Assembly (NCBI GenBank): GCA_016198125.1
Contig: JACQJG010000012.1
Location: 1 to 50,022, forward strand
Reading direction: 5' to 3'
From: Candidatus Iainarchaeum sp.
GTDB taxonomy: Archaea; Iainarchaeota; Iainarchaeia; Iainarchaeales; VGJJ01
DNA length: 50,022 nucleotides
A program made the translations under genes and the position numbers. Numbering within the stretch: position 1 is the stretch's first letter; each line of letters opens with the position of its first letter. The notes beneath the pieces were generated by a model. It searched no databases. It saw nothing but the letters and a program-made list of their open reading frames with translations, and was not told the DNA's origin. Positions 1-50,022 of the stretch are shown one piece after another.

Positions 1-139
1 CGACAAGCCATACGAGCAGCAAAACCAGCACTTACGACCATGTTCATACATGGCCGAACCCACAACCATAGACGTAAAAAAGCCAAAAAAGTAGTTAAAT
101 TGCTCCGTTTTCTACCCAATCACCAAAGCTTTTGAAGAA

Positions 140-418
140 TTGCACCATTCCACAACTGAAGACAAACAACTTTTTGGATTCCTGGAGCGCGCCTTCAAAG
201 ATATTGAAGGAAATTCCTTCTGCGGGATACAAATTCCAAAAAAGCAAATTCCAAAAGAATACCTGCAAAAATACGGAGTTGACAATCTCTGGAAATACAA
301 TTTGCCAAACGCCTGGCGATTGCTTTATTCAGTTGGCAGAGAAGAGGTCATGGTTGTGAGCATTATTCTTGAATGGGGCAAACACAAGCAATACGACAGA
401 AAATTTGGATACGGCTAA
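140..418 (+). CDS. RelE-like type II toxin, start unclear
   Basis: The 92 residues from the TTG at 140 resemble an archaeal RelE/YoeB-like mRNA-interferase family: IPKEYLQKYGV, then NLWKYNLPNAWRLLYSV, then a C-terminal HKQYDRKFGY. Such toxins cleave mRNA in the ribosome. The frame is open back to an amber codon at 92-94, and the extra residues (SVFYPITKAFEEL) look like the expected first beta strand and helix, but no ATG, GTG or TTG lies there. Either the gene starts at 140 and is clipped, or the 5' end is mutated. A same-frame 14-residue reading from the ATG at 50 ends at that amber and may be the tail of a lost antitoxin. No intact antitoxin gene is visible. Confidence 0.6.
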   Translation: MHHSTTEDKQLFGFLERAFKDIEGNSFCGIQIPKKQIPKEYLQKYGVDNLWKYNLPNAWRLLYSVGREEVMVVSIILEWGKHKQYDRKFGYG

Positions 419-452
419 GTTTCAGCAAAAATTGCTACACGCTCAAACCCAG

Positions 453-842
453 TTATTTTCTCCGGCCTTTTTTTGAAGGAGCATAGAATCCAATCAACCG
501 CGACTTTGCCCCTATCTCCGAAAGTCGGCCTGCAATCTTTTTATACTCTTCCCACGTCACAGGCCGATCCCCTTTCATTAACACTCCATTTTTTGCCAAA
601 TGCATCCCATTCACTTTAAAAAATCTATTAAATTGAACCCTATCTTGCTTTCTCTTAGCATCTCCCTCGTACGCCAACAGAGCAGGATGACCGTGGCCCT
701 TGTACGCGTACTCACTCCTAAACCAAAGATCTGGCTTTAAACCACTCCTACCCTCTGCCCCTCCCGCAAGCCCCAGGAATCCTTCCAGCTTCCTACGCTC
801 AGGACCCGTATACTTTTTGATGGATTTTCTTTTCCGAATCAT
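453..842 (-). CDS. hypothetical basic protein
   Basis: A 129-residue very basic protein starting MIRKRKSIKKY and ending KKGRRK. I recognise no family. It has no signal peptide, membrane helix or Cys/His cluster. The frame extends upstream to two ATGs (857 and 860), but the ATG at 842 gives the more natural lysine/arginine-rich start. The coding strand faces away from the next gene at 1110. A short open frame (799-954, minus strand) overlaps its 5' end. The basic character would suit a nucleic-acid-binding protein, but that is a guess. It could also be a decayed gene. Confidence 0.5.
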   Translation of the reverse strand: MIRKRKSIKKYTGPERRKLEGFLGLAGGAEGRSGLKPDLWFRSEYAYKGHGHPALLAYEGDAKRKQDRVQFNRFFKVNGMHLAKNGVLMKGDRPVTWEEYKKIAGRLSEIGAKSRLIGFYAPSKKGRRK

Positions 843-1109
843 GCCAAAGGTACACATCATTCACTAATTTAAATGTATTTACGGCTCTGTTGAAATCCTC
901 TGAATGGATTGGTAAAACAAGAGTCTTTGTGAATGCTAGGGATTTATTCTCCATTTTCAGGCTCTTTATAAAAGAAGTCAACAGAGCCTGTATTTGCTTA
1001 TTGAAAATAAGACCAAGTGTAATATACATAACTTTTGTGCTTTTTAGAGCCCAAACCCTTAAAACCTCTTTCACTGTATAACTTGCAGGAATTTACAGGG
1101 TTTCGGGTC

Positions 1110-2492
1110 ATGCACGCGCTGGATTGCTTTTTCAACCCCCAAAGCATTGCTTTTATTGGGGCTTCCAGGGAGCCCGGAAAGGTCGGCTATGTCGTATTGC
1201 AGAACTTCATCCGCAACCGTTTTAAAGGCAAATTGTACCCCGTAAACCCGAATGCGCAAACCATTCAAAGCCTTCAATCGTATCCTTCCGTTAAAAAAGC
1301 CCCTGGAGAAGTGGATTTGGCCATTATTACTGTTCCGGGCCCTGCAGTGCCTCAGGTGGTTTCAGAGTGCGTGGCCAAAAAAGTCAAAGGAGTATGCATT
1401 ATTTCTGCGGGTTTTTCAGAAGTGGGCAATGAAGTGCTGACCAAACAATTGCAACGCGAAATGGAAAAAGGCCTCAAACAAGGCACGCGGTTTATTGGCC
1501 CTAACTGTTTGGGGGTGCTGGACACGCAAACCAAAGTGGACATGCTGTTTTTGCCCCAGGAAAGGCTTGGAAGACCGGGAAAAGGAGTTGTATCTTTTAT
1601 CAGCCAATCCGGGGCCCTGGGTTCGGCCATTTTGGACTGGGACGCGTTGAAAGGGTATGGCATCAACAAGTTTGTTTCCTATGGAAACGCCATGGACATT
1701 GACGAAGCCGATTTGCTGGAATACCTGGGCGAAGACCCTGGCACCAAAGCCATTGTACTTTACCTGGAAGGCGCCAAACAAGGACGCAAATTCTTTGAAA
1801 CTGCAAAAAAGGTGAGCGCAAAAAAACCAATTATTGCCATTAAAGGCGGGGTCACAGAACAAGGAGGCCATGCCGTGACATCCCACACAGGGTCATTGGC
1901 AGGAGCAAAAGAAGTGTATGAAGCCGCGTTCAGGCAAGCCAACATTGTTTATGCACATTCCATGGAAGAAGTGTTTGCATTTGCGCGCACTTTTACCACG
2001 GAACCTGTTCCAAAAGGAAAACGCGTTCAGGTTATCACCAACGGGGGGGGATATGGCGTGCTTGCCACTGATGCCCTTATACAAAATGGATTGGAACTTG
2101 CCCAGTTAAACCCAAAAACACTCAAAGAACTCCAGCAAGGCATGCCTTCCCATGTGGTGCTAAAAAACCCCTTGGATTTGACCGGAGACGCGGACAATAT
2201 GCGCTTTAAACGCGCACTCGAAATGGTCTTACAAGACGCCAATGTGGACATGGTGCTGCTCATCATGCTGTTTCAAGTGCCAACGCTCAACGAATTGGCC
2301 GTGCGCATGACCAGCACAGCACTCAGAGAACGCAAAAAACCTGTAATAGTTCTGTCCGTTGGGGGAAAATATGCAGAATCGCATAAAATGGCCTTGGAGC
2401 AGTCCAGCATTACAACGTTTTCCAGCCCCTCAGAAAGCGCTTCAAGCCTGCGCGCATTATACGAATATTATGCACGCAGGGGAAAGGCCTGA
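1110..2492 (+). CDS. acdA: acyl-CoA synthetase (ADP-forming), alpha subunit
   Basis: This is the alpha subunit of ADP-forming acetate/acyl-CoA ligase, which converts acyl-CoA + ADP + Pi to acid + CoA + ATP. It is the usual energy-conserving last step of fermentation in peptide- or sugar-degrading archaea. The 460-residue protein has an N-terminal CoA-binding Rossmann domain (IAFIGASREPGKVGY, residues 13-27), a ligase-CoA domain with FIGPNCLG (128-135), and the phosphohistidine loop SHTGSLAG with His259. The ATG at 1110 gives the family's usual start (FNPQSIAFIGAS). The beta (ATP-grasp) subunit is neither fused nor in the window, so it must be encoded elsewhere. The 3' end overlaps the convergent TrpB2-like gene by 25 nt. 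Confidence 0.93.
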   Translation: MHALDCFFNPQSIAFIGASREPGKVGYVVLQNFIRNRFKGKLYPVNPNAQTIQSLQSYPSVKKAPGEVDLAIITVPGPAVPQVVSECVAKKVKGVCIISAGFSEVGNEVLTKQLQREMEKGLKQGTRFIGPNCLGVLDTQTKVDMLFLPQERLGRPGKGVVSFISQSGALGSAILDWDALKGYGINKFVSYGNAMDIDEADLLEYLGEDPGTKAIVLYLEGAKQGRKFFETAKKVSAKKPIIAIKGGVTEQGGHAVTSHTGSLAGAKEVYEAAFRQANIVYAHSMEEVFAFARTFTTEPVPKGKRVQVITNGGGYGVLATDALIQNGLELAQLNPKTLKELQQGMPSHVVLKNPLDLTGDADNMRFKRALEMVLQDANVDMVLLIMLFQVPTLNELAVRMTSTALRERKKPVIVLSVGGKYAESHKMALEQSSITTFSSPSESASSLRALYEYYARRGKA

Positions 2493-3697
2493 AAACCTAA
2501 GGGCTCTGCATTTCCAGTCAAGGATAAAACAATCGTTTTATCTTGACCATCCCATTGTTTTGCTTTCTCAATGGCACCTTTGATTGCATAACATGATTCA
2601 GCAGCTGGTCGAATTCCTTCAACCTCGTAAAATAATCGTTGAAGGTAATCAACCTCTTTTGGATTAAATGAAACCGCTTTTATGTATTTTTCATGAACAA
2701 GCAGTGACAACAGGTGATTTTTTCCGTGATAATTTAATCCACTGGCCCCAAGTTTTCGTGGTTCAAATTGATTGCCAAGCGTATACATTTTGGTACGCGG
2801 CATTAATCCAAGCAAGTCAGGATTTTCATACCGGTATTTCCCTCTAGTAAAACTTGGAACTTCGGCAGACTCTACTGCAATAAAATCGGTTTTGCCCAAA
2901 TAATTCTTCATAAGTGGAAAAACAAAACCAGAAAAACTGCTTCCTCCACCCACAACACCAACTAATGCATCGGGCTCAATCTTTAACTTCCTCAGTTGTA
3001 GTTTCAATTCCTGCCCAATTACAGTGTTATGAAGGGCAGAATAGACTGTTAAACACCCTAATGAAAGCTTATTCGTTTTATTTTTGCTAACATGTTGAAT
3101 GGCTTTGCTTAAACTGGCTGCAATCGTTCCCTTCTTCGTATATATAGGAACAACTGTGGCCCCTAATTGTTTCATATGTCGAACTTTGTCCAGATGCCTT
3201 TCGTAATTTTTCCGTTCCATGTAAATAGTACATGACAAATTGAATGTTTTGCATGCCAATGCCATTCCCAACCCCCAGTTTCCTGGACCCGTGTCCCCAA
3301 TAAACTCTGTTACCCCTTCTTTCTTCGCGTAGTACGCTTGCGCAAAAGATGAATTCAATTTGTAGCTGTTTATCGGGCTCTTATCTTCCCTTTTATAAAA
3401 AATTCTAACAGTATTCAGGCTAAGGCATTTTTCCAGTTTATGCGCCCGAATGACAGGGGTAGGTCGCCACTTCGCGTATAGCTTGCGAATAGGATGCGGA
3501 ATACAAATGAGACTTTTTGTACTATATTCGCCAACACCCAGTTCCTGTTTAGCCAGTTCATTTGGCAATATTGTTCGCAAATCTGCTAAACTCATTTTAT
3601 TATTCGTTTTAGGATCTCGAAGTGGAGGGATGTCAAGACCTAATTCATCACGCAAAAATGGAATGACATTATACCAATGAGTTGGAATTTCCACCAT
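2468..3697 (-). CDS. TrpB2-like PLP-dependent synthase, divergent
   Basis: A 409-residue fold-type II PLP enzyme of the TrpB2 (tryptophan synthase beta-like) group. The alignable blocks are RPTPVIRAHKLEK (78-90), SPINSYKLN with putative PLP lysine K113, the phosphate loop GGGSSFSG, LTVYSALHNTVIGQE, and GIRPAAESCYAI near the C terminus. TrpB2 condenses indole with serine or phosphoserine. Two active-site positions are unusual: the Glu of the ETGAGQ motif is Asp135 (DTGPGNW), and the residue before the PLP lysine is Tyr, not His. Other trp genes are absent here. By eye the gene is more AT-rich than its neighbours, hinting at transfer. The substrate is therefore open, and a different beta-replacement reaction is possible. 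Confidence 0.85.
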   Translation of the reverse strand: MVEIPTHWYNVIPFLRDELGLDIPPLRDPKTNNKMSLADLRTILPNELAKQELGVGEYSTKSLICIPHPIRKLYAKWRPTPVIRAHKLEKCLSLNTVRIFYKREDKSPINSYKLNSSFAQAYYAKKEGVTEFIGDTGPGNWGLGMALACKTFNLSCTIYMERKNYERHLDKVRHMKQLGATVVPIYTKKGTIAASLSKAIQHVSKNKTNKLSLGCLTVYSALHNTVIGQELKLQLRKLKIEPDALVGVVGGGSSFSGFVFPLMKNYLGKTDFIAVESAEVPSFTRGKYRYENPDLLGLMPRTKMYTLGNQFEPRKLGASGLNYHGKNHLLSLLVHEKYIKAVSFNPKEVDYLQRLFYEVEGIRPAAESCYAIKGAIEKAKQWDGQDKTIVLSLTGNAEPLGFQAFPLRA

Positions 3698-3702
3698 ATA
3701 GT

Positions 3703-4989
3703 CTAAACGCCGCCCACGCCGCTTTTCGGTTCGGCGCCATCAAGACCTTCCCCCACGGGCATTTCCCCCAACACTTTAATTACAATGTCTAAATCCTTGT
3801 CTGCAAGCAAGTCAAACACGCGCTGCACGTCAAACGCGTTATTAAAACCCGTTTGGGCCAGGTTGCGTTCAAGCAAGGCCATGCCAATCTTTGCAACGCT
3901 TGCACGCTCTTTTTGCAGTTCACGCAGTTCTTCCATGCGATGCTTAAAACTTTCCATGGAAAAGTGCTTGGACAAAGAAAAAAGGGCCTTCTCCGCATAC
4001 TTGTCGCGCAACGATTCAACACTCACATCTGCGGCACTCAAACCAGTTGACAAGGTTCCAGTCAACTTCAAGCGAATAATGGGCTTCAACTCCAGCGGCG
4101 TTTTAAGGTCCTGTCCAATGGCTTCTTCCACTGCCTGCAATACTTCTTCCGCGGACGCGTTTTTGAAGGAAAACTTGTGATAAAACAACCTGCGTTGCAC
4201 GGGAATTTCATGAAAATCCAGCGCGCGCGTTTGCGTGTCATAAATATAGAATCCTTTGGGCTTCTTTGACTCCAAATTCTTTGCCTGGGTTAAAACGGTG
4301 GAACCCACCACCAACAAGCTCCCCCCCTGCGGCAAATCAGTAACAGAAGTCCAATGCAAGTGCCCATCAATGCACAAGTCAAAACCCGATGGCAAGTCCT
4401 TCAAGCCAATGGTGGCCGTCATGTCATCGTCTACCGGCAAAAACTCTTCAATGGACTGATGCAACACCAAAAGATTATGCGCCCCTTTTTGAGGCACCGG
4501 ATTCCATGCAACCAACGCATCCCTTGCATGCTTTTCAGGAACCCCTGAAAGGCCTTGAATAACCACATGCTCTTCCCCTTTTCTCACTTCCACTGAAGAC
4601 GCGTGCAGGCACGCCAAAAAACCCGCAGACTGCAAAACCTGCAACGCGTTCTTGTAATCCCTTCCCCGGTATTCATGCGTGCCTGCAATGGCCACTACAG
4701 GAATGCCGTGGAACAAAAAAGGAGTTGAATGGCCTTCACGCTGATACTGGGTAATTTTAACTTCCGATGCAGGCGCTTTGTAGAACATGGAAAGAATTTC
4801 GAATGCCTCATGCCATGTTTCCTGGAGCGGAATTTTTTCATCAAAAAAGTCCCCGGGGTGCAGTACGAGATCCGGCTGAAGCCGCCCAATCATTTCCGCG
4901 GCCTGCTTGAATTGGGTGAATGCATCGCCCTCGCGTTCAGTGCGGTGCGCAAAACCCAAGTGCGTGTCAGAAACCAGTGCAATCCTCAT
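3703..4989 (-). CDS. mre11: Mre11-like DNA repair exonuclease
   Basis: A 428-residue calcineurin-like phosphoesterase of the Mre11/SbcD type, which processes DNA ends in double-strand-break repair, normally with Rad50. The metal motifs are in order: DTHLGF (about 8-13), GDFFD, GTHEYRG and DGHLH. Motif III is GTHE rather than the common GNHD. I recall this variant from an archaeal subgroup, so it need not be inactive. The C-terminal part is helical and rich in Glu and Arg (MEELRELQKER), where Mre11 contacts Rad50 coiled coils. The ATG at 4989 is chosen because it starts MRIALVSDTHLG and overlaps the upstream HAD stop by 4 nt. No rad50 or herA/nurA gene is in the window. Confidence 0.85.
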   Translation of the reverse strand: MRIALVSDTHLGFAHRTEREGDAFTQFKQAAEMIGRLQPDLVLHPGDFFDEKIPLQETWHEAFEILSMFYKAPASEVKITQYQREGHSTPFLFHGIPVVAIAGTHEYRGRDYKNALQVLQSAGFLACLHASSVEVRKGEEHVVIQGLSGVPEKHARDALVAWNPVPQKGAHNLLVLHQSIEEFLPVDDDMTATIGLKDLPSGFDLCIDGHLHWTSVTDLPQGGSLLVVGSTVLTQAKNLESKKPKGFYIYDTQTRALDFHEIPVQRRLFYHKFSFKNASAEEVLQAVEEAIGQDLKTPLELKPIIRLKLTGTLSTGLSAADVSVESLRDKYAEKALFSLSKHFSMESFKHRMEELRELQKERASVAKIGMALLERNLAQTGFNNAFDVQRVFDLLADKDLDIVIKVLGEMPVGEGLDGAEPKSGVGGV

Positions 4990-5711
4990 AAAACCGACCT
5001 CCGCCTGTTCACGGGCAACAAGTTGGCGTGCAAAAGAAAACGCGGCAGTTCCGCCACAGAATCCAACACCCACTCGTCCCCCAGCCCTTCCTTCAAAAAC
5101 ATTCTCTTAGAGTGAAAACCTGAAAGCACGCCCACAAACTGCAGTCCGGCCCCTCTGGCGGCAAAATAATCAACGGTCAAATCACCTACATAAAGAATCT
5201 CATTGGAACGAATGCGCTTGCGCGAAAAAAACTCTTTAACTTCATCAAATGCGCGCGCATGGGGTTTGTGAAAAATTGTAGACTGCTCGCCAAAAACAAA
5301 CGCGAACACATGCGGATTCAACGCGGTATGCGAAATGCGCTGCACCAAATCCTCTGTAGGCTTATTTGAAACAATCCCCATTGGAATGCGGCGCTCATAC
5401 AAAAAATCAATGGTATCAACGGCCCCGTACACCAAAGGGTAACGCGATTTAAGCCTGAGCGAACGATACGTTCGAATGAATTCATTAATGTCGGCACCCG
5501 GCCAAATGGCTTCAATCATGGAATGCCAGCTCTTCCCCCAATACTTCAAAAACTGCTTCAAAGCCGGTTTGGGCAACCCCAGTTTTCTGGCGGCCCTGCA
5601 ATGACTATTGTAAGAAGTCCACCCACTATGAACCAGGGTGTCGTCAAAATCAAATACAACGGCTTTCACAAACGCCATACGCTTCCCTGCAAAGAATAAA
5701 CGCCAACGCAT
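4986..5711 (-). CDS. HAD-superfamily phosphatase
   Basis: A 241-residue haloacid-dehalogenase-fold hydrolase of the phosphoglycolate-phosphatase-like type. Motif I is VVFDFDDTLVH, with the two aspartates. Motif II is GIVSNKPTEDL, the Lys motif is near HKPHARAFDEV, and motif III is ILYVGDLTVDYFAARGAG. A helical cap lies between motifs I and II. The substrate cannot be read from sequence. It sits in a leftward operon: the start overlaps the upstream ThiI-like stop by one base, and the stop overlaps the Mre11 ATG by 4 nt, so the three are probably translationally coupled. A second ATG (MAFVKAVVF) at 5678 could be the true start. Confidence 0.8.
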   Translation of the reverse strand: MRWRLFFAGKRMAFVKAVVFDFDDTLVHSGWTSYNSHCRAARKLGLPKPALKQFLKYWGKSWHSMIEAIWPGADINEFIRTYRSLRLKSRYPLVYGAVDTIDFLYERRIPMGIVSNKPTEDLVQRISHTALNPHVFAFVFGEQSTIFHKPHARAFDEVKEFFSRKRIRSNEILYVGDLTVDYFAARGAGLQFVGVLSGFHSKRMFLKEGLGDEWVLDSVAELPRFLLHANLLPVNRRRSVL

Positions 5712-6670
5712 TAAAAGGACTTTCCACGCACGCCTGCCGCTCTAAGGCCCAACAAATGAAGGTCATTCCCGGAGTAAAACAACAAGGGCCTGAAAACCGG
5801 GATTGGAATGCCGGAATCAAAGGACAAAAAATCCTTCAATCCCTGCACAGAAACCCGCGCATCCCCTGTTGCAAGGGCTTGAATGCCAATGGAGGGGTTT
5901 TTAACAAGAAAATCAAGTTCTTTTAACGGCGTGAACCTGAAAGACCTGAACAAGTTCCATGCATGCAACACCTTCAACACTTTTTTTGCGCGTGCAACAG
6001 TAACACGCGGCCCTAGAACTGGAAACACGTTGCACCCGCGCTTCATCATCAACCACCCTGCCAGCGCATCCTCTTTTTTTCCACGCACAAGCAACGCCAC
6101 ATTGCCCTGCACTCCCAATGGAAGGCCACCGGGACCCTTTATTGGATTTGAAAACACTGTTGCATTCCGTGCGCGCACTTCCACGAACAATTCCATTTCC
6201 GGATTGGCCAAGTCCACTTTCAACTTTTTATTCAATGCAATCACGGCACTGCCCACTGCCACTGCCACACCATGAGAGGAAAATGAATGGTTCCCAACTC
6301 TCCGCGGGCGCACGGCAAATGTCTTCAACCCTTTGAACCAAGGCCCGGAAACGCGCGCACTTACCCCGGCTATTTCATTCAGCGAATCAAATTCAAACGA
6401 AAAACCCAACGCCACTTCATGCACGCCAAACAAACGGGAAAAAAGAACGCCAAGCCTTTCCAGTTTCTTTTCAGAGTTCTCTTTTTGCACAAAAACAAAA
6501 ACGCGCCCGTTTCCTTTCACGAAACGGTTTCCGCTCAGCCGCTTGGCACGGCACACGGACTTCATGCCTGCAACCAGCTTGTTCACAAAGTACCTGCGCA
6601 CAAAATGGGTTTTCAACGCAATCTCTCCGGCAGTTTTTACAACAAGAACGGGCTGCACGTGAATGGTCAT
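5711..6670 (-). CDS. ThiI-like THUMP protein lacking the PP-loop motif
   Basis: Related to ThiI, the enzyme that adenylates U8 of tRNA for 4-thiouridine formation. The N terminus (PVLVVKTAGEIALKTHFVRRYF) matches the ferredoxin-like start, the middle is a THUMP domain (about 60-170), and GPGGLPLGVQGNVALLV followed by AGWLMMKRG match the start of the ThiI PP-loop domain. Where active enzymes have SGGxDSPV, this protein reads RGKKEDAL, so the ATP pyrophosphatase signature is gone. It is also shorter (319 residues) than usual ThiI. The ATG at 6670 is preferred because a TATA-like TTTTAA lies about 27 nt upstream; the ATG at 6682 is possible. It probably binds tRNA without modifying it, which is inference. 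Confidence 0.8.
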   Translation of the reverse strand: MTIHVQPVLVVKTAGEIALKTHFVRRYFVNKLVAGMKSVCRAKRLSGNRFVKGNGRVFVFVQKENSEKKLERLGVLFSRLFGVHEVALGFSFEFDSLNEIAGVSARVSGPWFKGLKTFAVRPRRVGNHSFSSHGVAVAVGSAVIALNKKLKVDLANPEMELFVEVRARNATVFSNPIKGPGGLPLGVQGNVALLVRGKKEDALAGWLMMKRGCNVFPVLGPRVTVARAKKVLKVLHAWNLFRSFRFTPLKELDFLVKNPSIGIQALATGDARVSVQGLKDFLSFDSGIPIPVFRPLLFYSGNDLHLLGLRAAGVRGKSF

Positions 6671-6748
6671 AAAAACAACCATTGGCCCTGAAAAGGATTA
6701 AAAGGCGTTCCCATGAGAAAATGCCCTACTTAAGGCCGTTGCAACGCC

Positions 6749-6819
6749 GCGGGGGTGGCAGAACGGTCATGCACCGGGCTGCAGACCCGGGGAACCGAGT
6801 CCGACTCTCGGCCCCCGCT
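6749..6819 (+). tRNA. tRNA-Cys (GCA)
   Basis: A complete cloverleaf. The acceptor stem GCGGGGG (6749-6755) pairs with CCCCCGC (6812-6818) and the discriminator is U, as expected for cysteine tRNA. The anticodon stem CCGGG/CCCGG encloses loop CTGCAGA with anticodon GCA at 6781-6783. The T stem CCGAG/CTCGG encloses TCCGACT. The D stem has three pairs. There is no intron and no encoded CCA. Its 3' end is duplicated at 11424-11443, marking it as an integration site. Confidence 0.96.
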
Positions 6820-6824
6820 TTATT
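6805..6824 (+). repeat. attL-like tRNA 3'-end repeat, copy A
   Basis: This 20-bp stretch, ctctcggcccccgctttatt, covers the 3' T stem and acceptor strand of tRNA-Cys plus five downstream bases. It recurs exactly at 11424-11443, in the same orientation. Extending left to 6800 keeps 23 of 25 positions. The stop codon of the leftward HAD gene (6820-6822) lies inside it. Confidence 0.85.
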
Positions 6825-7479
6825 CAACAAATGCATCGCGGAGCGAATAAATTTGGAAGTCAGCTTTTTGTAATGGGTCAGATCCATGGTTTCCAACGAG
6901 AACTCCCACGGTGAATATCCCCGCCGCTTTAGCCGATTCGACCCCTCGACGCGTGTCTTCAAATGCAATACAGCTTGATGCGGGCAATCCGTGTTTTTCC
7001 AAACAGCGAATATACGACTCAGGACTTGGTTTATCGTCCGTGTAGTCTTCGCGCGCAATAATGAAATCAAATGAGGATTGAATTCCAACATTTTTCAGGA
7101 CGGTTTCAACAATCGCTCTCGTGCTTCCGGAACAAGTCGAACAACTTACTTTTTGGGACTTGAAATAGTCCAAAATCTCCACAACTCCCTGAAGCGTCGT
7201 ATCAACACGCTGAATGAGACGATGATAAAGTTCCTTGTGTTCCTTGAAAACATCCTTTGCATCCACATGCAAACTCCGGGATTTTAACACCGAGCCGTAA
7301 AAAAGTAAATCGGGAATCTGAAAATAATCCAGCTTTTCTTTGGGGGTTAAGCTAGCACCATATTTCTTTAGAATGGTTTCGCATGTTTTGAGCCCAACCT
7401 CCTCCGTGTCAACAAGAATGCCATCAAAATCAAAGATGGCGGCTTTTATTTTATCGGGGAAGCGCTTGTCTAATTGCAT
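6820..7479 (-). CDS. HAD hydrolase, beta-phosphoglucomutase-like
   Basis: A 219-residue HAD-fold protein of the beta-phosphoglucomutase/phosphatase group. Motif I is IFDFDGILVDTE, motif II is CSGST, the Lys motif is in DDKPSPESY, and motif III is CIAFEDTRRGVESAKAAG. A helical cap fills residues 25-90. The substrate is not deducible. The last codons run into the tRNA-Cys 3' end, so the TAA lies within the att-like repeat. That suggests the gene arrived with the island or acquired this end at integration. It abuts the upstream acetyltransferase with no gap (ATG at 7479, TAG at 7480-7482), so the two are probably cotranscribed. Confidence 0.88.
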   Translation of the reverse strand: MQLDKRFPDKIKAAIFDFDGILVDTEEVGLKTCETILKKYGASLTPKEKLDYFQIPDLLFYGSVLKSRSLHVDAKDVFKEHKELYHRLIQRVDTTLQGVVEILDYFKSQKVSCSTCSGSTRAIVETVLKNVGIQSSFDFIIAREDYTDDKPSPESYIRCLEKHGLPASSCIAFEDTRRGVESAKAAGIFTVGVLVGNHGSDPLQKADFQIYSLRDAFVE

Positions 7480-8124
7480 CTATTGAACCTTCTTTGTTTG
7501 TTTATTTTTAAGATAGGACTTTATTGCAGTCGCGTTATTGTGGTCGATAATGTACGCAAAGTGCCTCTCATCTCGCCATACTTTTACCGATTTTAGGTCC
7601 ACGTTTTGGGCGGCTGGATTAACGCCTAAAGGAATTCTCAGCATGCCAATATCTTCAAACCCTTGTGATTGATATAACCGCTCAGCGCGATAATTCCGAG
7701 GTGCAAAAGTAAGTTCAATTGCGTTCACTCCTATTTCACGTGCCTGTTTTTGAAGAAAATTCACACCTATTCGACCCAACCCCTTCCTCTGAAAATCATT
7801 GGCAATGCAAATACCCAGCGTAGGAATTTTGATATTTTTTCCATCCAAAAAATGGGGTTGCGTCACACTCCAAAGGGCCATATGCCCAATTGGAGTTCCA
7901 GAAGGGGTGAATAATAGGTAAGACAAATCTTTCCCTGCTTCAGAACTTAGAATCGCATCCTTAAAATCTTGAATTTGGGCATCTGCCCCCCATTTATATG
8001 GAGCAAATAATTCACGAGTGTCCGCGCTTAAACTATTGGCTAACTGGACAAGGTTTTTTTCGTCTCCATGAGCAAGTAATCGAATTTGGACCGACCCAAT
8101 AGAAGAGGGTAAAATGAACGGCAT
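7480..8124 (-). CDS. GNAT-family N-acetyltransferase
   Basis: A 214-residue GCN5-related acetyltransferase. The acetyl-CoA signature is visible as LGICIANDFQRKGLGRIGVNFLQ (about 105-127, Q/RxxGxG/A type), followed by NAIELTFAPRNYRAERLYQSQGFEDIG, the usual strand-helix of motif B. The C terminus carries a further 45 residues with WRDERHFAYIID, seen in RimJ-like members. It may acetylate a protein N terminus or a small molecule; nothing in the context decides this. It is the upstream member of a two-gene leftward unit with the HAD hydrolase. Confidence 0.85.
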   Translation of the reverse strand: MPFILPSSIGSVQIRLLAHGDEKNLVQLANSLSADTRELFAPYKWGADAQIQDFKDAILSSEAGKDLSYLLFTPSGTPIGHMALWSVTQPHFLDGKNIKIPTLGICIANDFQRKGLGRIGVNFLQKQAREIGVNAIELTFAPRNYRAERLYQSQGFEDIGMLRIPLGVNPAAQNVDLKSVKVWRDERHFAYIIDHNNATAIKSYLKNKQTKKVQ

Positions 8125-8210
8125 AGAACGAATATACGCTGCCCTTTAGTCTTAAATTTGTATAGTACATAACACCTAACAGTCCAGAAAGTGCCGCGCT
8201 TCAACACGAA

Positions 8211-8468
8211 TCAAATCCGCTTGTAAATCGTGCTGCGATGTCCCACCACGCGAACCCAAATAATGCCTGGATTCCGCTCAACATCCACAATAGCGCGGTA
8301 GTCTCCAACCCTGATTTTATGACCATATTCTTTATCATTGATAGATTCTATTCCGCGACCAGTTTGAGCCACATCACCCAATTTCCGAACAATGCGCGCC
8401 GCAATATCCTTTGGAAGCTTATCTAATTGCTTCTCCGCTTTGGGATCGTAGCGAACCTCATAGGTCAT
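8211..8468 (-). CDS. relE: RelE/ParE family toxin
   Basis: An 85-residue RelE-superfamily toxin. It has the typical order MTYEVRYDPKAEKQLDKLP (strand 1 and helix 1), RIVRKLGD, then the central sheet HKIRVGDYRAIVDVE and the C-terminal strand VRVVGHRSTIYKR. RelE-type proteins cleave mRNA on the ribosome, using basic residues like those here. The start codon overlaps the antitoxin stop by 4 nt (8465-8468), a standard coupled toxin-antitoxin layout with the antitoxin first. Confidence 0.9.
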   Translation of the reverse strand: MTYEVRYDPKAEKQLDKLPKDIAARIVRKLGDVAQTGRGIESINDKEYGHKIRVGDYRAIVDVERNPGIIWVRVVGHRSTIYKRI

Positions 8469-8659
8469 AGAAATTTCTTTTCCATTTCCTTTTGAGACTT
8501 AAACTCAGAATGAGCACGATTACGGGATTCTTTTATCTGGGCTTTTGTTTCATCGTTTAATTCAAATTGTGCTTCTTCAAAAAGCTCCTTGAATTCGTGC
8601 AACTCTTTTTGAATCGCATCCACTTTGCTGCTTATTTGTTTCAATTCGGTTTCAGACAT
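8465..8659 (-). CDS. RelE-associated antitoxin
   Basis: A 64-residue, mostly helical, charged protein (MSETELKQISSKVDAIQKELHEFKELF) just upstream of and overlapping the RelE toxin gene. Heptad-like spacing suggests a coiled-coil dimer, with the C-terminal tail (EFKSQKEMEKKFL) likely to wrap the toxin. The ATG at 8659 is chosen because a TATA box (8682-8691) lies about 25-30 nt upstream, fitting a leaderless start. A TTG at 8677 would add six residues. Confidence 0.8.
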   Translation of the reverse strand: MSETELKQISSKVDAIQKELHEFKELFEEAQFELNDETKAQIKESRNRAHSEFKSQKEMEKKFL

Positions 8660-8681
8660 ACTACTATAGGGATTCAACGAC

Positions 8682-8691
8682 TATATAAAAA
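8682..8691 (-). promoter_or_regulatory. TATA box of the RelE antitoxin-toxin operon
   Basis: On the minus strand the sequence reads TTTTATATAG, centred about 27 nt before the ATG at 8659. This is the normal distance for an archaeal leaderless transcript. Confidence 0.6.
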
Positions 8692-8762
8692 TAACCAAGA
8701 AAAACCGCCAAAAGAAGCTTAAACTGCCAACTCTTTGCTTGAAAAAACCCGTGACAAGGTGA

Positions 8763-8978
8763 TTACACCTCAACGACTTGCAATCCTACAAAACGAGTGG
8801 AAGAAACCTCATTTTTATTCTCGCGTTCCAAGCACAACTCAATAACTTCTTTTATTCGTTTCAATAATTCATCCATGGTTTTAGCCTGGGTATAGCATCC
8901 TTCCAACTCAGGCACTTCTCCCACGAGCCAGCCCTCTTCGTCTTCTTCAATTACCATTGTAAACATCCGCTTGGCCAT
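8763..8978 (-). CDS. hicB: HicB-like antitoxin, apparently orphan
   Basis: A 71-residue HicB/UPF0150-type protein: FTMVIEEDEEGWLVGEVPELEGCYTQAKTMDELLKRIKEVIELCLE is the canonical partial RNase-H-like fold of HicB antitoxins. The ATG at 8978 is chosen because AAAGGTGAAAAG, a good Shine-Dalgarno sequence, immediately precedes it; the longer frame to 9008 would bury that site. HicB normally neutralises the HicA mRNA interferase, but no HicA-like frame lies on either side. It may act on a distant HicA or be a relic of the island's gene flux. Confidence 0.85.
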   Translation of the reverse strand: MAKRMFTMVIEEDEEGWLVGEVPELEGCYTQAKTMDELLKRIKEVIELCLERENKNEVSSTRFVGLQVVEV

Positions 8979-9118
8979 CTTTTCACCTTTCATGACAAAT
9001 AGGGACAATTACAGAATAAAACCTTATCTTAGGGAAAACGCCAAAAGGTTTAATTACCAAAGAAAGATAATGGGGTTAACATTTGGAATTAACGCTCTTC
9101 AACACGTAGTTATAGGAA

Positions 9119-9130
9119 CGGCCCCCGCTT
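9119..9130 (+). repeat. partial tRNA-Cys 3'-end repeat, copy B
   Basis: cggcccccgctt is identical to 6809-6820 and 11428-11439. It lies in a non-coding, AT-rich stretch (9009-9213) between divergent genes, so its GC-rich run stands out. It is 2310 bp from copy A and 2309 bp from copy C. At only 12 bp it could be chance. Confidence 0.5.
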
Positions 9131-9213
9131 AGAACTCACAGTTGAAACGCAGTTAAATAGAGAATTAAAACTCAACTTCTGCTATTTTAAGTCAGTTGAT
9201 TCTTTTGATCGAC

Positions 9214-10083
9214 ATGCTTATCCCAAAACCCCCAAAAAATAAGATCCAATCAATTGTTGAAGGCAGCTTGGGCAGTAAGGTATTGGCCATTCAAGATGTT
9301 TCTAAAGGTTTTGACCATCATGTCTACAAGGTCAAGACTTCTAAAAAAACCGTAATTTTTCGTTTTCCAAAAAGAAAAGAATATGTTTCCCGATTGAAAG
9401 TTCATGAATGGGTTAATGCTGAATGGATTAAGCGCGGAATAAAGGTTCCTCAAACGCTTTTTAGAGGATCTAATTACCTTATTGAAACATTTATTGAGGG
9501 AAAGCCTCTTCATAAAGTTAAATTAACTAAAAAAAACAAAAAAAGGTTACTTATTCAAGTTGGCAAATGCCTAAAAAAAATGCATAAATTAAAATGTAAA
9601 AATTATGGCGAAATCATTCATGTAAACCGAGCCAAAAACAATTCATGGAGAGCTTACCTGAAAGGCGAGGTTCAAGATTTTTTATCACGTATAAAAAAGA
9701 ATAAGAGGCTCAAAGGCAAGGAGATCACTGAACTAAAACGGTGGTTTGACAAATCGCCAAAATTTATCAAAAGAGCCAGCGTTCTCCATGCCGATATTAA
9801 ATTAGAACACATTTTAGTAAAGAACAGAAAACTTGCAGGAATTATCGACGCCTCGGATACAAGCGCTGGCGACCCCATGCTCGACTTTGCTGACTTTTAT
9901 ATCAAGTATCCTAAACAAGAAGTTCAACATGTTTTAGAGGGATACGGAAGCCATGATATGAAAAAGATTCAATATTACGCTGCACTCATTCTGCTAAGAC
10001 GAATCGCTTACCATCCCGACAGCCAAGAAAAAAGAAGGAAAAAATTATTTCAAATAACACAAATACCCTACCAGAATATTTAA
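9214..10083 (+). CDS. aminoglycoside-phosphotransferase-fold kinase
   Basis: A 289-residue APH/choline-kinase-fold protein. It has the N-lobe nucleotide site (GFDHHVYKVKTSKKTVIFRFP), a hinge (YLIETFIEGKPLHKV), the catalytic Brenner motif LHADIKLEHILV with Asp, and the metal motif GIIDASDTSAGDPMLDFAD. Such kinases phosphorylate small molecules, including antibiotics, sugars or nucleosides; the substrate is unknown. The gene is very lysine- and AT-rich compared with the host genes, supporting acquisition. The ATG at 9214 is preferred over the TTG at 9196 because residues upstream add nothing to the fold. Confidence 0.85.
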   Translation: MLIPKPPKNKIQSIVEGSLGSKVLAIQDVSKGFDHHVYKVKTSKKTVIFRFPKRKEYVSRLKVHEWVNAEWIKRGIKVPQTLFRGSNYLIETFIEGKPLHKVKLTKKNKKRLLIQVGKCLKKMHKLKCKNYGEIIHVNRAKNNSWRAYLKGEVQDFLSRIKKNKRLKGKEITELKRWFDKSPKFIKRASVLHADIKLEHILVKNRKLAGIIDASDTSAGDPMLDFADFYIKYPKQEVQHVLEGYGSHDMKKIQYYAALILLRRIAYHPDSQEKRRKKLFQITQIPYQNI

Positions 10084-10102
10084 GATGAACCATAGTTATC
10101 TT

Positions 10103-10112
10103 TTTATATAAC
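10103..10112 (+). promoter_or_regulatory. TATA box of the AbiE-like operon
   Basis: TTTATATAAC lies 20-29 nt before the ATG at 10132, the usual spacing for an archaeal leaderless start. It would drive both AbiEii- and AbiEi-like genes. Confidence 0.6.
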
Positions 10113-10131
10113 TTTGGTTTATTTATTCATT

Positions 10132-10779
10132 ATGCAGATTCCTTTGCAGGTTCGGCTCAAACGGCAATTTCAGCGCGATGTGGCCCAGTTGCAGGACTTG
10201 CTTGTGGAAACCACTTATGCATTGGCTCCAAAAGCCGTTATGCACGGGGGGACAGCGATCTGGAGATGCTTCCATGGAAACCGGTTCTCAGAAGACGTGG
10301 ATTTTTATCTCCCACCCCCACCAGCGTTTCAGGAGGCATTTGCCGCACACCTGGAAAATGTCAATGCGCACGTAACCAGATTCAGAAAAACACCTAATTC
10401 CATTTACGCTAAAATAACCCGGGATCGCACCACTGTTTCGTTTGAAGCCGCGCTCCGAAAATTCAATAATCCTGTTGTTTCCGACTACGAAAAAGCAGAT
10501 GGGACCCGAATAGCGGTATTGACGCCATCACCGGAAGTATTATTGAAGGAAAAGCTCAATGCATTCCAAAACAGAAAACTAATCCGTGATATTTATGATG
10601 TATACCACCTCAGCGGAAACATAAACATTTCAGGTGAAGAACGCCGGCTCATTTTCGGCCAATTGGAAACGTTACCCCGCCCTGTGGACGAATCCAACCT
10701 CAAAAATATTGTTTTAACCGGGGCAATCCCCGCATTTGAACAAATGAAACAGACGCTCAAAAAAAGGTTTTCGCCTTGA
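10132..10779 (+). CDS. abiEii: AbiEii-family nucleotidyltransferase toxin
   Basis: A 215-residue nucleotidyltransferase of the AbiEii/type IV toxin family. The signature is GGTAIWRCFHGNRFSEDVDFYL, with GG/S and DxD-type residues, followed by the lysine motif PEVLLKEKLNAFQNRKLIRDIYDVYHL. Related toxins act by adding nucleotides, for example to tRNA acceptor ends, and cause abortive infection when the antitoxin fails. It is followed at once by its probable antitoxin; the two share the tetranucleotide TTGA (10776-10779), so translation is coupled. The toxin-first order is the reverse of the usual abiEi-abiEii arrangement. Confidence 0.87.
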   Translation: MQIPLQVRLKRQFQRDVAQLQDLLVETTYALAPKAVMHGGTAIWRCFHGNRFSEDVDFYLPPPPAFQEAFAAHLENVNAHVTRFRKTPNSIYAKITRDRTTVSFEAALRKFNNPVVSDYEKADGTRIAVLTPSPEVLLKEKLNAFQNRKLIRDIYDVYHLSGNINISGEERRLIFGQLETLPRPVDESNLKNIVLTGAIPAFEQMKQTLKKRFSP

Positions 10780-11378
10780 TTCAAACCAAAGAAGTGCTCA
10801 AGCAATTCAAGGACTGGCCGGTCTTCACCATTCGGGATGTACGAATGAAATTGGGAAAGAAAAACACGAGCAAATATGTCAAGGTACTGCTTCACGATTT
10901 AGTCACAAAAGGAGAAGTAAAACGAATCCGAAAAGGGCATTACACCCTGCAAGAAGATTCTATCGTAAGCGGATTCGCATTCGCACCCTTCTATTACGGC
11001 CTCCATTTCGCCTTAACCCACTATGGACTGTGGACCCAATCAAGCAATTTGGTCATTATCACTCCAAACCACGTGCGAACCGGCGTACGAGACATCATGG
11101 GGACCAATGTGGTCGTGCGACGCATCCAACCAAAGCAATTTTACGGGTATGAAACCGTGCAAAATGGAAATCATTGGATTCCAGTTTCCACAGTCGAAAA
11201 AACAATTATTGACTTTGTTTACTTTCATCAAAAAATACCTGAAGAAGCAAAGAAAAACATGTTCCGGGCAATCAATCCAAAAAAATTACACGCACAACTC
11301 ATCAAATCCCCAAAATGGGTTCAACTGCGAATCAAACAAATGATTCCAACTAAAAAGCAGGCTACTGTGGAGAGTTGA
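10776..11378 (+). CDS. abiEi: AbiEi-like antitoxin
   Basis: A 200-residue protein with an N-terminal winged helix (FTIRDVRMKLGKKNTSKYVKVLLHDLVTKGEVKRIRKGHYTL, about 17-58) and the AbiEi C-terminal domain (GFAFAPFYYGLHFALTHYGLW, then VVVRRIQPKQFYGYE and VSTVEKTIIDFVYF). AbiEi antitoxins repress their own promoter and suppress the nucleotidyltransferase. Translation seems to start at TTG 10776 inside the toxin stop region, because no other start gives the full winged helix. The stop lies about 45 nt before att copy C. Confidence 0.87.
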   Translation: MIQTKEVLKQFKDWPVFTIRDVRMKLGKKNTSKYVKVLLHDLVTKGEVKRIRKGHYTLQEDSIVSGFAFAPFYYGLHFALTHYGLWTQSSNLVIITPNHVRTGVRDIMGTNVVVRRIQPKQFYGYETVQNGNHWIPVSTVEKTIIDFVYFHQKIPEEAKKNMFRAINPKKLHAQLIKSPKWVQLRIKQMIPTKKQATVES

Positions 11379-11423
11379 CCGAGAACACAGGAACCCTACA
11401 CTGAGTTGGGAAGTAGAATTCGG

Positions 11424-11443
11424 CTCTCGGCCCCCGCTTTATT
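11424..11443 (+). repeat. attR-like tRNA 3'-end repeat, copy C
   Basis: An exact 20-bp copy of 6805-6824 without an attached tRNA. The five bases to its left (ttcgg) still resemble the tRNA T-loop (tccga). The corrected reading frame of the leftward RelE-like pseudogene ends at a TAA (11439-11441) inside this repeat, at the same repeat position as the HAD stop in copy A. Confidence 0.85.
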
Positions 11444-11692
11444 GCTCATCCTTGTGATACAAATCAAGGAAAATAACCGTATCCTCATTTTTCAGATAGG
11501 CATAGGACACAAACGAAACGGGGAAACATACAATTCACGCTGTGTCCCCTTTCGCGCAAAACGCATGGGTTTGCCGATTTCAGGGTTTTCAATGATTTTC
11601 TGCATCTGCTTCTTAACACGTATTTTTAGACTTTCATCTTTAATCTTGCGCAGGATCTTCCCGAAGAGAGGATCAAAGACAACACTTACCAT
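11439..11692 (-). pseudogene. frameshifted RelE-like toxin
   Basis: The first 61 residues (MVSVVFDPLFGKILRKIKD to RELYVSPFRL) are a normal RelE-type toxin. The frame then reads CPMPI and stops at 11492. In the next frame, from about 11505, the expected ending appears: SYAYLKNEDTVIFLDLYHKDEQ, stopping at 11439. A single 1- or 2-nt indel near 11505-11511 restores an 83-residue toxin of family length. It is either a real inactivating mutation or an assembly error. The start overlaps its antitoxin by 7 nt. Confidence 0.8.
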
Positions 11693-11904
11693 TCTTCCAA
11701 GTCCTTCAAGAATTCATTCTTGCTTTTTTTGACAAATTTTCCTTCGTCGTACCTCTTCCAGGCTTTGGCAACTCGTTGATTAGCTTCCAACCCAGCAACA
11801 TCGCCTTTTCCCCGATCTTTCCTCAACTCCTTCAGAATTTCTTCCATCGAAATTGGATTATTTTTATCGGCCAAAAATCCGTGCAAAGAATTTCGCTTTT
11901 TCAT
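11686..11904 (-). CDS. RelB-like antitoxin
   Basis: A 72-residue charged protein between the frameshifted RelE and the VapC gene. It starts MKKRNSLHGFLADKNNPISM and ends KFVKKSKNEFLKDLEEW, the type of tail that covers RelE toxins. Its N-terminal 28 residues match the C-terminal end of the VapB-like protein at 12274 (LAD, PISM, EILK, LR in the same order). Its ATG overlaps the VapC stop by 4 nt (11901-11904), so the two toxin-antitoxin units probably form one transcript. Confidence 0.75.
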   Translation of the reverse strand: MKKRNSLHGFLADKNNPISMEEILKELRKDRGKGDVAGLEANQRVAKAWKRYDEGKFVKKSKNEFLKDLEEW

Positions 11905-12287
11905 ATGATTATCACTTGCACTTTTGACAGTCCCCTGAAGTCATTATCCGCGGTAATTAAAATGGATTCCGATGAGCGCGCGGACTGATAAATGATGCTG
12001 TCCGCGATGGCGAGCTTGTTTTTGATGGCCCATTCGACCGATTGGCCGGCAATTTCTTCATCGACTTTAATTATGGTGCTATTTTCCCGCATGAAGCGAA
12101 TAGCTTCCTTGATGAATGCCTCATTTCGGCTCAGCATATGTAACTTTCGTGGAACTTCATAAAAGGATAGTGCGGAGGTGAAAACTTTCCCCTCGTGGGA
12201 ATCGACCATTTGACCAAGCAATTCCGCGGCACGCATGAAGTAACCCACCCAAATACTGGAATCAAGAAACAACTTATAGTCGGTCAT
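11901..12287 (-). CDS. vapC: VapC-type PIN-domain toxin
   Basis: A 128-residue PIN-domain RNase. The acidic residues are in place: LFLDSSIWVGYF (first Asp), SALSFYEVPRKL (Glu), AIADSIIYQSARSS (Asp) and ILITADNDFRGL (Asp). VapC toxins cleave tRNA or rRNA. It overlaps the upstream VapB-like antitoxin gene by 14 nt and the downstream RelB-like gene by 4 nt. Intact length and motifs suggest an active toxin. Confidence 0.9.
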   Translation of the reverse strand: MTDYKLFLDSSIWVGYFMRAAELLGQMVDSHEGKVFTSALSFYEVPRKLHMLSRNEAFIKEAIRFMRENSTIIKVDEEIAGQSVEWAIKNKLAIADSIIYQSARSSESILITADNDFRGLSKVQVIII

Positions 12288-12495
12288 GCTTATCCCGCAA
12301 CCCTTTTAGGATTTCCTTCATCGAAATGGGTTTGCCCTCATCCGCAAGCGCCCCATACATGGATTTTGATTTTTTTTGAATGAGTTTGTTGATGACTTGA
12401 TCATAGGTTTTCACACTATATACCTCCTTGAGCGAGTCTAATAGTTTCTTTGTATCCTGTTGAACTTGAATGGTCGTAGTGCCCACACTCAACAC
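12274..12495 (-). CDS. vapB: VapB-like antitoxin
   Basis: A 73-residue antitoxin with an N-terminal ribbon-helix-helix-like strand (TTTIQVQQDTKKLLDSLKEVYSVKTYDQVINKLIQ) and a C-terminal toxin-binding tail (MYGALADEGKPISMKEILKGLRDKH). The start is uncertain: GTG at 12495 or GTG at 12486; the latter gives MGTTTIQV, closer to the family. The tail module reappears at the N terminus of the RelB-like antitoxin two genes downstream. Confidence 0.8.
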   Translation of the reverse strand: MLSVGTTTIQVQQDTKKLLDSLKEVYSVKTYDQVINKLIQKKSKSMYGALADEGKPISMKEILKGLRDKHDRL

Positions 12496-12564
12496 CCATA
12501 TCTATAGTGCTATAGGAATTAATAGGTTTTGGCCAATGCTTTTAAATCCTAGAGGGCAGACAAA

Positions 12565-13182
12565 ATGCTTATGTCTGGAGGATTGGAGACAGGCTTGTTT
12601 AATGCAATTATTGCCCTGACTGAATTGAAGAGACGGAAACGCGCGGGCTGGGTCAAGCGCGGAGTAAAGAACGCGGAAAGCGTTGCTGACCACTCATGGA
12701 GAAGCGGGCTCCTGGGCTACATGCTTGCGCCTAAAGGATACGACAAGGACAAAATCCTCAAAATGGGCTTGATCCACGATGCCACAGAAATATTTGGCGA
12801 AGACACGACTCCCGTAGACGGCCTTACAAAAGAAGAAAAGGAAAAAAGGGAACGCGAGGCCGTGGAAAAATTCTTTCAACTATTACCGGATAGTACACAA
12901 AAAGAGTTTCGTGCGCTGTGGGAAGAATTCGAAGCGCGCAAAACAAAGGAAGCCGAGTTCATGAAACAGGTTGAAATCCTTGAAATGCTTTTTCAGGCCT
13001 ACGAATATGAAACCGCCAAAAACTTCAGAGAAGACTTAACGGAGTGGCTGGAATACGAGCGCACCAACAGAAAAATGATTCAACACCCCGTACTCAAAGC
13101 ATACTTTGAAGAAATCGACAAACGCTGGCCAAAGGAAGCCAAAAAGAAATTCGATTTAAGAAAGTACAAGTATTACTATTGA
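12565..13182 (+). CDS. HD-domain nucleotidase-like phosphohydrolase
   Basis: A 205-residue HD-fold metal hydrolase of the YfbR/HDDC2 5'-deoxynucleotidase type. The metal ligands are visible: SVADHSWRSGLLGYML (first His), GLIHDATEIFGEDTTP (HD pair plus the conserved E and D) and a later Asp-containing helix (FREDLTEWLEYE). Such enzymes dephosphorylate dNMPs and help balance nucleotide pools. A TATA-like TTTTAAA lies at about 12539-12546. The ATG at 12565 or at 12571 may be the start. Confidence 0.85.
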   Translation: MLMSGGLETGLFNAIIALTELKRRKRAGWVKRGVKNAESVADHSWRSGLLGYMLAPKGYDKDKILKMGLIHDATEIFGEDTTPVDGLTKEEKEKREREAVEKFFQLLPDSTQKEFRALWEEFEARKTKEAEFMKQVEILEMLFQAYEYETAKNFREDLTEWLEYERTNRKMIQHPVLKAYFEEIDKRWPKEAKKKFDLRKYKYYY

Positions 13183-13213
13183 AGTTTGACCCTGCGTTGC
13201 ACAAGCCACTTGC

Positions 13214-13222
13214 TTTTATATT
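13214..13222 (+). promoter_or_regulatory. TATA box before the kinase-fold gene
   Basis: TTTTATATT lies 21-29 nt before the ATG at 13243, fitting a leaderless transcript. Confidence 0.55.
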
Positions 13223-13242
13223 AACACTTACATTCTTGAAAC

Positions 13243-13944
13243 ATGGCGCGCCCAGTCAAACCAAAGACCCCTCGGGGCGCAGTGGCCTCAGGGTGGCACC
13301 GTGCTGTGTACAAGCACGGCCAGTCCCTTGTAAAAAAACCTTTTGACTATTACACGGCACGCTTTTTGGCAATGAATATTCGCCTGCCCATGTCCATCCG
13401 CGCATTAAAGCGCTATGGCGTTAAAGACATGAACCTTGCAGAGTGGAACCATTACCAGCGTTACTTCAAACACCTACCTGCAAACATGAGGCCCTACTTT
13501 GCACGACTCACCCGGCTGGCGTACACTACCCGTGGAAAGAAGAAAAGAAGCTGGTTGTATGTGGAGCCTGTCTTGAATGCCAATGGCGAGCTTTCGCAAA
13601 CCATGGCCGACCATGTAAAACAACATGGAAGAATACACGACCCTGCATTCTGGGACCGTTTTAGCAGCATGGTAAAATGGATGCTTCAACAAAAAATTCC
13701 TTTCTTTGACTTTAACGCGCATAACATCGTGGTTCAACGCCACATCCCCAGAAAATGGGTGCCAGTAATGGTAGATTACAAGAGCGCCTCCCTCCGGCCT
13801 TATTGGGTCCACGTGTGGTTGCGCAACCCAAAGATTCGTGCACAAAGAATGATTCGATTGGCCAATCGCACCATTCGAGTAATGGGAGGGGCGCATTATT
13901 GCTTGAAACTCTCAAAAAATGCAGAAAACGAACGCCCCCGCTAA
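13243..13944 (+). CDS. YrbL-like kinase-fold protein
   Basis: A 233-residue basic protein that looks like the YrbL (PhoP-network) branch of the protein-kinase fold. The recognisable part is YVEPVLNANGELSQTMADHV (hinge), DPAFWDRFSSMVKWMLQQKIPFFDFNAHNIVV (catalytic-loop region with D and N) and VPVMVDYKSASL (metal-binding Asp). A glycine-rich loop is not obvious. The N terminus is rich in Lys, Arg and Pro (MARPVKPKTPRGAVASG). The function is unknown; family membership is a moderate-confidence pattern match. Confidence 0.6.
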   Translation: MARPVKPKTPRGAVASGWHRAVYKHGQSLVKKPFDYYTARFLAMNIRLPMSIRALKRYGVKDMNLAEWNHYQRYFKHLPANMRPYFARLTRLAYTTRGKKKRSWLYVEPVLNANGELSQTMADHVKQHGRIHDPAFWDRFSSMVKWMLQQKIPFFDFNAHNIVVQRHIPRKWVPVMVDYKSASLRPYWVHVWLRNPKIRAQRMIRLANRTIRVMGGAHYCLKLSKNAENERPR

Positions 13945-14049
13945 TTCATTAAAACCGGCAATAAACGAAAAACACGCCCAATTCAACATAACGTTTAAGA
14001 GCCTGCCCTGCCATATATACATAAGCCCGTGTGGGTGGGGGGGAGAAAA

Positions 14050-14412
14050 ATGAAGCATACACGCACAATGGTAGTGGGAGTTGCATTACTTGCAGCCTTG
14101 GCAGTCTTGCTTGCACTGATTGGAAATGCCATTGGAAACGAGCAAAACTTTATCGCAAAAGTACGCAACCCATTGGAATTATTGAAAACATCGAACAATC
14201 AAGGGTACATGACTGCGGTATGCCCGGAAAACATGGTGCCGGTAAATTGCGGGTACACCCTTAAAACAGGCAAAACCATTCGCTTGCTGCGCGTGGAACC
14301 CCAGTACACTGAAACAGGCGATTCATTCAACGGGTGCATCATGGAATGGGATGTGACTGGAAACAAGGCCAACGTTCAAAACCAGGTCACCGCCTATTGC
14401 AAGGCCCCGTAA
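14050..14412 (+). CDS. small secreted four-cysteine protein
   Basis: A 120-residue protein with an N-terminal membrane segment (MVVGVALLAALAVLLALIGNAIG) and an extracytoplasmic domain of about 70 residues with four cysteines: C-x8-CG, then NGC, then YC near the end. The same pattern, with identical first spacing and matching RLLRVEPQYT/GD/NGC landmarks, ends the FN3 protein at 17311. The ATG at 14050 follows GGGGGAGAAAA, a plausible ribosome site. The family is unknown; disulfide bonds are likely. It opens a run of four envelope or secreted proteins. Confidence 0.75.
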   Translation: MKHTRTMVVGVALLAALAVLLALIGNAIGNEQNFIAKVRNPLELLKTSNNQGYMTAVCPENMVPVNCGYTLKTGKTIRLLRVEPQYTETGDSFNGCIMEWDVTGNKANVQNQVTAYCKAP

Positions 14413-14456
14413 AAAGAATGCGTGGAAAGGGATTGGAATAACTCCTTCAAGGAATA

Positions 14457-14468
14457 GTTTATAAATGG
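14457..14468 (+). promoter_or_regulatory. TATA box of the metalloprotease gene
   Basis: AGTTTATAAATG lies about 25 nt before the GTG at 14487. This spacing supports that GTG as a leaderless start rather than the TTG at 14478. Confidence 0.6.
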
Positions 14469-14486
14469 ACGATTAATTTGTACTAT

Positions 14487-17204
14487 GTGCGCTCAATCCC
14501 CCCGCCCTTCTTATTCACGGTTGCCGTTATAATTACGTTCATCCTCGCATTCGCAATCGGGTTTTTTCCAAGTGGAAATGTGATTCAAAAGGACGTGCAA
14601 CCCATTGATAATCCAACGACACAAACAGGCAAAACGGGCCTCGATGGAAAAGAAAACGCGACATTGATTCCCGCGGAAGAAGACGAACCCAATTATTTGG
14701 AATTGGCAGGGGATGCCCGCTCTTTAGAGACTCAAAAAAAGTATTTGAGCCTGCACATCGCAGAAATAGAAAGTATCACAGATCCAACGGATAAATTCGA
14801 GGCCATCGAACTTTTTTACCAGTCCAAACCCTTTTTTTCGACCGAACTTCAAGACTATTTTCCCGAAGAAGTAACGGGGGCTGACAAAGTAGTCATCCGG
14901 CATGAACATAACCTGAGAAACGAATTAAGTTATTCCATCCGCGCAACAGTATACCCCGATAACCACCCCCCAGGATTTGCTGTGCACTTTTCGGGAGACC
15001 CTAACGCGACTGACTTCATCAATGAAAAACTCATTGAAAGCCCCGGGTATATTTTCAATGGCCACGCATTCATTAATTTGGAAGAACCAGTTGATCCTAT
15101 TCCATCCTCCGCATCCAAAAACGAAATGAAAGCGACTTCGTATGAAAAAAATGTAATCATCTTGGCCCCGCTCAGGGCATCATTTGCCCCCATGGAGACT
15201 TCACCTTACAATCAGAAAGCAAGAAAGGTCATCGTGATGGTCCCATATACCAATGAGTACCCCCTCCCATCGAATTATGCAAGTGTGGTGAATGAGTTGA
15301 TGACCAACAGTCACTCGTATTTTCTAAGCAACTCTGAAAATAAACTGGATATTGATTTTGATTTGGTTTCAGTAAAAGTAAATCCCGGTATGGCAGATCC
15401 AACGCTCTCATATGTGGATACTATTGGAATCATTCAAATGGCCGACCCACAAGTAAATTATACCCCGTATGATTTTATTGCCATGGCCATCCCATCCATC
15501 AACAACTGGGGAGGATTCGCTACCTCATACCCCCATTCATTCGATTTTGGCACGAACGAACCGGTAAACGGTGCGATCGCAACTACCCATCTGGACTTCT
15601 CCGACCCCCAGATTGAATACTCCAAAAAAATCTTTAATCATGAACTCGGACACGTGCTGTCCTATTGGAATCCTGCTTCCTTCAATGCCCCTTACTTAAC
15701 TAAAAACGTGCCCCATGCCTCCTCATCATCGGATATATCCCAAGGCTATTGTCAAATCGAGGAAGACAAAATCATTTGCTTCGTGTCAGAATATGGAAAC
15801 CTGTACGATACCATGGGATATGGGTACGGGCTCTTTAATCATCACAGCGCAGTCTACCGGGCAGGTCTGCGCGAATCATCCCGCGTTCAGAAGATAACCC
15901 AAAGTGGGGAATACGAATTGTGCCCCATTCAGGAAAATCCGGAAGCTGGAGACCCGTGTGCACAAGAACTATTTATTGAGAACAAAAATGGAATGAACGT
16001 GGGAGTGGAATTTCGCATCCCTACCGGACCGGATGCATACCCCACAAATGGCATGGGATGCCCTTCCTCCGTTTTTGATGGAATCCTCATTTATGCCACT
16101 GATTGGGAGGAAGGAGACTCATTTGGAGCTGCAACCTACCCGCATTCCGGAGCTGGCGGGGATGTCCTGATTCAAGCGCAGGATACAATCGAAACGTGCA
16201 GTAGCGGGCAGGGATTTCCCCTGTTTCCACTGCCTGTTGGAAAAACATTTTCCTCACCCGGAGGGGATATCACACTGAAATCGATTACTTTTACAGGGCC
16301 CCTTGCCAAGCCCCGAGCCCATGTTACAATCGATTACCAAACCGACAACTGCGAAAGCCCGCTGTACCACCCCCTTGTAACGGAATCAATTGTTTTTTGC
16401 GGAGAAAAATTTGACCTTCCGCAAGGAATCGTGGTGAAACCCCAAGATGGAAAACCCCTCAATATCGTGTGCAATGGAACCACTTTTGAAGGAACCGATG
16501 CAATCGAGAATACCGGAATTACAGTAGACGCGTCAAATGGAACAGGAGATGTTACCATTACGGGGTGCCAATTCCAAATCTATTCTACAGGCATATCGGT
16601 CCAAGGAAAAACAAGTATTACCATCAAAAACAATCAATTCCAAAATATATTAGAAGACGGAATAAGCGTGGATTTCCCCCAAAAGGATTCGACGAAAAAA
16701 GTGGTGATAAAAAACAATACCCTTTCAGTTAATTCCATTGGGGTACAACTAAAAAATACGAACAAAGCAGCCATTTATAACAACACCATTGAGACCAAAA
16801 AAACAGGAATTGTCGTTTTACAGTCAAACAAAGTAAAGGTATATGACAATACGGTGACCGCTCTGATTGACAAAACGCAGGAAGGGGTCACGCTCGAGAA
16901 ATCAAAAGATGGAAAATTGTATTCCAACAAAATCGAAGGATTTGAAACGCTGGTGCACGCGCTTGCGGGGAGCACGGGATGGAAAATATATTACAATAAC
17001 TTCATTCATGCAGGCGAAGAGGGCAGCGTGCTCGATGAAAACCAGAAACAAAACAGGTGGTATAACAAGAATGTCAAAAAAGGAAACTATTGGTCCCCCT
17101 TTTCATGCACGGATAATAAGCCCCCGGCTGGCATTTGCGAAAACAAAAAAAGCATTAACGGGGCGGCTAAAGACAAATACCCAGTGGCCAAACCATTTCC
17201 TTAG
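14487..17204 (+). CDS. secreted metalloprotease with C-terminal beta-helix
   Basis: A protein of about 905 residues. Residues 5-28 form a signal anchor (FLFTVAVIITFILAFAIGFF). Residues 35-240 are of unknown fold. Residues 245-560 contain a zinc-protease-like domain with NHELGHVLSYWN (about 384-395) and a downstream YDTMGYGYG that looks like a Met-turn. The C-terminal 270 residues are a NosD-like right-handed parallel beta-helix with repeated INN/IYNN/VYDN turns (ITIKNNQFQN, KVVIKNNTLS, AAIYNNTIET, KVYDNTVTA), which often binds glycans. The third zinc ligand, His in metzincins, would be Asn here. It likely sits outside the membrane and cleaves proteins or remodels the surface. Confidence 0.8.
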   Translation: MRSIPPPFLFTVAVIITFILAFAIGFFPSGNVIQKDVQPIDNPTTQTGKTGLDGKENATLIPAEEDEPNYLELAGDARSLETQKKYLSLHIAEIESITDPTDKFEAIELFYQSKPFFSTELQDYFPEEVTGADKVVIRHEHNLRNELSYSIRATVYPDNHPPGFAVHFSGDPNATDFINEKLIESPGYIFNGHAFINLEEPVDPIPSSASKNEMKATSYEKNVIILAPLRASFAPMETSPYNQKARKVIVMVPYTNEYPLPSNYASVVNELMTNSHSYFLSNSENKLDIDFDLVSVKVNPGMADPTLSYVDTIGIIQMADPQVNYTPYDFIAMAIPSINNWGGFATSYPHSFDFGTNEPVNGAIATTHLDFSDPQIEYSKKIFNHELGHVLSYWNPASFNAPYLTKNVPHASSSSDISQGYCQIEEDKIICFVSEYGNLYDTMGYGYGLFNHHSAVYRAGLRESSRVQKITQSGEYELCPIQENPEAGDPCAQELFIENKNGMNVGVEFRIPTGPDAYPTNGMGCPSSVFDGILIYATDWEEGDSFGAATYPHSGAGGDVLIQAQDTIETCSSGQGFPLFPLPVGKTFSSPGGDITLKSITFTGPLAKPRAHVTIDYQTDNCESPLYHPLVTESIVFCGEKFDLPQGIVVKPQDGKPLNIVCNGTTFEGTDAIENTGITVDASNGTGDVTITGCQFQIYSTGISVQGKTSITIKNNQFQNILEDGISVDFPQKDSTKKVVIKNNTLSVNSIGVQLKNTNKAAIYNNTIETKKTGIVVLQSNKVKVYDNTVTALIDKTQEGVTLEKSKDGKLYSNKIEGFETLVHALAGSTGWKIYYNNFIHAGEEGSVLDENQKQNRWYNKNVKKGNYWSPFSCTDNKPPAGICENKKSINGAAKDKYPVAKPFP

Positions 17205-17310
17205 AACCTTCAGTTACCCCACGGCTATGGCGAACTTTCAATAGGAATGTATTTACCCGAATGCGAAACAGCCCCAACCATTAAATATCTCTTTTGCCAT
17301 TAAGCTAGGC

Positions 17311-18702
17311 ATGGCATTGCACGCGCAAAAACCCGTTCCATTCAAATTGCTTGCAGGGTTCATGCTTACTGCGCTCCTTGCCTTTTTCCTGGGCGTGGCG
17401 TATGTAAATGCACAGGCCGGAGGAGTAAGCGATGTTTTCCATTCGTACTTTGACCCCGCTGGCAAACAAGAGCTTTTAGGGGTTACTCCCACGTGCAGCA
17501 CTGCCGTTGCAAACGGTTTGGCAGGAGCAACGGACTGCACCACTGCAACTTCCGGCGGGGCAACCAGCACGCTCACAAATTTTACGGGAATATCTCCTGA
17601 AAACATTGCACCTTATGCGGCAGTAGCCAATTACGCGTTGAATGCCCCGGGCGCAGGAGGCTTGGACACCGTAAAACCAGATGACGTAACTTCCATTAAC
17701 ACCAGTCCAGGGGCTGTCCCTGGAACTGTAAACCTCGCCTGGGACAATACCCAGCACCTCAACGATTCCACCATGGACCACTTCACTATTTTGTATGCCG
17801 ACAATCCCATTGACAATTCAAATTACACCAGCGCCACGGTTGCAGGCATTACTGCAACAAGCGCCAACACTTTTATTGTTAACGGTTTAGTGCCAGGGGA
17901 CTTCAAGTTTTTCACTGTACAAGCCATTGACAAAGCAGGAAACGTTTCAGACATTGTTGAAAGCCCTTTTGAACAAAGCGCAACCACTTCAGGAGGCGGA
18001 ACAGACACCAATCCCCCAGAAGCGCCTGCATTTGAATTAAGCCCTGTCGCGAACATGACCGATGGACCTGGAGGAATGCGCGTTCTTGTCAAAACCCCTG
18101 GCACTCCAGATGCAACCCTTAGCCATTACAATGTGTACGCGTCCGCCAGCTCTTTTATACCAGGCGGAGTGCCTGCAGGCATTTCAAGCGGCACCATTAA
18201 ACTCCTTGCCACGCTCTCTGCCACGCAAAACGGGATTACAGTTCCAGAATACGCTTCAGGACCCGTACGCTCGTATCAAATTGGAGGGTTAACACCCAGC
18301 ACAACGTTTTACTTTATCGTTGAAGCAGTGGACGGGGCCGGCAACAAAACGCTTGCAGGCAGTGTAAAGTCCGCGGTCACTGGAAAACTGCCTTCAGGAT
18401 CCATGACCTTTGCCCAACCCGGAGAACAATTCGTGTTATGCCAGCCCAGCGGGTGTTCAGGCACGCAAAGCGGGGTCAGTGCAAGCAATTCCCTTCAGGT
18501 TTCCTGCAGCGCAGGCCAAACCCCGCTTAGTTGCGGAGGCCTTGTGGATGCGGGCAGCGGTTCGGTAAGAAAAATCGAATACAAGCCTTTGTACACGCAA
18601 AGCCCGCCCGGAGACGCCATTAACGGGTGCAGGCTCAGCTGGACAACCTCTGGAACCGTCCCCCAAGTGGCTGTTTACGCGGTATGCATGAAAACCGCTT
18701 AA
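17311..18702 (+). CDS. secreted double-FN3 protein with four-cysteine module
   Basis: A 463-residue surface protein. A signal anchor lies at 12-34 (LLAGFMLTALLAFFLGVAYVNAQ). Two fibronectin type III domains follow: about 125-225 (VNLAWDNTQHLNDSTMDHFTILY to FFTVQAIDKAGNVS) and about 235-360 (LSHYNVYAS to FYFIVEAVDGAGNK). The last 90 residues repeat the C-x8-CG...NGC...VC module of the protein at 14050, with an extra LCQPSGC pair before it. A TATA-like TTAAATAT (17281-17288) is 27 nt upstream of the ATG. The role is probably adhesion or surface assembly. Confidence 0.8.
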   Translation: MALHAQKPVPFKLLAGFMLTALLAFFLGVAYVNAQAGGVSDVFHSYFDPAGKQELLGVTPTCSTAVANGLAGATDCTTATSGGATSTLTNFTGISPENIAPYAAVANYALNAPGAGGLDTVKPDDVTSINTSPGAVPGTVNLAWDNTQHLNDSTMDHFTILYADNPIDNSNYTSATVAGITATSANTFIVNGLVPGDFKFFTVQAIDKAGNVSDIVESPFEQSATTSGGGTDTNPPEAPAFELSPVANMTDGPGGMRVLVKTPGTPDATLSHYNVYASASSFIPGGVPAGISSGTIKLLATLSATQNGITVPEYASGPVRSYQIGGLTPSTTFYFIVEAVDGAGNKTLAGSVKSAVTGKLPSGSMTFAQPGEQFVLCQPSGCSGTQSGVSASNSLQVSCSAGQTPLSCGGLVDAGSGSVRKIEYKPLYTQSPPGDAINGCRLSWTTSGTVPQVAVYAVCMKTA

Positions 18703-18782
18703 AAAACTCCGTGCACATTTTTAACGGCATTCCCTACAACAACGACAATAAACTTAAATAGTAAAATCATGTAATTAACCTC

Positions 18783-20360
18783 ATGAAAACAAAGCCAACC
18801 CAAGGAGTTGGGCGGGGGGAATATATGGACGCACGCATGGCACGATTCATCATCATATCCGTTATTGTTTTTGCAACCATCACCATTATTGCAAACGCCA
18901 TTGTGTTGAACAATGCCATCACCAAGGCAACTGCCATTGCGCGCGTAACCGATGTCCCCCTCAAACCGGTTTCCATGAACGAGGGGAAAACCGTACAAAT
19001 TATTCCTGCACCGCACACGTACGCGGCAGCTGCAAACACGGTTGATAACACGCTCTTTCTTCACTCCGCGCAAACCACCGAATACGCAACACTCATGCTA
19101 AACGCCATCAACCAAGTAGTGGTAAGCACTGGAAATGGCACCATTGACTATGATGCCACCGACCCCCTGGATTTTGAAGGAGGAGACCCAAACGTAATAG
19201 AACCCTTCACCATTGTATTTGACTCCCGGCTTACCCCCCCTAAAATAAGTGAACTCTTGGACAAAATCAAATTAACCGTTGGGGCAGACGGTTTAGACTA
19301 CCCTACTGAAGAAGACGGATGGGTGGAAGCAGATGCCGAGGGAAGCCCTGCACTGCTTGAAAGCATTCCATTGATTCACGCCAACGAAGTGCAGGCCAGT
19401 GGAAACACTGGAAGCGGCAGCGAAGTGTGCATTGCAGACACCGGCATTCAATACCCTTTACACCCTTCACTTCCAGTGCCTGTGTACACGTATGATGCGG
19501 TGAACAAGAAAGCCGGTCTAAGCAACGTAAACGATACGGATGGTCATGGCACCAAACTCGCAGGAATCGTTGCCTCCCTTGACTCTACCTATAAGGGCGT
19601 GGCCCCGCAGGCAAATATTCTCATATTCAAAGTCGACAACGTGAAAAGCAACGGCAAAACCACCCTCAAGTACTTGAAGCGCGCCTTAAATAAATGCTTC
19701 AAGTACAAAGACGAACAAGGCAACACCCCGCTCATCTTTGTAACCGGGTTTGTGTTCAAAGACCAATTGTACAACAGTCCAAGCGAAGCAAGTTTCAAAG
19801 GCATTTACAAAAAATTAAAAAAATACAAGAACAAAGCAGTCATTGCCCCTGTTGGAAACCACATTTCAGCCGCTCAAGGACTTGGAACAAGCGGAATCAC
19901 GGCATTGCTAGACACGTCCAAAGGAGTGGATGTTCTTGGAGTTGCAGCCAGTTATGACAAAGCAGGAAATTTTTCCCAAACATACTCGCACACCAACAGC
20001 GTGGGCATTACCTTCAGTTGCACGGACACTGCGCCTTTTCCGGAAAAATACCTTGCATGCATGAGCAATTGCGGGCTTTTCACGGATTACGTGTTGCCGG
20101 GCATGAACATTAAGACCACCACTACGGGCAATGGATTTGCAGAAGTAAGCGGCACTTCAGCCGCGGCCGCGCACCTGGCAGGAGTCATCGCCCTCATGCA
20201 AGCCAAAAATCCCTCTATCTCCCTGCCTGAAATAAGGTCCGCGTTAAGCAACACTGCAGAAAAACCAGTAGAAGGATATTATGTTCCGCAATTTGGTTCA
20301 TACTGCTACGGACAAGGATTTGTGAATGCAAAAGCAGCTGTGGACGCAGTGCCGGCATAA
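18783..20360 (+). CDS. membrane-anchored subtilisin-like protease
   Basis: A 525-residue S8 peptidase. The N terminus is cytoplasmic, with one membrane helix at 21-45 (RFIIISVIVFATITIIANAIV), then a propeptide-like region to about 200. The catalytic residues are Asp219 (CIADTG), His255 (DGHGT), oxyanion Asn359 (APVGNH) and Ser459 (SGTSAAAAH). The last motif departs slightly from the usual SGTSMAAPH, but the triad is intact. Several Cys (FSCTDT, LACMSNCG, SYCYG) may form disulfides. It closes the secretome block and may process or turn over surface proteins such as its neighbours or the S-layer. Confidence 0.92.
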   Translation: MKTKPTQGVGRGEYMDARMARFIIISVIVFATITIIANAIVLNNAITKATAIARVTDVPLKPVSMNEGKTVQIIPAPHTYAAAANTVDNTLFLHSAQTTEYATLMLNAINQVVVSTGNGTIDYDATDPLDFEGGDPNVIEPFTIVFDSRLTPPKISELLDKIKLTVGADGLDYPTEEDGWVEADAEGSPALLESIPLIHANEVQASGNTGSGSEVCIADTGIQYPLHPSLPVPVYTYDAVNKKAGLSNVNDTDGHGTKLAGIVASLDSTYKGVAPQANILIFKVDNVKSNGKTTLKYLKRALNKCFKYKDEQGNTPLIFVTGFVFKDQLYNSPSEASFKGIYKKLKKYKNKAVIAPVGNHISAAQGLGTSGITALLDTSKGVDVLGVAASYDKAGNFSQTYSHTNSVGITFSCTDTAPFPEKYLACMSNCGLFTDYVLPGMNIKTTTTGNGFAEVSGTSAAAAHLAGVIALMQAKNPSISLPEIRSALSNTAEKPVEGYYVPQFGSYCYGQGFVNAKAAVDAVPA

Positions 20361-20435
20361 AATAACGCAATCCCAACATCACACGCAGGGACTGTACAAC
20401 AGTTAATAAACTGCACCCTGCACGTTTACCTTTAA

Positions 20436-20608
20436 GGGGCGGTGGTGTAACCTGGTTAGCATTGCAGCTTCGGGACCCGCTTGCGTGCGGGTGTGACGCG
20501 TACGGTCGCAGGGTCTGCGACCCTGCACGGGCCAACAGGCCCTGCTTTTCACACTCTCATTTTTGGGCGAACGAGTTGCAGGTTGGGGTTCAAATCCCTG
20601 CTGCCCCA
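20436..20608 (+). tRNA. tRNA-Pro (CGG) with intron
   Basis: Exon 1 is 20436-20474 and exon 2 is 20574-20608. The acceptor stem GGGGCGG pairs with CTGCCCC, the anticodon stem GCAGC with GTTGC (20575-20579), the anticodon is CGG (20471-20473), the T-loop is TTCAAAT, and the discriminator is A. The intron interrupts the canonical 37/38 position. Splicing at a perfect bulge-helix-bulge supports the boundaries. Confidence 0.95.
20475..20573 (+). other. 99-nt archaeal tRNA intron with bulge-helix-bulge
   Basis: The splice motif is complete. TTCG (positions 32-35) pairs with CGAA near the intron 3' end, flanked by 3-nt bulges GG|A and CG|A that contain the cut sites, and CCC (20476-20478) pairs with GGG (20565-20567). 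The interior can fold into three hairpins: CCCGC/GCGGG, GGTCGCAG/CTGCGACC and GGGCC/GGCCC. No open frame is evident. Confidence 0.9.
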
Positions 20609-20656
20609 TACACAGTTTATTCTGGGTGCTGCGAGCCCATTGCGTAGGCGAAAAAA

Positions 20657-21106
20657 ATGTCATCAAATGAAAACGCGTCGTGCAGTTTGTGCAAGGACGC
20701 GCATGAAAAACCATACCGTGAAATCATGCGCAATTCCCATGGCGTACTTATGACCAGTTACGAGCCCATTGTGGAAGGCCATTGCATGGTACTGCCTTTA
20801 CGCCATGTGAAATCATGGAGCGCGTTAAAACCCATAGAAGCCAAGGCAGTGTGGGAATTGATTGAAGAAGCATGCGCCCTCCTTTCCAGGGTCTACGCAT
20901 TGGACTGCATTGTACACGTGAACAAAGGCGCGCATGCAACCCAATCCCATGTGCACGCGCACATCATACCCATCGAAAAGCGCCTGCGCTTCCGCGAACT
21001 CTTTGCAAAAGAACTAAAAAAGCCTCCCCGCGAACGGGCCAGCGAAGAAGCCTTAAAAGCCGTTCAATCCCGCATTCAACGCCATGCACGCCAACCAAAG
21101 GCTTAA
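20657..21106 (+). CDS. HIT-family nucleotide hydrolase/transferase
   Basis: A 149-residue histidine-triad protein. The catalytic motif is SHVHAHIIP (HxHxH). The N terminus has CSLCKDAHEKPYREI, with a CxxC and a His that may bind zinc, and the core shows YEPIVEGHCMVLPLRHVKSW. HIT enzymes hydrolyse nucleoside phosphoramidates or dinucleoside polyphosphates. The C terminus is a basic helix (RERASEEALKAVQSRIQRHARQPK). It follows the tRNA by 48 nt. Confidence 0.88.
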   Translation: MSSNENASCSLCKDAHEKPYREIMRNSHGVLMTSYEPIVEGHCMVLPLRHVKSWSALKPIEAKAVWELIEEACALLSRVYALDCIVHVNKGAHATQSHVHAHIIPIEKRLRFRELFAKELKKPPRERASEEALKAVQSRIQRHARQPKA

Positions 21107-21164
21107 AAAGGATTGCGGGGGCTTTAATGGGTAACAATCCTCGTTTTTAACAGGGGTTTTTTAC

Positions 21165-21926
21165 ATGGGTTTAAGGCCTGGGCACTGCTACCGGTTACAA
21201 AAAAAGCCTGCATATACGCGCCTTGCAGTCACTGTGCCAGACAGGAATTACATTGGCGCATCCCCTGGAATCAAAACCCATCAATTCAACGTGGGCAACC
21301 CCCTCAAAGACTTTACGCACCTGGTAAACCTGGTCGCAGATGAAAGCGTTCAAATCAGGGACAATTCCATTGAAGCCACACGCCTGATTATCACCAAATT
21401 TCTTTCCCGAAAACTTGGAAAAGAAGGATTCTTCCTCAAAATACGCGTGTACCCGCACATGATTCTACGCGAAAACAAGCAAGCCCAAGGCGCGCATGCA
21501 GACCGCATTCAAAAAGGAATGTCCCACCCCTTTGGAAAACCCGTGGGGCGCGCGGCCAGAGTAAGGCCCGGGCAAGTCCTCATGTCCATTTTGGTGGACA
21601 AAGAAAACATTGAAATTGCAAAAACAGCCATTCTGCGCGCACGCCCGCGCATGACCACCAAGTTGCACGCTGAAATCTCAACAGACGTTCAAAGCATTGG
21701 CACAAAACCGCGCAAGATGACTGAAGAAAAGGTCGAAGAAAAAGCAGAAGAAACAAAAGAAGGCGAAGCGGCAGGTACCGGAGAAGGCGCGGAAGCAGGA
21801 AAAGAAGGCGGAGCCAAAACAGAAACAGGAAAAGAAAACCCTACCGGCAAAGCTCCTGCAGGAAAAGCCCCCGCAGGAAAGGAAGCCGCGCCCAAGAAAG
21901 AAGACAAAAAGGAAAAGAAGAAGTAA
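21165..21926 (+). CDS. rpl10e: large-subunit ribosomal protein L10e (uL16) with charged tail
   Basis: Residues 1-175 are a clear archaeal L10e: MGLRPGHCYR, then VTVPDRNYIGASPGIKTHQFNVGN, FFLKIRVYPHMILRENK, ADRIQKGMSHPFGKPVGRAARVRPGQ. The protein binds 23S rRNA near the peptidyl-transferase centre. After the normal end comes a tail of roughly 75 residues made almost only of Glu, Lys, Gly, Ala, Thr and Pro (EEKVEEKAEETKEG, then GKAPAGKAPAGKEAAPKK), expected to be disordered. Family members usually stop near 170-180 residues. An assembly error is unlikely because the frame is continuous. Confidence 0.93.
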   Translation: MGLRPGHCYRLQKKPAYTRLAVTVPDRNYIGASPGIKTHQFNVGNPLKDFTHLVNLVADESVQIRDNSIEATRLIITKFLSRKLGKEGFFLKIRVYPHMILRENKQAQGAHADRIQKGMSHPFGKPVGRAARVRPGQVLMSILVDKENIEIAKTAILRARPRMTTKLHAEISTDVQSIGTKPRKMTEEKVEEKAEETKEGEAAGTGEGAEAGKEGGAKTETGKENPTGKAPAGKAPAGKEAAPKKEDKKEKKK

Positions 21927-21995
21927 TTCTTTCAGCTTGCACGCATCTGCCAACGCGCACGCATTTAAACCCCACCACCATTCTGTTTAGACGGT

Positions 21996-23996
21996 ATGGA
22001 ATTCAAGAAAAACATTGCATGGCCCAAAGAAATTGGGCGCGACGACCTGCACGCAGTCGGAAAAGAAGCCATGGCTCTTGTGGAAGCCGCCAACAGCGGC
22101 ATCCCCCTTCCCCCTTTTTTTGCGGTAACCGTATACGCGCATAAAACATTTTTGAACCAGAAACTGCTGGGCGCGCGCATGCGCGAACGCCTGAACGAAA
22201 TGCGAATAGAAGACGATGCCAGCGTTCAACAAACGTGCCAGGCCATAAAAGAAATGATGCTTTCTCTGGACCTTCCGCCGCAACTCAAACACGAAATAAA
22301 ATCCGCATACCACAAGCTTGGAGAGAAAAACATTGCATGGCTGTCCGAGGGAACAGACGAACGCGTTACATTGAAAGCATCCAATCCAAGTGACGAAGGG
22401 ACTAACCACTGGAAAAAGGAGAACATTTCAGGAGCCGAATCAGTGGTACAAAACATCAAAGAATGCTGGGCAAGCACGTACTCCCTGGAGGCAGTGCGCG
22501 AGCGCGCTGCAAAACACGTGGAATTTGAAGACAGCGGTAACAGCGTACTTGTGCAACGCCTCCTACAAGGAGAAGTAATGGGAATGATTTATTCACAAGA
22601 CCCTGAAGAGGCTGCGCGCATGCTGCTTGAAGTTCAAAACGCTTCCAGTTCCTCTGAAAATGTTTTTCGTTTTGGCATTGAAAAAGCCAAACTCAAGGTC
22701 ATTGAAAAACCCGCTCAAATGCCCTTCAAATTTGAAGACGCGCTTGCATTGCAACTGGCAGAAGTTGCCAAGCGCGCTGAACAACACTACGGCTTTCCCG
22801 TGCAAATAGAATGGGTGCTTGAAAAGGACAGGGTGTTCGCCCTCCACATCAAACCCCTTAAACTTCCCATTGCACTGCGCACAGATGCAGAGATCATTCT
22901 CCCCCAAGAGGCAAAGCCAACCCCAAACGCGGTCCCTCAGACTATAGAAGAAGAAACCCCCCGTGAGCGCGTCCAAGAAGTAACACACGCCCCCGTGGAA
23001 AACGTGCAACCCCCCCTTGCATTGATTGAAGGACCTGAGGAAAAAACGCCCGACCTTCCCATGACAACCAACACCACTATGACTACGGTTTTTGATGAGC
23101 ACGAAAATGCCATGGAACCCAAAGAAGAAAACCTGAACGCGCCTGAACAGAAAGCACCTCAAGAAGAACTTGAAAAACCGGAAGTAACCGAAAAAATCAC
23201 GCACGACCAAAAAGTGCATGTACACGCATTCCTTGTAGAGCCGCATACTACGCTCATGAAACACCTCCAGGAAGCAGACCAGGTCATTGTTCCAGCAGAA
23301 ACCCTCCTCAAAGAACGAAACATTTCTGGGAGTGAAGTCGAATCCCTTGAAAGCCAACGCGCCCTTGTAGAAGGCCTCAAGCACAGCATGCGCACCCTGG
23401 GAACGTTTTTTCCGCAGAAAACGTTATGGCTGCGAACATGGAATGAAGGGAATGAACTCCAAAACCCGTTGGAACCGCATGGACTGCACCAAGACTTTGC
23501 ACACCCTGAACGATTCAAAAGTCAACTCATTGCAGTAAAAGAACTGCAAGACGAAGGACTTTCCAATGTACACGTCCTCCTGGCAGGAGTTTCAACAAGC
23601 GATGAATTCCAGCAGGCCAAGCAAACCGCCAAAGACCTTGGATTCACCCCTGGAAAAGACCTTAAACTGGGAGGGTGGATTGACACGCCTGCAGGCATTG
23701 GAATCATCCAAGACCTCTTGGCCGAAGGAATGGCATTTGCATGCGTGCCCCTGGAAAGCCTGGCACGGTTAACCATTGGACGAAAAGATATAACCTCTGC
23801 AACCCTCTTGCACCCTTCTCTCATGGGCCAAATAAAATACGCATTGCAGAAATCCAAGGACATGGACACGCCCTTCATGGTATTCCTTCCAACCCAAACA
23901 CCAATCCCTTCGCTCCAATACCTGGCAGACCAGGGCATTGAACACTTTATAGTGCCTGCAAATGATGTGGAGAAAACCATTCAACGCCTTACATGA
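21996..23996 (+). CDS. PEP-synthase-like protein lacking catalytic domains/residues
   Basis: A 666-residue relative of phosphoenolpyruvate synthase. Residues 1-290 follow the ATP-binding domain (GIPLPPFFAVTVYAHKTF, then CWASTYSLEAVRERAA, then VLVQRLLQGEVMGMIYSQDP). Residues 300-400 are an acidic Pro/Glu linker in place of the swivelling phosphohistidine domain; no GG-x-T/S-H motif exists. Residues 400-666 follow the PEP-binding TIM barrel (FKSQLIAVKELQDEGLSNVHVLLAGV). Key residues are altered: VRSSA-ED reads LKASNPSDEG, ETP reads DTP, GTNDLTQ reads PLESLAR, and the CGQ cysteine is absent. It is therefore very probably not an active synthase. It lies between rpl10e and dph2. Confidence 0.8.
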   Translation: MEFKKNIAWPKEIGRDDLHAVGKEAMALVEAANSGIPLPPFFAVTVYAHKTFLNQKLLGARMRERLNEMRIEDDASVQQTCQAIKEMMLSLDLPPQLKHEIKSAYHKLGEKNIAWLSEGTDERVTLKASNPSDEGTNHWKKENISGAESVVQNIKECWASTYSLEAVRERAAKHVEFEDSGNSVLVQRLLQGEVMGMIYSQDPEEAARMLLEVQNASSSSENVFRFGIEKAKLKVIEKPAQMPFKFEDALALQLAEVAKRAEQHYGFPVQIEWVLEKDRVFALHIKPLKLPIALRTDAEIILPQEAKPTPNAVPQTIEEETPRERVQEVTHAPVENVQPPLALIEGPEEKTPDLPMTTNTTMTTVFDEHENAMEPKEENLNAPEQKAPQEELEKPEVTEKITHDQKVHVHAFLVEPHTTLMKHLQEADQVIVPAETLLKERNISGSEVESLESQRALVEGLKHSMRTLGTFFPQKTLWLRTWNEGNELQNPLEPHGLHQDFAHPERFKSQLIAVKELQDEGLSNVHVLLAGVSTSDEFQQAKQTAKDLGFTPGKDLKLGGWIDTPAGIGIIQDLLAEGMAFACVPLESLARLTIGRKDITSATLLHPSLMGQIKYALQKSKDMDTPFMVFLPTQTPIPSLQYLADQGIEHFIVPANDVEKTIQRLT

Positions 23997-24054
23997 TGCC
24001 CAAAAACAAGGCCCAAGGGGTTGATTTTAATGCCTTTCCCAAGGCGAATGGTAC

Positions 24055-25065
24055 ATGGAACTTCACTTGGAAGAACTATGGAAAGAAGCCCAAAAACTAA
24101 AACCCCGGCACGCACTCCTACAAATCCCTGAAGGGCTCAAAGCCCAGGCAACGGAAATTGCAGGGTTTTTTGAAGGAAAAGGAGTCACGTGCACGCTGCT
24201 CATGGACCCCTGCTACGGGGCATGCGACCTGGCAGACGACAAAGCCAAAACCCTGGGCGCAGACCTGCTCATTCACTTTGGGCACAGTAAAATGCTCCAC
24301 ACCGGCATGCGCGTGATTTACTGGCCCATTGAATATGAGGTAAAAAAGCAAATGGTTCAAGGGCTTGGCAACGCGCTGTCCACGCTGAAAAAAGAAAAAG
24401 GAATTCACACGTTTGGACTTTATGCCGCCATCCAGTTTTCAGAAAAGTTAAAAGAAATTGCAAAAACGCTTGAAAGTCAAAACCTTCACTGCCTCGTGGG
24501 ACAAGGCGATTTATTTGAAGGCCAACTCCTTGGATGCGATGTAAGCACGCGAAAAACGGTTGAAGAAAAAGCCGATGCTAATGTATATTTTGGCGATGGA
24601 CTGTTTCATGCACTGGCCATTGCATTTGCAAGCACAAAACCAACCTACCTGTATGACCCGTTCACAAACGAATTCAAAAGCCTTGAAAAGGAAAAAGAAA
24701 CCTTCCTGCGCCAGCGGTTTGCATTGATTGCAAAAGCCAAGGATGCAAAAACATTCGGCATTATCCTCAGCACCAAGCGCGGACAGCTGCGAAAAGCATT
24801 GGCCCTTAAATTAAAAGCCCTCGCCGAAAAACATGGGAAAAAAGCCCTGTTGCTGGGCATGGACTACGTAAAACCAGAACACGTGCTGGGCGTTAAAGTG
24901 GATGCGCTCGTGAACACGGCGTGCAGCCGTTTGGCCACAGACGACTGGCTCCACTTCCCAAAGCCCCTGCTCACCCCCCTGGAACTGGAAATCGTGCTCG
25001 GAGAAAAAGACGGAAGCGCGTACCAGTTCGATGAAATAAAACACTATGCGGGAAAAGTGGAGTAG
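24055..25065 (+). CDS. dph2: diphthamide biosynthesis enzyme Dph2
   Basis: A 336-residue archaeal Dph2, the non-canonical radical-SAM [4Fe-4S] enzyme that transfers the 3-amino-3-carboxypropyl group of S-adenosylmethionine to the target His of elongation factor 2. The three cluster cysteines are recognisable, one per domain: DPCYGACDLA (Cys53 or 57), LLGCDV (about 160) and NTACSRLATDDW (about 283). Length and spacing match the family. The ATG at 24055 is the only sensible start. The gene follows the PEP-synthase-like gene on the same strand with a 58-nt gap. Confidence 0.93.
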   Translation: MELHLEELWKEAQKLKPRHALLQIPEGLKAQATEIAGFFEGKGVTCTLLMDPCYGACDLADDKAKTLGADLLIHFGHSKMLHTGMRVIYWPIEYEVKKQMVQGLGNALSTLKKEKGIHTFGLYAAIQFSEKLKEIAKTLESQNLHCLVGQGDLFEGQLLGCDVSTRKTVEEKADANVYFGDGLFHALAIAFASTKPTYLYDPFTNEFKSLEKEKETFLRQRFALIAKAKDAKTFGIILSTKRGQLRKALALKLKALAEKHGKKALLLGMDYVKPEHVLGVKVDALVNTACSRLATDDWLHFPKPLLTPLELEIVLGEKDGSAYQFDEIKHYAGKVE

Positions 25066-25091
25066 TACTCCCTAAAGAAGCTTTTTCAGTC

Positions 25092-25538
25092 TTACCGCCA
25101 CGTGTCAAAATGCTGCAACATTTTGCGCCTATTTTTATCCCCATCATATTTTGCGGAGAACCAAGAATCAAGGATTTTGAACACTGTTTTCTTATCTACC
25201 CCCCATCCAGCCAAGCACAACACATTACAATCGTCATAGACAACGGACCACTCGGCCATTTTTTCATTTACAGCCAGGCACGCACGAATGCCATTAAACT
25301 TATTAGCGCCCACTGCCACTCCAACCCCAGTACCACATGAAAAAATGCCCTTGTTTGCCTTGTTTTCTTTTACTTTATCAACAGCGCGGGGGATTAAATC
25401 TTCAAGATTTACATTTTCACCCTCGGCTTTTACACCCACATTCACAAAAGGAAATTTTCTAGCATTGAGGTATCCCTCAACGAACCCAATCGCCTTAAAA
25501 CCATGCCTGTCTGCACCCAAAACAATCACAGTGCTCAC
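25092..25538 (-). CDS. rpiB: ribose-5-phosphate isomerase B
   Basis: A 148-residue RpiB/LacAB sugar-phosphate isomerase. It has the N-terminal GADRHGFKAIGFVEGYL (phosphate site) and the catalytic FSCGTGVGVAVGANKFNGIRACLAVN with Cys68. It interconverts ribose-5-P and ribulose-5-P for nucleotide synthesis. The ATG overlaps the stop of the upstream kinase-fold gene by 4 nt, so both are on one leftward transcript. Its codon use looks more AT-rich than the partner's. Confidence 0.9.
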   Translation of the reverse strand: MSTVIVLGADRHGFKAIGFVEGYLNARKFPFVNVGVKAEGENVNLEDLIPRAVDKVKENKANKGIFSCGTGVGVAVGANKFNGIRACLAVNEKMAEWSVVYDDCNVLCLAGWGVDKKTVFKILDSWFSAKYDGDKNRRKMLQHFDTWR

Positions 25539-26296
25539 TCCAAAGAAGAAATGACACGCGTGCCGTCAAACCTTTTTCCCTGAACTGCATCTTCCAATTG
25601 CTCAACCTTGGACGCGGGCACGAGCAGGGTTTCAATCGATGAACGCGCGAGCACGGTTGCAGTGAAAGGGTCCACGATGAAATCCTTCCCAGCCTTGAAA
25701 GTGACTTCCGATGCCATGCGCGAAAACCGTGCATGCGAAAAAGTCTTGGAAGGAAGGTCATGCGACGTCAAAATGACAAGGCGCGCGTTCAACGACTCGG
25801 CAAGCAATGCCGCACGGCTCTCTGCGGAATGTTCGTTCACACGACCCACAAGAACAGGAGTTTTGCCGGACTGCATGAGCAAAGAAGCCTCGGAAAACCC
25901 CTCAACTGGAACTTCATGGACATTTGCCACCACCTTGGAAAGAACGTGAGCGTGCAACTGACTGGCATGAGCCAAGTAATTCATTAACGCCCCGGATTCC
26001 ACCCCCACCTGGCGGGCGGCATTAACTGAACTTTGAGCGCCCGCACTTTCACCCACCACCAAGGCCACGGGAAAGGCCAGCGCGCGAAGACCCTGAACAG
26101 CCCTCGAAAGACTTCCAAGCCACGAAAGACGCAGTACTCCTTTTGAAAAAAGAAAAGAACCTGGAACCGCGATAACCACTGCACTATCCAAAGAAGGCAT
26201 GGAAGGCATCAAAGGAACGCCGGCATCCGGCGAAGACCCGTCTTCAGGCCCAGGCGTTTTTTCCCCCTCAGACCGGAACATGTCAAAAACGTCCAT
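25535..26296 (-). CDS. UMP-kinase-like amino-acid-kinase-fold protein, degenerate
   Basis: A 253-residue protein related to archaeal uridylate kinase. The best block is GKTPVLVGRVNEHSAESRAALLAESLNARLVILTS (about 141-175), matching the GGxxPGHTTDAVAALLAE region. The nucleotide-binding signatures are eroded: the first GGS reads VPGSF, the GGGK loop reads GESAG, and the Asn-Val-Asp-Gly strand reads SHDLP. A Pro/Ser-rich 35-residue leader precedes the fold. Catalytic activity is doubtful. A TATA box (26313-26324) supports the ATG at 26296. Confidence 0.65.
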   Translation of the reverse strand: MDVFDMFRSEGEKTPGPEDGSSPDAGVPLMPSMPSLDSAVVIAVPGSFLFSKGVLRLSWLGSLSRAVQGLRALAFPVALVVGESAGAQSSVNAARQVGVESGALMNYLAHASQLHAHVLSKVVANVHEVPVEGFSEASLLMQSGKTPVLVGRVNEHSAESRAALLAESLNARLVILTSHDLPSKTFSHARFSRMASEVTFKAGKDFIVDPFTATVLARSSIETLLVPASKVEQLEDAVQGKRFDGTRVISSLE

Positions 26297-26312
26297 GCAC
26301 CAGACAATGGAA

Positions 26313-26324
26313 TAAGTATATAAA
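26313..26324 (-). promoter_or_regulatory. TATA box of the kinase-like/rpiB operon
   Basis: The plus strand reads AAGTATATAAAA; on the minus strand TTTTATATACTT lies about 17-28 nt before the ATG at 26296, as expected for a leaderless or nearly leaderless transcript. Confidence 0.55.
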
Positions 26325-26369
26325 AATGTGCGGGCACAATCCCATCAACCCTTTTAACGGGCTTAAAAC

Positions 26370-27611
26370 ATGAAACCAACGCCTGCTTCCAACGAAGCCG
26401 AACACGTGTTGTTCGTAAAAAAACTCAAGAGACTTGGCCAATTCAAGGGACGCGGAACAGAACTCATCTCCGTTTACGTGCCTCCAGCCGCAGACAGGGG
26501 CAGCGTCATGGGACAGCTTGCGGAAGAAATGAGCCAGTCCTCTAACATCAAGAGTCCAACGACCAGAAAAAATGTCCAAAGCGCGCTCAGAAAAATAAGC
26601 AATTTCCTCAAACAAATAAATTTTGACATTCCAGAAAAAGGAATTGTCGTATTTGCCGGAAACGTTTCAGAAAAAGAAGGCGTGTCCGATTTGAGGCTTT
26701 TCACGGTAAGCCCCCTCAAACCCCTGCGCACAAAATTGTACTGGTGCGACTCCCAATTCCACTTGGCGCCATTACAGGAAATGATCCAACCAGACGACGT
26801 GTACGCGCTCGTTGCAATAGACAAAAAAGAAGCCACGCTCGCACTATTGCTGGGAAAAAAATACGAAATACTCGGAAAATTCAGTTCAGGATATTCCGGA
26901 AAGTTTCGTGCAGGCGGTCAGAGTGCCCAGCGTTTTGAACGCCTGCGCGAGGAAGCCGCACAGGAATTCTACAAGCGCGTGAGTGAAAAATTCAACGCGG
27001 CATTCCTGCCTTACATGGACCGATTGAAAGGCATTTTAATTGGAGGCCCGGGAACCACAAAAAATGAGTTTGCAGAAAAAGACATGCTGGACCACCGCCT
27101 CAAGAAAAAAATCATTGGCATCTTGGACCTTGGATACACCGATGAATCGGGAATCCGCGAAATCATTCAGCGCTCCGAAGAATTGTTGAAGGAAACCGAG
27201 CTTGTACGTGAACGCACGACTGTGAACAAATTCTTCGAGGCCATCGTGAAATCAGGTCTTGGCATTTACGGGCAAAAAGACGTGGAAGACGCTTTGGGCA
27301 TTGGAAAGGTTGCACTGCTCCTGCTTTCCGCAGGCATTGAATGGGAAGTATTCAAATTCCAGTGCACGCATTGCGCAAAAGAAGAAGAACTCGTAATAAA
27401 AGAACCATTAAAGTTTGACTCAAACAGCGTAAAATGCAAGGCCTGCAATTCCCCCACTGAAGTCACTGAGGAAGTGGACTACCTGGACTGGATGATTGAA
27501 AAAGCCCATTCCACAGGAGCAGAAACCAAAATCATTTCCCTGGACACGCCCGAAGGAGAACAGTTCTACAAAGGCTTTGGAGGCATTGGGGCGATCTTGA
27601 GGTACAAATAA
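26370..27611 (+). CDS. prf1: peptide chain release factor aRF1
   Basis: A 413-residue archaeal release factor 1, which reads all three stop codons and releases the nascent chain. The stop-codon motif NIKS is at 59-62 (SSNIKSPTTRKNV), the catalytic GGQ at 182-184 (FRAGGQSAQRFERLR), and the C-terminal domain has a zinc-binding CTHC...CKAC arrangement (FQCTHCAKEEE, VKCKACNSP). The length is standard. The gene starts 73 nt from the divergent kinase-like gene, so the promoters share this spacer. Confidence 0.96.
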   Translation: MKPTPASNEAEHVLFVKKLKRLGQFKGRGTELISVYVPPAADRGSVMGQLAEEMSQSSNIKSPTTRKNVQSALRKISNFLKQINFDIPEKGIVVFAGNVSEKEGVSDLRLFTVSPLKPLRTKLYWCDSQFHLAPLQEMIQPDDVYALVAIDKKEATLALLLGKKYEILGKFSSGYSGKFRAGGQSAQRFERLREEAAQEFYKRVSEKFNAAFLPYMDRLKGILIGGPGTTKNEFAEKDMLDHRLKKKIIGILDLGYTDESGIREIIQRSEELLKETELVRERTTVNKFFEAIVKSGLGIYGQKDVEDALGIGKVALLLLSAGIEWEVFKFQCTHCAKEEELVIKEPLKFDSNSVKCKACNSPTEVTEEVDYLDWMIEKAHSTGAETKIISLDTPEGEQFYKGFGGIGAILRYK

Positions 27612-27635
27612 TAAAGGCAATTACGTAATTAACGC

Positions 27636-28400
27636 ATGCCTCCTAAACAACACAGGCGCCGCGTACGAAGAATCGTTGAATTTGGAAGGAATTCCCTTCC
27701 ACGACCTGACTACACTGCAGATGAGTGGGGGGGTTTATATGAGGATAGCGGAACCGCAATTGACCGAAAAATTGAACGCGCCCTAAAAGGAGGCAAGAGG
27801 ATTGCATATTATGGTATTGACCCCGCAGCTAAACCTAAACTGGAAATCCATCGCGGCCCTGACCAAAAACGCAGGGCGGTTGTATCCCTTAAACGGGGAG
27901 TGTACCAAAGCTTCCCATATCCTTTTCGAAATTCTTCGGTGGATGAAGTGCATTTTCACATGATACCAGACCAAAGCAATATAGACCGCGAAGAGGCTGT
28001 AAAGGTCCGCAATGAATTGGCCCGCATCCTAAAACCCGGGGGACGCATTTATTTCACGGGACAAAACAATGTCGCGCACGTAAATGATGCAAAGACGTTA
28101 ATGGAATTCTATAAAGGAAAACAGTTTCGCATTCGGCACATAGCAATTCGACCCGAAGGGTGGGAAGAGGCTTTGCATTATCCTACTCAGGAACAGTATT
28201 TGGAGGTATTGCATAGAAGAGGCGTTCGCGCGAAAAAAGCATTATACGCAGAAAGCGGAGGAGAACGGGGTTGGTTTTCCCTATTCCAAAACCGGCATCC
28301 AAAAAACGCTGCCAAGGCGGTTAAACGGCTCTCAGACTGGGGAAATAACTATGCGACGATTCTTGCAATCCTTGAAAAACGGAAACAGGCCCGCCCATGA
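27636..28400 (+). CDS. SAM-methyltransferase-like protein
   Basis: A 254-residue protein whose centre fits a class I methyltransferase: RIAYYGIDPAAKPKLE at the SAM-binding strand, SFPYPFRNSSVDEVHFHMIPDQ as the post-II acidic strand, and VRNELARILKPGGRIYFTGQN as the typical LKPGG loop. The usual GxGxG is not evident, so SAM binding is unproven. The ends are basic (MPPKQHRRRVRRIVEFGR). It lies 24 nt after prf1 and may be cotranscribed. A role in RNA or protein methylation is speculation. Confidence 0.6.
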   Translation: MPPKQHRRRVRRIVEFGRNSLPRPDYTADEWGGLYEDSGTAIDRKIERALKGGKRIAYYGIDPAAKPKLEIHRGPDQKRRAVVSLKRGVYQSFPYPFRNSSVDEVHFHMIPDQSNIDREEAVKVRNELARILKPGGRIYFTGQNNVAHVNDAKTLMEFYKGKQFRIRHIAIRPEGWEEALHYPTQEQYLEVLHRRGVRAKKALYAESGGERGWFSLFQNRHPKNAAKAVKRLSDWGNNYATILAILEKRKQARP

Positions 28401-28473
28401 AAGTGTATTCTCGGTCGCTTAAATTAAAATGGGCACATAAACCCTGTCACACAACAAATAAGGAATGCCCGCC

Positions 28474-28839
28474 TCAACTTTCATGGACAAGCCGCTTTAT
28501 TTCACCCAAGGCCTCGGCAAACTTTTCGCGTTTAATCCGACCATATTTTTTAACGATTATTTTCTTTCCAAGGGAATAAATCCTGTCGCATTTAATTCGG
28601 CTTGGCAATGGAATTCGGCCGCTTTCCATGGCCTCAAAAGGCAGTTGAACCGAATACGGTTCATCCCTTAGCACAGAGGTAACGGCCACTACCAGCAAGT
28701 CGGGCGACAAGCGATTGTACAAATCATTTGAAAGAACGACCACGGGCCTTAGTTTATGGCTGGACAGGTCGGTGAAAGGAACCGGGACCAGCACCAAGTC
28801 GCGCTGGTTATACGTGCTCCCACGCCTTGTCTGTTTCAT
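28474..28839 (-). CDS. mazF: MazF/PemK-family toxin
   Basis: A 121-residue MazF-type endoribonuclease toxin: RDLVLVPVPFTDLSSHKLRPVVVLSND (strands 1-3 with the RPVVV signature), DLLVVAVTSVLR, and IKCDRIYSLGKKIIVKKYGRIKREKFAEAL. These toxins cut mRNA at specific short sequences. The gene overlaps the end of the AbrB-type antitoxin gene by 32 nt, with the antitoxin first. It appears intact. Confidence 0.9.
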   Translation of the reverse strand: MKQTRRGSTYNQRDLVLVPVPFTDLSSHKLRPVVVLSNDLYNRLSPDLLVVAVTSVLRDEPYSVQLPFEAMESGRIPLPSRIKCDRIYSLGKKIIVKKYGRIKREKFAEALGEIKRLVHES

Positions 28840-29059
28840 TGTCCCAAAAAGACAGGCTGGACGCGCTCGCAGTCAACAGGTCATAAAAGTCATCCACGAT
28901 GTGCTTTTTTGCCCGTGCACTTTTCTCGACCAGCAACCGGTCATTGTCGAATGCGATGACAAGCTTGTCCCCTTTCTTAAGACCCATTTTATCCCGAATA
29001 GACTTTGGAATAACCAGCTGGCCTTTTTCACTTACCGTTGTGGTAACAACTTCTGCCAT
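28808..29059 (-). CDS. mazE: MazE/AbrB-type antitoxin
   Basis: An 83-residue antitoxin with a swapped-hairpin AbrB DNA-binding domain at its N terminus (TTTVSEKGQLVIPKSIRDKMGLKKGDKLVIAFDNDRLLVEK) and a flexible C-terminal toxin-binding tail (ASASSLSFWDNETDKAW). The ATG at 29059 gives the canonical AbrB start; the longer frame to 29149 runs back into the truD region. It probably represses its own operon. Confidence 0.9.
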   Translation of the reverse strand: MAEVVTTTVSEKGQLVIPKSIRDKMGLKKGDKLVIAFDNDRLLVEKSARAKKHIVDDFYDLLTASASSLSFWDNETDKAWEHV

Positions 29060-29129
29060 GAGTATTGTAAGACAGAACTTACTTAAAAGGGTTTTGGTGC
29101 CTGTCTTCCAGTGAATGAGAGTCAATTCC

Positions 29130-30374
29130 ATGCATCTCCCATATTCCACTCAAACCGAGGGTACCGGCGGCATACTCAAACAGCGTATGGCGGACTTTCA
29201 GGTCGAAGAAATAAGCCTTGATGGAAGCGTGTGCACGATTCGCGCGTTCTCGGATTCAGACAAAAAAGAACTGCAAAAAACATGGCCTGCACAGGAAACA
29301 GGCAAGGATTATTTGCACATCACCCTTGAAAAGTTCAACTACGACCAGCACTTGGCCATCAAGAGAGTGGCGCGCTGGCTGCAGTGCTCCCCCACGCGTT
29401 TCGGGTTTGCAGGCACCAAAGACAAACGTGCTATAACTGCACAACGCATTTCCATTTGGAAGCCTAATTATGAACGGGTTCAATCGTTTGCATCAAGGTA
29501 TATTGAATTATATGATGCACTATGGAGCGGTCAACGCATTGAACTGGGCGACTTGAATGGCAACCGTTTTAATATTACAATTCGCGGCATTGAGTTAAAC
29601 GAACAGGAAACCCGCATGCGCATCCTTGAGTGCATGAAACAAATGCAGAACGGCATTCCAAACTACTTTGGAGAACAGCGCTTTGGCGGTCAGCGGGGCA
29701 TTACAGCACTGGTGGGGGAAAAATTGATTCGAAACGACGTAAAGGGAGCGGTGCTCGTATATTTAACGCACCCCACTCCGAACGAAGAAGAAACCATAGC
29801 CCATGCAAGGAAAGATTTGGCAGAAACAAATGACTTTGCCCATGCGCTGAAAACAACCCCCTTCAAATACAAGTACGAACGAGCCCTGTTATCCCACTTG
29901 TCAAAACTGCCCAACGACTTTGCAGGGGCGTTCAACAAACTCCCGCGCAAATTGTCCATGATGTTCACGCACGCCCTGCAAAGCAAAATGTTCAATGAAA
30001 TCCTTGCAGAACGCTTAAAACAAGGCATTGAATTGCACGCAGTTGAAGGGGATGTGTTGGAAAATGAAATGCCTACTGCGCCTCTTTTTGGATGTGAAGT
30101 TCAATTCGCACGAGGCGCGCCTGGAGAAATTGAGGCACGCGTGCTTGAGCAAAATGGACTGGAATTGAAAGACTTTAACGTAAGTCAAATCGCGCGCGCT
30201 TCCTCCAAGGGCACGCGAAAAACCATAACCCTCATTCCAATGGAAATACAGTTAATCCATATTGGATTAGACGAGTACAGCGAAGGAAAAACCAAAGCCG
30301 TGGTTTCGTTTTCCCTGCCCAAGGGCGCGTATGCCACTACCGTGATGCGCGAAGTAATGAAAAACGATTTTTAA
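29130..30374 (+). CDS. truD: tRNA pseudouridine synthase TruD
   Basis: A 414-residue TruD-family enzyme that isomerises U13 of tRNA to pseudouridine. The catalytic motif is FAGTKDKRAITAQ with Asp98. Other family blocks are VEEISLDGS near the start, IPNYFGEQRFGG (typical NYFG-QRFG), and the TRUD insertion domain from about 150 to 300. The ATG at 29130 follows the likely ribosome site better than the ATG at 29115, which would add five residues. It is divergent from mazEF with a 70-nt spacer. Confidence 0.95.
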   Translation: MHLPYSTQTEGTGGILKQRMADFQVEEISLDGSVCTIRAFSDSDKKELQKTWPAQETGKDYLHITLEKFNYDQHLAIKRVARWLQCSPTRFGFAGTKDKRAITAQRISIWKPNYERVQSFASRYIELYDALWSGQRIELGDLNGNRFNITIRGIELNEQETRMRILECMKQMQNGIPNYFGEQRFGGQRGITALVGEKLIRNDVKGAVLVYLTHPTPNEEETIAHARKDLAETNDFAHALKTTPFKYKYERALLSHLSKLPNDFAGAFNKLPRKLSMMFTHALQSKMFNEILAERLKQGIELHAVEGDVLENEMPTAPLFGCEVQFARGAPGEIEARVLEQNGLELKDFNVSQIARASSKGTRKTITLIPMEIQLIHIGLDEYSEGKTKAVVSFSLPKGAYATTVMREVMKNDF

Positions 30375-30420
30375 ACGCATTCCAAGGCCTTTAAAACCGT
30401 TGCATGCGCAATGTACTGGA

Positions 30421-31362
30421 ATGCTTGAACTCCTTGTACTTGCAGGATTCTTTTTTTCCACCCTGCTTGTAACCCATGCAGTGGTGCAGTACCACCAGGC
30501 AAAAGGCTTTACCGGAATTGACGTCAACAAACCCCGAAAACCAAAAATACCTGAAGGCACTGGAATTGCACTCATTCCAAGCGCGCTTGCCGGGGCATTA
30601 TTGCTTGCCGCCTGGAATCCAAGCGAACGCATCGCCATTTTATCCTGGGGGGCCTTGGTCAGCGCGTTCACACTCATTGGATACTGGGATGACACTTCAA
30701 AGAAAAAACTGGGATGGATTCCCCGCACCCTTCCTGTGATGGCAGTGAGCATTGCGTTTGCATGGATGCACGCGCCTTCCATGGAATGGGTTTTGCCCCT
30801 GGCATTGTTTGTGGCAGGCATTCCAGCGCTCACGAATACGTTTGAAGGATTGAACGGGTGGGCCACGGGAAGCACTGCAGTCATTGCGCTGTTTTCAGTA
30901 TATGTACTTTGGAATACCCCCTATTACTTTCTTTCTCTCATCACCCTTGCCATTATTGCAGGGTTTGCAGTGCTCAACCAATTCCCGGCAAGAATGTTTC
31001 CGGGGGATGCAGGAACCCTGGGAATGGGCAGTGCTCTTGCAGGAATGATTGCATTAACCCAAGAGCATGGGCTTTACGTGTTATTCACGTTATTTTACTT
31101 GCCCCACCTGGCAGACGTGCTTGGATTCAAATTCCTTTCAAACGCCAAAGACATGAGCCAGAAAAAGTTTGCACCCTACTCGGTGTTAAAAGACGGGCGC
31201 ATTGCAGTTCCCGAATATGCGGATGGCCGCATTCGGTATGATTTCGCCAAGGCTATTTTACGGATGCTTGGGCCCCTGCACGAACGCCACGTTGTTTGGA
31301 TTATCTGGGGCGTGGTGGTATTGAACGGCTTGTTTTGGCTGGCGGTGACGGGCCGCTTTTAA
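30421..31362 (+). CDS. GlcNAc-1-phosphate transferase (MraY/WecA/Alg7 family)
   Basis: A 313-residue polytopic enzyme that moves sugar-1-phosphate from a UDP-sugar to a polyprenyl or dolichyl phosphate, the first step of N-glycan or surface-glycan assembly. The motifs are DVNKPRKPKIPEGTGIA (after TM1), GYWDD (magnesium-binding), TNTFEGLNG and FPGDAGTLGMGS, the classic series. About 9-10 membrane helices are visible. ATG 30421 is chosen because it begins directly with TM1. The 3' end overlaps the convergent flippase-like gene by 105 nt. It may supply glycans for the S-layer protein encoded nearby. Confidence 0.9.
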   Translation: MLELLVLAGFFFSTLLVTHAVVQYHQAKGFTGIDVNKPRKPKIPEGTGIALIPSALAGALLLAAWNPSERIAILSWGALVSAFTLIGYWDDTSKKKLGWIPRTLPVMAVSIAFAWMHAPSMEWVLPLALFVAGIPALTNTFEGLNGWATGSTAVIALFSVYVLWNTPYYFLSLITLAIIAGFAVLNQFPARMFPGDAGTLGMGSALAGMIALTQEHGLYVLFTLFYLPHLADVLGFKFLSNAKDMSQKKFAPYSVLKDGRIAVPEYADGRIRYDFAKAILRMLGPLHERHVVWIIWGVVVLNGLFWLAVTGRF

Positions 31363-32346
31363 CCATGCGGTCAAAGCCAAACTCAACACACTTGGAATGA
31401 GGATGCGCACAAAGTCAAACGCCACCAGCAATGCGCCAATTTCTTCCACGGCATACACTGCATTTGTGAGCTGGGGAAAAGACAAAAAATTAAAGGTGAT
31501 CACTTCAACCAATCCAATGCCTCGTGGAAGAAAAGGCGTGCGCTCCAATACTGAAATCAACACAAATAGAATGACAAGTGCTGAAACCTTCACTGAAATG
31601 CCCAGCGCAGTGAACGTGAACAATAACGCAAGAAATTCAAATACCCAGGAAATGAATGCAAGAAAAAAAGTAATAAAAAAATCAACGCCATTGATCTTGG
31701 CCAGGTAATCCGCGTACCGTTCAAAAAAAAGCGCAATACGCCCCGCCCATCCTTTTTCGTTTGCGCGTGCGTACCTGCGGAAGAATGCAGCCATGCGGCG
31801 CCCCCACCTCCGGTTAATGGGCAGTAAAAATGCCAAGCTGGCCAACACCACTACTCCGAAACCGCTTAAAAAAGAAGCAAAAAACAGGGCATCCAACTGG
31901 GTTTCAACAATGAAAATGAACAAGACCACGGAGGCAATGAGGGCAAGCAAAAAAAACTTGATGCCCTTCACAATCATGCTTGCAGACACGGAAACCGAGT
32001 AAGGGACGTTAAAACGCTCCTTCAACCGAATGCTCCGCAATGCCTCTGCGCCCAATTGAATGGGGGTAATAGCCCCATACACGCAGGAAAAACCGGTTTT
32101 AACAACCTCCCAAAAAGGCAATCGGGCATCTTTTTGCACAAGGTAGGCCCATGAAACAATCCACACCAGGATGCTTGCAATATAAAAAAGAGCGGCAAGA
32201 GCAAAAAAAGCCATGTTTAATTGGGCAAGAGCGGCTGGCGCATTCGTATACCCGACCAGCAGTCCAAGGACTACCAGGATGAAGATGCCGTGCAAAACAA
32301 CTTTGATTCCCCATGACGTATTTCTTTCTTCACCCACTTGCACCAC
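31258..32346 (-). CDS. flippase-like UPF0104 membrane protein
   Basis: A 362-residue integral membrane protein with about 8 helices of the lysylphosphatidylglycerol-synthetase/UPF0104 family. Diagnostic stretches are GAITPIQLGAEALRSIRLKERFNVPYSVSVSASMIVKG and ERTPFLPRGIGLVEV. Archaeal members are thought to flip or transfer lipid-linked substrates. The last 35 residues (HRQPKQAVQYHHAPDNPNN) lie antisense to the end of the GlcNAc-transferase gene. The start overlaps the upstream gene by 17 nt, forming a two-gene operon. Confidence 0.85.
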   Translation of the reverse strand: MVQVGEERNTSWGIKVVLHGIFILVVLGLLVGYTNAPAALAQLNMAFFALAALFYIASILVWIVSWAYLVQKDARLPFWEVVKTGFSCVYGAITPIQLGAEALRSIRLKERFNVPYSVSVSASMIVKGIKFFLLALIASVVLFIFIVETQLDALFFASFLSGFGVVVLASLAFLLPINRRWGRRMAAFFRRYARANEKGWAGRIALFFERYADYLAKINGVDFFITFFLAFISWVFEFLALLFTFTALGISVKVSALVILFVLISVLERTPFLPRGIGLVEVITFNFLSFPQLTNAVYAVEEIGALLVAFDFVRILIPSVLSLALTAWLKAARHRQPKQAVQYHHAPDNPNNVAFVQGPKHP

Positions 32347-32965
32347 TCACCACGGAAGCGCCTTGATTGGCTGCATTTATTGCCGCCAAAGCATTTGAAA
32401 ACAGCGTTTTTGCAATCAAAAAACTTGTTCCCGGCAATTCCTGTTCATGTGCCACCCACACGTCTAACTGCATCGGGGAAAGAACCACTTTGGGTCTGCG
32501 CAAAACGGTATTTGGGGTATGCACGCGCACCACTACGCCGTTCAAAGAAGTCAAATAGGACGCGCATTCCTCAGCAGAAAGAGATTCACTGGCTTTGCCC
32601 GTACCATAATCCGTTTGACATCGCACCAACTCCTCGTTTTCTCCCACCACGTGGGCTACCACCCATACTTGTTTTTTATTGGCAGTTAAAACCGCTTGAA
32701 AAATATTCAACGACTGGCTCATAAACGCGTTCAGTGAACCTGTTTCGTGAAAGGAGTGCACGAGCACGAATTGTTTTTGTTGGGATATGCCATTCAACAA
32801 GTCCCCTGGCGGCACTGCATTTGAGTAAAAATCCACTTCTTCTTCCACCACATGATAGTCAAATGGTGTTGGAAAAGTCAACACAAAAAACAATGCCAAT
32901 GCCCCTAATCCCACTACAAGCAAAACTGCAAGCTTCCAATGCTTTTCCAGCGAAATACTCTCCAT
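32330..32965 (-). CDS. membrane-anchored hypothetical protein
   Basis: A 211-residue protein with one N-terminal helix (LAVLLVVGLGALALFFVLTF, residues 12-31) and an extracytoplasmic domain of about 175 residues. Features include FVLVHSFHETGSLNAFMSQSLN, VWVVAHVVG and two cysteines (VRCQTD, EECAS) that could pair. I do not recognise the family. It is the upstream member of the operon with the flippase-like gene. Confidence 0.7.
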   Translation of the reverse strand: MESISLEKHWKLAVLLVVGLGALALFFVLTFPTPFDYHVVEEEVDFYSNAVPPGDLLNGISQQKQFVLVHSFHETGSLNAFMSQSLNIFQAVLTANKKQVWVVAHVVGENEELVRCQTDYGTGKASESLSAEECASYLTSLNGVVVRVHTPNTVLRRPKVVLSPMQLDVWVAHEQELPGTSFLIAKTLFSNALAAINAANQGASVVSGASG

Positions 32966-33070
32966 ACAAAAAAACCCTTTTCATATTGTGTGTGGAAATG
33001 TATGCTTAAATTCAGAAAGAACCTGCATAAAAACCCATTCCAAAAGCCCATTCTCATGGCACCAGAGAAT

Positions 33071-33115
33071 GAAAAAAAAGAGAAAAAGAAAGGAAAAAAA
33101 GGGCCGAATGCCCTT
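33071..33115 (-). terminator. hairpin plus oligo-T terminator of the S-layer gene
   Basis: Just after the S-layer stop, the minus strand has a 6-bp hairpin (AAGGGC/GCCCTT, 33099-33115) followed by T7, T5 and T8 runs within 30 nt (33071-33100). Archaeal RNA polymerase terminates at such T tracts. The unusual strength fits a highly expressed gene. Confidence 0.75.
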
Positions 33116-33127
33116 CCATTCCCTTAT

Positions 33128-36100
33128 TTATTGGACAGCATCCAATGCGTTGATAAGTTCCTGGGCGGCTGTTCCAGTGTCCTGGGCGTTGTAACCCGCG
33201 ACAATGATGTCCGAGCCTACAACCAAGGCCACGTAGTCCCCTGAACTGTTCAACTGATCTGCCACCGAAGTTGCAAAGGAGTTCACCAAGGGGCCTCCCA
33301 CAACAACTTTCTTGCCTGCAGGAGCCGAGTCATCGGTGTAGACCTTGGCATTGTTGTTCAATGGCGCAGGCGTTGTGTACTCACTGGGCACAGCAACAAC
33401 CCCACTGGCTTCACCATCTCCGCCCACTACCGTGGCTGTGTAATTGACCTTGTCCACAGTAATGCTTGTACCGCTGCCAGTCTTGGCGGACTCGCCTTCC
33501 TTAATGGAAAGCGTTTCTCCGCCCGAAGCCACGGTTTTTGTTCCCTGGCCTTTGAGCGTCCACTGCAGGTACGTTTGGTCTTGCGGCATGGAAACAATGG
33601 CCCTTCCGCTTTCTGTTGTAATGTCCAACGTTGAACCAAAGTCGGTAACCGCCTTGGTCATGCTTGAACTGTTCCCTGCCAAGTCCAAAGAGAAACTTTG
33701 CAGGTTCATACCATTGGTAAAGTTCAAGTCGCTTGTCGGAGCCGTCAGATTCGTGTTCGGCAACGTATGCAACTGGTCCGTGTCCGTGCGGATGTACACT
33801 GCAATAGGGTATCCTCCTGCCGCAGTCAGATTGGCCTCGTTTTCATCCACTCTGAATACCGCGGTCATGAACGAGTTGTCGCTTGCAGTTGGAGTAACTG
33901 GGGCAGTTCCCGCAAGAACACCACCAAAGACTCCCGGTCCTGGGGCCACGTTTCCAGAAACGCCCACGTTGGGCCCTGTAGCTGTCCCTGAAGTGGAGGT
34001 TCCGAGCTCAATTTTGTCCGGCCAGTAAAAGGAGTACTCCATACCGTTGAGGCCCTCGTTGATATCGGTTCCAGCGAACTGGATGTTCTTGGCATACTCA
34101 ATGGTTTGTCCGGTACCACTAGAACCCAATGGAATTCTTCCACTTCCTGAGTTACTGTCCAACAGGAAATACAGCTTGTTGTCGTTTTCCTTGGCGTAGT
34201 ACGTGTATCCCACATAGTAGGCATCGCCTGCCAATGGAAAGCGCACCGCATTTCGGGTCTGAAGGCTTTCGTTGAGGTCCGTGATTCCATCGTTGTAGTA
34301 CCACGTGTTCCTTGCCGGAGCCGTTCCATTCACACCTGTCAAGTAATCGGTGCTCGTGGTCGAACTGTTGATGGCTGCAGTCGCAATGGAAAAGTTTCCA
34401 TCGGCCTGCAGGTAACCCGACAGAGGCGTACAACCCCCTGGGACATAGCTTATGCCGTGGATGACTACCCTGTTTAACTGGCCGATTCCGGCGTTAAAGT
34501 CTGCCCCAGGCCCTGCAAGATCCGTTTCCTGTGTATTCATGTCCGCCAAACCGAAATCCGTTGTAATGGTACAGTTTTTCAGGTTAAAGTTAGCGTCCAC
34601 TCCATCCAAGTTGTCGTTGGCTGCCGCGGCCGTGATGTTAAGGTCAAAGTTCACATCCGTGGTGCTGACCTTGTAATACATCGTCTTAATGCCGTTATCA
34701 AAGGTGAACGTGGATCCGTCCCCCGTGTTGTTGGTGGCTGTAGACAATCCAATCCAGAACGGAATCTTGTGGTACTGCGAAGACGAGTCGCGGAACTCCA
34801 AAGCGTTTGCACCAATTTTTACCGTGGTGTAGGCCTTGTCGTTCTTGAACCCGTCAAATGCCAAGCTAAAATAGCCATCGCCTGGCACACCTGTACCGCC
34901 CAAGAAAACAGCTTCCTTGCCGCCTGTTTTGGCTGCCGCTGAAACTGAGTCATCGCTGTACAAGGGATTCGTGTTGTCATACACGCTCTTGTAAACCTTG
35001 TTTCCAATCACGTTGCTGATGAGAATCCGCCTCAAGAACAGCCTTGAAGTAGGCGAACTCACTGCCGCAGTGTTTTCATCCAAGGTTACCTGCCAATCCC
35101 AACCGCTTGTCTGACTGGACACGTAGGGATAGCCCTTTCCGTCAAACATTTGGATGGTGCTTCCGCCAATCAACAACTGCACGTACGCTTCATTTGTACC
35201 TGAAGTGGTTGCAATGGTGTCTGCATAGATGTCTCCATCAACGACTTCCTGGCCCTTGTCATCTCTAAAAGTGATGAACGCGGCGGACGCTGAAGTAACG
35301 GAGTCAATGACAGTTCCGGCATCGTCGGTCAATTGGAAGGTTCCACTATAACTCGTTGCAGCAGGTCCGGTAGCCACCACGTTTACAACGGTAACCGTGA
35401 GGTCCTTTCCCACTTGAGAACCCTTTCCTTTAACCTTGAAGCTTTCTCCTGCTGTAAAGGTCTGTTTTCCCTTATCCAGAATGAGCTTCATGCTGTCGAT
35501 AGACGCATCTCCGCCTGTACTAATGGATTGAACCAAGTAATCCTTTCCAAAGAAAGGGATTCGGATGTCGTCGTTGGATCCGTCCGTAAAGTCTGCTGTA
35601 TTGGTAGTGGTTTGTTGAACAGGAATTCCTGGACTCAAATCCACCCAGTAGTTGAAGTCGCCGGTTGACAGGTAGCCCACCAAGTCCTTTATGACGGTAG
35701 ACGTGTCAAACTTTGCATCCAGATCTGTTCCAGCCAACTCTTTCACGGTCAAGGTATACGCGGAGCTTCCCCAGGTATACGTTTTAGATGCATCTGCAAA
35801 AAAGTCCAATTGGGACTTTCCATTCTGCTTGTCCTTGTATTCAAATGAAGTTCCTCCCGATCGGGAATCCAAATAGTTGGTGTCATAGAGTTTGGCGTTT
35901 TCATAGGTTACTGTTCCGCCAATCGTCAAATCAACGGATAAATCGGTTACTTCCGCGGTGCCCAGCGCGCCCCCAGGGCCTGAACCCTGAACGGTGACTG
36001 TTCCCGTGGTGGTTGCTTTTTCCACAATTTTACGTACAATGTTTCCGGCCCAAATGGCATCCGAAGTTGCGGCTTCACTGCCCACAACCACGTTCACCAG

Positions 36101-36241
36101 GGGGCTTCCGCTGGCATCATACACAGCCGACTTCACTTCTGAAGGAGTCAAAGCTGCTGATACAATAGGCGCTACAGCCATTCCAACAAGGGCTGCACCT
36201 GCACCCACTGCCGCCAGTTTTTTGACGTTGAGTTTTTTCAT
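33128..36241 (-). CDS. slp: S-layer protein, methanococcal type
   Basis: A 1037-residue surface-layer protein. A Sec signal peptide (MKKLNVKKLAAVGAGAALVGMAVA, cleaved near APIVSA-ALT) is followed by the N-terminal S-layer domain (TPSEVKSAVYDASGSPLVNVVVGSEA) and a long Gly/Thr/Ser/Asp-rich beta region with many N-x-S/T glycosylation sequons. The C terminus is the S-layer C domain (YVALVVGSDIIVAGYNAQDTGTAAQELINALD). It should form the outer lattice. A strong Shine-Dalgarno (GAGGTGA, 36249-36255), a distal TATA box and a clear terminator all point to a single-gene, high-output transcript. Confidence 0.95.
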   Translation of the reverse strand: MKKLNVKKLAAVGAGAALVGMAVAPIVSAALTPSEVKSAVYDASGSPLVNVVVGSEAATSDAIWAGNIVRKIVEKATTTGTVTVQGSGPGGALGTAEVTDLSVDLTIGGTVTYENAKLYDTNYLDSRSGGTSFEYKDKQNGKSQLDFFADASKTYTWGSSAYTLTVKELAGTDLDAKFDTSTVIKDLVGYLSTGDFNYWVDLSPGIPVQQTTTNTADFTDGSNDDIRIPFFGKDYLVQSISTGGDASIDSMKLILDKGKQTFTAGESFKVKGKGSQVGKDLTVTVVNVVATGPAATSYSGTFQLTDDAGTVIDSVTSASAAFITFRDDKGQEVVDGDIYADTIATTSGTNEAYVQLLIGGSTIQMFDGKGYPYVSSQTSGWDWQVTLDENTAAVSSPTSRLFLRRILISNVIGNKVYKSVYDNTNPLYSDDSVSAAAKTGGKEAVFLGGTGVPGDGYFSLAFDGFKNDKAYTTVKIGANALEFRDSSSQYHKIPFWIGLSTATNNTGDGSTFTFDNGIKTMYYKVSTTDVNFDLNITAAAANDNLDGVDANFNLKNCTITTDFGLADMNTQETDLAGPGADFNAGIGQLNRVVIHGISYVPGGCTPLSGYLQADGNFSIATAAINSSTTSTDYLTGVNGTAPARNTWYYNDGITDLNESLQTRNAVRFPLAGDAYYVGYTYYAKENDNKLYFLLDSNSGSGRIPLGSSGTGQTIEYAKNIQFAGTDINEGLNGMEYSFYWPDKIELGTSTSGTATGPNVGVSGNVAPGPGVFGGVLAGTAPVTPTASDNSFMTAVFRVDENEANLTAAGGYPIAVYIRTDTDQLHTLPNTNLTAPTSDLNFTNGMNLQSFSLDLAGNSSSMTKAVTDFGSTLDITTESGRAIVSMPQDQTYLQWTLKGQGTKTVASGGETLSIKEGESAKTGSGTSITVDKVNYTATVVGGDGEASGVVAVPSEYTTPAPLNNNAKVYTDDSAPAGKKVVVGGPLVNSFATSVADQLNSSGDYVALVVGSDIIVAGYNAQDTGTAAQELINALDAVQ

Positions 36242-36366
36242 TTATTTTCACCTCACAAATCCAATCACAAAAAACCTGTACACGCTGACCTCTTCCCAAG
36301 TTCTAAAAATGGAAAGATTCAAGAGTACGAGGCTTGTACTAGTGAATACCCCCACTTATTTAAATA
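36242..36366 (-). promoter_or_regulatory. S-layer promoter and leader
   Basis: On the minus strand a strong TATA element TATTTAAATA sits at about 36356-36366, giving a start site near 36330 and a leader of about 85-90 nt. The leader ends in TGAGGTGAAAATAA before the ATG. Most genes here look leaderless, so this structured 5' UTR is exceptional. Confidence 0.65.
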
Positions 36367-36472
36367 ACTTTCGTGTCTTACTATACTATATTATATTATA
36401 ATAAGCCTCTTTCTGCAATTGTTGAATTGATTAACGGTAATGAACGAACTCCTTTTGTTTGTGCAGGGCGTG

Positions 36473-37117
36473 CTATTTTTGACCATACAAACGCTGGTGG
36501 AATTCTTCCAATTCCTTTTTCCCAAGCAGGCCATGAATGTAATCCACATACGCGTGAATCATTTCCGTTAAATCCACAAGGCCTTCCTGCAATTCGTCCA
36601 AGGAAAACTCCACTTTGTTGGGCTTAACGACTTCCACACTTGTGGGACCATAAAACAGCATGAGGCGCATGAGCGCGCGAAAATCCTTCACGGATACATT
36701 TGCATCCAAGTATGTTGAATAGTATTCGCCTTCCTGTACGGCTTCAGCCTCTTCAAACGCATACACTTTAAAATGAGGCTCTGATTCCAGGTTTTCCCTG
36801 ATTTTAGCCACGGTTTTCTTGAGCAACTCGCTTTCAATGGCCTGCGCTTCAATGATTACGCGCACGCGCAGTTTATTTGCATCCTCTTCTTCCACGTGCC
36901 TGCGCCGCTGGAGTTCAGCCGAAATCTTTTCATCCAACTGGTACTTTACCGGATAGCCTTCCACCACTTTAACCAAGCCCACTTTAACCAGGGGTTTTAA
37001 CGCGTCCGCGAGTTCCAGTTGGCCAACCTTGGATTTTTGCGCGAGTTCAAGGGCAGGCAGGGGGCCTTTTACGAGCTGTGCGGCAATGCGTTTTTGAACG
37101 CTTGAAAGCTGGGGCAT
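36473..37117 (-). CDS. winged-helix DNA-binding protein
   Basis: A 214-residue protein with an N-terminal winged helix (SVQKRIAAQLVKGPLPALELAQKSKVGQLELADALKPLVKVGLVKVVEGYPVKYQL, about 5-60) and a C-terminal helical domain (LEEFHQRLYGQK) that has an alpha/beta stretch LRVRVIIEAQAIESELLKKT. It resembles archaeal MarR/ArsR-like regulators, but the second domain is not recognised. The ATG at 37117 follows GGAGGATT, a good ribosome site; the longer frame to 37192 lacks support. The TATA at 37149-37157 lies about 32 nt upstream. Confidence 0.7.
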   Translation of the reverse strand: MPQLSSVQKRIAAQLVKGPLPALELAQKSKVGQLELADALKPLVKVGLVKVVEGYPVKYQLDEKISAELQRRRHVEEEDANKLRVRVIIEAQAIESELLKKTVAKIRENLESEPHFKVYAFEEAEAVQEGEYYSTYLDANVSVKDFRALMRLMLFYGPTSVEVVKPNKVEFSLDELQEGLVDLTEMIHAYVDYIHGLLGKKELEEFHQRLYGQK

Positions 37118-37148
37118 TCCAATCCTCCAACAACAATCCCATGCACTC

Positions 37149-37157
37149 TTTATATAA
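37149..37157. promoter_or_regulatory. shared bidirectional TATA box
   Basis: TTTATATAA is nearly palindromic. It is about 32 nt from the leftward ATG (37117) and 25-33 nt from the rightward ATG (37182), so one element could position TBP for both divergent genes. Confidence 0.5.
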
Positions 37158-37181
37158 TTAATGAATAAAGAACCAACGTAT

Positions 37182-38678
37182 ATGCCCCCCATTCAAAAAC
37201 TGTTTATTGCAGTCCTGGCCACACTCCTTCTTGCCGGGGCCTGGATTTTTTTGGTGGCACCTGCATTCTCTCCCCCACCCCCTATCCAACCGCCCCCTGT
37301 AAACTCAGACACGCTTTTATTCCAGGAAAATGGAATCCTTTTTTCATATCCAAACTGGAAGACCATTCCACGGGCCGCACAAGAAACTGTGCACGTGGAA
37401 GGATTTTCATGCAACGTGGCCCTAAAAAAGGAATTGCCTGGCAGCCTCTTCAATCTATTCAATTTCTTGCGCACCACCCAAGACTTTAAAGTGCAACGCA
37501 CGTTCTACACGGCACGCGAGGCCAAGGCCTCATTCGAACAACCCACGGGTACAGGCACACTTACTGTGGCCACGCATTTCATGTACTGCAACAACCAATG
37601 GTGGAACGCCCATGCCGCGTGCGCCAATGGAGTGTTCCCTCAACCTGTTGCAGACAGCCTCAACTCCTTGGAATGCAATTCAAGTGAAAGCATTCCATTC
37701 AATTCCATTCCCTTAACGTTTTCCACGCGGCCCTTCCTGGTTGGAACCAACCTGCACGCGTGGAACACAGGCCTTCCAGGCCTCGACGATGCCTGGGTGC
37801 TCGCCCAGGAAAACGCGGAACTTTATTCCATCAGCGTTAAAGTGCCCTGGAAAGACTACCTGGAAGACTTCACGCCCAAGGACCTTGAATTCATTGGAAA
37901 AGGAAAAGAAATCCTTTTTGCGCAGGCCATTGAAATGAAAACTCTTGTACTTGTGGAAGCGCTCAATGCGGACCGAAATGCCACGCAGGCACTCCCCATT
38001 GAATGGCAGGACAAGAACTGGAACGATACAAACCTGCGCCAATCCTTCAAAATCAACGCAGCCTACCTTGCCAAAGACCTCAATGTTGATTACATGGTGG
38101 CCGCACGCGAAGTCAATTTGTTCAATCCAATACGGGCAGAAGACTTTGGAGACCTGCTGTCCATTTACACGGAAACCCACGGCCTCATCAAAAAACAAGG
38201 TTGGAAAGCGCAAACAGGACTCTCCATTGACTGGGACGCGGAAGCATTCAAAGAAAAACACAAACCCGCGCACACGCTCAGCGAAGTGCTGGAAAAAACA
38301 AAAGATAAAACGGACGTGCTCGTACTCGAAACAAGGCCCTTTGAAGAATTCTCCACATCAGAAGAAATTCCATTGGATTATTACACGCGCGTACGCGCAG
38401 ACTATAATGGAATGATTGGGCTTATCGTGCATGGAAGCCCTGTACAAAACGAAGCCACGCGCCAATCCATACTAGAACGCATGGCAAAAGACGCGGCAGA
38501 CCTGAACGCAGTATTCCTTGTTTACCTTCCATTGCACGACTCCACAGAATTTCCGAATGCAGGCCTCATCGACTTGAACAACCAGCCCAAGCCCGCGTGG
38601 AATGTATGGAAAAGCCTTCAATCCATCCCTTACTCAGGCGCACTGCCAGGCAAAGACTTTAATGCAGGCACGACGTAA
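37182..38678 (+). CDS. secreted protein with TIM-barrel glycosidase-like C-terminal part
   Basis: A 498-residue membrane-anchored protein. The anchor is at 4-28 (IQKLFIAVLATLLLAGAWIFLVAPAF), followed by a proline-rich linker (SPPPPIQPPPV), a region of about 150 residues with several cysteines, and a C-terminal alpha/beta part resembling a glycoside-hydrolase barrel (LHAWNTGLPGLDDAWVLAQ; LDYYTRVRADYNGMIGLIVHGSP; the final GLIDLNNQPKPAWNVWKSL is the typical GLxDxxxxPKPAW end). The catalytic acids cannot be fixed. The ATG at 37182 is preferred because the TATA box fits; ATG 37161 would lie only 4 nt from it. It might trim surface glycans. Confidence 0.65.
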   Translation: MPPIQKLFIAVLATLLLAGAWIFLVAPAFSPPPPIQPPPVNSDTLLFQENGILFSYPNWKTIPRAAQETVHVEGFSCNVALKKELPGSLFNLFNFLRTTQDFKVQRTFYTAREAKASFEQPTGTGTLTVATHFMYCNNQWWNAHAACANGVFPQPVADSLNSLECNSSESIPFNSIPLTFSTRPFLVGTNLHAWNTGLPGLDDAWVLAQENAELYSISVKVPWKDYLEDFTPKDLEFIGKGKEILFAQAIEMKTLVLVEALNADRNATQALPIEWQDKNWNDTNLRQSFKINAAYLAKDLNVDYMVAAREVNLFNPIRAEDFGDLLSIYTETHGLIKKQGWKAQTGLSIDWDAEAFKEKHKPAHTLSEVLEKTKDKTDVLVLETRPFEEFSTSEEIPLDYYTRVRADYNGMIGLIVHGSPVQNEATRQSILERMAKDAADLNAVFLVYLPLHDSTEFPNAGLIDLNNQPKPAWNVWKSLQSIPYSGALPGKDFNAGTT

Positions 38679-38688
38679 ATAATCTTAT

Positions 38689-38997
38689 ATGAACTCCTTG
38701 CTCGCCCAGCTTTCCATCGAAGGCCTCCTTCAAGGCATTCAAAAGTTTATTTCAACGCTCACGGCCAATCTTCCCCTGATTGGAACAGGGATCATTCTCA
38801 TCCTTGCCACCATTCTCATCGTATGGTTCCTCAAAAAGTTCATCGTGAACACGGTTTTAGGGCTTATTGCATGGGGCCTTGCAGTGTTCGTATTCAAAAT
38901 CTCACTGCCCTTTTACCCCAGCCTCGCAGTATCCCTGTTATTCGGCCCTGCAGGCATTGGCGTGCTGTTGGTGCTCAAGGCATTTGGCGTGATTTAA
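38689..38997 (+). CDS. BofA-like membrane protein
   Basis: A 102-residue protein with two or three membrane helices. It resembles the BofA/pro-sigmaK-processing-inhibitor family found in archaea: VWFLKKFIVNTVLGLIAWGLAVFVF followed by SLLFGPAGIGVLLVLKAFGV (GPAG/GIPG motif). Its archaeal function is unknown. It starts 10 nt after the preceding gene, so it is probably cotranscribed. The stop overlaps the convergent gene by 4 nt. Confidence 0.75.
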   Translation: MNSLLAQLSIEGLLQGIQKFISTLTANLPLIGTGIILILATILIVWFLKKFIVNTVLGLIAWGLAVFVFKISLPFYPSLAVSLLFGPAGIGVLLVLKAFGVI

Positions 38998-39428
38998 ACA
39001 CGCGCTCCATCAGTGGCCTTCCCAAGAAGGATTTTCAATGCAGAAAGCGAAAACCCAAAGGACAAAACAAGGTACGCTGCAATGCCCACCAATCCTGCGA
39101 CAAACACGTTAAGCAAAAGGCTGCCAAGAAAAATCACGCCCAGCAATAATGCAGTTTCGCGCTGAACCATCATAGGGACATTCATGAGCGCCAAAAACAT
39201 CATTACAACTACCTGTGTGAAAAGAAAACTCCAACCCGGATTGAAAACGTAATCAGAAAACCCGCCTCCTGAAACGTGAAACAGGAGGAAAACCACGCCT
39301 ACGATGAAAACGAATTTAACACGGGCAACACCATCCTTTTTGCTGAAAAAATGAACCACGATGGCCACGTTCACCAGGAAAGACAGCACTTGTACAAGCG
39401 CGTATGCCCCCCCAATATCCTCCAGCAT
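38994..39428 (-). CDS. multi-pass membrane protein, unknown
   Basis: A 144-residue very hydrophobic protein with four or five membrane helices: ALVQVLSFLVNVAIVVHFF, VKFVFIVGVVFLLFHV, FLFTQVVVMMFLALMNVPM, TALLLGVIFLGSLLLNVFVAGLVGIAAYLVL. No charged motif or known family is recognised. It stands alone on the minus strand between rightward genes. Confidence 0.7.
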   Translation of the reverse strand: MLEDIGGAYALVQVLSFLVNVAIVVHFFSKKDGVARVKFVFIVGVVFLLFHVSGGGFSDYVFNPGWSFLFTQVVVMMFLALMNVPMMVQRETALLLGVIFLGSLLLNVFVAGLVGIAAYLVLSFGFSLSALKILLGKATDGARV

Positions 39429-39484
39429 GGGCTTATAAAAGCAAGCCCGAATTAATTAATGTTGGCACTTAAGGAGAAAGCCCC

Positions 39485-40756
39485 ATGAACGAGTACAACT
39501 GCGACCTGCACTACCACGGATTGCATGCCGGGGGGGTAAGCAAGAACATGCTCATCCCTGTAATCGCAGAACAAGCCCAACTCAAAGGCCTTGACGTTGT
39601 AGTAAGCGCAGATATTACGCACAAACCCTGGCTGGACCACTGCAAAGAAACACTGAAAGAAATTGAAAATGGAGTGTACGTGCACGAACCTTTTTCCACG
39701 CAGTTCCTGATTGGAACCGAAGTACAAGACCAATTCCGGGTCCACCATTTAATTTACTTGGAAGACCTGGCGCGCGCCCAAGAACTTCGGGAGAAGCTCA
39801 AACCATTTGGAAACATTGACGGCATTATGATGGGCCGGCCCCTGCTCAAATTGAACGGAGAAAAACTTGCAGAACTCGTCGAACAAGTCAACGGAATTAT
39901 AGGGCCTGCGCACGCATTCACCCCCTACTTTGGCGTGTACGCCCATTATAATTCCGTACGCGCGTGCTATGGAGCGCTTGCGGACAAAGTAAAATTCATT
40001 GAATTAGGCTTAAGCGCGGACACGTATTTTGCGGATTTAATACAAGAAAACCATTCATACAATTTCTTCTCGTTCAGCGATTCCCATTCACCGTGGCCCA
40101 ACCGCATTGGAAGAGAATTCACGCGCATTGCAATGAAAAAACCTTCCTTCAAGGAATTAAAACACGCACTTGAACGAAAAGAAAGCAACCGCATCACGCT
40201 CAACGCAGGCCTTGACCCCAGAGAAGGAAAATACCATGCTACCGCATGCAATGACTGCTACGCGCATTACACCTTGGAACAGGCCGTTCAATTGAAATGG
40301 AAATGCATGAAATGCAAACACGCCATCAAGAAAGGCGTGCGCGACCGCATTTCAGAGCTTGCGACCTTCAAAGAAGAAACACACCCTTCCTGGAGGCCCC
40401 CTTACCTGCACGTACTTGCACTCGCTGAAATCATTCAACTCACACTCAATGCCAAAAAACCGGAAGACCCCCGCGTGCAGGAAATTTGGAAAAAATTCGT
40501 TGAACGCTTTGGAAACGAAATCAACGCGCTCATCGAAGCGCCCATCGCCCAGTTAAAAGAAGTGCACGTGGAAGTGGGAGAAAATGTAGAAGCATTCCGC
40601 GCAGGACGCGTGCTTTATTATCCGGGCGGCGGTGGAAATTATGGAAAACCCTTCATCTGCAAAAACGAAAAAGAAATGGAATTAAAACGAAAAGAAATCG
40701 AGACCCTACACTTGAGTCAAAGCCTTGCCGGGCAGAAGACGCTTGGCGAGTATTAA
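39485..40756 (+). CDS. EndoQ-type DNA repair endonuclease (PHP domain)
   Basis: A 423-residue protein of the PHP family that contains endonuclease Q, which in Thermococcales nicks DNA 5' of uracil, hypoxanthine or abasic sites. The PHP domain starts NCDLHYHGLHAGGVSKNMLIPVIAEQAQLKGLDVVVSADITH and carries further metal ligands in SFSDSHSPWPNRIGREFTRI. A zinc ribbon follows (ATACNDCYAHYTLEQA, WKCMKCKHAIKKGVRDRI). The C terminus (YYPGGGGNYGKPFI) is also conserved. TAAGGAGA (about 39470-39477) is a good ribosome site. It implies an extra route for deaminated-base repair. Confidence 0.85.
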   Translation: MNEYNCDLHYHGLHAGGVSKNMLIPVIAEQAQLKGLDVVVSADITHKPWLDHCKETLKEIENGVYVHEPFSTQFLIGTEVQDQFRVHHLIYLEDLARAQELREKLKPFGNIDGIMMGRPLLKLNGEKLAELVEQVNGIIGPAHAFTPYFGVYAHYNSVRACYGALADKVKFIELGLSADTYFADLIQENHSYNFFSFSDSHSPWPNRIGREFTRIAMKKPSFKELKHALERKESNRITLNAGLDPREGKYHATACNDCYAHYTLEQAVQLKWKCMKCKHAIKKGVRDRISELATFKEETHPSWRPPYLHVLALAEIIQLTLNAKKPEDPRVQEIWKKFVERFGNEINALIEAPIAQLKEVHVEVGENVEAFRAGRVLYYPGGGGNYGKPFICKNEKEMELKRKEIETLHLSQSLAGQKTLGEY

Positions 40757-40761
40757 CCCTG

Positions 40762-41076
40762 TTAACTGTTTGGACACGGCACTTCACCTCGGTTGCCTTG
40801 GGAACCTGGAACCGCTCCCACCACGTCAAGCAGAAGGCCCGTGTAGCACTTTTTCTCATTTCCCACCCATCCAACGCATGCAAGCGTGTACCCGCAATCA
40901 AAACAATTTGGAACAGGCGGCACTTCAACCAAGAAACCCGTGCACGCATACTCTACACGCTGAACGCTTGGAGGCGGGCCGCAGAACCCGCAGGTATACC
41001 CTGCACTTTTTGGAAAGAAAAAAATAGCCAGTGCAAGTACGGCCACGGCAAGAATTCCTAATAAAAGCTTATTCAT
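40762..41076 (-). CDS. small secreted cysteine-rich protein
   Basis: A 104-residue protein with an N-terminal hydrophobic segment (LLLGILAVAVLALAIFFF) and an outer domain with eight cysteines in CxxC and scattered positions (YTCGFCG, YACTG, NCFDCGY, LACVG, KKCYTG, VPCPNS). It probably binds a metal or is disulfide-rich. The family is not recognised, and it is unrelated by spacing to the C-x8-CG module at 14050. The ATG at 41076 starts right before the signal; the longer frame to 41100 is unlikely. Confidence 0.7.
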   Translation of the reverse strand: MNKLLLGILAVAVLALAIFFFPKSAGYTCGFCGPPPSVQRVEYACTGFLVEVPPVPNCFDCGYTLACVGWVGNEKKCYTGLLLDVVGAVPGSQGNRGEVPCPNS

Positions 41077-41143
41077 GCCATACTTGATTGGATTGTGCAA
41101 TAAAAGAATATGTTTTTGCCAAGCCGGTTAGGAGGAATACGCA

Positions 41144-41539
41144 ATGGACAAAGTGGTGCATTTCGAAATACCAGCAGATAACATTGAACGCGCAAAAAAA
41201 TTTTATTCAAACGTTTTTGGGTGGGACATCCAGCAAGTTCCAGACCCTACCATGGAATACCACATGGTTTATACTGTAAAAACAGACGAGAAAACACGCA
41301 TGCCGGTTGAAACAGGCGGCATTAACGGGGGCATGAGCAAGCGTATGGCCCAAGGAGAAACCCCTGTAATTGTTGTGAACGTTAAATCCCTGGACGAAAG
41401 CCTGCAAAAAGCCCAGCGCGAAGGCGCAAAAATAGTCATGCCCAAAACAACGGTAATGGACATGGGATTGTATGCAAGAATCCAAGACCCTGAGGGAAAC
41501 GTGGTTGGGGTTTGGCAGGATTTGCCCAAGAACCATTAA
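41144..41539 (+). CDS. VOC/glyoxalase-fold protein
   Basis: A 131-residue vicinal-oxygen-chelate protein with two beta-alpha-beta-beta-beta modules: VVHFEIPADNIERAKKFYSNVFGWDI and VIVVNVKSLDESLQKAQREGAKIVMPKT, ending ARIQDPEGNVVGVWQD. Candidate metal ligands are His6 and the terminal acidic positions. The substrate is unknown; relatives include glyoxalases and bleomycin-resistance proteins. TTAGGAGGAA (41128-41137) is a strong ribosome site. Confidence 0.88.
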   Translation: MDKVVHFEIPADNIERAKKFYSNVFGWDIQQVPDPTMEYHMVYTVKTDEKTRMPVETGGINGGMSKRMAQGETPVIVVNVKSLDESLQKAQREGAKIVMPKTTVMDMGLYARIQDPEGNVVGVWQDLPKNH

Positions 41540-41612
41540 AAGAAACAAGCAAAACGCGCGAATTTAAAGGTACGCCAAAACAAATAAGTGAAGGAACACT
41601 CCAAATATTTTA

Positions 41613-41840
41613 ATGAACCAAAAAGGCCAGAACCTGTTCATGGGCCGAACCCACGGCGTGTTCGGATTGCCATTAACTGCCACGCGGCTGCTTGCCCGTG
41701 CAAGCGTGATCCTTGGAGCTGTGCTTTTATTCTTCGCCCCCTCCAAACCACCCATTTTTTCATTTGATTTTTTTCTTACCAAAGAATTTGGGTACATTCT
41801 CTTTGGAACAGGGCTGGTCCTTCTTGTCGGCTACGAATAG
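41613..41840 (+). CDS. small membrane protein A
   Basis: A 75-residue protein with two helices (LARASVILGAVLLFFAP and EFGYILFGTGLVLLVGY) after a short basic N terminus. It has no known family. The stop is one nucleotide before the ATG of the next small membrane protein, so the two are cotranslated. Confidence 0.6.
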   Translation: MNQKGQNLFMGRTHGVFGLPLTATRLLARASVILGAVLLFFAPSKPPIFSFDFFLTKEFGYILFGTGLVLLVGYE

Positions 41841-41841
41841 A

Positions 41842-42057
41842 ATGGTTCTTGCAAGAACGAACCTGGAACACAACCGAAGAATTGCCACTTACCAGCTCAT
41901 TCTTGGAACGCTTCTCGTATTGCTTGGAAACTTTATTATCAATGAACAAACATTTGTAGACCGCCATTTGGGCCTTGTCTTCACCCTTGGCTTGGCCGCA
42001 TTCTCCTATTACGACCAAAACAAGTCCCTGCAGGAACTTGAAGAGACGCTCATCTGA
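41842..42057 (+). CDS. small membrane protein B
   Basis: A 71-residue protein with two helices (YQLILGTLLVLLGNFII and HLGLVFTLGLAAFSYY) and a charged C terminus (KSLQELEETLI). The start at 41842 follows the preceding stop by one nucleotide. The longer frame from 41713 overlaps the previous gene and is unlikely. The two small proteins may form a complex, which is inference. Confidence 0.6.
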   Translation: MVLARTNLEHNRRIATYQLILGTLLVLLGNFIINEQTFVDRHLGLVFTLGLAAFSYYDQNKSLQELEETLI

Positions 42058-42115
42058 GACGATTAAACAGTATTCTCGGACATGACAGAGACTGTGAAAG
42101 TCGATTGCTATGCAC

Positions 42116-42901
42116 TCACCGCACGTAGCTTAAATCAGAGTGTGCACCGTCTTTTTCTGAGTGCTCGGCTTTTTCAATGCTTTCGGAGAGTTGCTGGAAG
42201 GCTTTTTCAATGTTGGTGGCTTCCTGTTCAATGCGGTCCATTTTAACTTTGAAGGCAAACCGCCTGGAAATCATTTCCAGCACCTTTTTTGCAGCGCCAG
42301 GGTCTCCGTACACAAGACGCGCATTGGTCTCTCCCATAAGGCACACGCCCCCCAGGCCTTCCTGGGCAGCCAAACCCAACACCAGTCCAGCGGCGCCAGA
42401 GATAAGGCCTTCAGGCTGATCCACTTTGCCTCCAAGCTTTTTGAACTCGTCCAAGTACTTGGAATGCGTGGCAGCCACTACCACTTTGGGTTCATGGGAC
42501 ATGCGTTGCTCGCCCACGTTGATTCCTGCAAGCGTGAAAACTTCCTTTACTCCCAAGCGTTTGAATGCCTGCACCAACACCCGGGCAAACTCGTAATGCT
42601 CGCTCATGTTTCCAACGCCCATCTCCAAAGAAGGCTGTACGGGCCCGGCAACAAAAACAATGTCCTGGTCTTTCACTGAATAATAATACATTTCATCCTT
42701 AATCAATTCCAGAACCCCTTGCTTGGTGTGCACGCTTGGAGGAAAAGAATCCGAGGTTATCTCAGCCATTTTAATGGGATTCAGTTCCTTGATCAGGTAA
42801 TCCACCACGATTTTGCCTACCAAACTAATGCCTGGGAGCCCAATAATAACCACGCCTTCTTTGAGCTTCATTTCCTTCAAAAAACGAACCTGGGTAGCCA
42901 T
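42116..42901 (-). CDS. PAC2-family proteasome-assembly chaperone
   Basis: A 261-residue PAC2-domain protein, likely a PbaB-type chaperone of 20S proteasome assembly. Characteristic parts are VVIIGLPGISLVGKIVVDYLIKELNP near the start, FPPSVHTKQGVLELIKDEMYYY, and GLISGAAGLVLGLAAQEGLGGVCLMGET. The C-terminal 60 residues are helical (QQLSESIEKAEHSEKDG). PAC2 genes often lie next to aif2a-nop10 in archaea; here one membrane-protein gene intervenes on the other strand. Confidence 0.85.
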   Translation of the reverse strand: MATQVRFLKEMKLKEGVVIIGLPGISLVGKIVVDYLIKELNPIKMAEITSDSFPPSVHTKQGVLELIKDEMYYYSVKDQDIVFVAGPVQPSLEMGVGNMSEHYEFARVLVQAFKRLGVKEVFTLAGINVGEQRMSHEPKVVVAATHSKYLDEFKKLGGKVDQPEGLISGAAGLVLGLAAQEGLGGVCLMGETNARLVYGDPGAAKKVLEMISRRFAFKVKMDRIEQEATNIEKAFQQLSESIEKAEHSEKDGAHSDLSYVR

Positions 42902-42959
42902 TCCTGCACCTTAAACGATACTTGTTGGGAGGCGAGGGTTTTTTAACCCTTGGGACCCT

Positions 42960-43529
42960 ATGCAGAGAAATACAATGCTTCCTCTCCAAGGCCACTTGCT
43001 TGCGCACATTGTACGTGCAGCCCTGTTAATTGGATCCCTTTGGAGCGCCTTCAACGGAAACGCGGGCATTGGAGCATTGTTAATTGTAAGCCTGATTGCA
43101 AGCCTGATTGTATTTGAAATCACGCGCCGCGCGTTCGGAATCACTGGAGCATGGCTGGACTTGCTCTTCGCTTTGCTCGTTGCATTCGACAATCTTTTTG
43201 GCCTCGCGCTTGGGTTTTATGCCACGGTTCCATACTGGGATGTTGCAACGCATTACACTACGAGCATTTTTCTCGCGGTGAGCGCATTGGTGCTTGCAGA
43301 ACGCGCGTACCCGCCATTAATCACGCAAGCCCCAAAACCAACCATTGTGGCCGCTCTTGTGCTGTTTGCCCTTGGGCTGGGGGCATTATGGGAACTTGGA
43401 GAATATGCATCAGATATTTTGCGCGCCACTACGTTCCAAAAAAGCCTTGACAACACCATGCAGGATTTGTTTGTAGACCTGATTGCAGGGCTCATTGTTG
43501 GAGTGGCATGGGCAAACCGAAAAACGTAA
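42960..43529 (+). CDS. DUF2238/YjdF-like membrane protein
   Basis: A 189-residue protein with about six helices. The conserved core is YWDVATHYTTSIFLAVSALVLA and ALWELGEYASDILRATTFQKSLDNTMQDLFVDLIAGLIVG, matching the WE-x-GEY...SLxDTMxDLxxD pattern of DUF2238 proteins. Its function is unknown. It is inserted on the opposite strand between the PAC2 and aif2a genes, convergent with the operon end. Confidence 0.75.
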   Translation: MQRNTMLPLQGHLLAHIVRAALLIGSLWSAFNGNAGIGALLIVSLIASLIVFEITRRAFGITGAWLDLLFALLVAFDNLFGLALGFYATVPYWDVATHYTTSIFLAVSALVLAERAYPPLITQAPKPTIVAALVLFALGLGALWELGEYASDILRATTFQKSLDNTMQDLFVDLIAGLIVGVAWANRKT

Positions 43530-43532
43530 ACG

Positions 43533-44351
43533 CTATTTGGCCACGCGTTCAACGGTTGCAAGCCCCTTTTCCTTTTGAATGCCCTTTACAATGGACTCTT
43601 CCAATGCACTCAAGGCCTTTTCAGCGGTTTTGAAGTCAGGTGCGACTACTTTCAACGCGTACTTTCCGGAACCCAAATAATTTATCTCATGATTGGTTTT
43701 TGGAAAATCCTTCAACGATGAAAGCACTTTCTTGATGGAAAGAATTCCTGTCGGGGTGGGGACTTGAATTTTGGCCAGTGTTTTAACGCTTTTTTCTGAA
43801 ACCTCAATATTCTTCCGGGCCATGCCAACCAGAAAAGGAATCCACTCGGCAGAAATTCCCCTGCACGCACTCTGTCCTTCAATGGCAATGGCCTGCAGGG
43901 CCGCGTACAAGGAATCGTACTCTTCCATCAAGGGTTCGGCCACCTCCCTCCAAACGGTTTCAATGGGTTTTTTTTGCTCGCGTGCAAGCACTTCCATTAA
44001 ATGCTGGGCACGCTTGGACTGCTTGAATGCTTCCAGGGTGCGGTGTTCAACTCCAGCAGTTACTTTGGTAAACGACAAGTCTATTTGATTTTTTTGCAGG
44101 TCTATTTTCAGCACCTGGGCGGCACGCACCTGGTTTTCTTTTACAAAATTGCGAATGTTCTTGATCCAGCTCGTGGCCACTTGGGAGATGTGCACAAAAC
44201 CGGTAAGGCCTGCATACTCTTGCAGAGAACAAAATGCCCCATAGTCCAGGATGCGGTCCACTTTAACGACTACAACTTCTCCCACTTCCGGCCATTCCAC
44301 CGGAGCAGGAGGTTTATGTTTGGGTTCGTTCAAATGCGTTTCCCCCTTCAC
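43533..44351 (-). CDS. eif2a: translation initiation factor aIF2 alpha
   Basis: A 272-residue alpha subunit of aIF2, which with the beta and gamma subunits delivers initiator tRNA to the small ribosomal subunit. The N-terminal S1/OB domain is EVVVVKVDRILDYGAFCSLQEYAGLTGFVHISQVATSWIKNIRNFVKENQ; a helical domain and a C-terminal alpha/beta domain follow (KYALKVVAPDFKTAEKALSALEESI). The GTG at 44351 overlaps the S27e stop as GTGA, giving a normal length. The upstream frame to 44441 lies within rps27e and is not used. Confidence 0.94.
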   Translation of the reverse strand: MKGETHLNEPKHKPPAPVEWPEVGEVVVVKVDRILDYGAFCSLQEYAGLTGFVHISQVATSWIKNIRNFVKENQVRAAQVLKIDLQKNQIDLSFTKVTAGVEHRTLEAFKQSKRAQHLMEVLAREQKKPIETVWREVAEPLMEEYDSLYAALQAIAIEGQSACRGISAEWIPFLVGMARKNIEVSEKSVKTLAKIQVPTPTGILSIKKVLSSLKDFPKTNHEINYLGSGKYALKVVAPDFKTAEKALSALEESIVKGIQKEKGLATVERVAK

Positions 44352-44572
44352 AGGAATTCCTTTACGACCTTGGCTTTTCCCTGCAGTATGCGAATCTTTC
44401 CAGGGCCTGAATTTCCAAGAACCTGGTTGCACACCACGCATTTTACAGCGCTTGCGGGGGCAGAAAAAATGTTTTGTTCATTCCCGCATCCGGCGCATTT
44501 CACGCGCAGGAACCGCGTACGCGGATTTGGAATCAATTCCAATACCTCTTTCATCGAATGGACTTCAGGCAT
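44348..44572 (-). CDS. rps27e: small-subunit ribosomal protein S27e
   Basis: A 74-residue zinc-ribbon ribosomal protein: RFLRVKCAGCGNEQNIFSAPASAVKCVVCNQVLGNSGPGKIRI, with CxxC pairs at both ends of the ribbon. The first 18 residues (MPEVHSMKEVLELIPNPR) are longer than in many homologues. The gene precedes and overlaps aif2a by 4 nt. GGAGGG (44580-44585) is a strong ribosome site. The rpl44e gene that commonly precedes it in archaea is absent. Confidence 0.94.
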   Translation of the reverse strand: MPEVHSMKEVLELIPNPRTRFLRVKCAGCGNEQNIFSAPASAVKCVVCNQVLGNSGPGKIRILQGKAKVVKEFL

Positions 44573-44603
44573 TCAATACCCTCCTATAAAGGCAATAAAT
44601 TAC

Positions 44604-45191
44604 TCAATCCGAAATCGCTCCCAGTGCGCGGGCAACAAACATGTGCGCGATCCTGTTGGGAAGTTGAACGGTTTGACCTGGTTGAAAAGGCCCGTAAGAT
44701 TTCAAATCGCTTCCCACAAACGCGGGAACCTCTGAGAGAATCCTCACAGGAAGGGTATTTAAATCTTTGGCGCTTTCCGTGAGAGGTTCTCCGGGAGATG
44801 CACGCGTTCCGGAAACCATAAGCCCTGAAAGCACGCCGCGATGCGCATTAATGGCTTCCAGAAGATCAGAAAAAAGTTCTTTTTCTTGGAGAGTCAAATG
44901 CTCCGGCATTCCATCCGAAGTGCGCGCGGAAACCAATGCCAAGCTCAGCACCTTTTTTTCGCGCAGGCCAAACAACTCTTCCACCATTTTTCGGAGGTTG
45001 CTGAAATCGCGCGCGCGGGAAGAAGAAACATCTTTCAGCGATTCCAAGTACTGGTTATGCTCATTCACCATGAACTCATACAAGGCATTGTAAAAGTCTT
45101 CCGGCAATTCCACCAAACGCGAAGTATTTTTTTCCAAACGGTAAACCCGTGTTAGCTCGTCATAAGAAATCTGTGCTGGCACCTCATTCAC
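44604..45191 (-). CDS. gins51: GINS complex subunit (Gins51/15 type)
   Basis: A 195-residue archaeal GINS protein with the helical A domain first (SYDELTRVYRLEKNTSRLVELPEDFYNALYEFM; FSNLRKMVEELFGLREKKVLSLAL) and the small B domain last (VRILSEVPAFVGSDLKSYGPFQPGQTVQLPNRIAHMFVARALG), the order of Gins51/Sld5-Psf1. It joins MCM and GAN in the replisome. The start overlaps the priS stop by 4 nt, a pairing conserved in many archaea. Confidence 0.92.
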   Translation of the reverse strand: MNEVPAQISYDELTRVYRLEKNTSRLVELPEDFYNALYEFMVNEHNQYLESLKDVSSSRARDFSNLRKMVEELFGLREKKVLSLALVSARTSDGMPEHLTLQEKELFSDLLEAINAHRGVLSGLMVSGTRASPGEPLTESAKDLNTLPVRILSEVPAFVGSDLKSYGPFQPGQTVQLPNRIAHMFVARALGAISD

Positions 45192-46411
45192 CCCCGCACC
45201 TCGGCAACGCCTTTTGCAACCAGGTACGCGGCCACATGGAAAGGGAGAGGCCCTTCAAACCCATTCATAGAATCAAACCATTCCCCCCCCAGACAAAAAC
45301 GGGGGGCACGGGAAACAAAAACAGTTGCACGTTCGCCCTTCAAAACCACTGAATCCTGGAGCGGGCGAAAGGTTGAAAGGCCTTGAAGGGTCATGGATTT
45401 TGCAAGCAAGCCTGTGCCCCCATGAAGGGTATTGGGCACGCGCACAATCTTGTGAATATCTGCTGATGTCTGGCGGTCCACGCGCAAGCGCTGGCGTTCC
45501 ACTACGTGAGAAAGCACGTTCCCCCAAAACAGTTCATTCTTTTTCTTGTTGGACAATGGAAGCAAAACCCCCCGTTGAATACCATTAACAATACCATTCC
45601 TATTGGTTAAAAAGTTTTTGGCTTCCCGCTGGGAAAGACTTCCAATCACTGCCAGCCGGTCTTCCGGAATGGTTTCAAAAAAATGCGAAAGCCCCTGCAG
45701 TATTCTGCGTGCAATGCCCCCTGCAAGGCTCCACAAGGGACACCGCCACACGCCATCCACTTCAAGAAAACCCAGGCCTTCCAAAGACAGTTCATGCAAA
45801 GTCAAATAATCCAATGCTTCCATGCGCGCGGCCCTGGACCATTCAAACACGCTTGGGGAACGCACGTGCACGTGAAAACCCTTTGAACCTGAAAAGTTAA
45901 AATGCAAGTCCTTTTCATTGAATCCAAAGTCCTCCAATAGAATGCGCGCCAAAGATTGCGTATGATTCCTTGTTTCATTCAGGCATTCTTCGCACACCCA
46001 TTCATCCACAAGCGGAGGCGCACCACACGATGAACATGCCTCCACTGCCCCCAGGCCATGGGCACCGCACTTGGAACAATTCCACGAGTCATGGCGCTGC
46101 CTGCAGGGAAGCTTAAAATCATCCGCATCAAACTCGTACACCAAATCCGCGCCCAGTAACTTTTTCGATTCCATGGGCATCCGCGATGGAAACTCGTATT
46201 GGGCCACGCTCCAGGAAATGTACAACGGTGCAACGTTTGCCAGGTACGCATTCAATTCAGAGTTGGACTCAAAAGACAAGTGGCGTTTGTCGATCTTGCT
46301 TCCAAAACTCCCCACTCCAAATTCCCTGCGTGCAATGGAAGCATCCAATTCCATGGCATTGCCTGCATAATATGCCTTGAATGCCTTCTTCAAAAACAAT
46401 TCTTCGCGCAA
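45188..46411 (-). CDS. priS: DNA primase small catalytic subunit PriS with extra zinc knuckles
   Basis: A 407-residue archaeo-eukaryotic primase small subunit. The catalytic acids are Asp95 and Asp97 (LVYEFDADD); the nucleotide-binding strand is FNFSGSKGFHVHV (about 171-183); DIHKIVRVPNTLHGGTGL is the basic motif near 330. Between the catalytic Asp pair and the next helix there are three CxxC pairs (NCSKCG, ACSSCG, WVCEEC; residues 112-143), whereas typical PriS has a single small knuckle. It works with PriL, not in the window. It heads the operon priS-gins51-rps27e-aif2a. Confidence 0.94.
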   Translation of the reverse strand: MREELFLKKAFKAYYAGNAMELDASIARREFGVGSFGSKIDKRHLSFESNSELNAYLANVAPLYISWSVAQYEFPSRMPMESKKLLGADLVYEFDADDFKLPCRQRHDSWNCSKCGAHGLGAVEACSSCGAPPLVDEWVCEECLNETRNHTQSLARILLEDFGFNEKDLHFNFSGSKGFHVHVRSPSVFEWSRAARMEALDYLTLHELSLEGLGFLEVDGVWRCPLWSLAGGIARRILQGLSHFFETIPEDRLAVIGSLSQREAKNFLTNRNGIVNGIQRGVLLPLSNKKKNELFWGNVLSHVVERQRLRVDRQTSADIHKIVRVPNTLHGGTGLLAKSMTLQGLSTFRPLQDSVVLKGERATVFVSRAPRFCLGGEWFDSMNGFEGPLPFHVAAYLVAKGVAEVRG

Positions 46412-46487
46412 GAGAAAAACCCGAACGTGTCCTGCTATTCATTTCCCCAAAAAGGGTTAAAAAGGAAAACCACGTGTAACCCATACC

Positions 46488-49169
46488 ATGTCCGTGGCCT
46501 TGAACCCTGTTGAATCCCCTTATAAACAAGTCTTGCGCGCACTTCAAACCAGCGAAAACGGGCTTTCCCCCGCGGAAGCGCAAAAACGCCTCCAGGAATA
46601 CGGGCCCAATGCCATTCAGGAAAAAAAACACTACAGTTTAGCCAAAATGCTTTTAAGCGAGTTCACGAGCTCGCTGGTGCTTGTACTTATTGCCGCAGGC
46701 ATGATCTCCTTCTTTGTTGGAGAAACATTAGATGGACTGGCCATCCTTGGAATTGTAGTGTTAAACGGCCTGCTTGGATTCTTTCAAGAGTACAAAGCCG
46801 AAAAGGCCATGGAGGCCCTGAAAAAGCTGAGTGCACTGCGCGCCATTGTAATGCGCGGCGGAGAAACCATGGAAGTAGCCCCCACAGAACTGGTTCCAGG
46901 AGACATCGTGCTGTTGGACGAAGGAAGCAAAGCGCCTGCAGACCTGCGCCTCATTGAAACGGTTGACACGCACATTGATGAAGCCCTTTTAACCGGGGAA
47001 AGCAATCCCGTGCACAAAACGGTTGAACCTTTGAGCGGGGCGCACGCCCTTGCAGACCAGCGCAACATGGCATTCTCCAATACAACCATCACGCGCGGCC
47101 ACGCAAAAGGAGTCGTTGTATGCACGGGCATGAAAACAGAGTTCGGAAAAATTGCCGGAACGCTTGAACAAATAGAAGAAGAAGACACTCCACTAAAACG
47201 CAACCTCGAAAGACTGGCAAAACAAATGAGCAAAGGAGTGCTTGCACTCACTTTTGTCCTATTCATAGCAGGAATCTTTCAAGGCCGGGACGTCTTTGAA
47301 ATGTTTCTCATCGCTGTTTCATTGGGGGTAGCGGCAATACCTGAAGGGCTTCCCGCCATTATTACCATCAGCCTGGCACTGGGCATACAACAAATGGCCA
47401 AGCGCAATGCCATTGTGCGAAGAATGCCTGCAGTAGAAACATTGGGTTCCACGACTGTTATTTGCTCGGACAAAACAGGCACGCTCACCAAGAATGAAAT
47501 GACGGTAGAAGTTTTACTTGCAGACAACAAGCGGTTTGAAGTAAGCGGAAGCGGGTATTCAACGCAGGGAAACATTACTGTCAATGGCACGCCTGCAGAG
47601 CGCATGAAACATCCAGGGCTGGAACGCGCACTGGAAGTGGCGTTAAACTGCAACAACGCGCACATTCAAACACAAAATGGAATTCCTTACATTATTGGAG
47701 ACCCCACTGAAGGGGCGTTAATTGTGGCTGCAAAAAAAGGCGGTTTGCGCACGGCCCTTGAACGCGTGCATGAGATACCCTTTTCCTCGGAAAAAAAATT
47801 CATGACCACGGTTAACAAGGAAGGCAATCAATACCTTGTATGCATGAAAGGAGCCGTGGAACAGGTGCTTGCACGAAGCACGCATGCATTCGTGAACGGA
47901 AAAATGACTCCCCTTACTTCAACCTACCGCGCCAAAATCACGGTCCAGGCCAATGAACTCGCGCAAAATGCATACCGCGTCCTTGCACTTGCATTCAAAT
48001 ATACCCCCCATGAAAAAGAAGAAGAAAAAAAATTGGAACAAGGCCTTGCATTTGCGGGCCTTGCAGGCATGCGCGACCCCCCCAGGGAAGAGGTAAAGGA
48101 AAGCGTACGCGTTTGCATGCAGGCAGGCATACGCGTAAAAATCATTACCGGCGACAACGCCCTCACAGCCAAAGCCATTGCCCAAAAAATCGGCCTCCAA
48201 GGAAACGTGCTCACCGGAAGCGAATTGGATGCATTGAACCCGGAAGAATTCAACACGGCAGTGGAATCTACCACTATTTTTGCACGCGTGAACCCGGAAC
48301 ACAAGTACCGCATTGTGAGCGCGCTTAAGCGAAACAAGAATACAGTGGTGGCAGTCACCGGCGATGGAGTAAACGATGCGCCTGCATTAAAGCGCGCAGA
48401 CATTGGCATTGCCATGGGCATCAAGGGAACCGATGTAACAAAGGAAGCCGCCGATGTAGTGTTGAAAGACGATAATTTTGCAACCATTGTGGCCGCAGTA
48501 AGCGAGGGGCGGAAAATATTTTCCAACATCAAAGGGTTCATCCGCTACATGCTGTCCGCAAACTTTGGAGAAATCATTTACATTTCCATCATGGCCCTTG
48601 GATTCAGGCAAATCGTACTGCTTCCCATTCAAATTCTTTGGATCAACCTTGCAACCGATGCCCTTCCAGCCCTTGCACTTGGAACTGAAAAAGCAAATGA
48701 CGAGTCCATGCATCAAAAGCCCAGGCGCCAGGATGAAAGCATTATCCGCTCCATGCTTTCCTTCATTGTCATTGGAGGCCTTTTAAGTGCAATGGCCGCG
48801 CTCACGGCATTCTACTATGCACTCCCCTTGGGATTTGAAAAAGCACGCACCATGGCTTTCACCGTTGCAGTGTTCTTTGAATTAGCCCTTGTGTTCAGCT
48901 GCAGACAGGAAGGAAAGGGAGTGCTTGAATTGAATCCCTTGTCAAACAAATACCTGGTGGGAGCCGTACTCGTGTCTGCAGTACTCCAATTGCTAATCGT
49001 ACAAGTGCCCTTCCTCCAAACCATTTTTGACACCGTGACTTTAAACACACAAGACTGGTTAGTCGTACTGGGACTTGCCCTCACCTCTGCGTTAGTGCCC
49101 TACCTGGACAATGCATTCAAAAAATACCGTCCAAGGCCCCTGGGGCCCTATGGGGATGGCGCGCGTTAA
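46488..49169 (+). CDS. P-type calcium-transporting ATPase
   Basis: An 893-residue P2-type ATPase. The cation-ATPase N domain, actuator TGES (169-172), the M4 motif PEGLPA (285-290), phosphorylation site DKTGTLT (Asp328), nucleotide-binding region (KGAVEQ), [12 protein letters not shown] and [12 protein letters not shown] hinge motifs, and about ten helices are all present. Calcium-site residues match SERCA/PMR1-type pumps: Glu in PEGLPA, NFGE in M5 and NLATDALPA in M6. It should export Ca2+ (perhaps Mn2+) from the cytoplasm. It is divergent from priS. Confidence 0.93.
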
Positions 49170-49173
49170 CACC

Positions 49174-50022
49174 TCACCTGCCTGCACGGCGCAGCTTTCT
49201 AAACGTCCAAGCCCCCGTGGAACCATTTGCACGCGGAATGAATTGCGTGGCCAAAAGGCCCAGCATGCGCGCAAACACGCTGATTCCCACCAGCCAAAAA
49301 CCCAAAGACAACCATTGCAATTGCGCGGGAAGACGAAGAACATTCAATGCCAGGGGGTACAAAAACGCGCCCACAAAGCACGCAAGCGCAATGCCTGCAT
49401 GCACCATAACTTTTCGAAAGTCGGCCATGGAAGGATTCTTTTCAAATCCCACAAAAACCTCGCCCAAGGCCTGCAGCACTTCAACAAATGCATGCAAGGT
49501 ATGCAGGACCGGGCGCACCACTCCCACCAATCCAATGCCTACAAACAGCCAAAACAATGGAATATTAGAACCCATTAATTCCATGGACTGGCCTTGGAGC
49601 ACGCTGCGCAAAAGCACGAGTACAATGAATGCTGCTCCTACGCGCAGCACGTCTGAAGACGTTTCCCTGAGTTTTTCTCCAAAAAAAGAAAAAAACACGC
49701 CTTGAGGTTCAAATGCTTCCACCAAGTGATGCGTGTACGCGGAAACACGGTTCAAGAGTATGCGGGTGCGCACGGAAAGCGAACGGCCAAGGCGCGCGCG
49801 CACGGCTTTTTCATGGGGCACAAACAACGCGCATGCAACTGAGGTTACAAGAACTGCAAACGCGCTAAACCCCACCACGTCAAAATCTTTTACCAAGGGC
49901 GCGCCCTCCCGGGCAATAAGAAGCGTAAACTCCCCCAGGGAAAGCATGGAAAGCCCTGCAAAAACCGAAGAATGATTTTTTGGAGCAAGCAAAAAGTACA
50001 ACGTGGTCATAACCAAAAAGCC
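49174..50022 (-). CDS. Kef/CPA2-like cation:proton antiporter, 5' end outside window
   Basis: The last 282 residues of a membrane protein whose frame is open to the window edge. The first visible part (GFLVMTTLYFLLAPKNHSSVFAGLSMLSLGEFTLLIARE) resembles the late helices of CPA2 antiporters, with the GEFTLLIA block. Further helices follow, with a cytoplasmic basic stretch (RARLGRSLSVRTRILLNR) and a final RANGSTGAWTFRKLRRAGR. The C-terminal region beyond the antiporter core is unlike KefC, which carries a TrkA-N domain. Its stop is 5 nt from that of the convergent Ca2+ ATPase gene. Confidence 0.7.
   Translation of the reverse strand, partial: GFLVMTTLYFLLAPKNHSSVFAGLSMLSLGEFTLLIAREGAPLVKDFDVVGFSAFAVLVTSVACALFVPHEKAVRARLGRSLSVRTRILLNRVSAYTHHLVEAFEPQGVFFSFFGEKLRETSSDVLRVGAAFIVLVLLRSVLQGQSMELMGSNIPLFWLFVGIGLVGVVRPVLHTLHAFVEVLQALGEVFVGFEKNPSMADFRKVMVHAGIALACFVGAFLYPLALNVLRLPAQLQWLSLGFWLVGISVFARMLGLLATQFIPRANGSTGAWTFRKLRRAGR

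Follow-up and report, generated by a model that had tools for sequence, protein, structure and literature searches.

The tRNA-Cys gene (GCA; 6749-6819, plus strand, as located by ARAGORN) of the Candidatus Iainarchaeum sp. genome studied here is followed by a block of genes that its relatives do not carry at this place, and the question raised by the locus is whether this block constitutes one integrated element or the remains of several that entered the same tRNA gene. An earlier note on the window (i.e., the whole stretch of 50,022 bp that was analysed) had described it as a single accessory island, integrated at the 3' end of tRNA-Cys and bounded by one pair of direct repeats.

Throughout the order, tRNA-Cys is situated between a block of ThiI/THUMP and Mre11-like genes and the genes of L16/L10e, and the neighbouring ThiI/THUMP and L16/L10e genes of the relatives agree with the identification of the gene in the window. 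The distance from tRNA-Cys to L16 amounts to 57-1983 bp at the measured loci of relatives, compared to 14.3 kb in the window. L16 adjoins tRNA-Cys in other families, and in a genome of the same family (G001) an antitoxin ORF and a reductase gene alone separate the two; L16/L10e is the ancestral neighbour of tRNA-Cys. In the comparison called for in the earlier note, 17 relatives, all of other genera, carry none of the cargo of the island at their tRNA-Cys, save weak HAD matches (26-27%) in two of them. One of these matches (L068) sits between the THUMP and the Mre11-like genes, where the window possesses another HAD gene (4986-5711). A CRISPR array suspected by eye behind the tRNA-Cys of one genome (G019) was not supported.

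The tRNA-Cys is left intact and represents the integration target (attB/attL side), the direct repeat taking in its 3' end as had been proposed. The exact 20-mer CTCTCGGCCCCCGCTTTATT is found at 6805-6824 and at 11424-11443 (identity 20/20, both on the plus strand), and these are its sole copies in the assembly of 845,833 bp even if up to two mismatches are allowed, such that it is not a sequence repeated many times in the genome. The similarity extends to 25/28 (6797-6824 compared to 11416-11443), the second copy resembling the 3' half of tRNA-Cys. Within both copies lies a core of 12 bases, CGGCCCCCGCTT, which corresponds to the 3' end of tRNA-Cys plus one base; it is situated at 6809-6820 at the left end of the array and at 11428-11439 at its right end.

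Concerning the genes between these repeats, all families of mobile-type cargo named in the earlier note were recovered. Directly at the left repeat, a HAD hydrolase (6820-7479; Pfam HAD_2, 1e-32), whose stop codon (6820-6822) falls within the first repeat copy, and a GNAT acetyltransferase (7480-8124; Acetyltransf_1, 8.8e-11) form a first module on the minus strand (6820-8124). The second module (8211-9008), also on the minus strand, comprises a toxin of the ParE/RelE superfamily (8211-8468; Pfam ParE_toxin, 1.4e-7), a probable antitoxin (8465-8677), called from its position as it has no family match, and a HicB-like antitoxin (8763-9008; HicB_lk_antitox, 1.1e-6), beside which the ORF list contains no HicA, such that HicB is an orphan. 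The third module (9196-11378, plus strand) consists of an APH-fold kinase (9196-10083; Pfam APH, 2.8e-20), AbiEii (10114-10779; 7.7e-18) and AbiEi (10776-11378), the latter under the Pfam cut-off and clear by PADLOC (6.5e-22). The AbiE pair is patchily distributed, with AbiEii matches in 30 of the 75 genomes of the order, and at eleven loci checked in the order no attachment site flanks it. Beyond the array follow, on the minus strand (11492-12495), a ParE-like pair and a PIN/VapB-like pair.

No integrase or transfer gene is found among the island ORFs with Pfam or PADLOC, and at an assembly completeness of 71% no integrase was found in or beside the array; the single Zn-ribbon tyrosine recombinase of the assembly is situated on another contig (C20), away from the island. 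The lack of an integrase noted before is thereby borne out, and the same applies to the AT-richness seen by eye. The composition of the island is foreign: its GC content is 0.412, compared to 0.484 +/- 0.009 in controls of equal length taken outside 6.8-21.1 kb, and its tetranucleotide L1 distance of 0.322 exceeds that of all controls (0.147 +/- 0.032, maximum 0.247).

What is not supported is the view of one island bounded by a single repeat pair, as at least two relics of attachment sites are found in its interior, which makes it a composite of about three modules. A third core, in the same orientation as the outer two, is situated at 9119-9130. The 12-mer occurs four times in the 846 kb of the assembly, with three copies in the island and the fourth within an unrelated gene, and it was absent from all 2000 sequences obtained by first-order Markov shuffling of the island. 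Around the third core, an imperfect palindrome of 63 bp (9091-9153, plus strand) forms a two-armed attachment site, in which an arm' at 9091-9103 is followed by 15 bp, the core, 10 bp, and an arm at 9141-9153. Its profile score at 9091 is 35, compared to at most 25 in 10 shuffles, and, being palindromic, the site is matched on both strands. A second, decayed site (about 8148-8222, plus strand) has retained its left flank and the arm' (8193-8205, GCCGCGCTTCAAC), whereas its core is mostly deleted, as seen in the alignment to intact sites. The intact and the decayed site split the island into the about three modules described above. The distances between successive cores are nearly equal (2310 and 2309 bp); a duplication was considered for this reason, but the two halves encode unrelated families and the spacing is taken as coincidence.

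Sites of the same organization are found in a genome of a sister genus within the same family (G002), whose proteins common to this locus are about 50-59% identical to those of the window. There, tRNA-Cys with a core and right arm is followed by two two-armed sites, a tyrosine recombinase of 436 aa, and the genes of TerS and TerL (PHROG, E 3.5e-20 and 4.5e-46); this element is a provirus that reaches the contig end (C2). The recombinase matches PF00589 and PHROG integrases and, weakly, a C-terminal Zn ribbon, and its gene is one unsplit open frame adjoining the site. The attachment region at this tRNA-Cys contains three core-arm units at steps of 79 bp. On a further contig (C8), a two-armed site (8692-8754) is followed by a SET-domain gene, a second two-armed site (9402-9464), one gene, a site with only the left arm (about 10239-10325), and then by VapBC, HD and L16, neighbouring sites being spaced by 0.7-0.9 kb and enclosing a gene in each case. 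The PIN, VapB and next HD genes behind the array of the window have their orthologues behind this last site. When the two contigs are read as continuous where C2 ends and C8 begins, as we infer from flanking synteny, only the right arm is found at tRNA-Cys, both arms at the junctions, and only the left arm at the far end. In every two-armed site, that at 9091-9153 of the window included, the spacing is exactly arm', 15 bp, core, 10 bp, arm.

An HMM built on the three C8 sites alone detects both internal sites of the window (9089-9157, E 1.8e-17; 8148-8210, E 2.1e-5), its remaining matches being the tRNA-Cys sites of G002 and of a further genome (G003) only, and positions 9069-9179 align over 112 bp with the junction of tRNA-Cys and integrase in G002 (E 2.8e-7). 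In G003, an arm at identical spacing from tRNA-Cys (10/13) is followed by genes of a T4SS pilin and PrgI. The same arm at the same spacing (10/13) is also found at the tRNA-Gly(CCC) of G002. A tRNA-Gly 3' fragment in that genome adjoins another integrase, which shares 48% identity with the first, and carries the arm at this spacing (11/13) with a different core. For comparison, the background per position is 7e-4 for arm scores of at least 10 and 9e-5 for scores of at least 11; beside integrases from other families of the order, no arms above background were found. In these sequences, the arms go with the integrase type and the cores with the tRNA, and one integrase type together with its arms would have brought both a virus and a conjugative-type element to tRNA-Cys in this family. 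The same type is likely to have been the agent in the window too.

A search for the fixed-spacing site covered 87 genomes belonging to the phylum and used the core in one run and the arms alone in another, with reversed patterns as controls. It is found once in the genome of the window, at 9091-9153, four times in G002 and in none of the others, and the reversed patterns gave no match in the 87 genomes. Among viral contigs, neither the site nor the G002 integrase had a match. Five matches of the pattern on genome contigs of unrelated bacteria are taken as chance.

The reading that we prefer, with a probability of roughly 0.78, is that of a site-specific accretion array at tRNA-Cys, composed of elements of one integrase type, most of them now without an integrase, and similar to the elements termed CIMEs. 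Elements bearing the 63-bp palindrome as attP (arm' RCCGCRCTTCAAC, 15 bp, core CGGCCCCCGCTT, 10 bp, arm GTTRAARYGCGGT) would enter serially at the 3' end of tRNA-Cys, where the bare core serves as attB, and the tRNA would be restored each time. The enzyme is likely to be a tyrosine integrase of virus or ICE type, which binds the arms and exchanges the strands within the core. In lambda-type integration, attB likewise is a bare core and attP a core flanked by arm-type sites; in the present sites, however, one symmetric pair of 13-bp arms lies 10 and 15 bp off the core, where lambda-type attP has several arm sites at a distance. With both arms in attP and none in attB, serial insertion leaves the right arm at the tRNA, both arms at the junctions and the left arm at the far end, i.e., the arrangement seen in G002. 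In the window, about three short modules would be left, namely HAD-GNAT, the ParE pair with HicB, and APH-AbiEii-AbiEi. Here, both arms are found at 9091-9153 and the left arm at 8148-8222, whereas the outer copies are without clear arms: by the repeat at 6805-6824, the right arm at its predicted place is matched at only 3/13 positions (8/13 with a shift of 1), and by the repeat at 11416-11443 the left arm at only 7/13. These outer copies may be decayed or, as convincing arms are lacking, the outermost pair may stem from a different element type. The modules are best described as CIME-like remnants or passengers, which, if they move at all, would depend on a trans-acting integrase. The sequences themselves show the sites with their fixed spacing and their confinement to this locus, the foreign composition, and, in G002, the one-sided arms at the array ends and the integrase and terminase genes next to them; the order in which the modules entered, the action of this integrase type on the sites and any mobility today are inferred.

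The outer pair is the best-kept repeat (20/20), which would also fit a single integrative element (6820-11439) that was inserted once and lost its integrase, the internal cores being leftovers of its attP, a region of several repeats that rearrangement within the element would have scattered. The three core-arm units at 79-bp steps within one region of G002 indeed indicate that repeats need not mean separate insertions. The C8 sites of that genome, however, are 0.7-0.9 kb apart with intervening genes, and the last of them has the left arm only, as separate insertions predict; moreover, the outer copies in the window lack the arms that the internal copies possess, unlike the own ends of one element. 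We consider a single insertion distinctly unlikely on these grounds. Modules of one to three genes (two of them single-gene in G002) with a palindromic site between them and no integrase inside might alternatively recall integron cassettes, i.e., small circles with a palindromic site, caught by a trans-acting integrase, with tRNA-Cys as their constant point of entry. Yet single-strand folding of five sites is poor, unlike that of attC (z 0 to -2.0), the core is a tRNA end, the adjoining enzyme in G002 has its matches among ordinary Zn-ribbon phage integrases, and no cassette turned up in a second place or as a circle, so that such an origin is very improbable. Even less credible is a chance occurrence of an ordinary dispersed repeat or of a regulator-binding palindrome, for which the imperfect palindromy and the matches on both strands might speak: the sequence is confined to the tRNA-Cys locus in 87 genomes, its centre is the 3' end of tRNA-Cys, and the arms are found again at tRNA-Gly, next to a different integrase.

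A variant of the accretion reading would see in the array a tRNA-anchored cassette system, in which integrase-less cassettes of one to three genes with 63-bp sites are caught serially through the integrase of a resident virus acting in trans. This is unlikely; if true, an integron-like function would have arisen from a viral attP and a tRNA.

Among known systems, CIMEs are the closest kind. These are decayed elements which have kept attL and attR and which stack with incoming elements at the 3' end of a tRNA gene (PMC5704250); the same source, after Pavlovic 2004 and Bellanger 2011, describes tandem accretion of ICEs, IMEs and CIMEs in bacteria. The modules of the window equally lack genes for integration and transfer, have kept the att cores (beginning at 6809, 9119 and 11428) and follow one another at the 3' end of a tRNA gene. 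An integrase-bearing element beside such sites is seen in G002, not in the window's own genome. The modules differ from CIMEs in their archaeal host, in a size of down to one gene (G002), in the two-armed palindromes of 63 bp and in the tailed-virus-type provirus that represents the integrase-bearing element at this site in G002. In Thaumarchaeota, elements with a tyrosine recombinase reside in tRNA genes, and repeated use of a single site gives rise to arrays of them, according to the text of PMC6563490. There, the elements are recognised by their integrase, which the modules of the window lack, and paired arms of fixed spacing are not among the features described in that text. Archaeal integrons and CALINs, whose attC sites act as folded single strands (PMC9668308), share with the window the tandem modules of short genes, the palindromic sites between them and the frequent absence of a nearby integrase, but the core of the present sites corresponds to the 3' end of a tRNA, the folding is weak, and the enzyme in G002 resembles an ordinary phage-type integrase. 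The likeness to SSV and pNOB suggested by the earlier note could not be upheld: no fragment of an SSV-type split integrase is found among the island ORFs with family matches, and the internal sites have paired arms, which in G002 lie beside an unsplit Zn-ribbon tyrosine recombinase. Accretion at tRNA genes as such is already known in bacteria and archaea, whereas a two-armed palindromic site dividing single-gene modules is a new form of it.

The locus links defence and toxin-antitoxin modules without an integrase to a site that goes with a viral type of integrase, and this site can serve as a compact query in the search for accretion arrays next to further tRNA genes. If the modules move in trans, this would be one route by which archaea with very small genomes acquire defence genes one at a time. 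The anatomy of the attachment site (core, two arms, fixed spacing) is described at sequence level for a poorly sampled archaeal lineage. Besides L16/L10e, the genes of eRF1 and of diphthamide synthesis are present, an archaeal gene set.

Immediately behind the tRNA-Cys gene of the sister-genus genome G002, and ahead of the tyrosine integrase of the provirus joined to it, three units of the 12-bp core (the tRNA-Cys 3' end sequence) plus the 13-bp arm repeat follow each other in 79-bp steps (L056, 12130-12321); the two alternatives are that elements have collapsed here or that the attP is itself repeated. In G003, another relative, a 10/13 arm comes after tRNA-Cys, with genes for T4SS pilin and PrgI behind it (L057, 1-3617); this is probably a conjugative-type element integrated at the same tRNA. 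Arm and spacing identical in kind to the tRNA-Cys sites are also found in G002 at tRNA-Gly(CCC) (L165, 1450-1560) and at a tRNA-Gly 3' fragment (L104, 2640-2720); tRNA-Gly is likely a second accretion site.

Within the array of the window, the cores at 6809, 9119, and 11428 are separated by 2310 and 2309 bp. These near-equal intervals are regarded as coincidence, since the halves on either side of the middle core are unrelated in gene content. In the same-family genome G001, an antitoxin ORF resembling that at window 11686-11904 lies immediately behind tRNA-Cys (L055, 10203-10421), so that the adjacency of a toxin-antitoxin gene to the tRNA may predate the formation of the array. The additional genes between VapBC and L16 (window 12565-21106), including those for a 908-aa beta-helix/NosD-like protein, an fn3 protein, and a subtilase, are unmatched at the relatives' tRNA-Cys loci and possibly constitute a separate insertion.

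One phage-type tyrosine recombinase is encoded elsewhere in the genome holding the window, on another contig (C20, 3563-4687; L054, L097); no tRNA was found near it, and it shares 28% identity with the provirus integrase of G002. At four further loci of relatives (L042, L045, L046, and L048 in G023, G016, G004, and G025), where ARAGORN with the settings used called no tRNA-Cys, this gene is apparently interrupted by intron-like sequence just 3' of the anticodon.

Follow-up and report, generated by a model that had tools for sequence, protein, structure and literature searches.

PpsA, or PEP synthase, is an enzyme at the pyruvate/PEP branch point. Several relatives depart from it in organization or in role. 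In the two-component dikinase HpeHI, HpeH supplies the phosphohistidine (His) domain in trans to HpeI (PMC12167813), and VadK is a regulatory kinase derived from PPDK that autophosphorylates on histidine; the latter report also mentions mycobacterial PPDKs without critical motifs (PMC13400623). In rifampin phosphotransferase, Lys22, Arg117 and Thr136 position the ATP phosphates and are required for phosphotransfer, and the metal ligand Glu297 is dispensable (PMC4844700). According to a review, the PpsA of Staphylothermus marinus forms a 24-subunit octahedral assembly (PMC8100219).

The gene described here lies in a window of 50,022 nucleotides, the whole stretch of DNA that was analysed, from Candidatus Iainarchaeum sp. 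(Table 1). The source assembly comprises 846 kb and is 71% complete, and all the evidence on the gene comes from this one sequence of an incomplete genome.

Domain organization and active-site residues

The open reading frame encodes a 666-residue relative of PpsA. Against Pfam, its N-terminal half matched the ATP-binding family PF01326 (PPDK_N) with an E-value of 3.1e-31 and 109 bits, for a cut-off of 27, and neither PF00391 nor PF02896 matched anywhere in the protein (for PF00391, nothing at E ≤ 1). The NCBIfam models for PEP synthase gave matches far under their cut-offs, the equivalog TIGR01418 scoring 131 bits against 739.75. A phmmer search of solved structures aligned residues 487–620 with the archaeal PpsA 8a8e (i-Evalue 1.6e-12), and the N-terminal half matched the same structure separately. 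Six normal PpsAs from the order align with 52–64% identity among themselves, and each shares 25–28% with the window protein, whose C-terminus stops ~20 residues short of the canonical PpsA end. Searching the literature for ‘PEP synthase’ together with pseudoenzyme found nothing.

Table 1. Features of the PpsA-derived gene and its surroundings (positions in the window).
Feature	Position	Strand	Evidence
PpsA-derived pseudoenzyme gene	21996..23996	+	Open reading frame; PF01326, 109 bits; match to PpsA C-terminal half
Degenerate ATP-grasp (PPDK_N-like) half, residues 1–291	21996..22868	+	PF01326; pLDDT mostly 84–95; Z 28.5 to HpeI (9goj)
Disordered Glu/Pro/Thr-rich linker, residues 292–403, at the place of the phosphohistidine domain	22869..23204	+	pLDDT 24–36; composition; His domain absent from all frames
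Degenerate PEP-binding TIM-barrel half, residues 404–666	23205..23993	+	Z 29.8 to 9dae and 27.9 to 8a8e; alignment
rpl10e, upstream neighbour in the conserved order	21165..21926	+	
dph2, downstream neighbour in the conserved order	24055..25065	+	
TATA-like box TTTAAA, possible archaeal promoter	21963..21970	+	About 30 bases upstream of the ATG; putative

A structure model, built from an alignment of 38 canonical PpsAs and so possibly biased toward the PpsA fold, was confident in both halves and disordered between them. When the model was compared with solved structures by VIA-align, the C-terminal domain of PpsA (9dae) matched over 263 residues with a Z of 29.8, HpeI (9goj) was the best match of the N-terminal half at 28.5, and 8a8e and 2ols (whole PpsA) gave 27.9 and 27.2, respectively; the barrel model is also similar to citrate-lyase-like folds. 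The PF02896-type barrel of PpsA is thus indicated by the predicted fold and by phmmer, the Pfam profile itself staying silent. Prediction from the single sequence had a mean pLDDT of 43 and did not recover the ATP-grasp half; from residue 418 to 560 of the barrel it gave much the same order of strands and helices at middling confidence, as part of the pattern only. Both halves can be recognized from sequence matches as well as from the predicted fold.

The linker of 112 residues contains 20% Glu, 13% Pro and 12.5% Thr and has a net charge of −16. A cryptic His domain was sought by tblastn with canonical His domains in all frames of 22500–23500, and nothing rose above noise, while the positive control, a stand-alone His protein encoded elsewhere in the genome, was found at 2.5e-31 to 6e-35. 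In the normal PpsAs of this order, the His domain is joined to the barrel by a charged segment of 62–121 residues, and the linker may be this ancestral tether, enriched in Pro, from which the His domain has gone.

The window protein retains 31% of the 162 columns that are conserved in at least 90% of the 38 canonical PpsAs, compared with 94–100% in each of the latter. Its landmark motifs have changed from RSSATAED to KASNPSDE, from MIETPA to WIDTPA, from GTNDLTQ to PLESLAR and from CGQ to FLP. At the ATP site, Arg127 is replaced by Lys, the RSSATAED loop combines this change with a deletion, and the lysine of GGKG is displaced by one position; at the Mg/PEP site we find N587E and D588S, and the Cys and Gly of CGQ are gone. 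Further altered positions are D270Q, Q284H and R433P. By motif, Lys22, Arg117 and Thr136 of rifampin phosphotransferase correspond to the displaced lysine, Lys127 and the deleted stretch, respectively, and the equivalent of Glu297 is kept.

An earlier note on this DNA had proposed that the protein keeps the ATP-binding half and C-terminal barrel in PpsA order, with an acidic Glu/Pro-rich linker replacing the His domain; the profile, phmmer and tblastn searches, the linker composition and the predicted fold all agree with this. Its description of a catalytically stripped PEP synthase likewise accords with the aligned residues, most of those expected in the active sites being changed. Its statement that every landmark examined is altered holds for those it named, but some catalytic positions survive: Arg480 (of WxRT), Glu272 (of IEW), Glu435 and Arg170 are retained, and R127K, R286K and E563D are conservative.

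Gene order around ppsA

Related genomes of the order (Diapherotrites/Iainarchaeota) have a normal ppsA flanked by rpl10e and dph2, and aRF1 comes farther along. Adjacency was scored when the ppsA C-terminal end and a downstream dph2 shared a strand and were at most 1.5 kb apart. By this measure, ppsA directly precedes dph2 in 36 of the 42 genomes in which both could be placed (one coordinate, that of G004, was taken from gene tables); in 21 genomes rpl10e is found at most 1.5 kb before ppsA, and both adjacencies hold in 17. Because the rpl10e/dph2 slot is the ordinary address of ppsA in this order, the window gene is the positional descendant of ppsA. The earlier note had seen in this position a link to translation. 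The gene order is indeed conserved with the normal ppsA, and an address inherited from ppsA therefore gives a translation role no support.

Three sister genomes, G001–G003 (94, 96 and 86% complete), contain no PPDK_N protein; dph2 comes straight after rpl10e in G001 and G003, and about 0.2 kb separates the two in G002. The gene is thus dispensable nearby. In the 71% complete assembly of the source genome, the window protein is the sole PF01326 protein and PF02896 has no match; its family, too, has no PPDK_N enzyme apart from the window gene. Pyruvate kinase was found in one of ten genomes of the order tested.

Some other features of these genes were observed in passing. Six genomes have PpsA open frames of 1200–1650 residues, and in two of them (G034 and G054) ~1.6 kb that looks like an intein-type insertion interrupts the ATP-binding half near query residues 134–143. 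In five genomes of another family, the Dph2 matches contain one in-frame stop, TGA (TAG in one genome), which may be the gene’s own end read through.

Signs of constraint and possible roles

The window gene contains no stop codons, against about 18 expected under neutral decay, as estimated by mutating a normal ppsA neutrally in silico until its identity had fallen to 45%, roughly the extra divergence of the window gene beyond its relatives. In comparisons among genes within the window, its synonymous codon score of 0.115 lies beside 0.148 for rpl10e, 0.137 for dph2 and 0.116 for aRF1, and TATA-like boxes are enriched upstream of 30 genes at the same distance class as the putative box in Table 1. 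With no stops and housekeeping-like codon usage, the gene is unlikely to be a neutrally decaying pseudogene, and because neutral decay is unlikely, a non-catalytic role is the best remaining reading. To this extent the new structural or regulatory role suggested by the earlier note survives, on the evidence of a single sequence. Single-protein and alignment-based scans of GTDB 220, together with 93 relatives, yielded no ortholog close enough for dN/dS; the best 80 matches of the alignment-based scan were only PpsA-like, at 20–30% identity. In a phylogenetic tree the window branch has a length of 6.0, compared with a median of 0.4; a placement for the gene was rejected, the branch being too long and its join with another long row not trusted.

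On balance, we think it somewhat probable that the gene encodes a PpsA-derived pseudoenzyme of a single lineage, with a non-catalytic binding or scaffold role and with folded halves kept under selection. The gene descends by position from the ppsA of the rpl10e–dph2 slot; its swivelling His domain has gone, with a flexible acidic linker in its place, and its ATP and PEP sites have eroded. The enzyme would have been given up in this lineage and the two folded halves retained under selection as a non-catalytic protein. Such a protein would most likely work by binding, as a rigid ATP-grasp relict and TIM barrel tethered by the disordered acidic linker, and a scaffold, or a sensor of a ligand or partner, is a candidate for its job. 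The observations above show the descent from ppsA, the loss of the domain and of the sites, the gene order and the signs of constraint in frame and codons; that the protein folds, is expressed and has a partner or ligand to bind is inferred. A bolder version, in which PpsA has become a purely structural or regulatory protein whose two dead folds and acidic tether bind a partner or metabolite, and which is expressed among translation genes and possibly reports the energy or carbon state to them, seems to us distinctly unlikely.

The same observations have to be weighed against the view that PEP synthesis has been lost in the family and that ppsA, though still an open frame, is eroding under relaxed selection and heading for deletion as in the sister genus. 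The absence of any PPDK_N protein from G001–G003, the closed rpl10e–dph2 junction in two of them, the long branch and the lack of orthologs in the scans all fit such a relict, but the missing stops and the codon usage do not, nor does the folded pattern still predicted for both halves, and we regard it as rather unlikely. An error of assembly or frame in an ordinary PpsA, or a normal ppsA hidden in the 29% of the genome that is missing, the window gene being a duplicate, is highly improbable: the genome is indeed incomplete, and enolase, found in the sisters, is also absent from the assembled part, but the frame is single and open, divergence is spread over both halves, the other frames hold no His domain, the window gene itself occupies the ppsA position, and sisters at 94–96% completeness lack ppsA.

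Two further explanations would preserve catalysis. Stand-alone PF00391 proteins of ~230–490 residues occur in the source genome (five, on four contigs) and in the sister G003 (about 14, on many contigs), and none was found in G001 or G002. One of the five could provide the window protein with its swivel domain as a separate chain, in the manner of HpeH and HpeI (PMC12167813); HpeI is also the best structural match of the N-terminal half. We nevertheless judge this half of a two-component enzyme very improbable; an intact ATP site and a nearby His-domain partner would be expected of it, but both halves carry changes at the ATP-phosphate, Mg/PEP and catalytic Cys positions, none of the five His proteins lies in the window, and relatives that have a normal PpsA encode stand-alone His proteins as well. 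Alternatively, both pockets might have been rebuilt for another substrate, as in a kinase or lyase, a notion suggested by the four catalytic residues still present, by the likeness of the barrel to citrate-lyase-like folds and by VadK, a PPDK turned regulatory kinase (PMC13400623). VadK, however, needs histidine autophosphorylation, for which the window protein has no domain, and the metal-site Asp/Asn and the Cys have been lost together, so that a new enzyme appears quite improbable.

Comparison with other PpsA-derived proteins

A non-catalytic PpsA derivative would have a partial parallel within the order. Three genomes of another family (G006, G039 and G033) carry an independent degenerate PpsA paralog of 592–717 residues (L177, at 2724–4871, L178 and L179, respectively), with an altered ATP site, a His domain and no PF02896 match; dN/dS between L177 and L178 is 0.053, indicating strong purifying selection. 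Like the window protein, these paralogs derive from PpsA, have an altered ATP site and show a C-terminal half without recognizable PF02896; they differ in keeping the His domain, and G006 and G039 encode a canonical PpsA of another subtype in addition. Together, the window gene and this paralog (dN/dS 0.05) suggest repeated repurposing of PpsA in small-genome archaea. If the fold has been kept, apparently under selection, while the phosphate carrier and active sites were discarded, the window gene would show that a swivelling enzyme of this size can be put to non-catalytic use, and the case shows in any event that inherited gene order can mislead functional guesses.

Among described systems, the window protein has in common with archaeal PpsA (EC 2.7.9.2; TIGR01418) the order of ATP-grasp and barrel, the rpl10e–dph2 slot and the 25–28% identity, but is without the phosphohistidine domain, the final ~20 residues and intact active sites. 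A structural role through a PpsA-like assembly is conceivable by analogy, and the missing C-terminal residues may affect assembly. The protein resembles HpeHI-type dikinases in having an ATP-grasp half without a His domain of its own, but its single chain extends into the C-terminal barrel, and ATP-site residues are lost. With VadK, which shows that precedents for dikinase relatives leaving central metabolism are already known (PMC13400623), it would share the position of a pyruvate dikinase relative outside central metabolism, but VadK autophosphorylates on histidine, whereas the window protein has no His domain.
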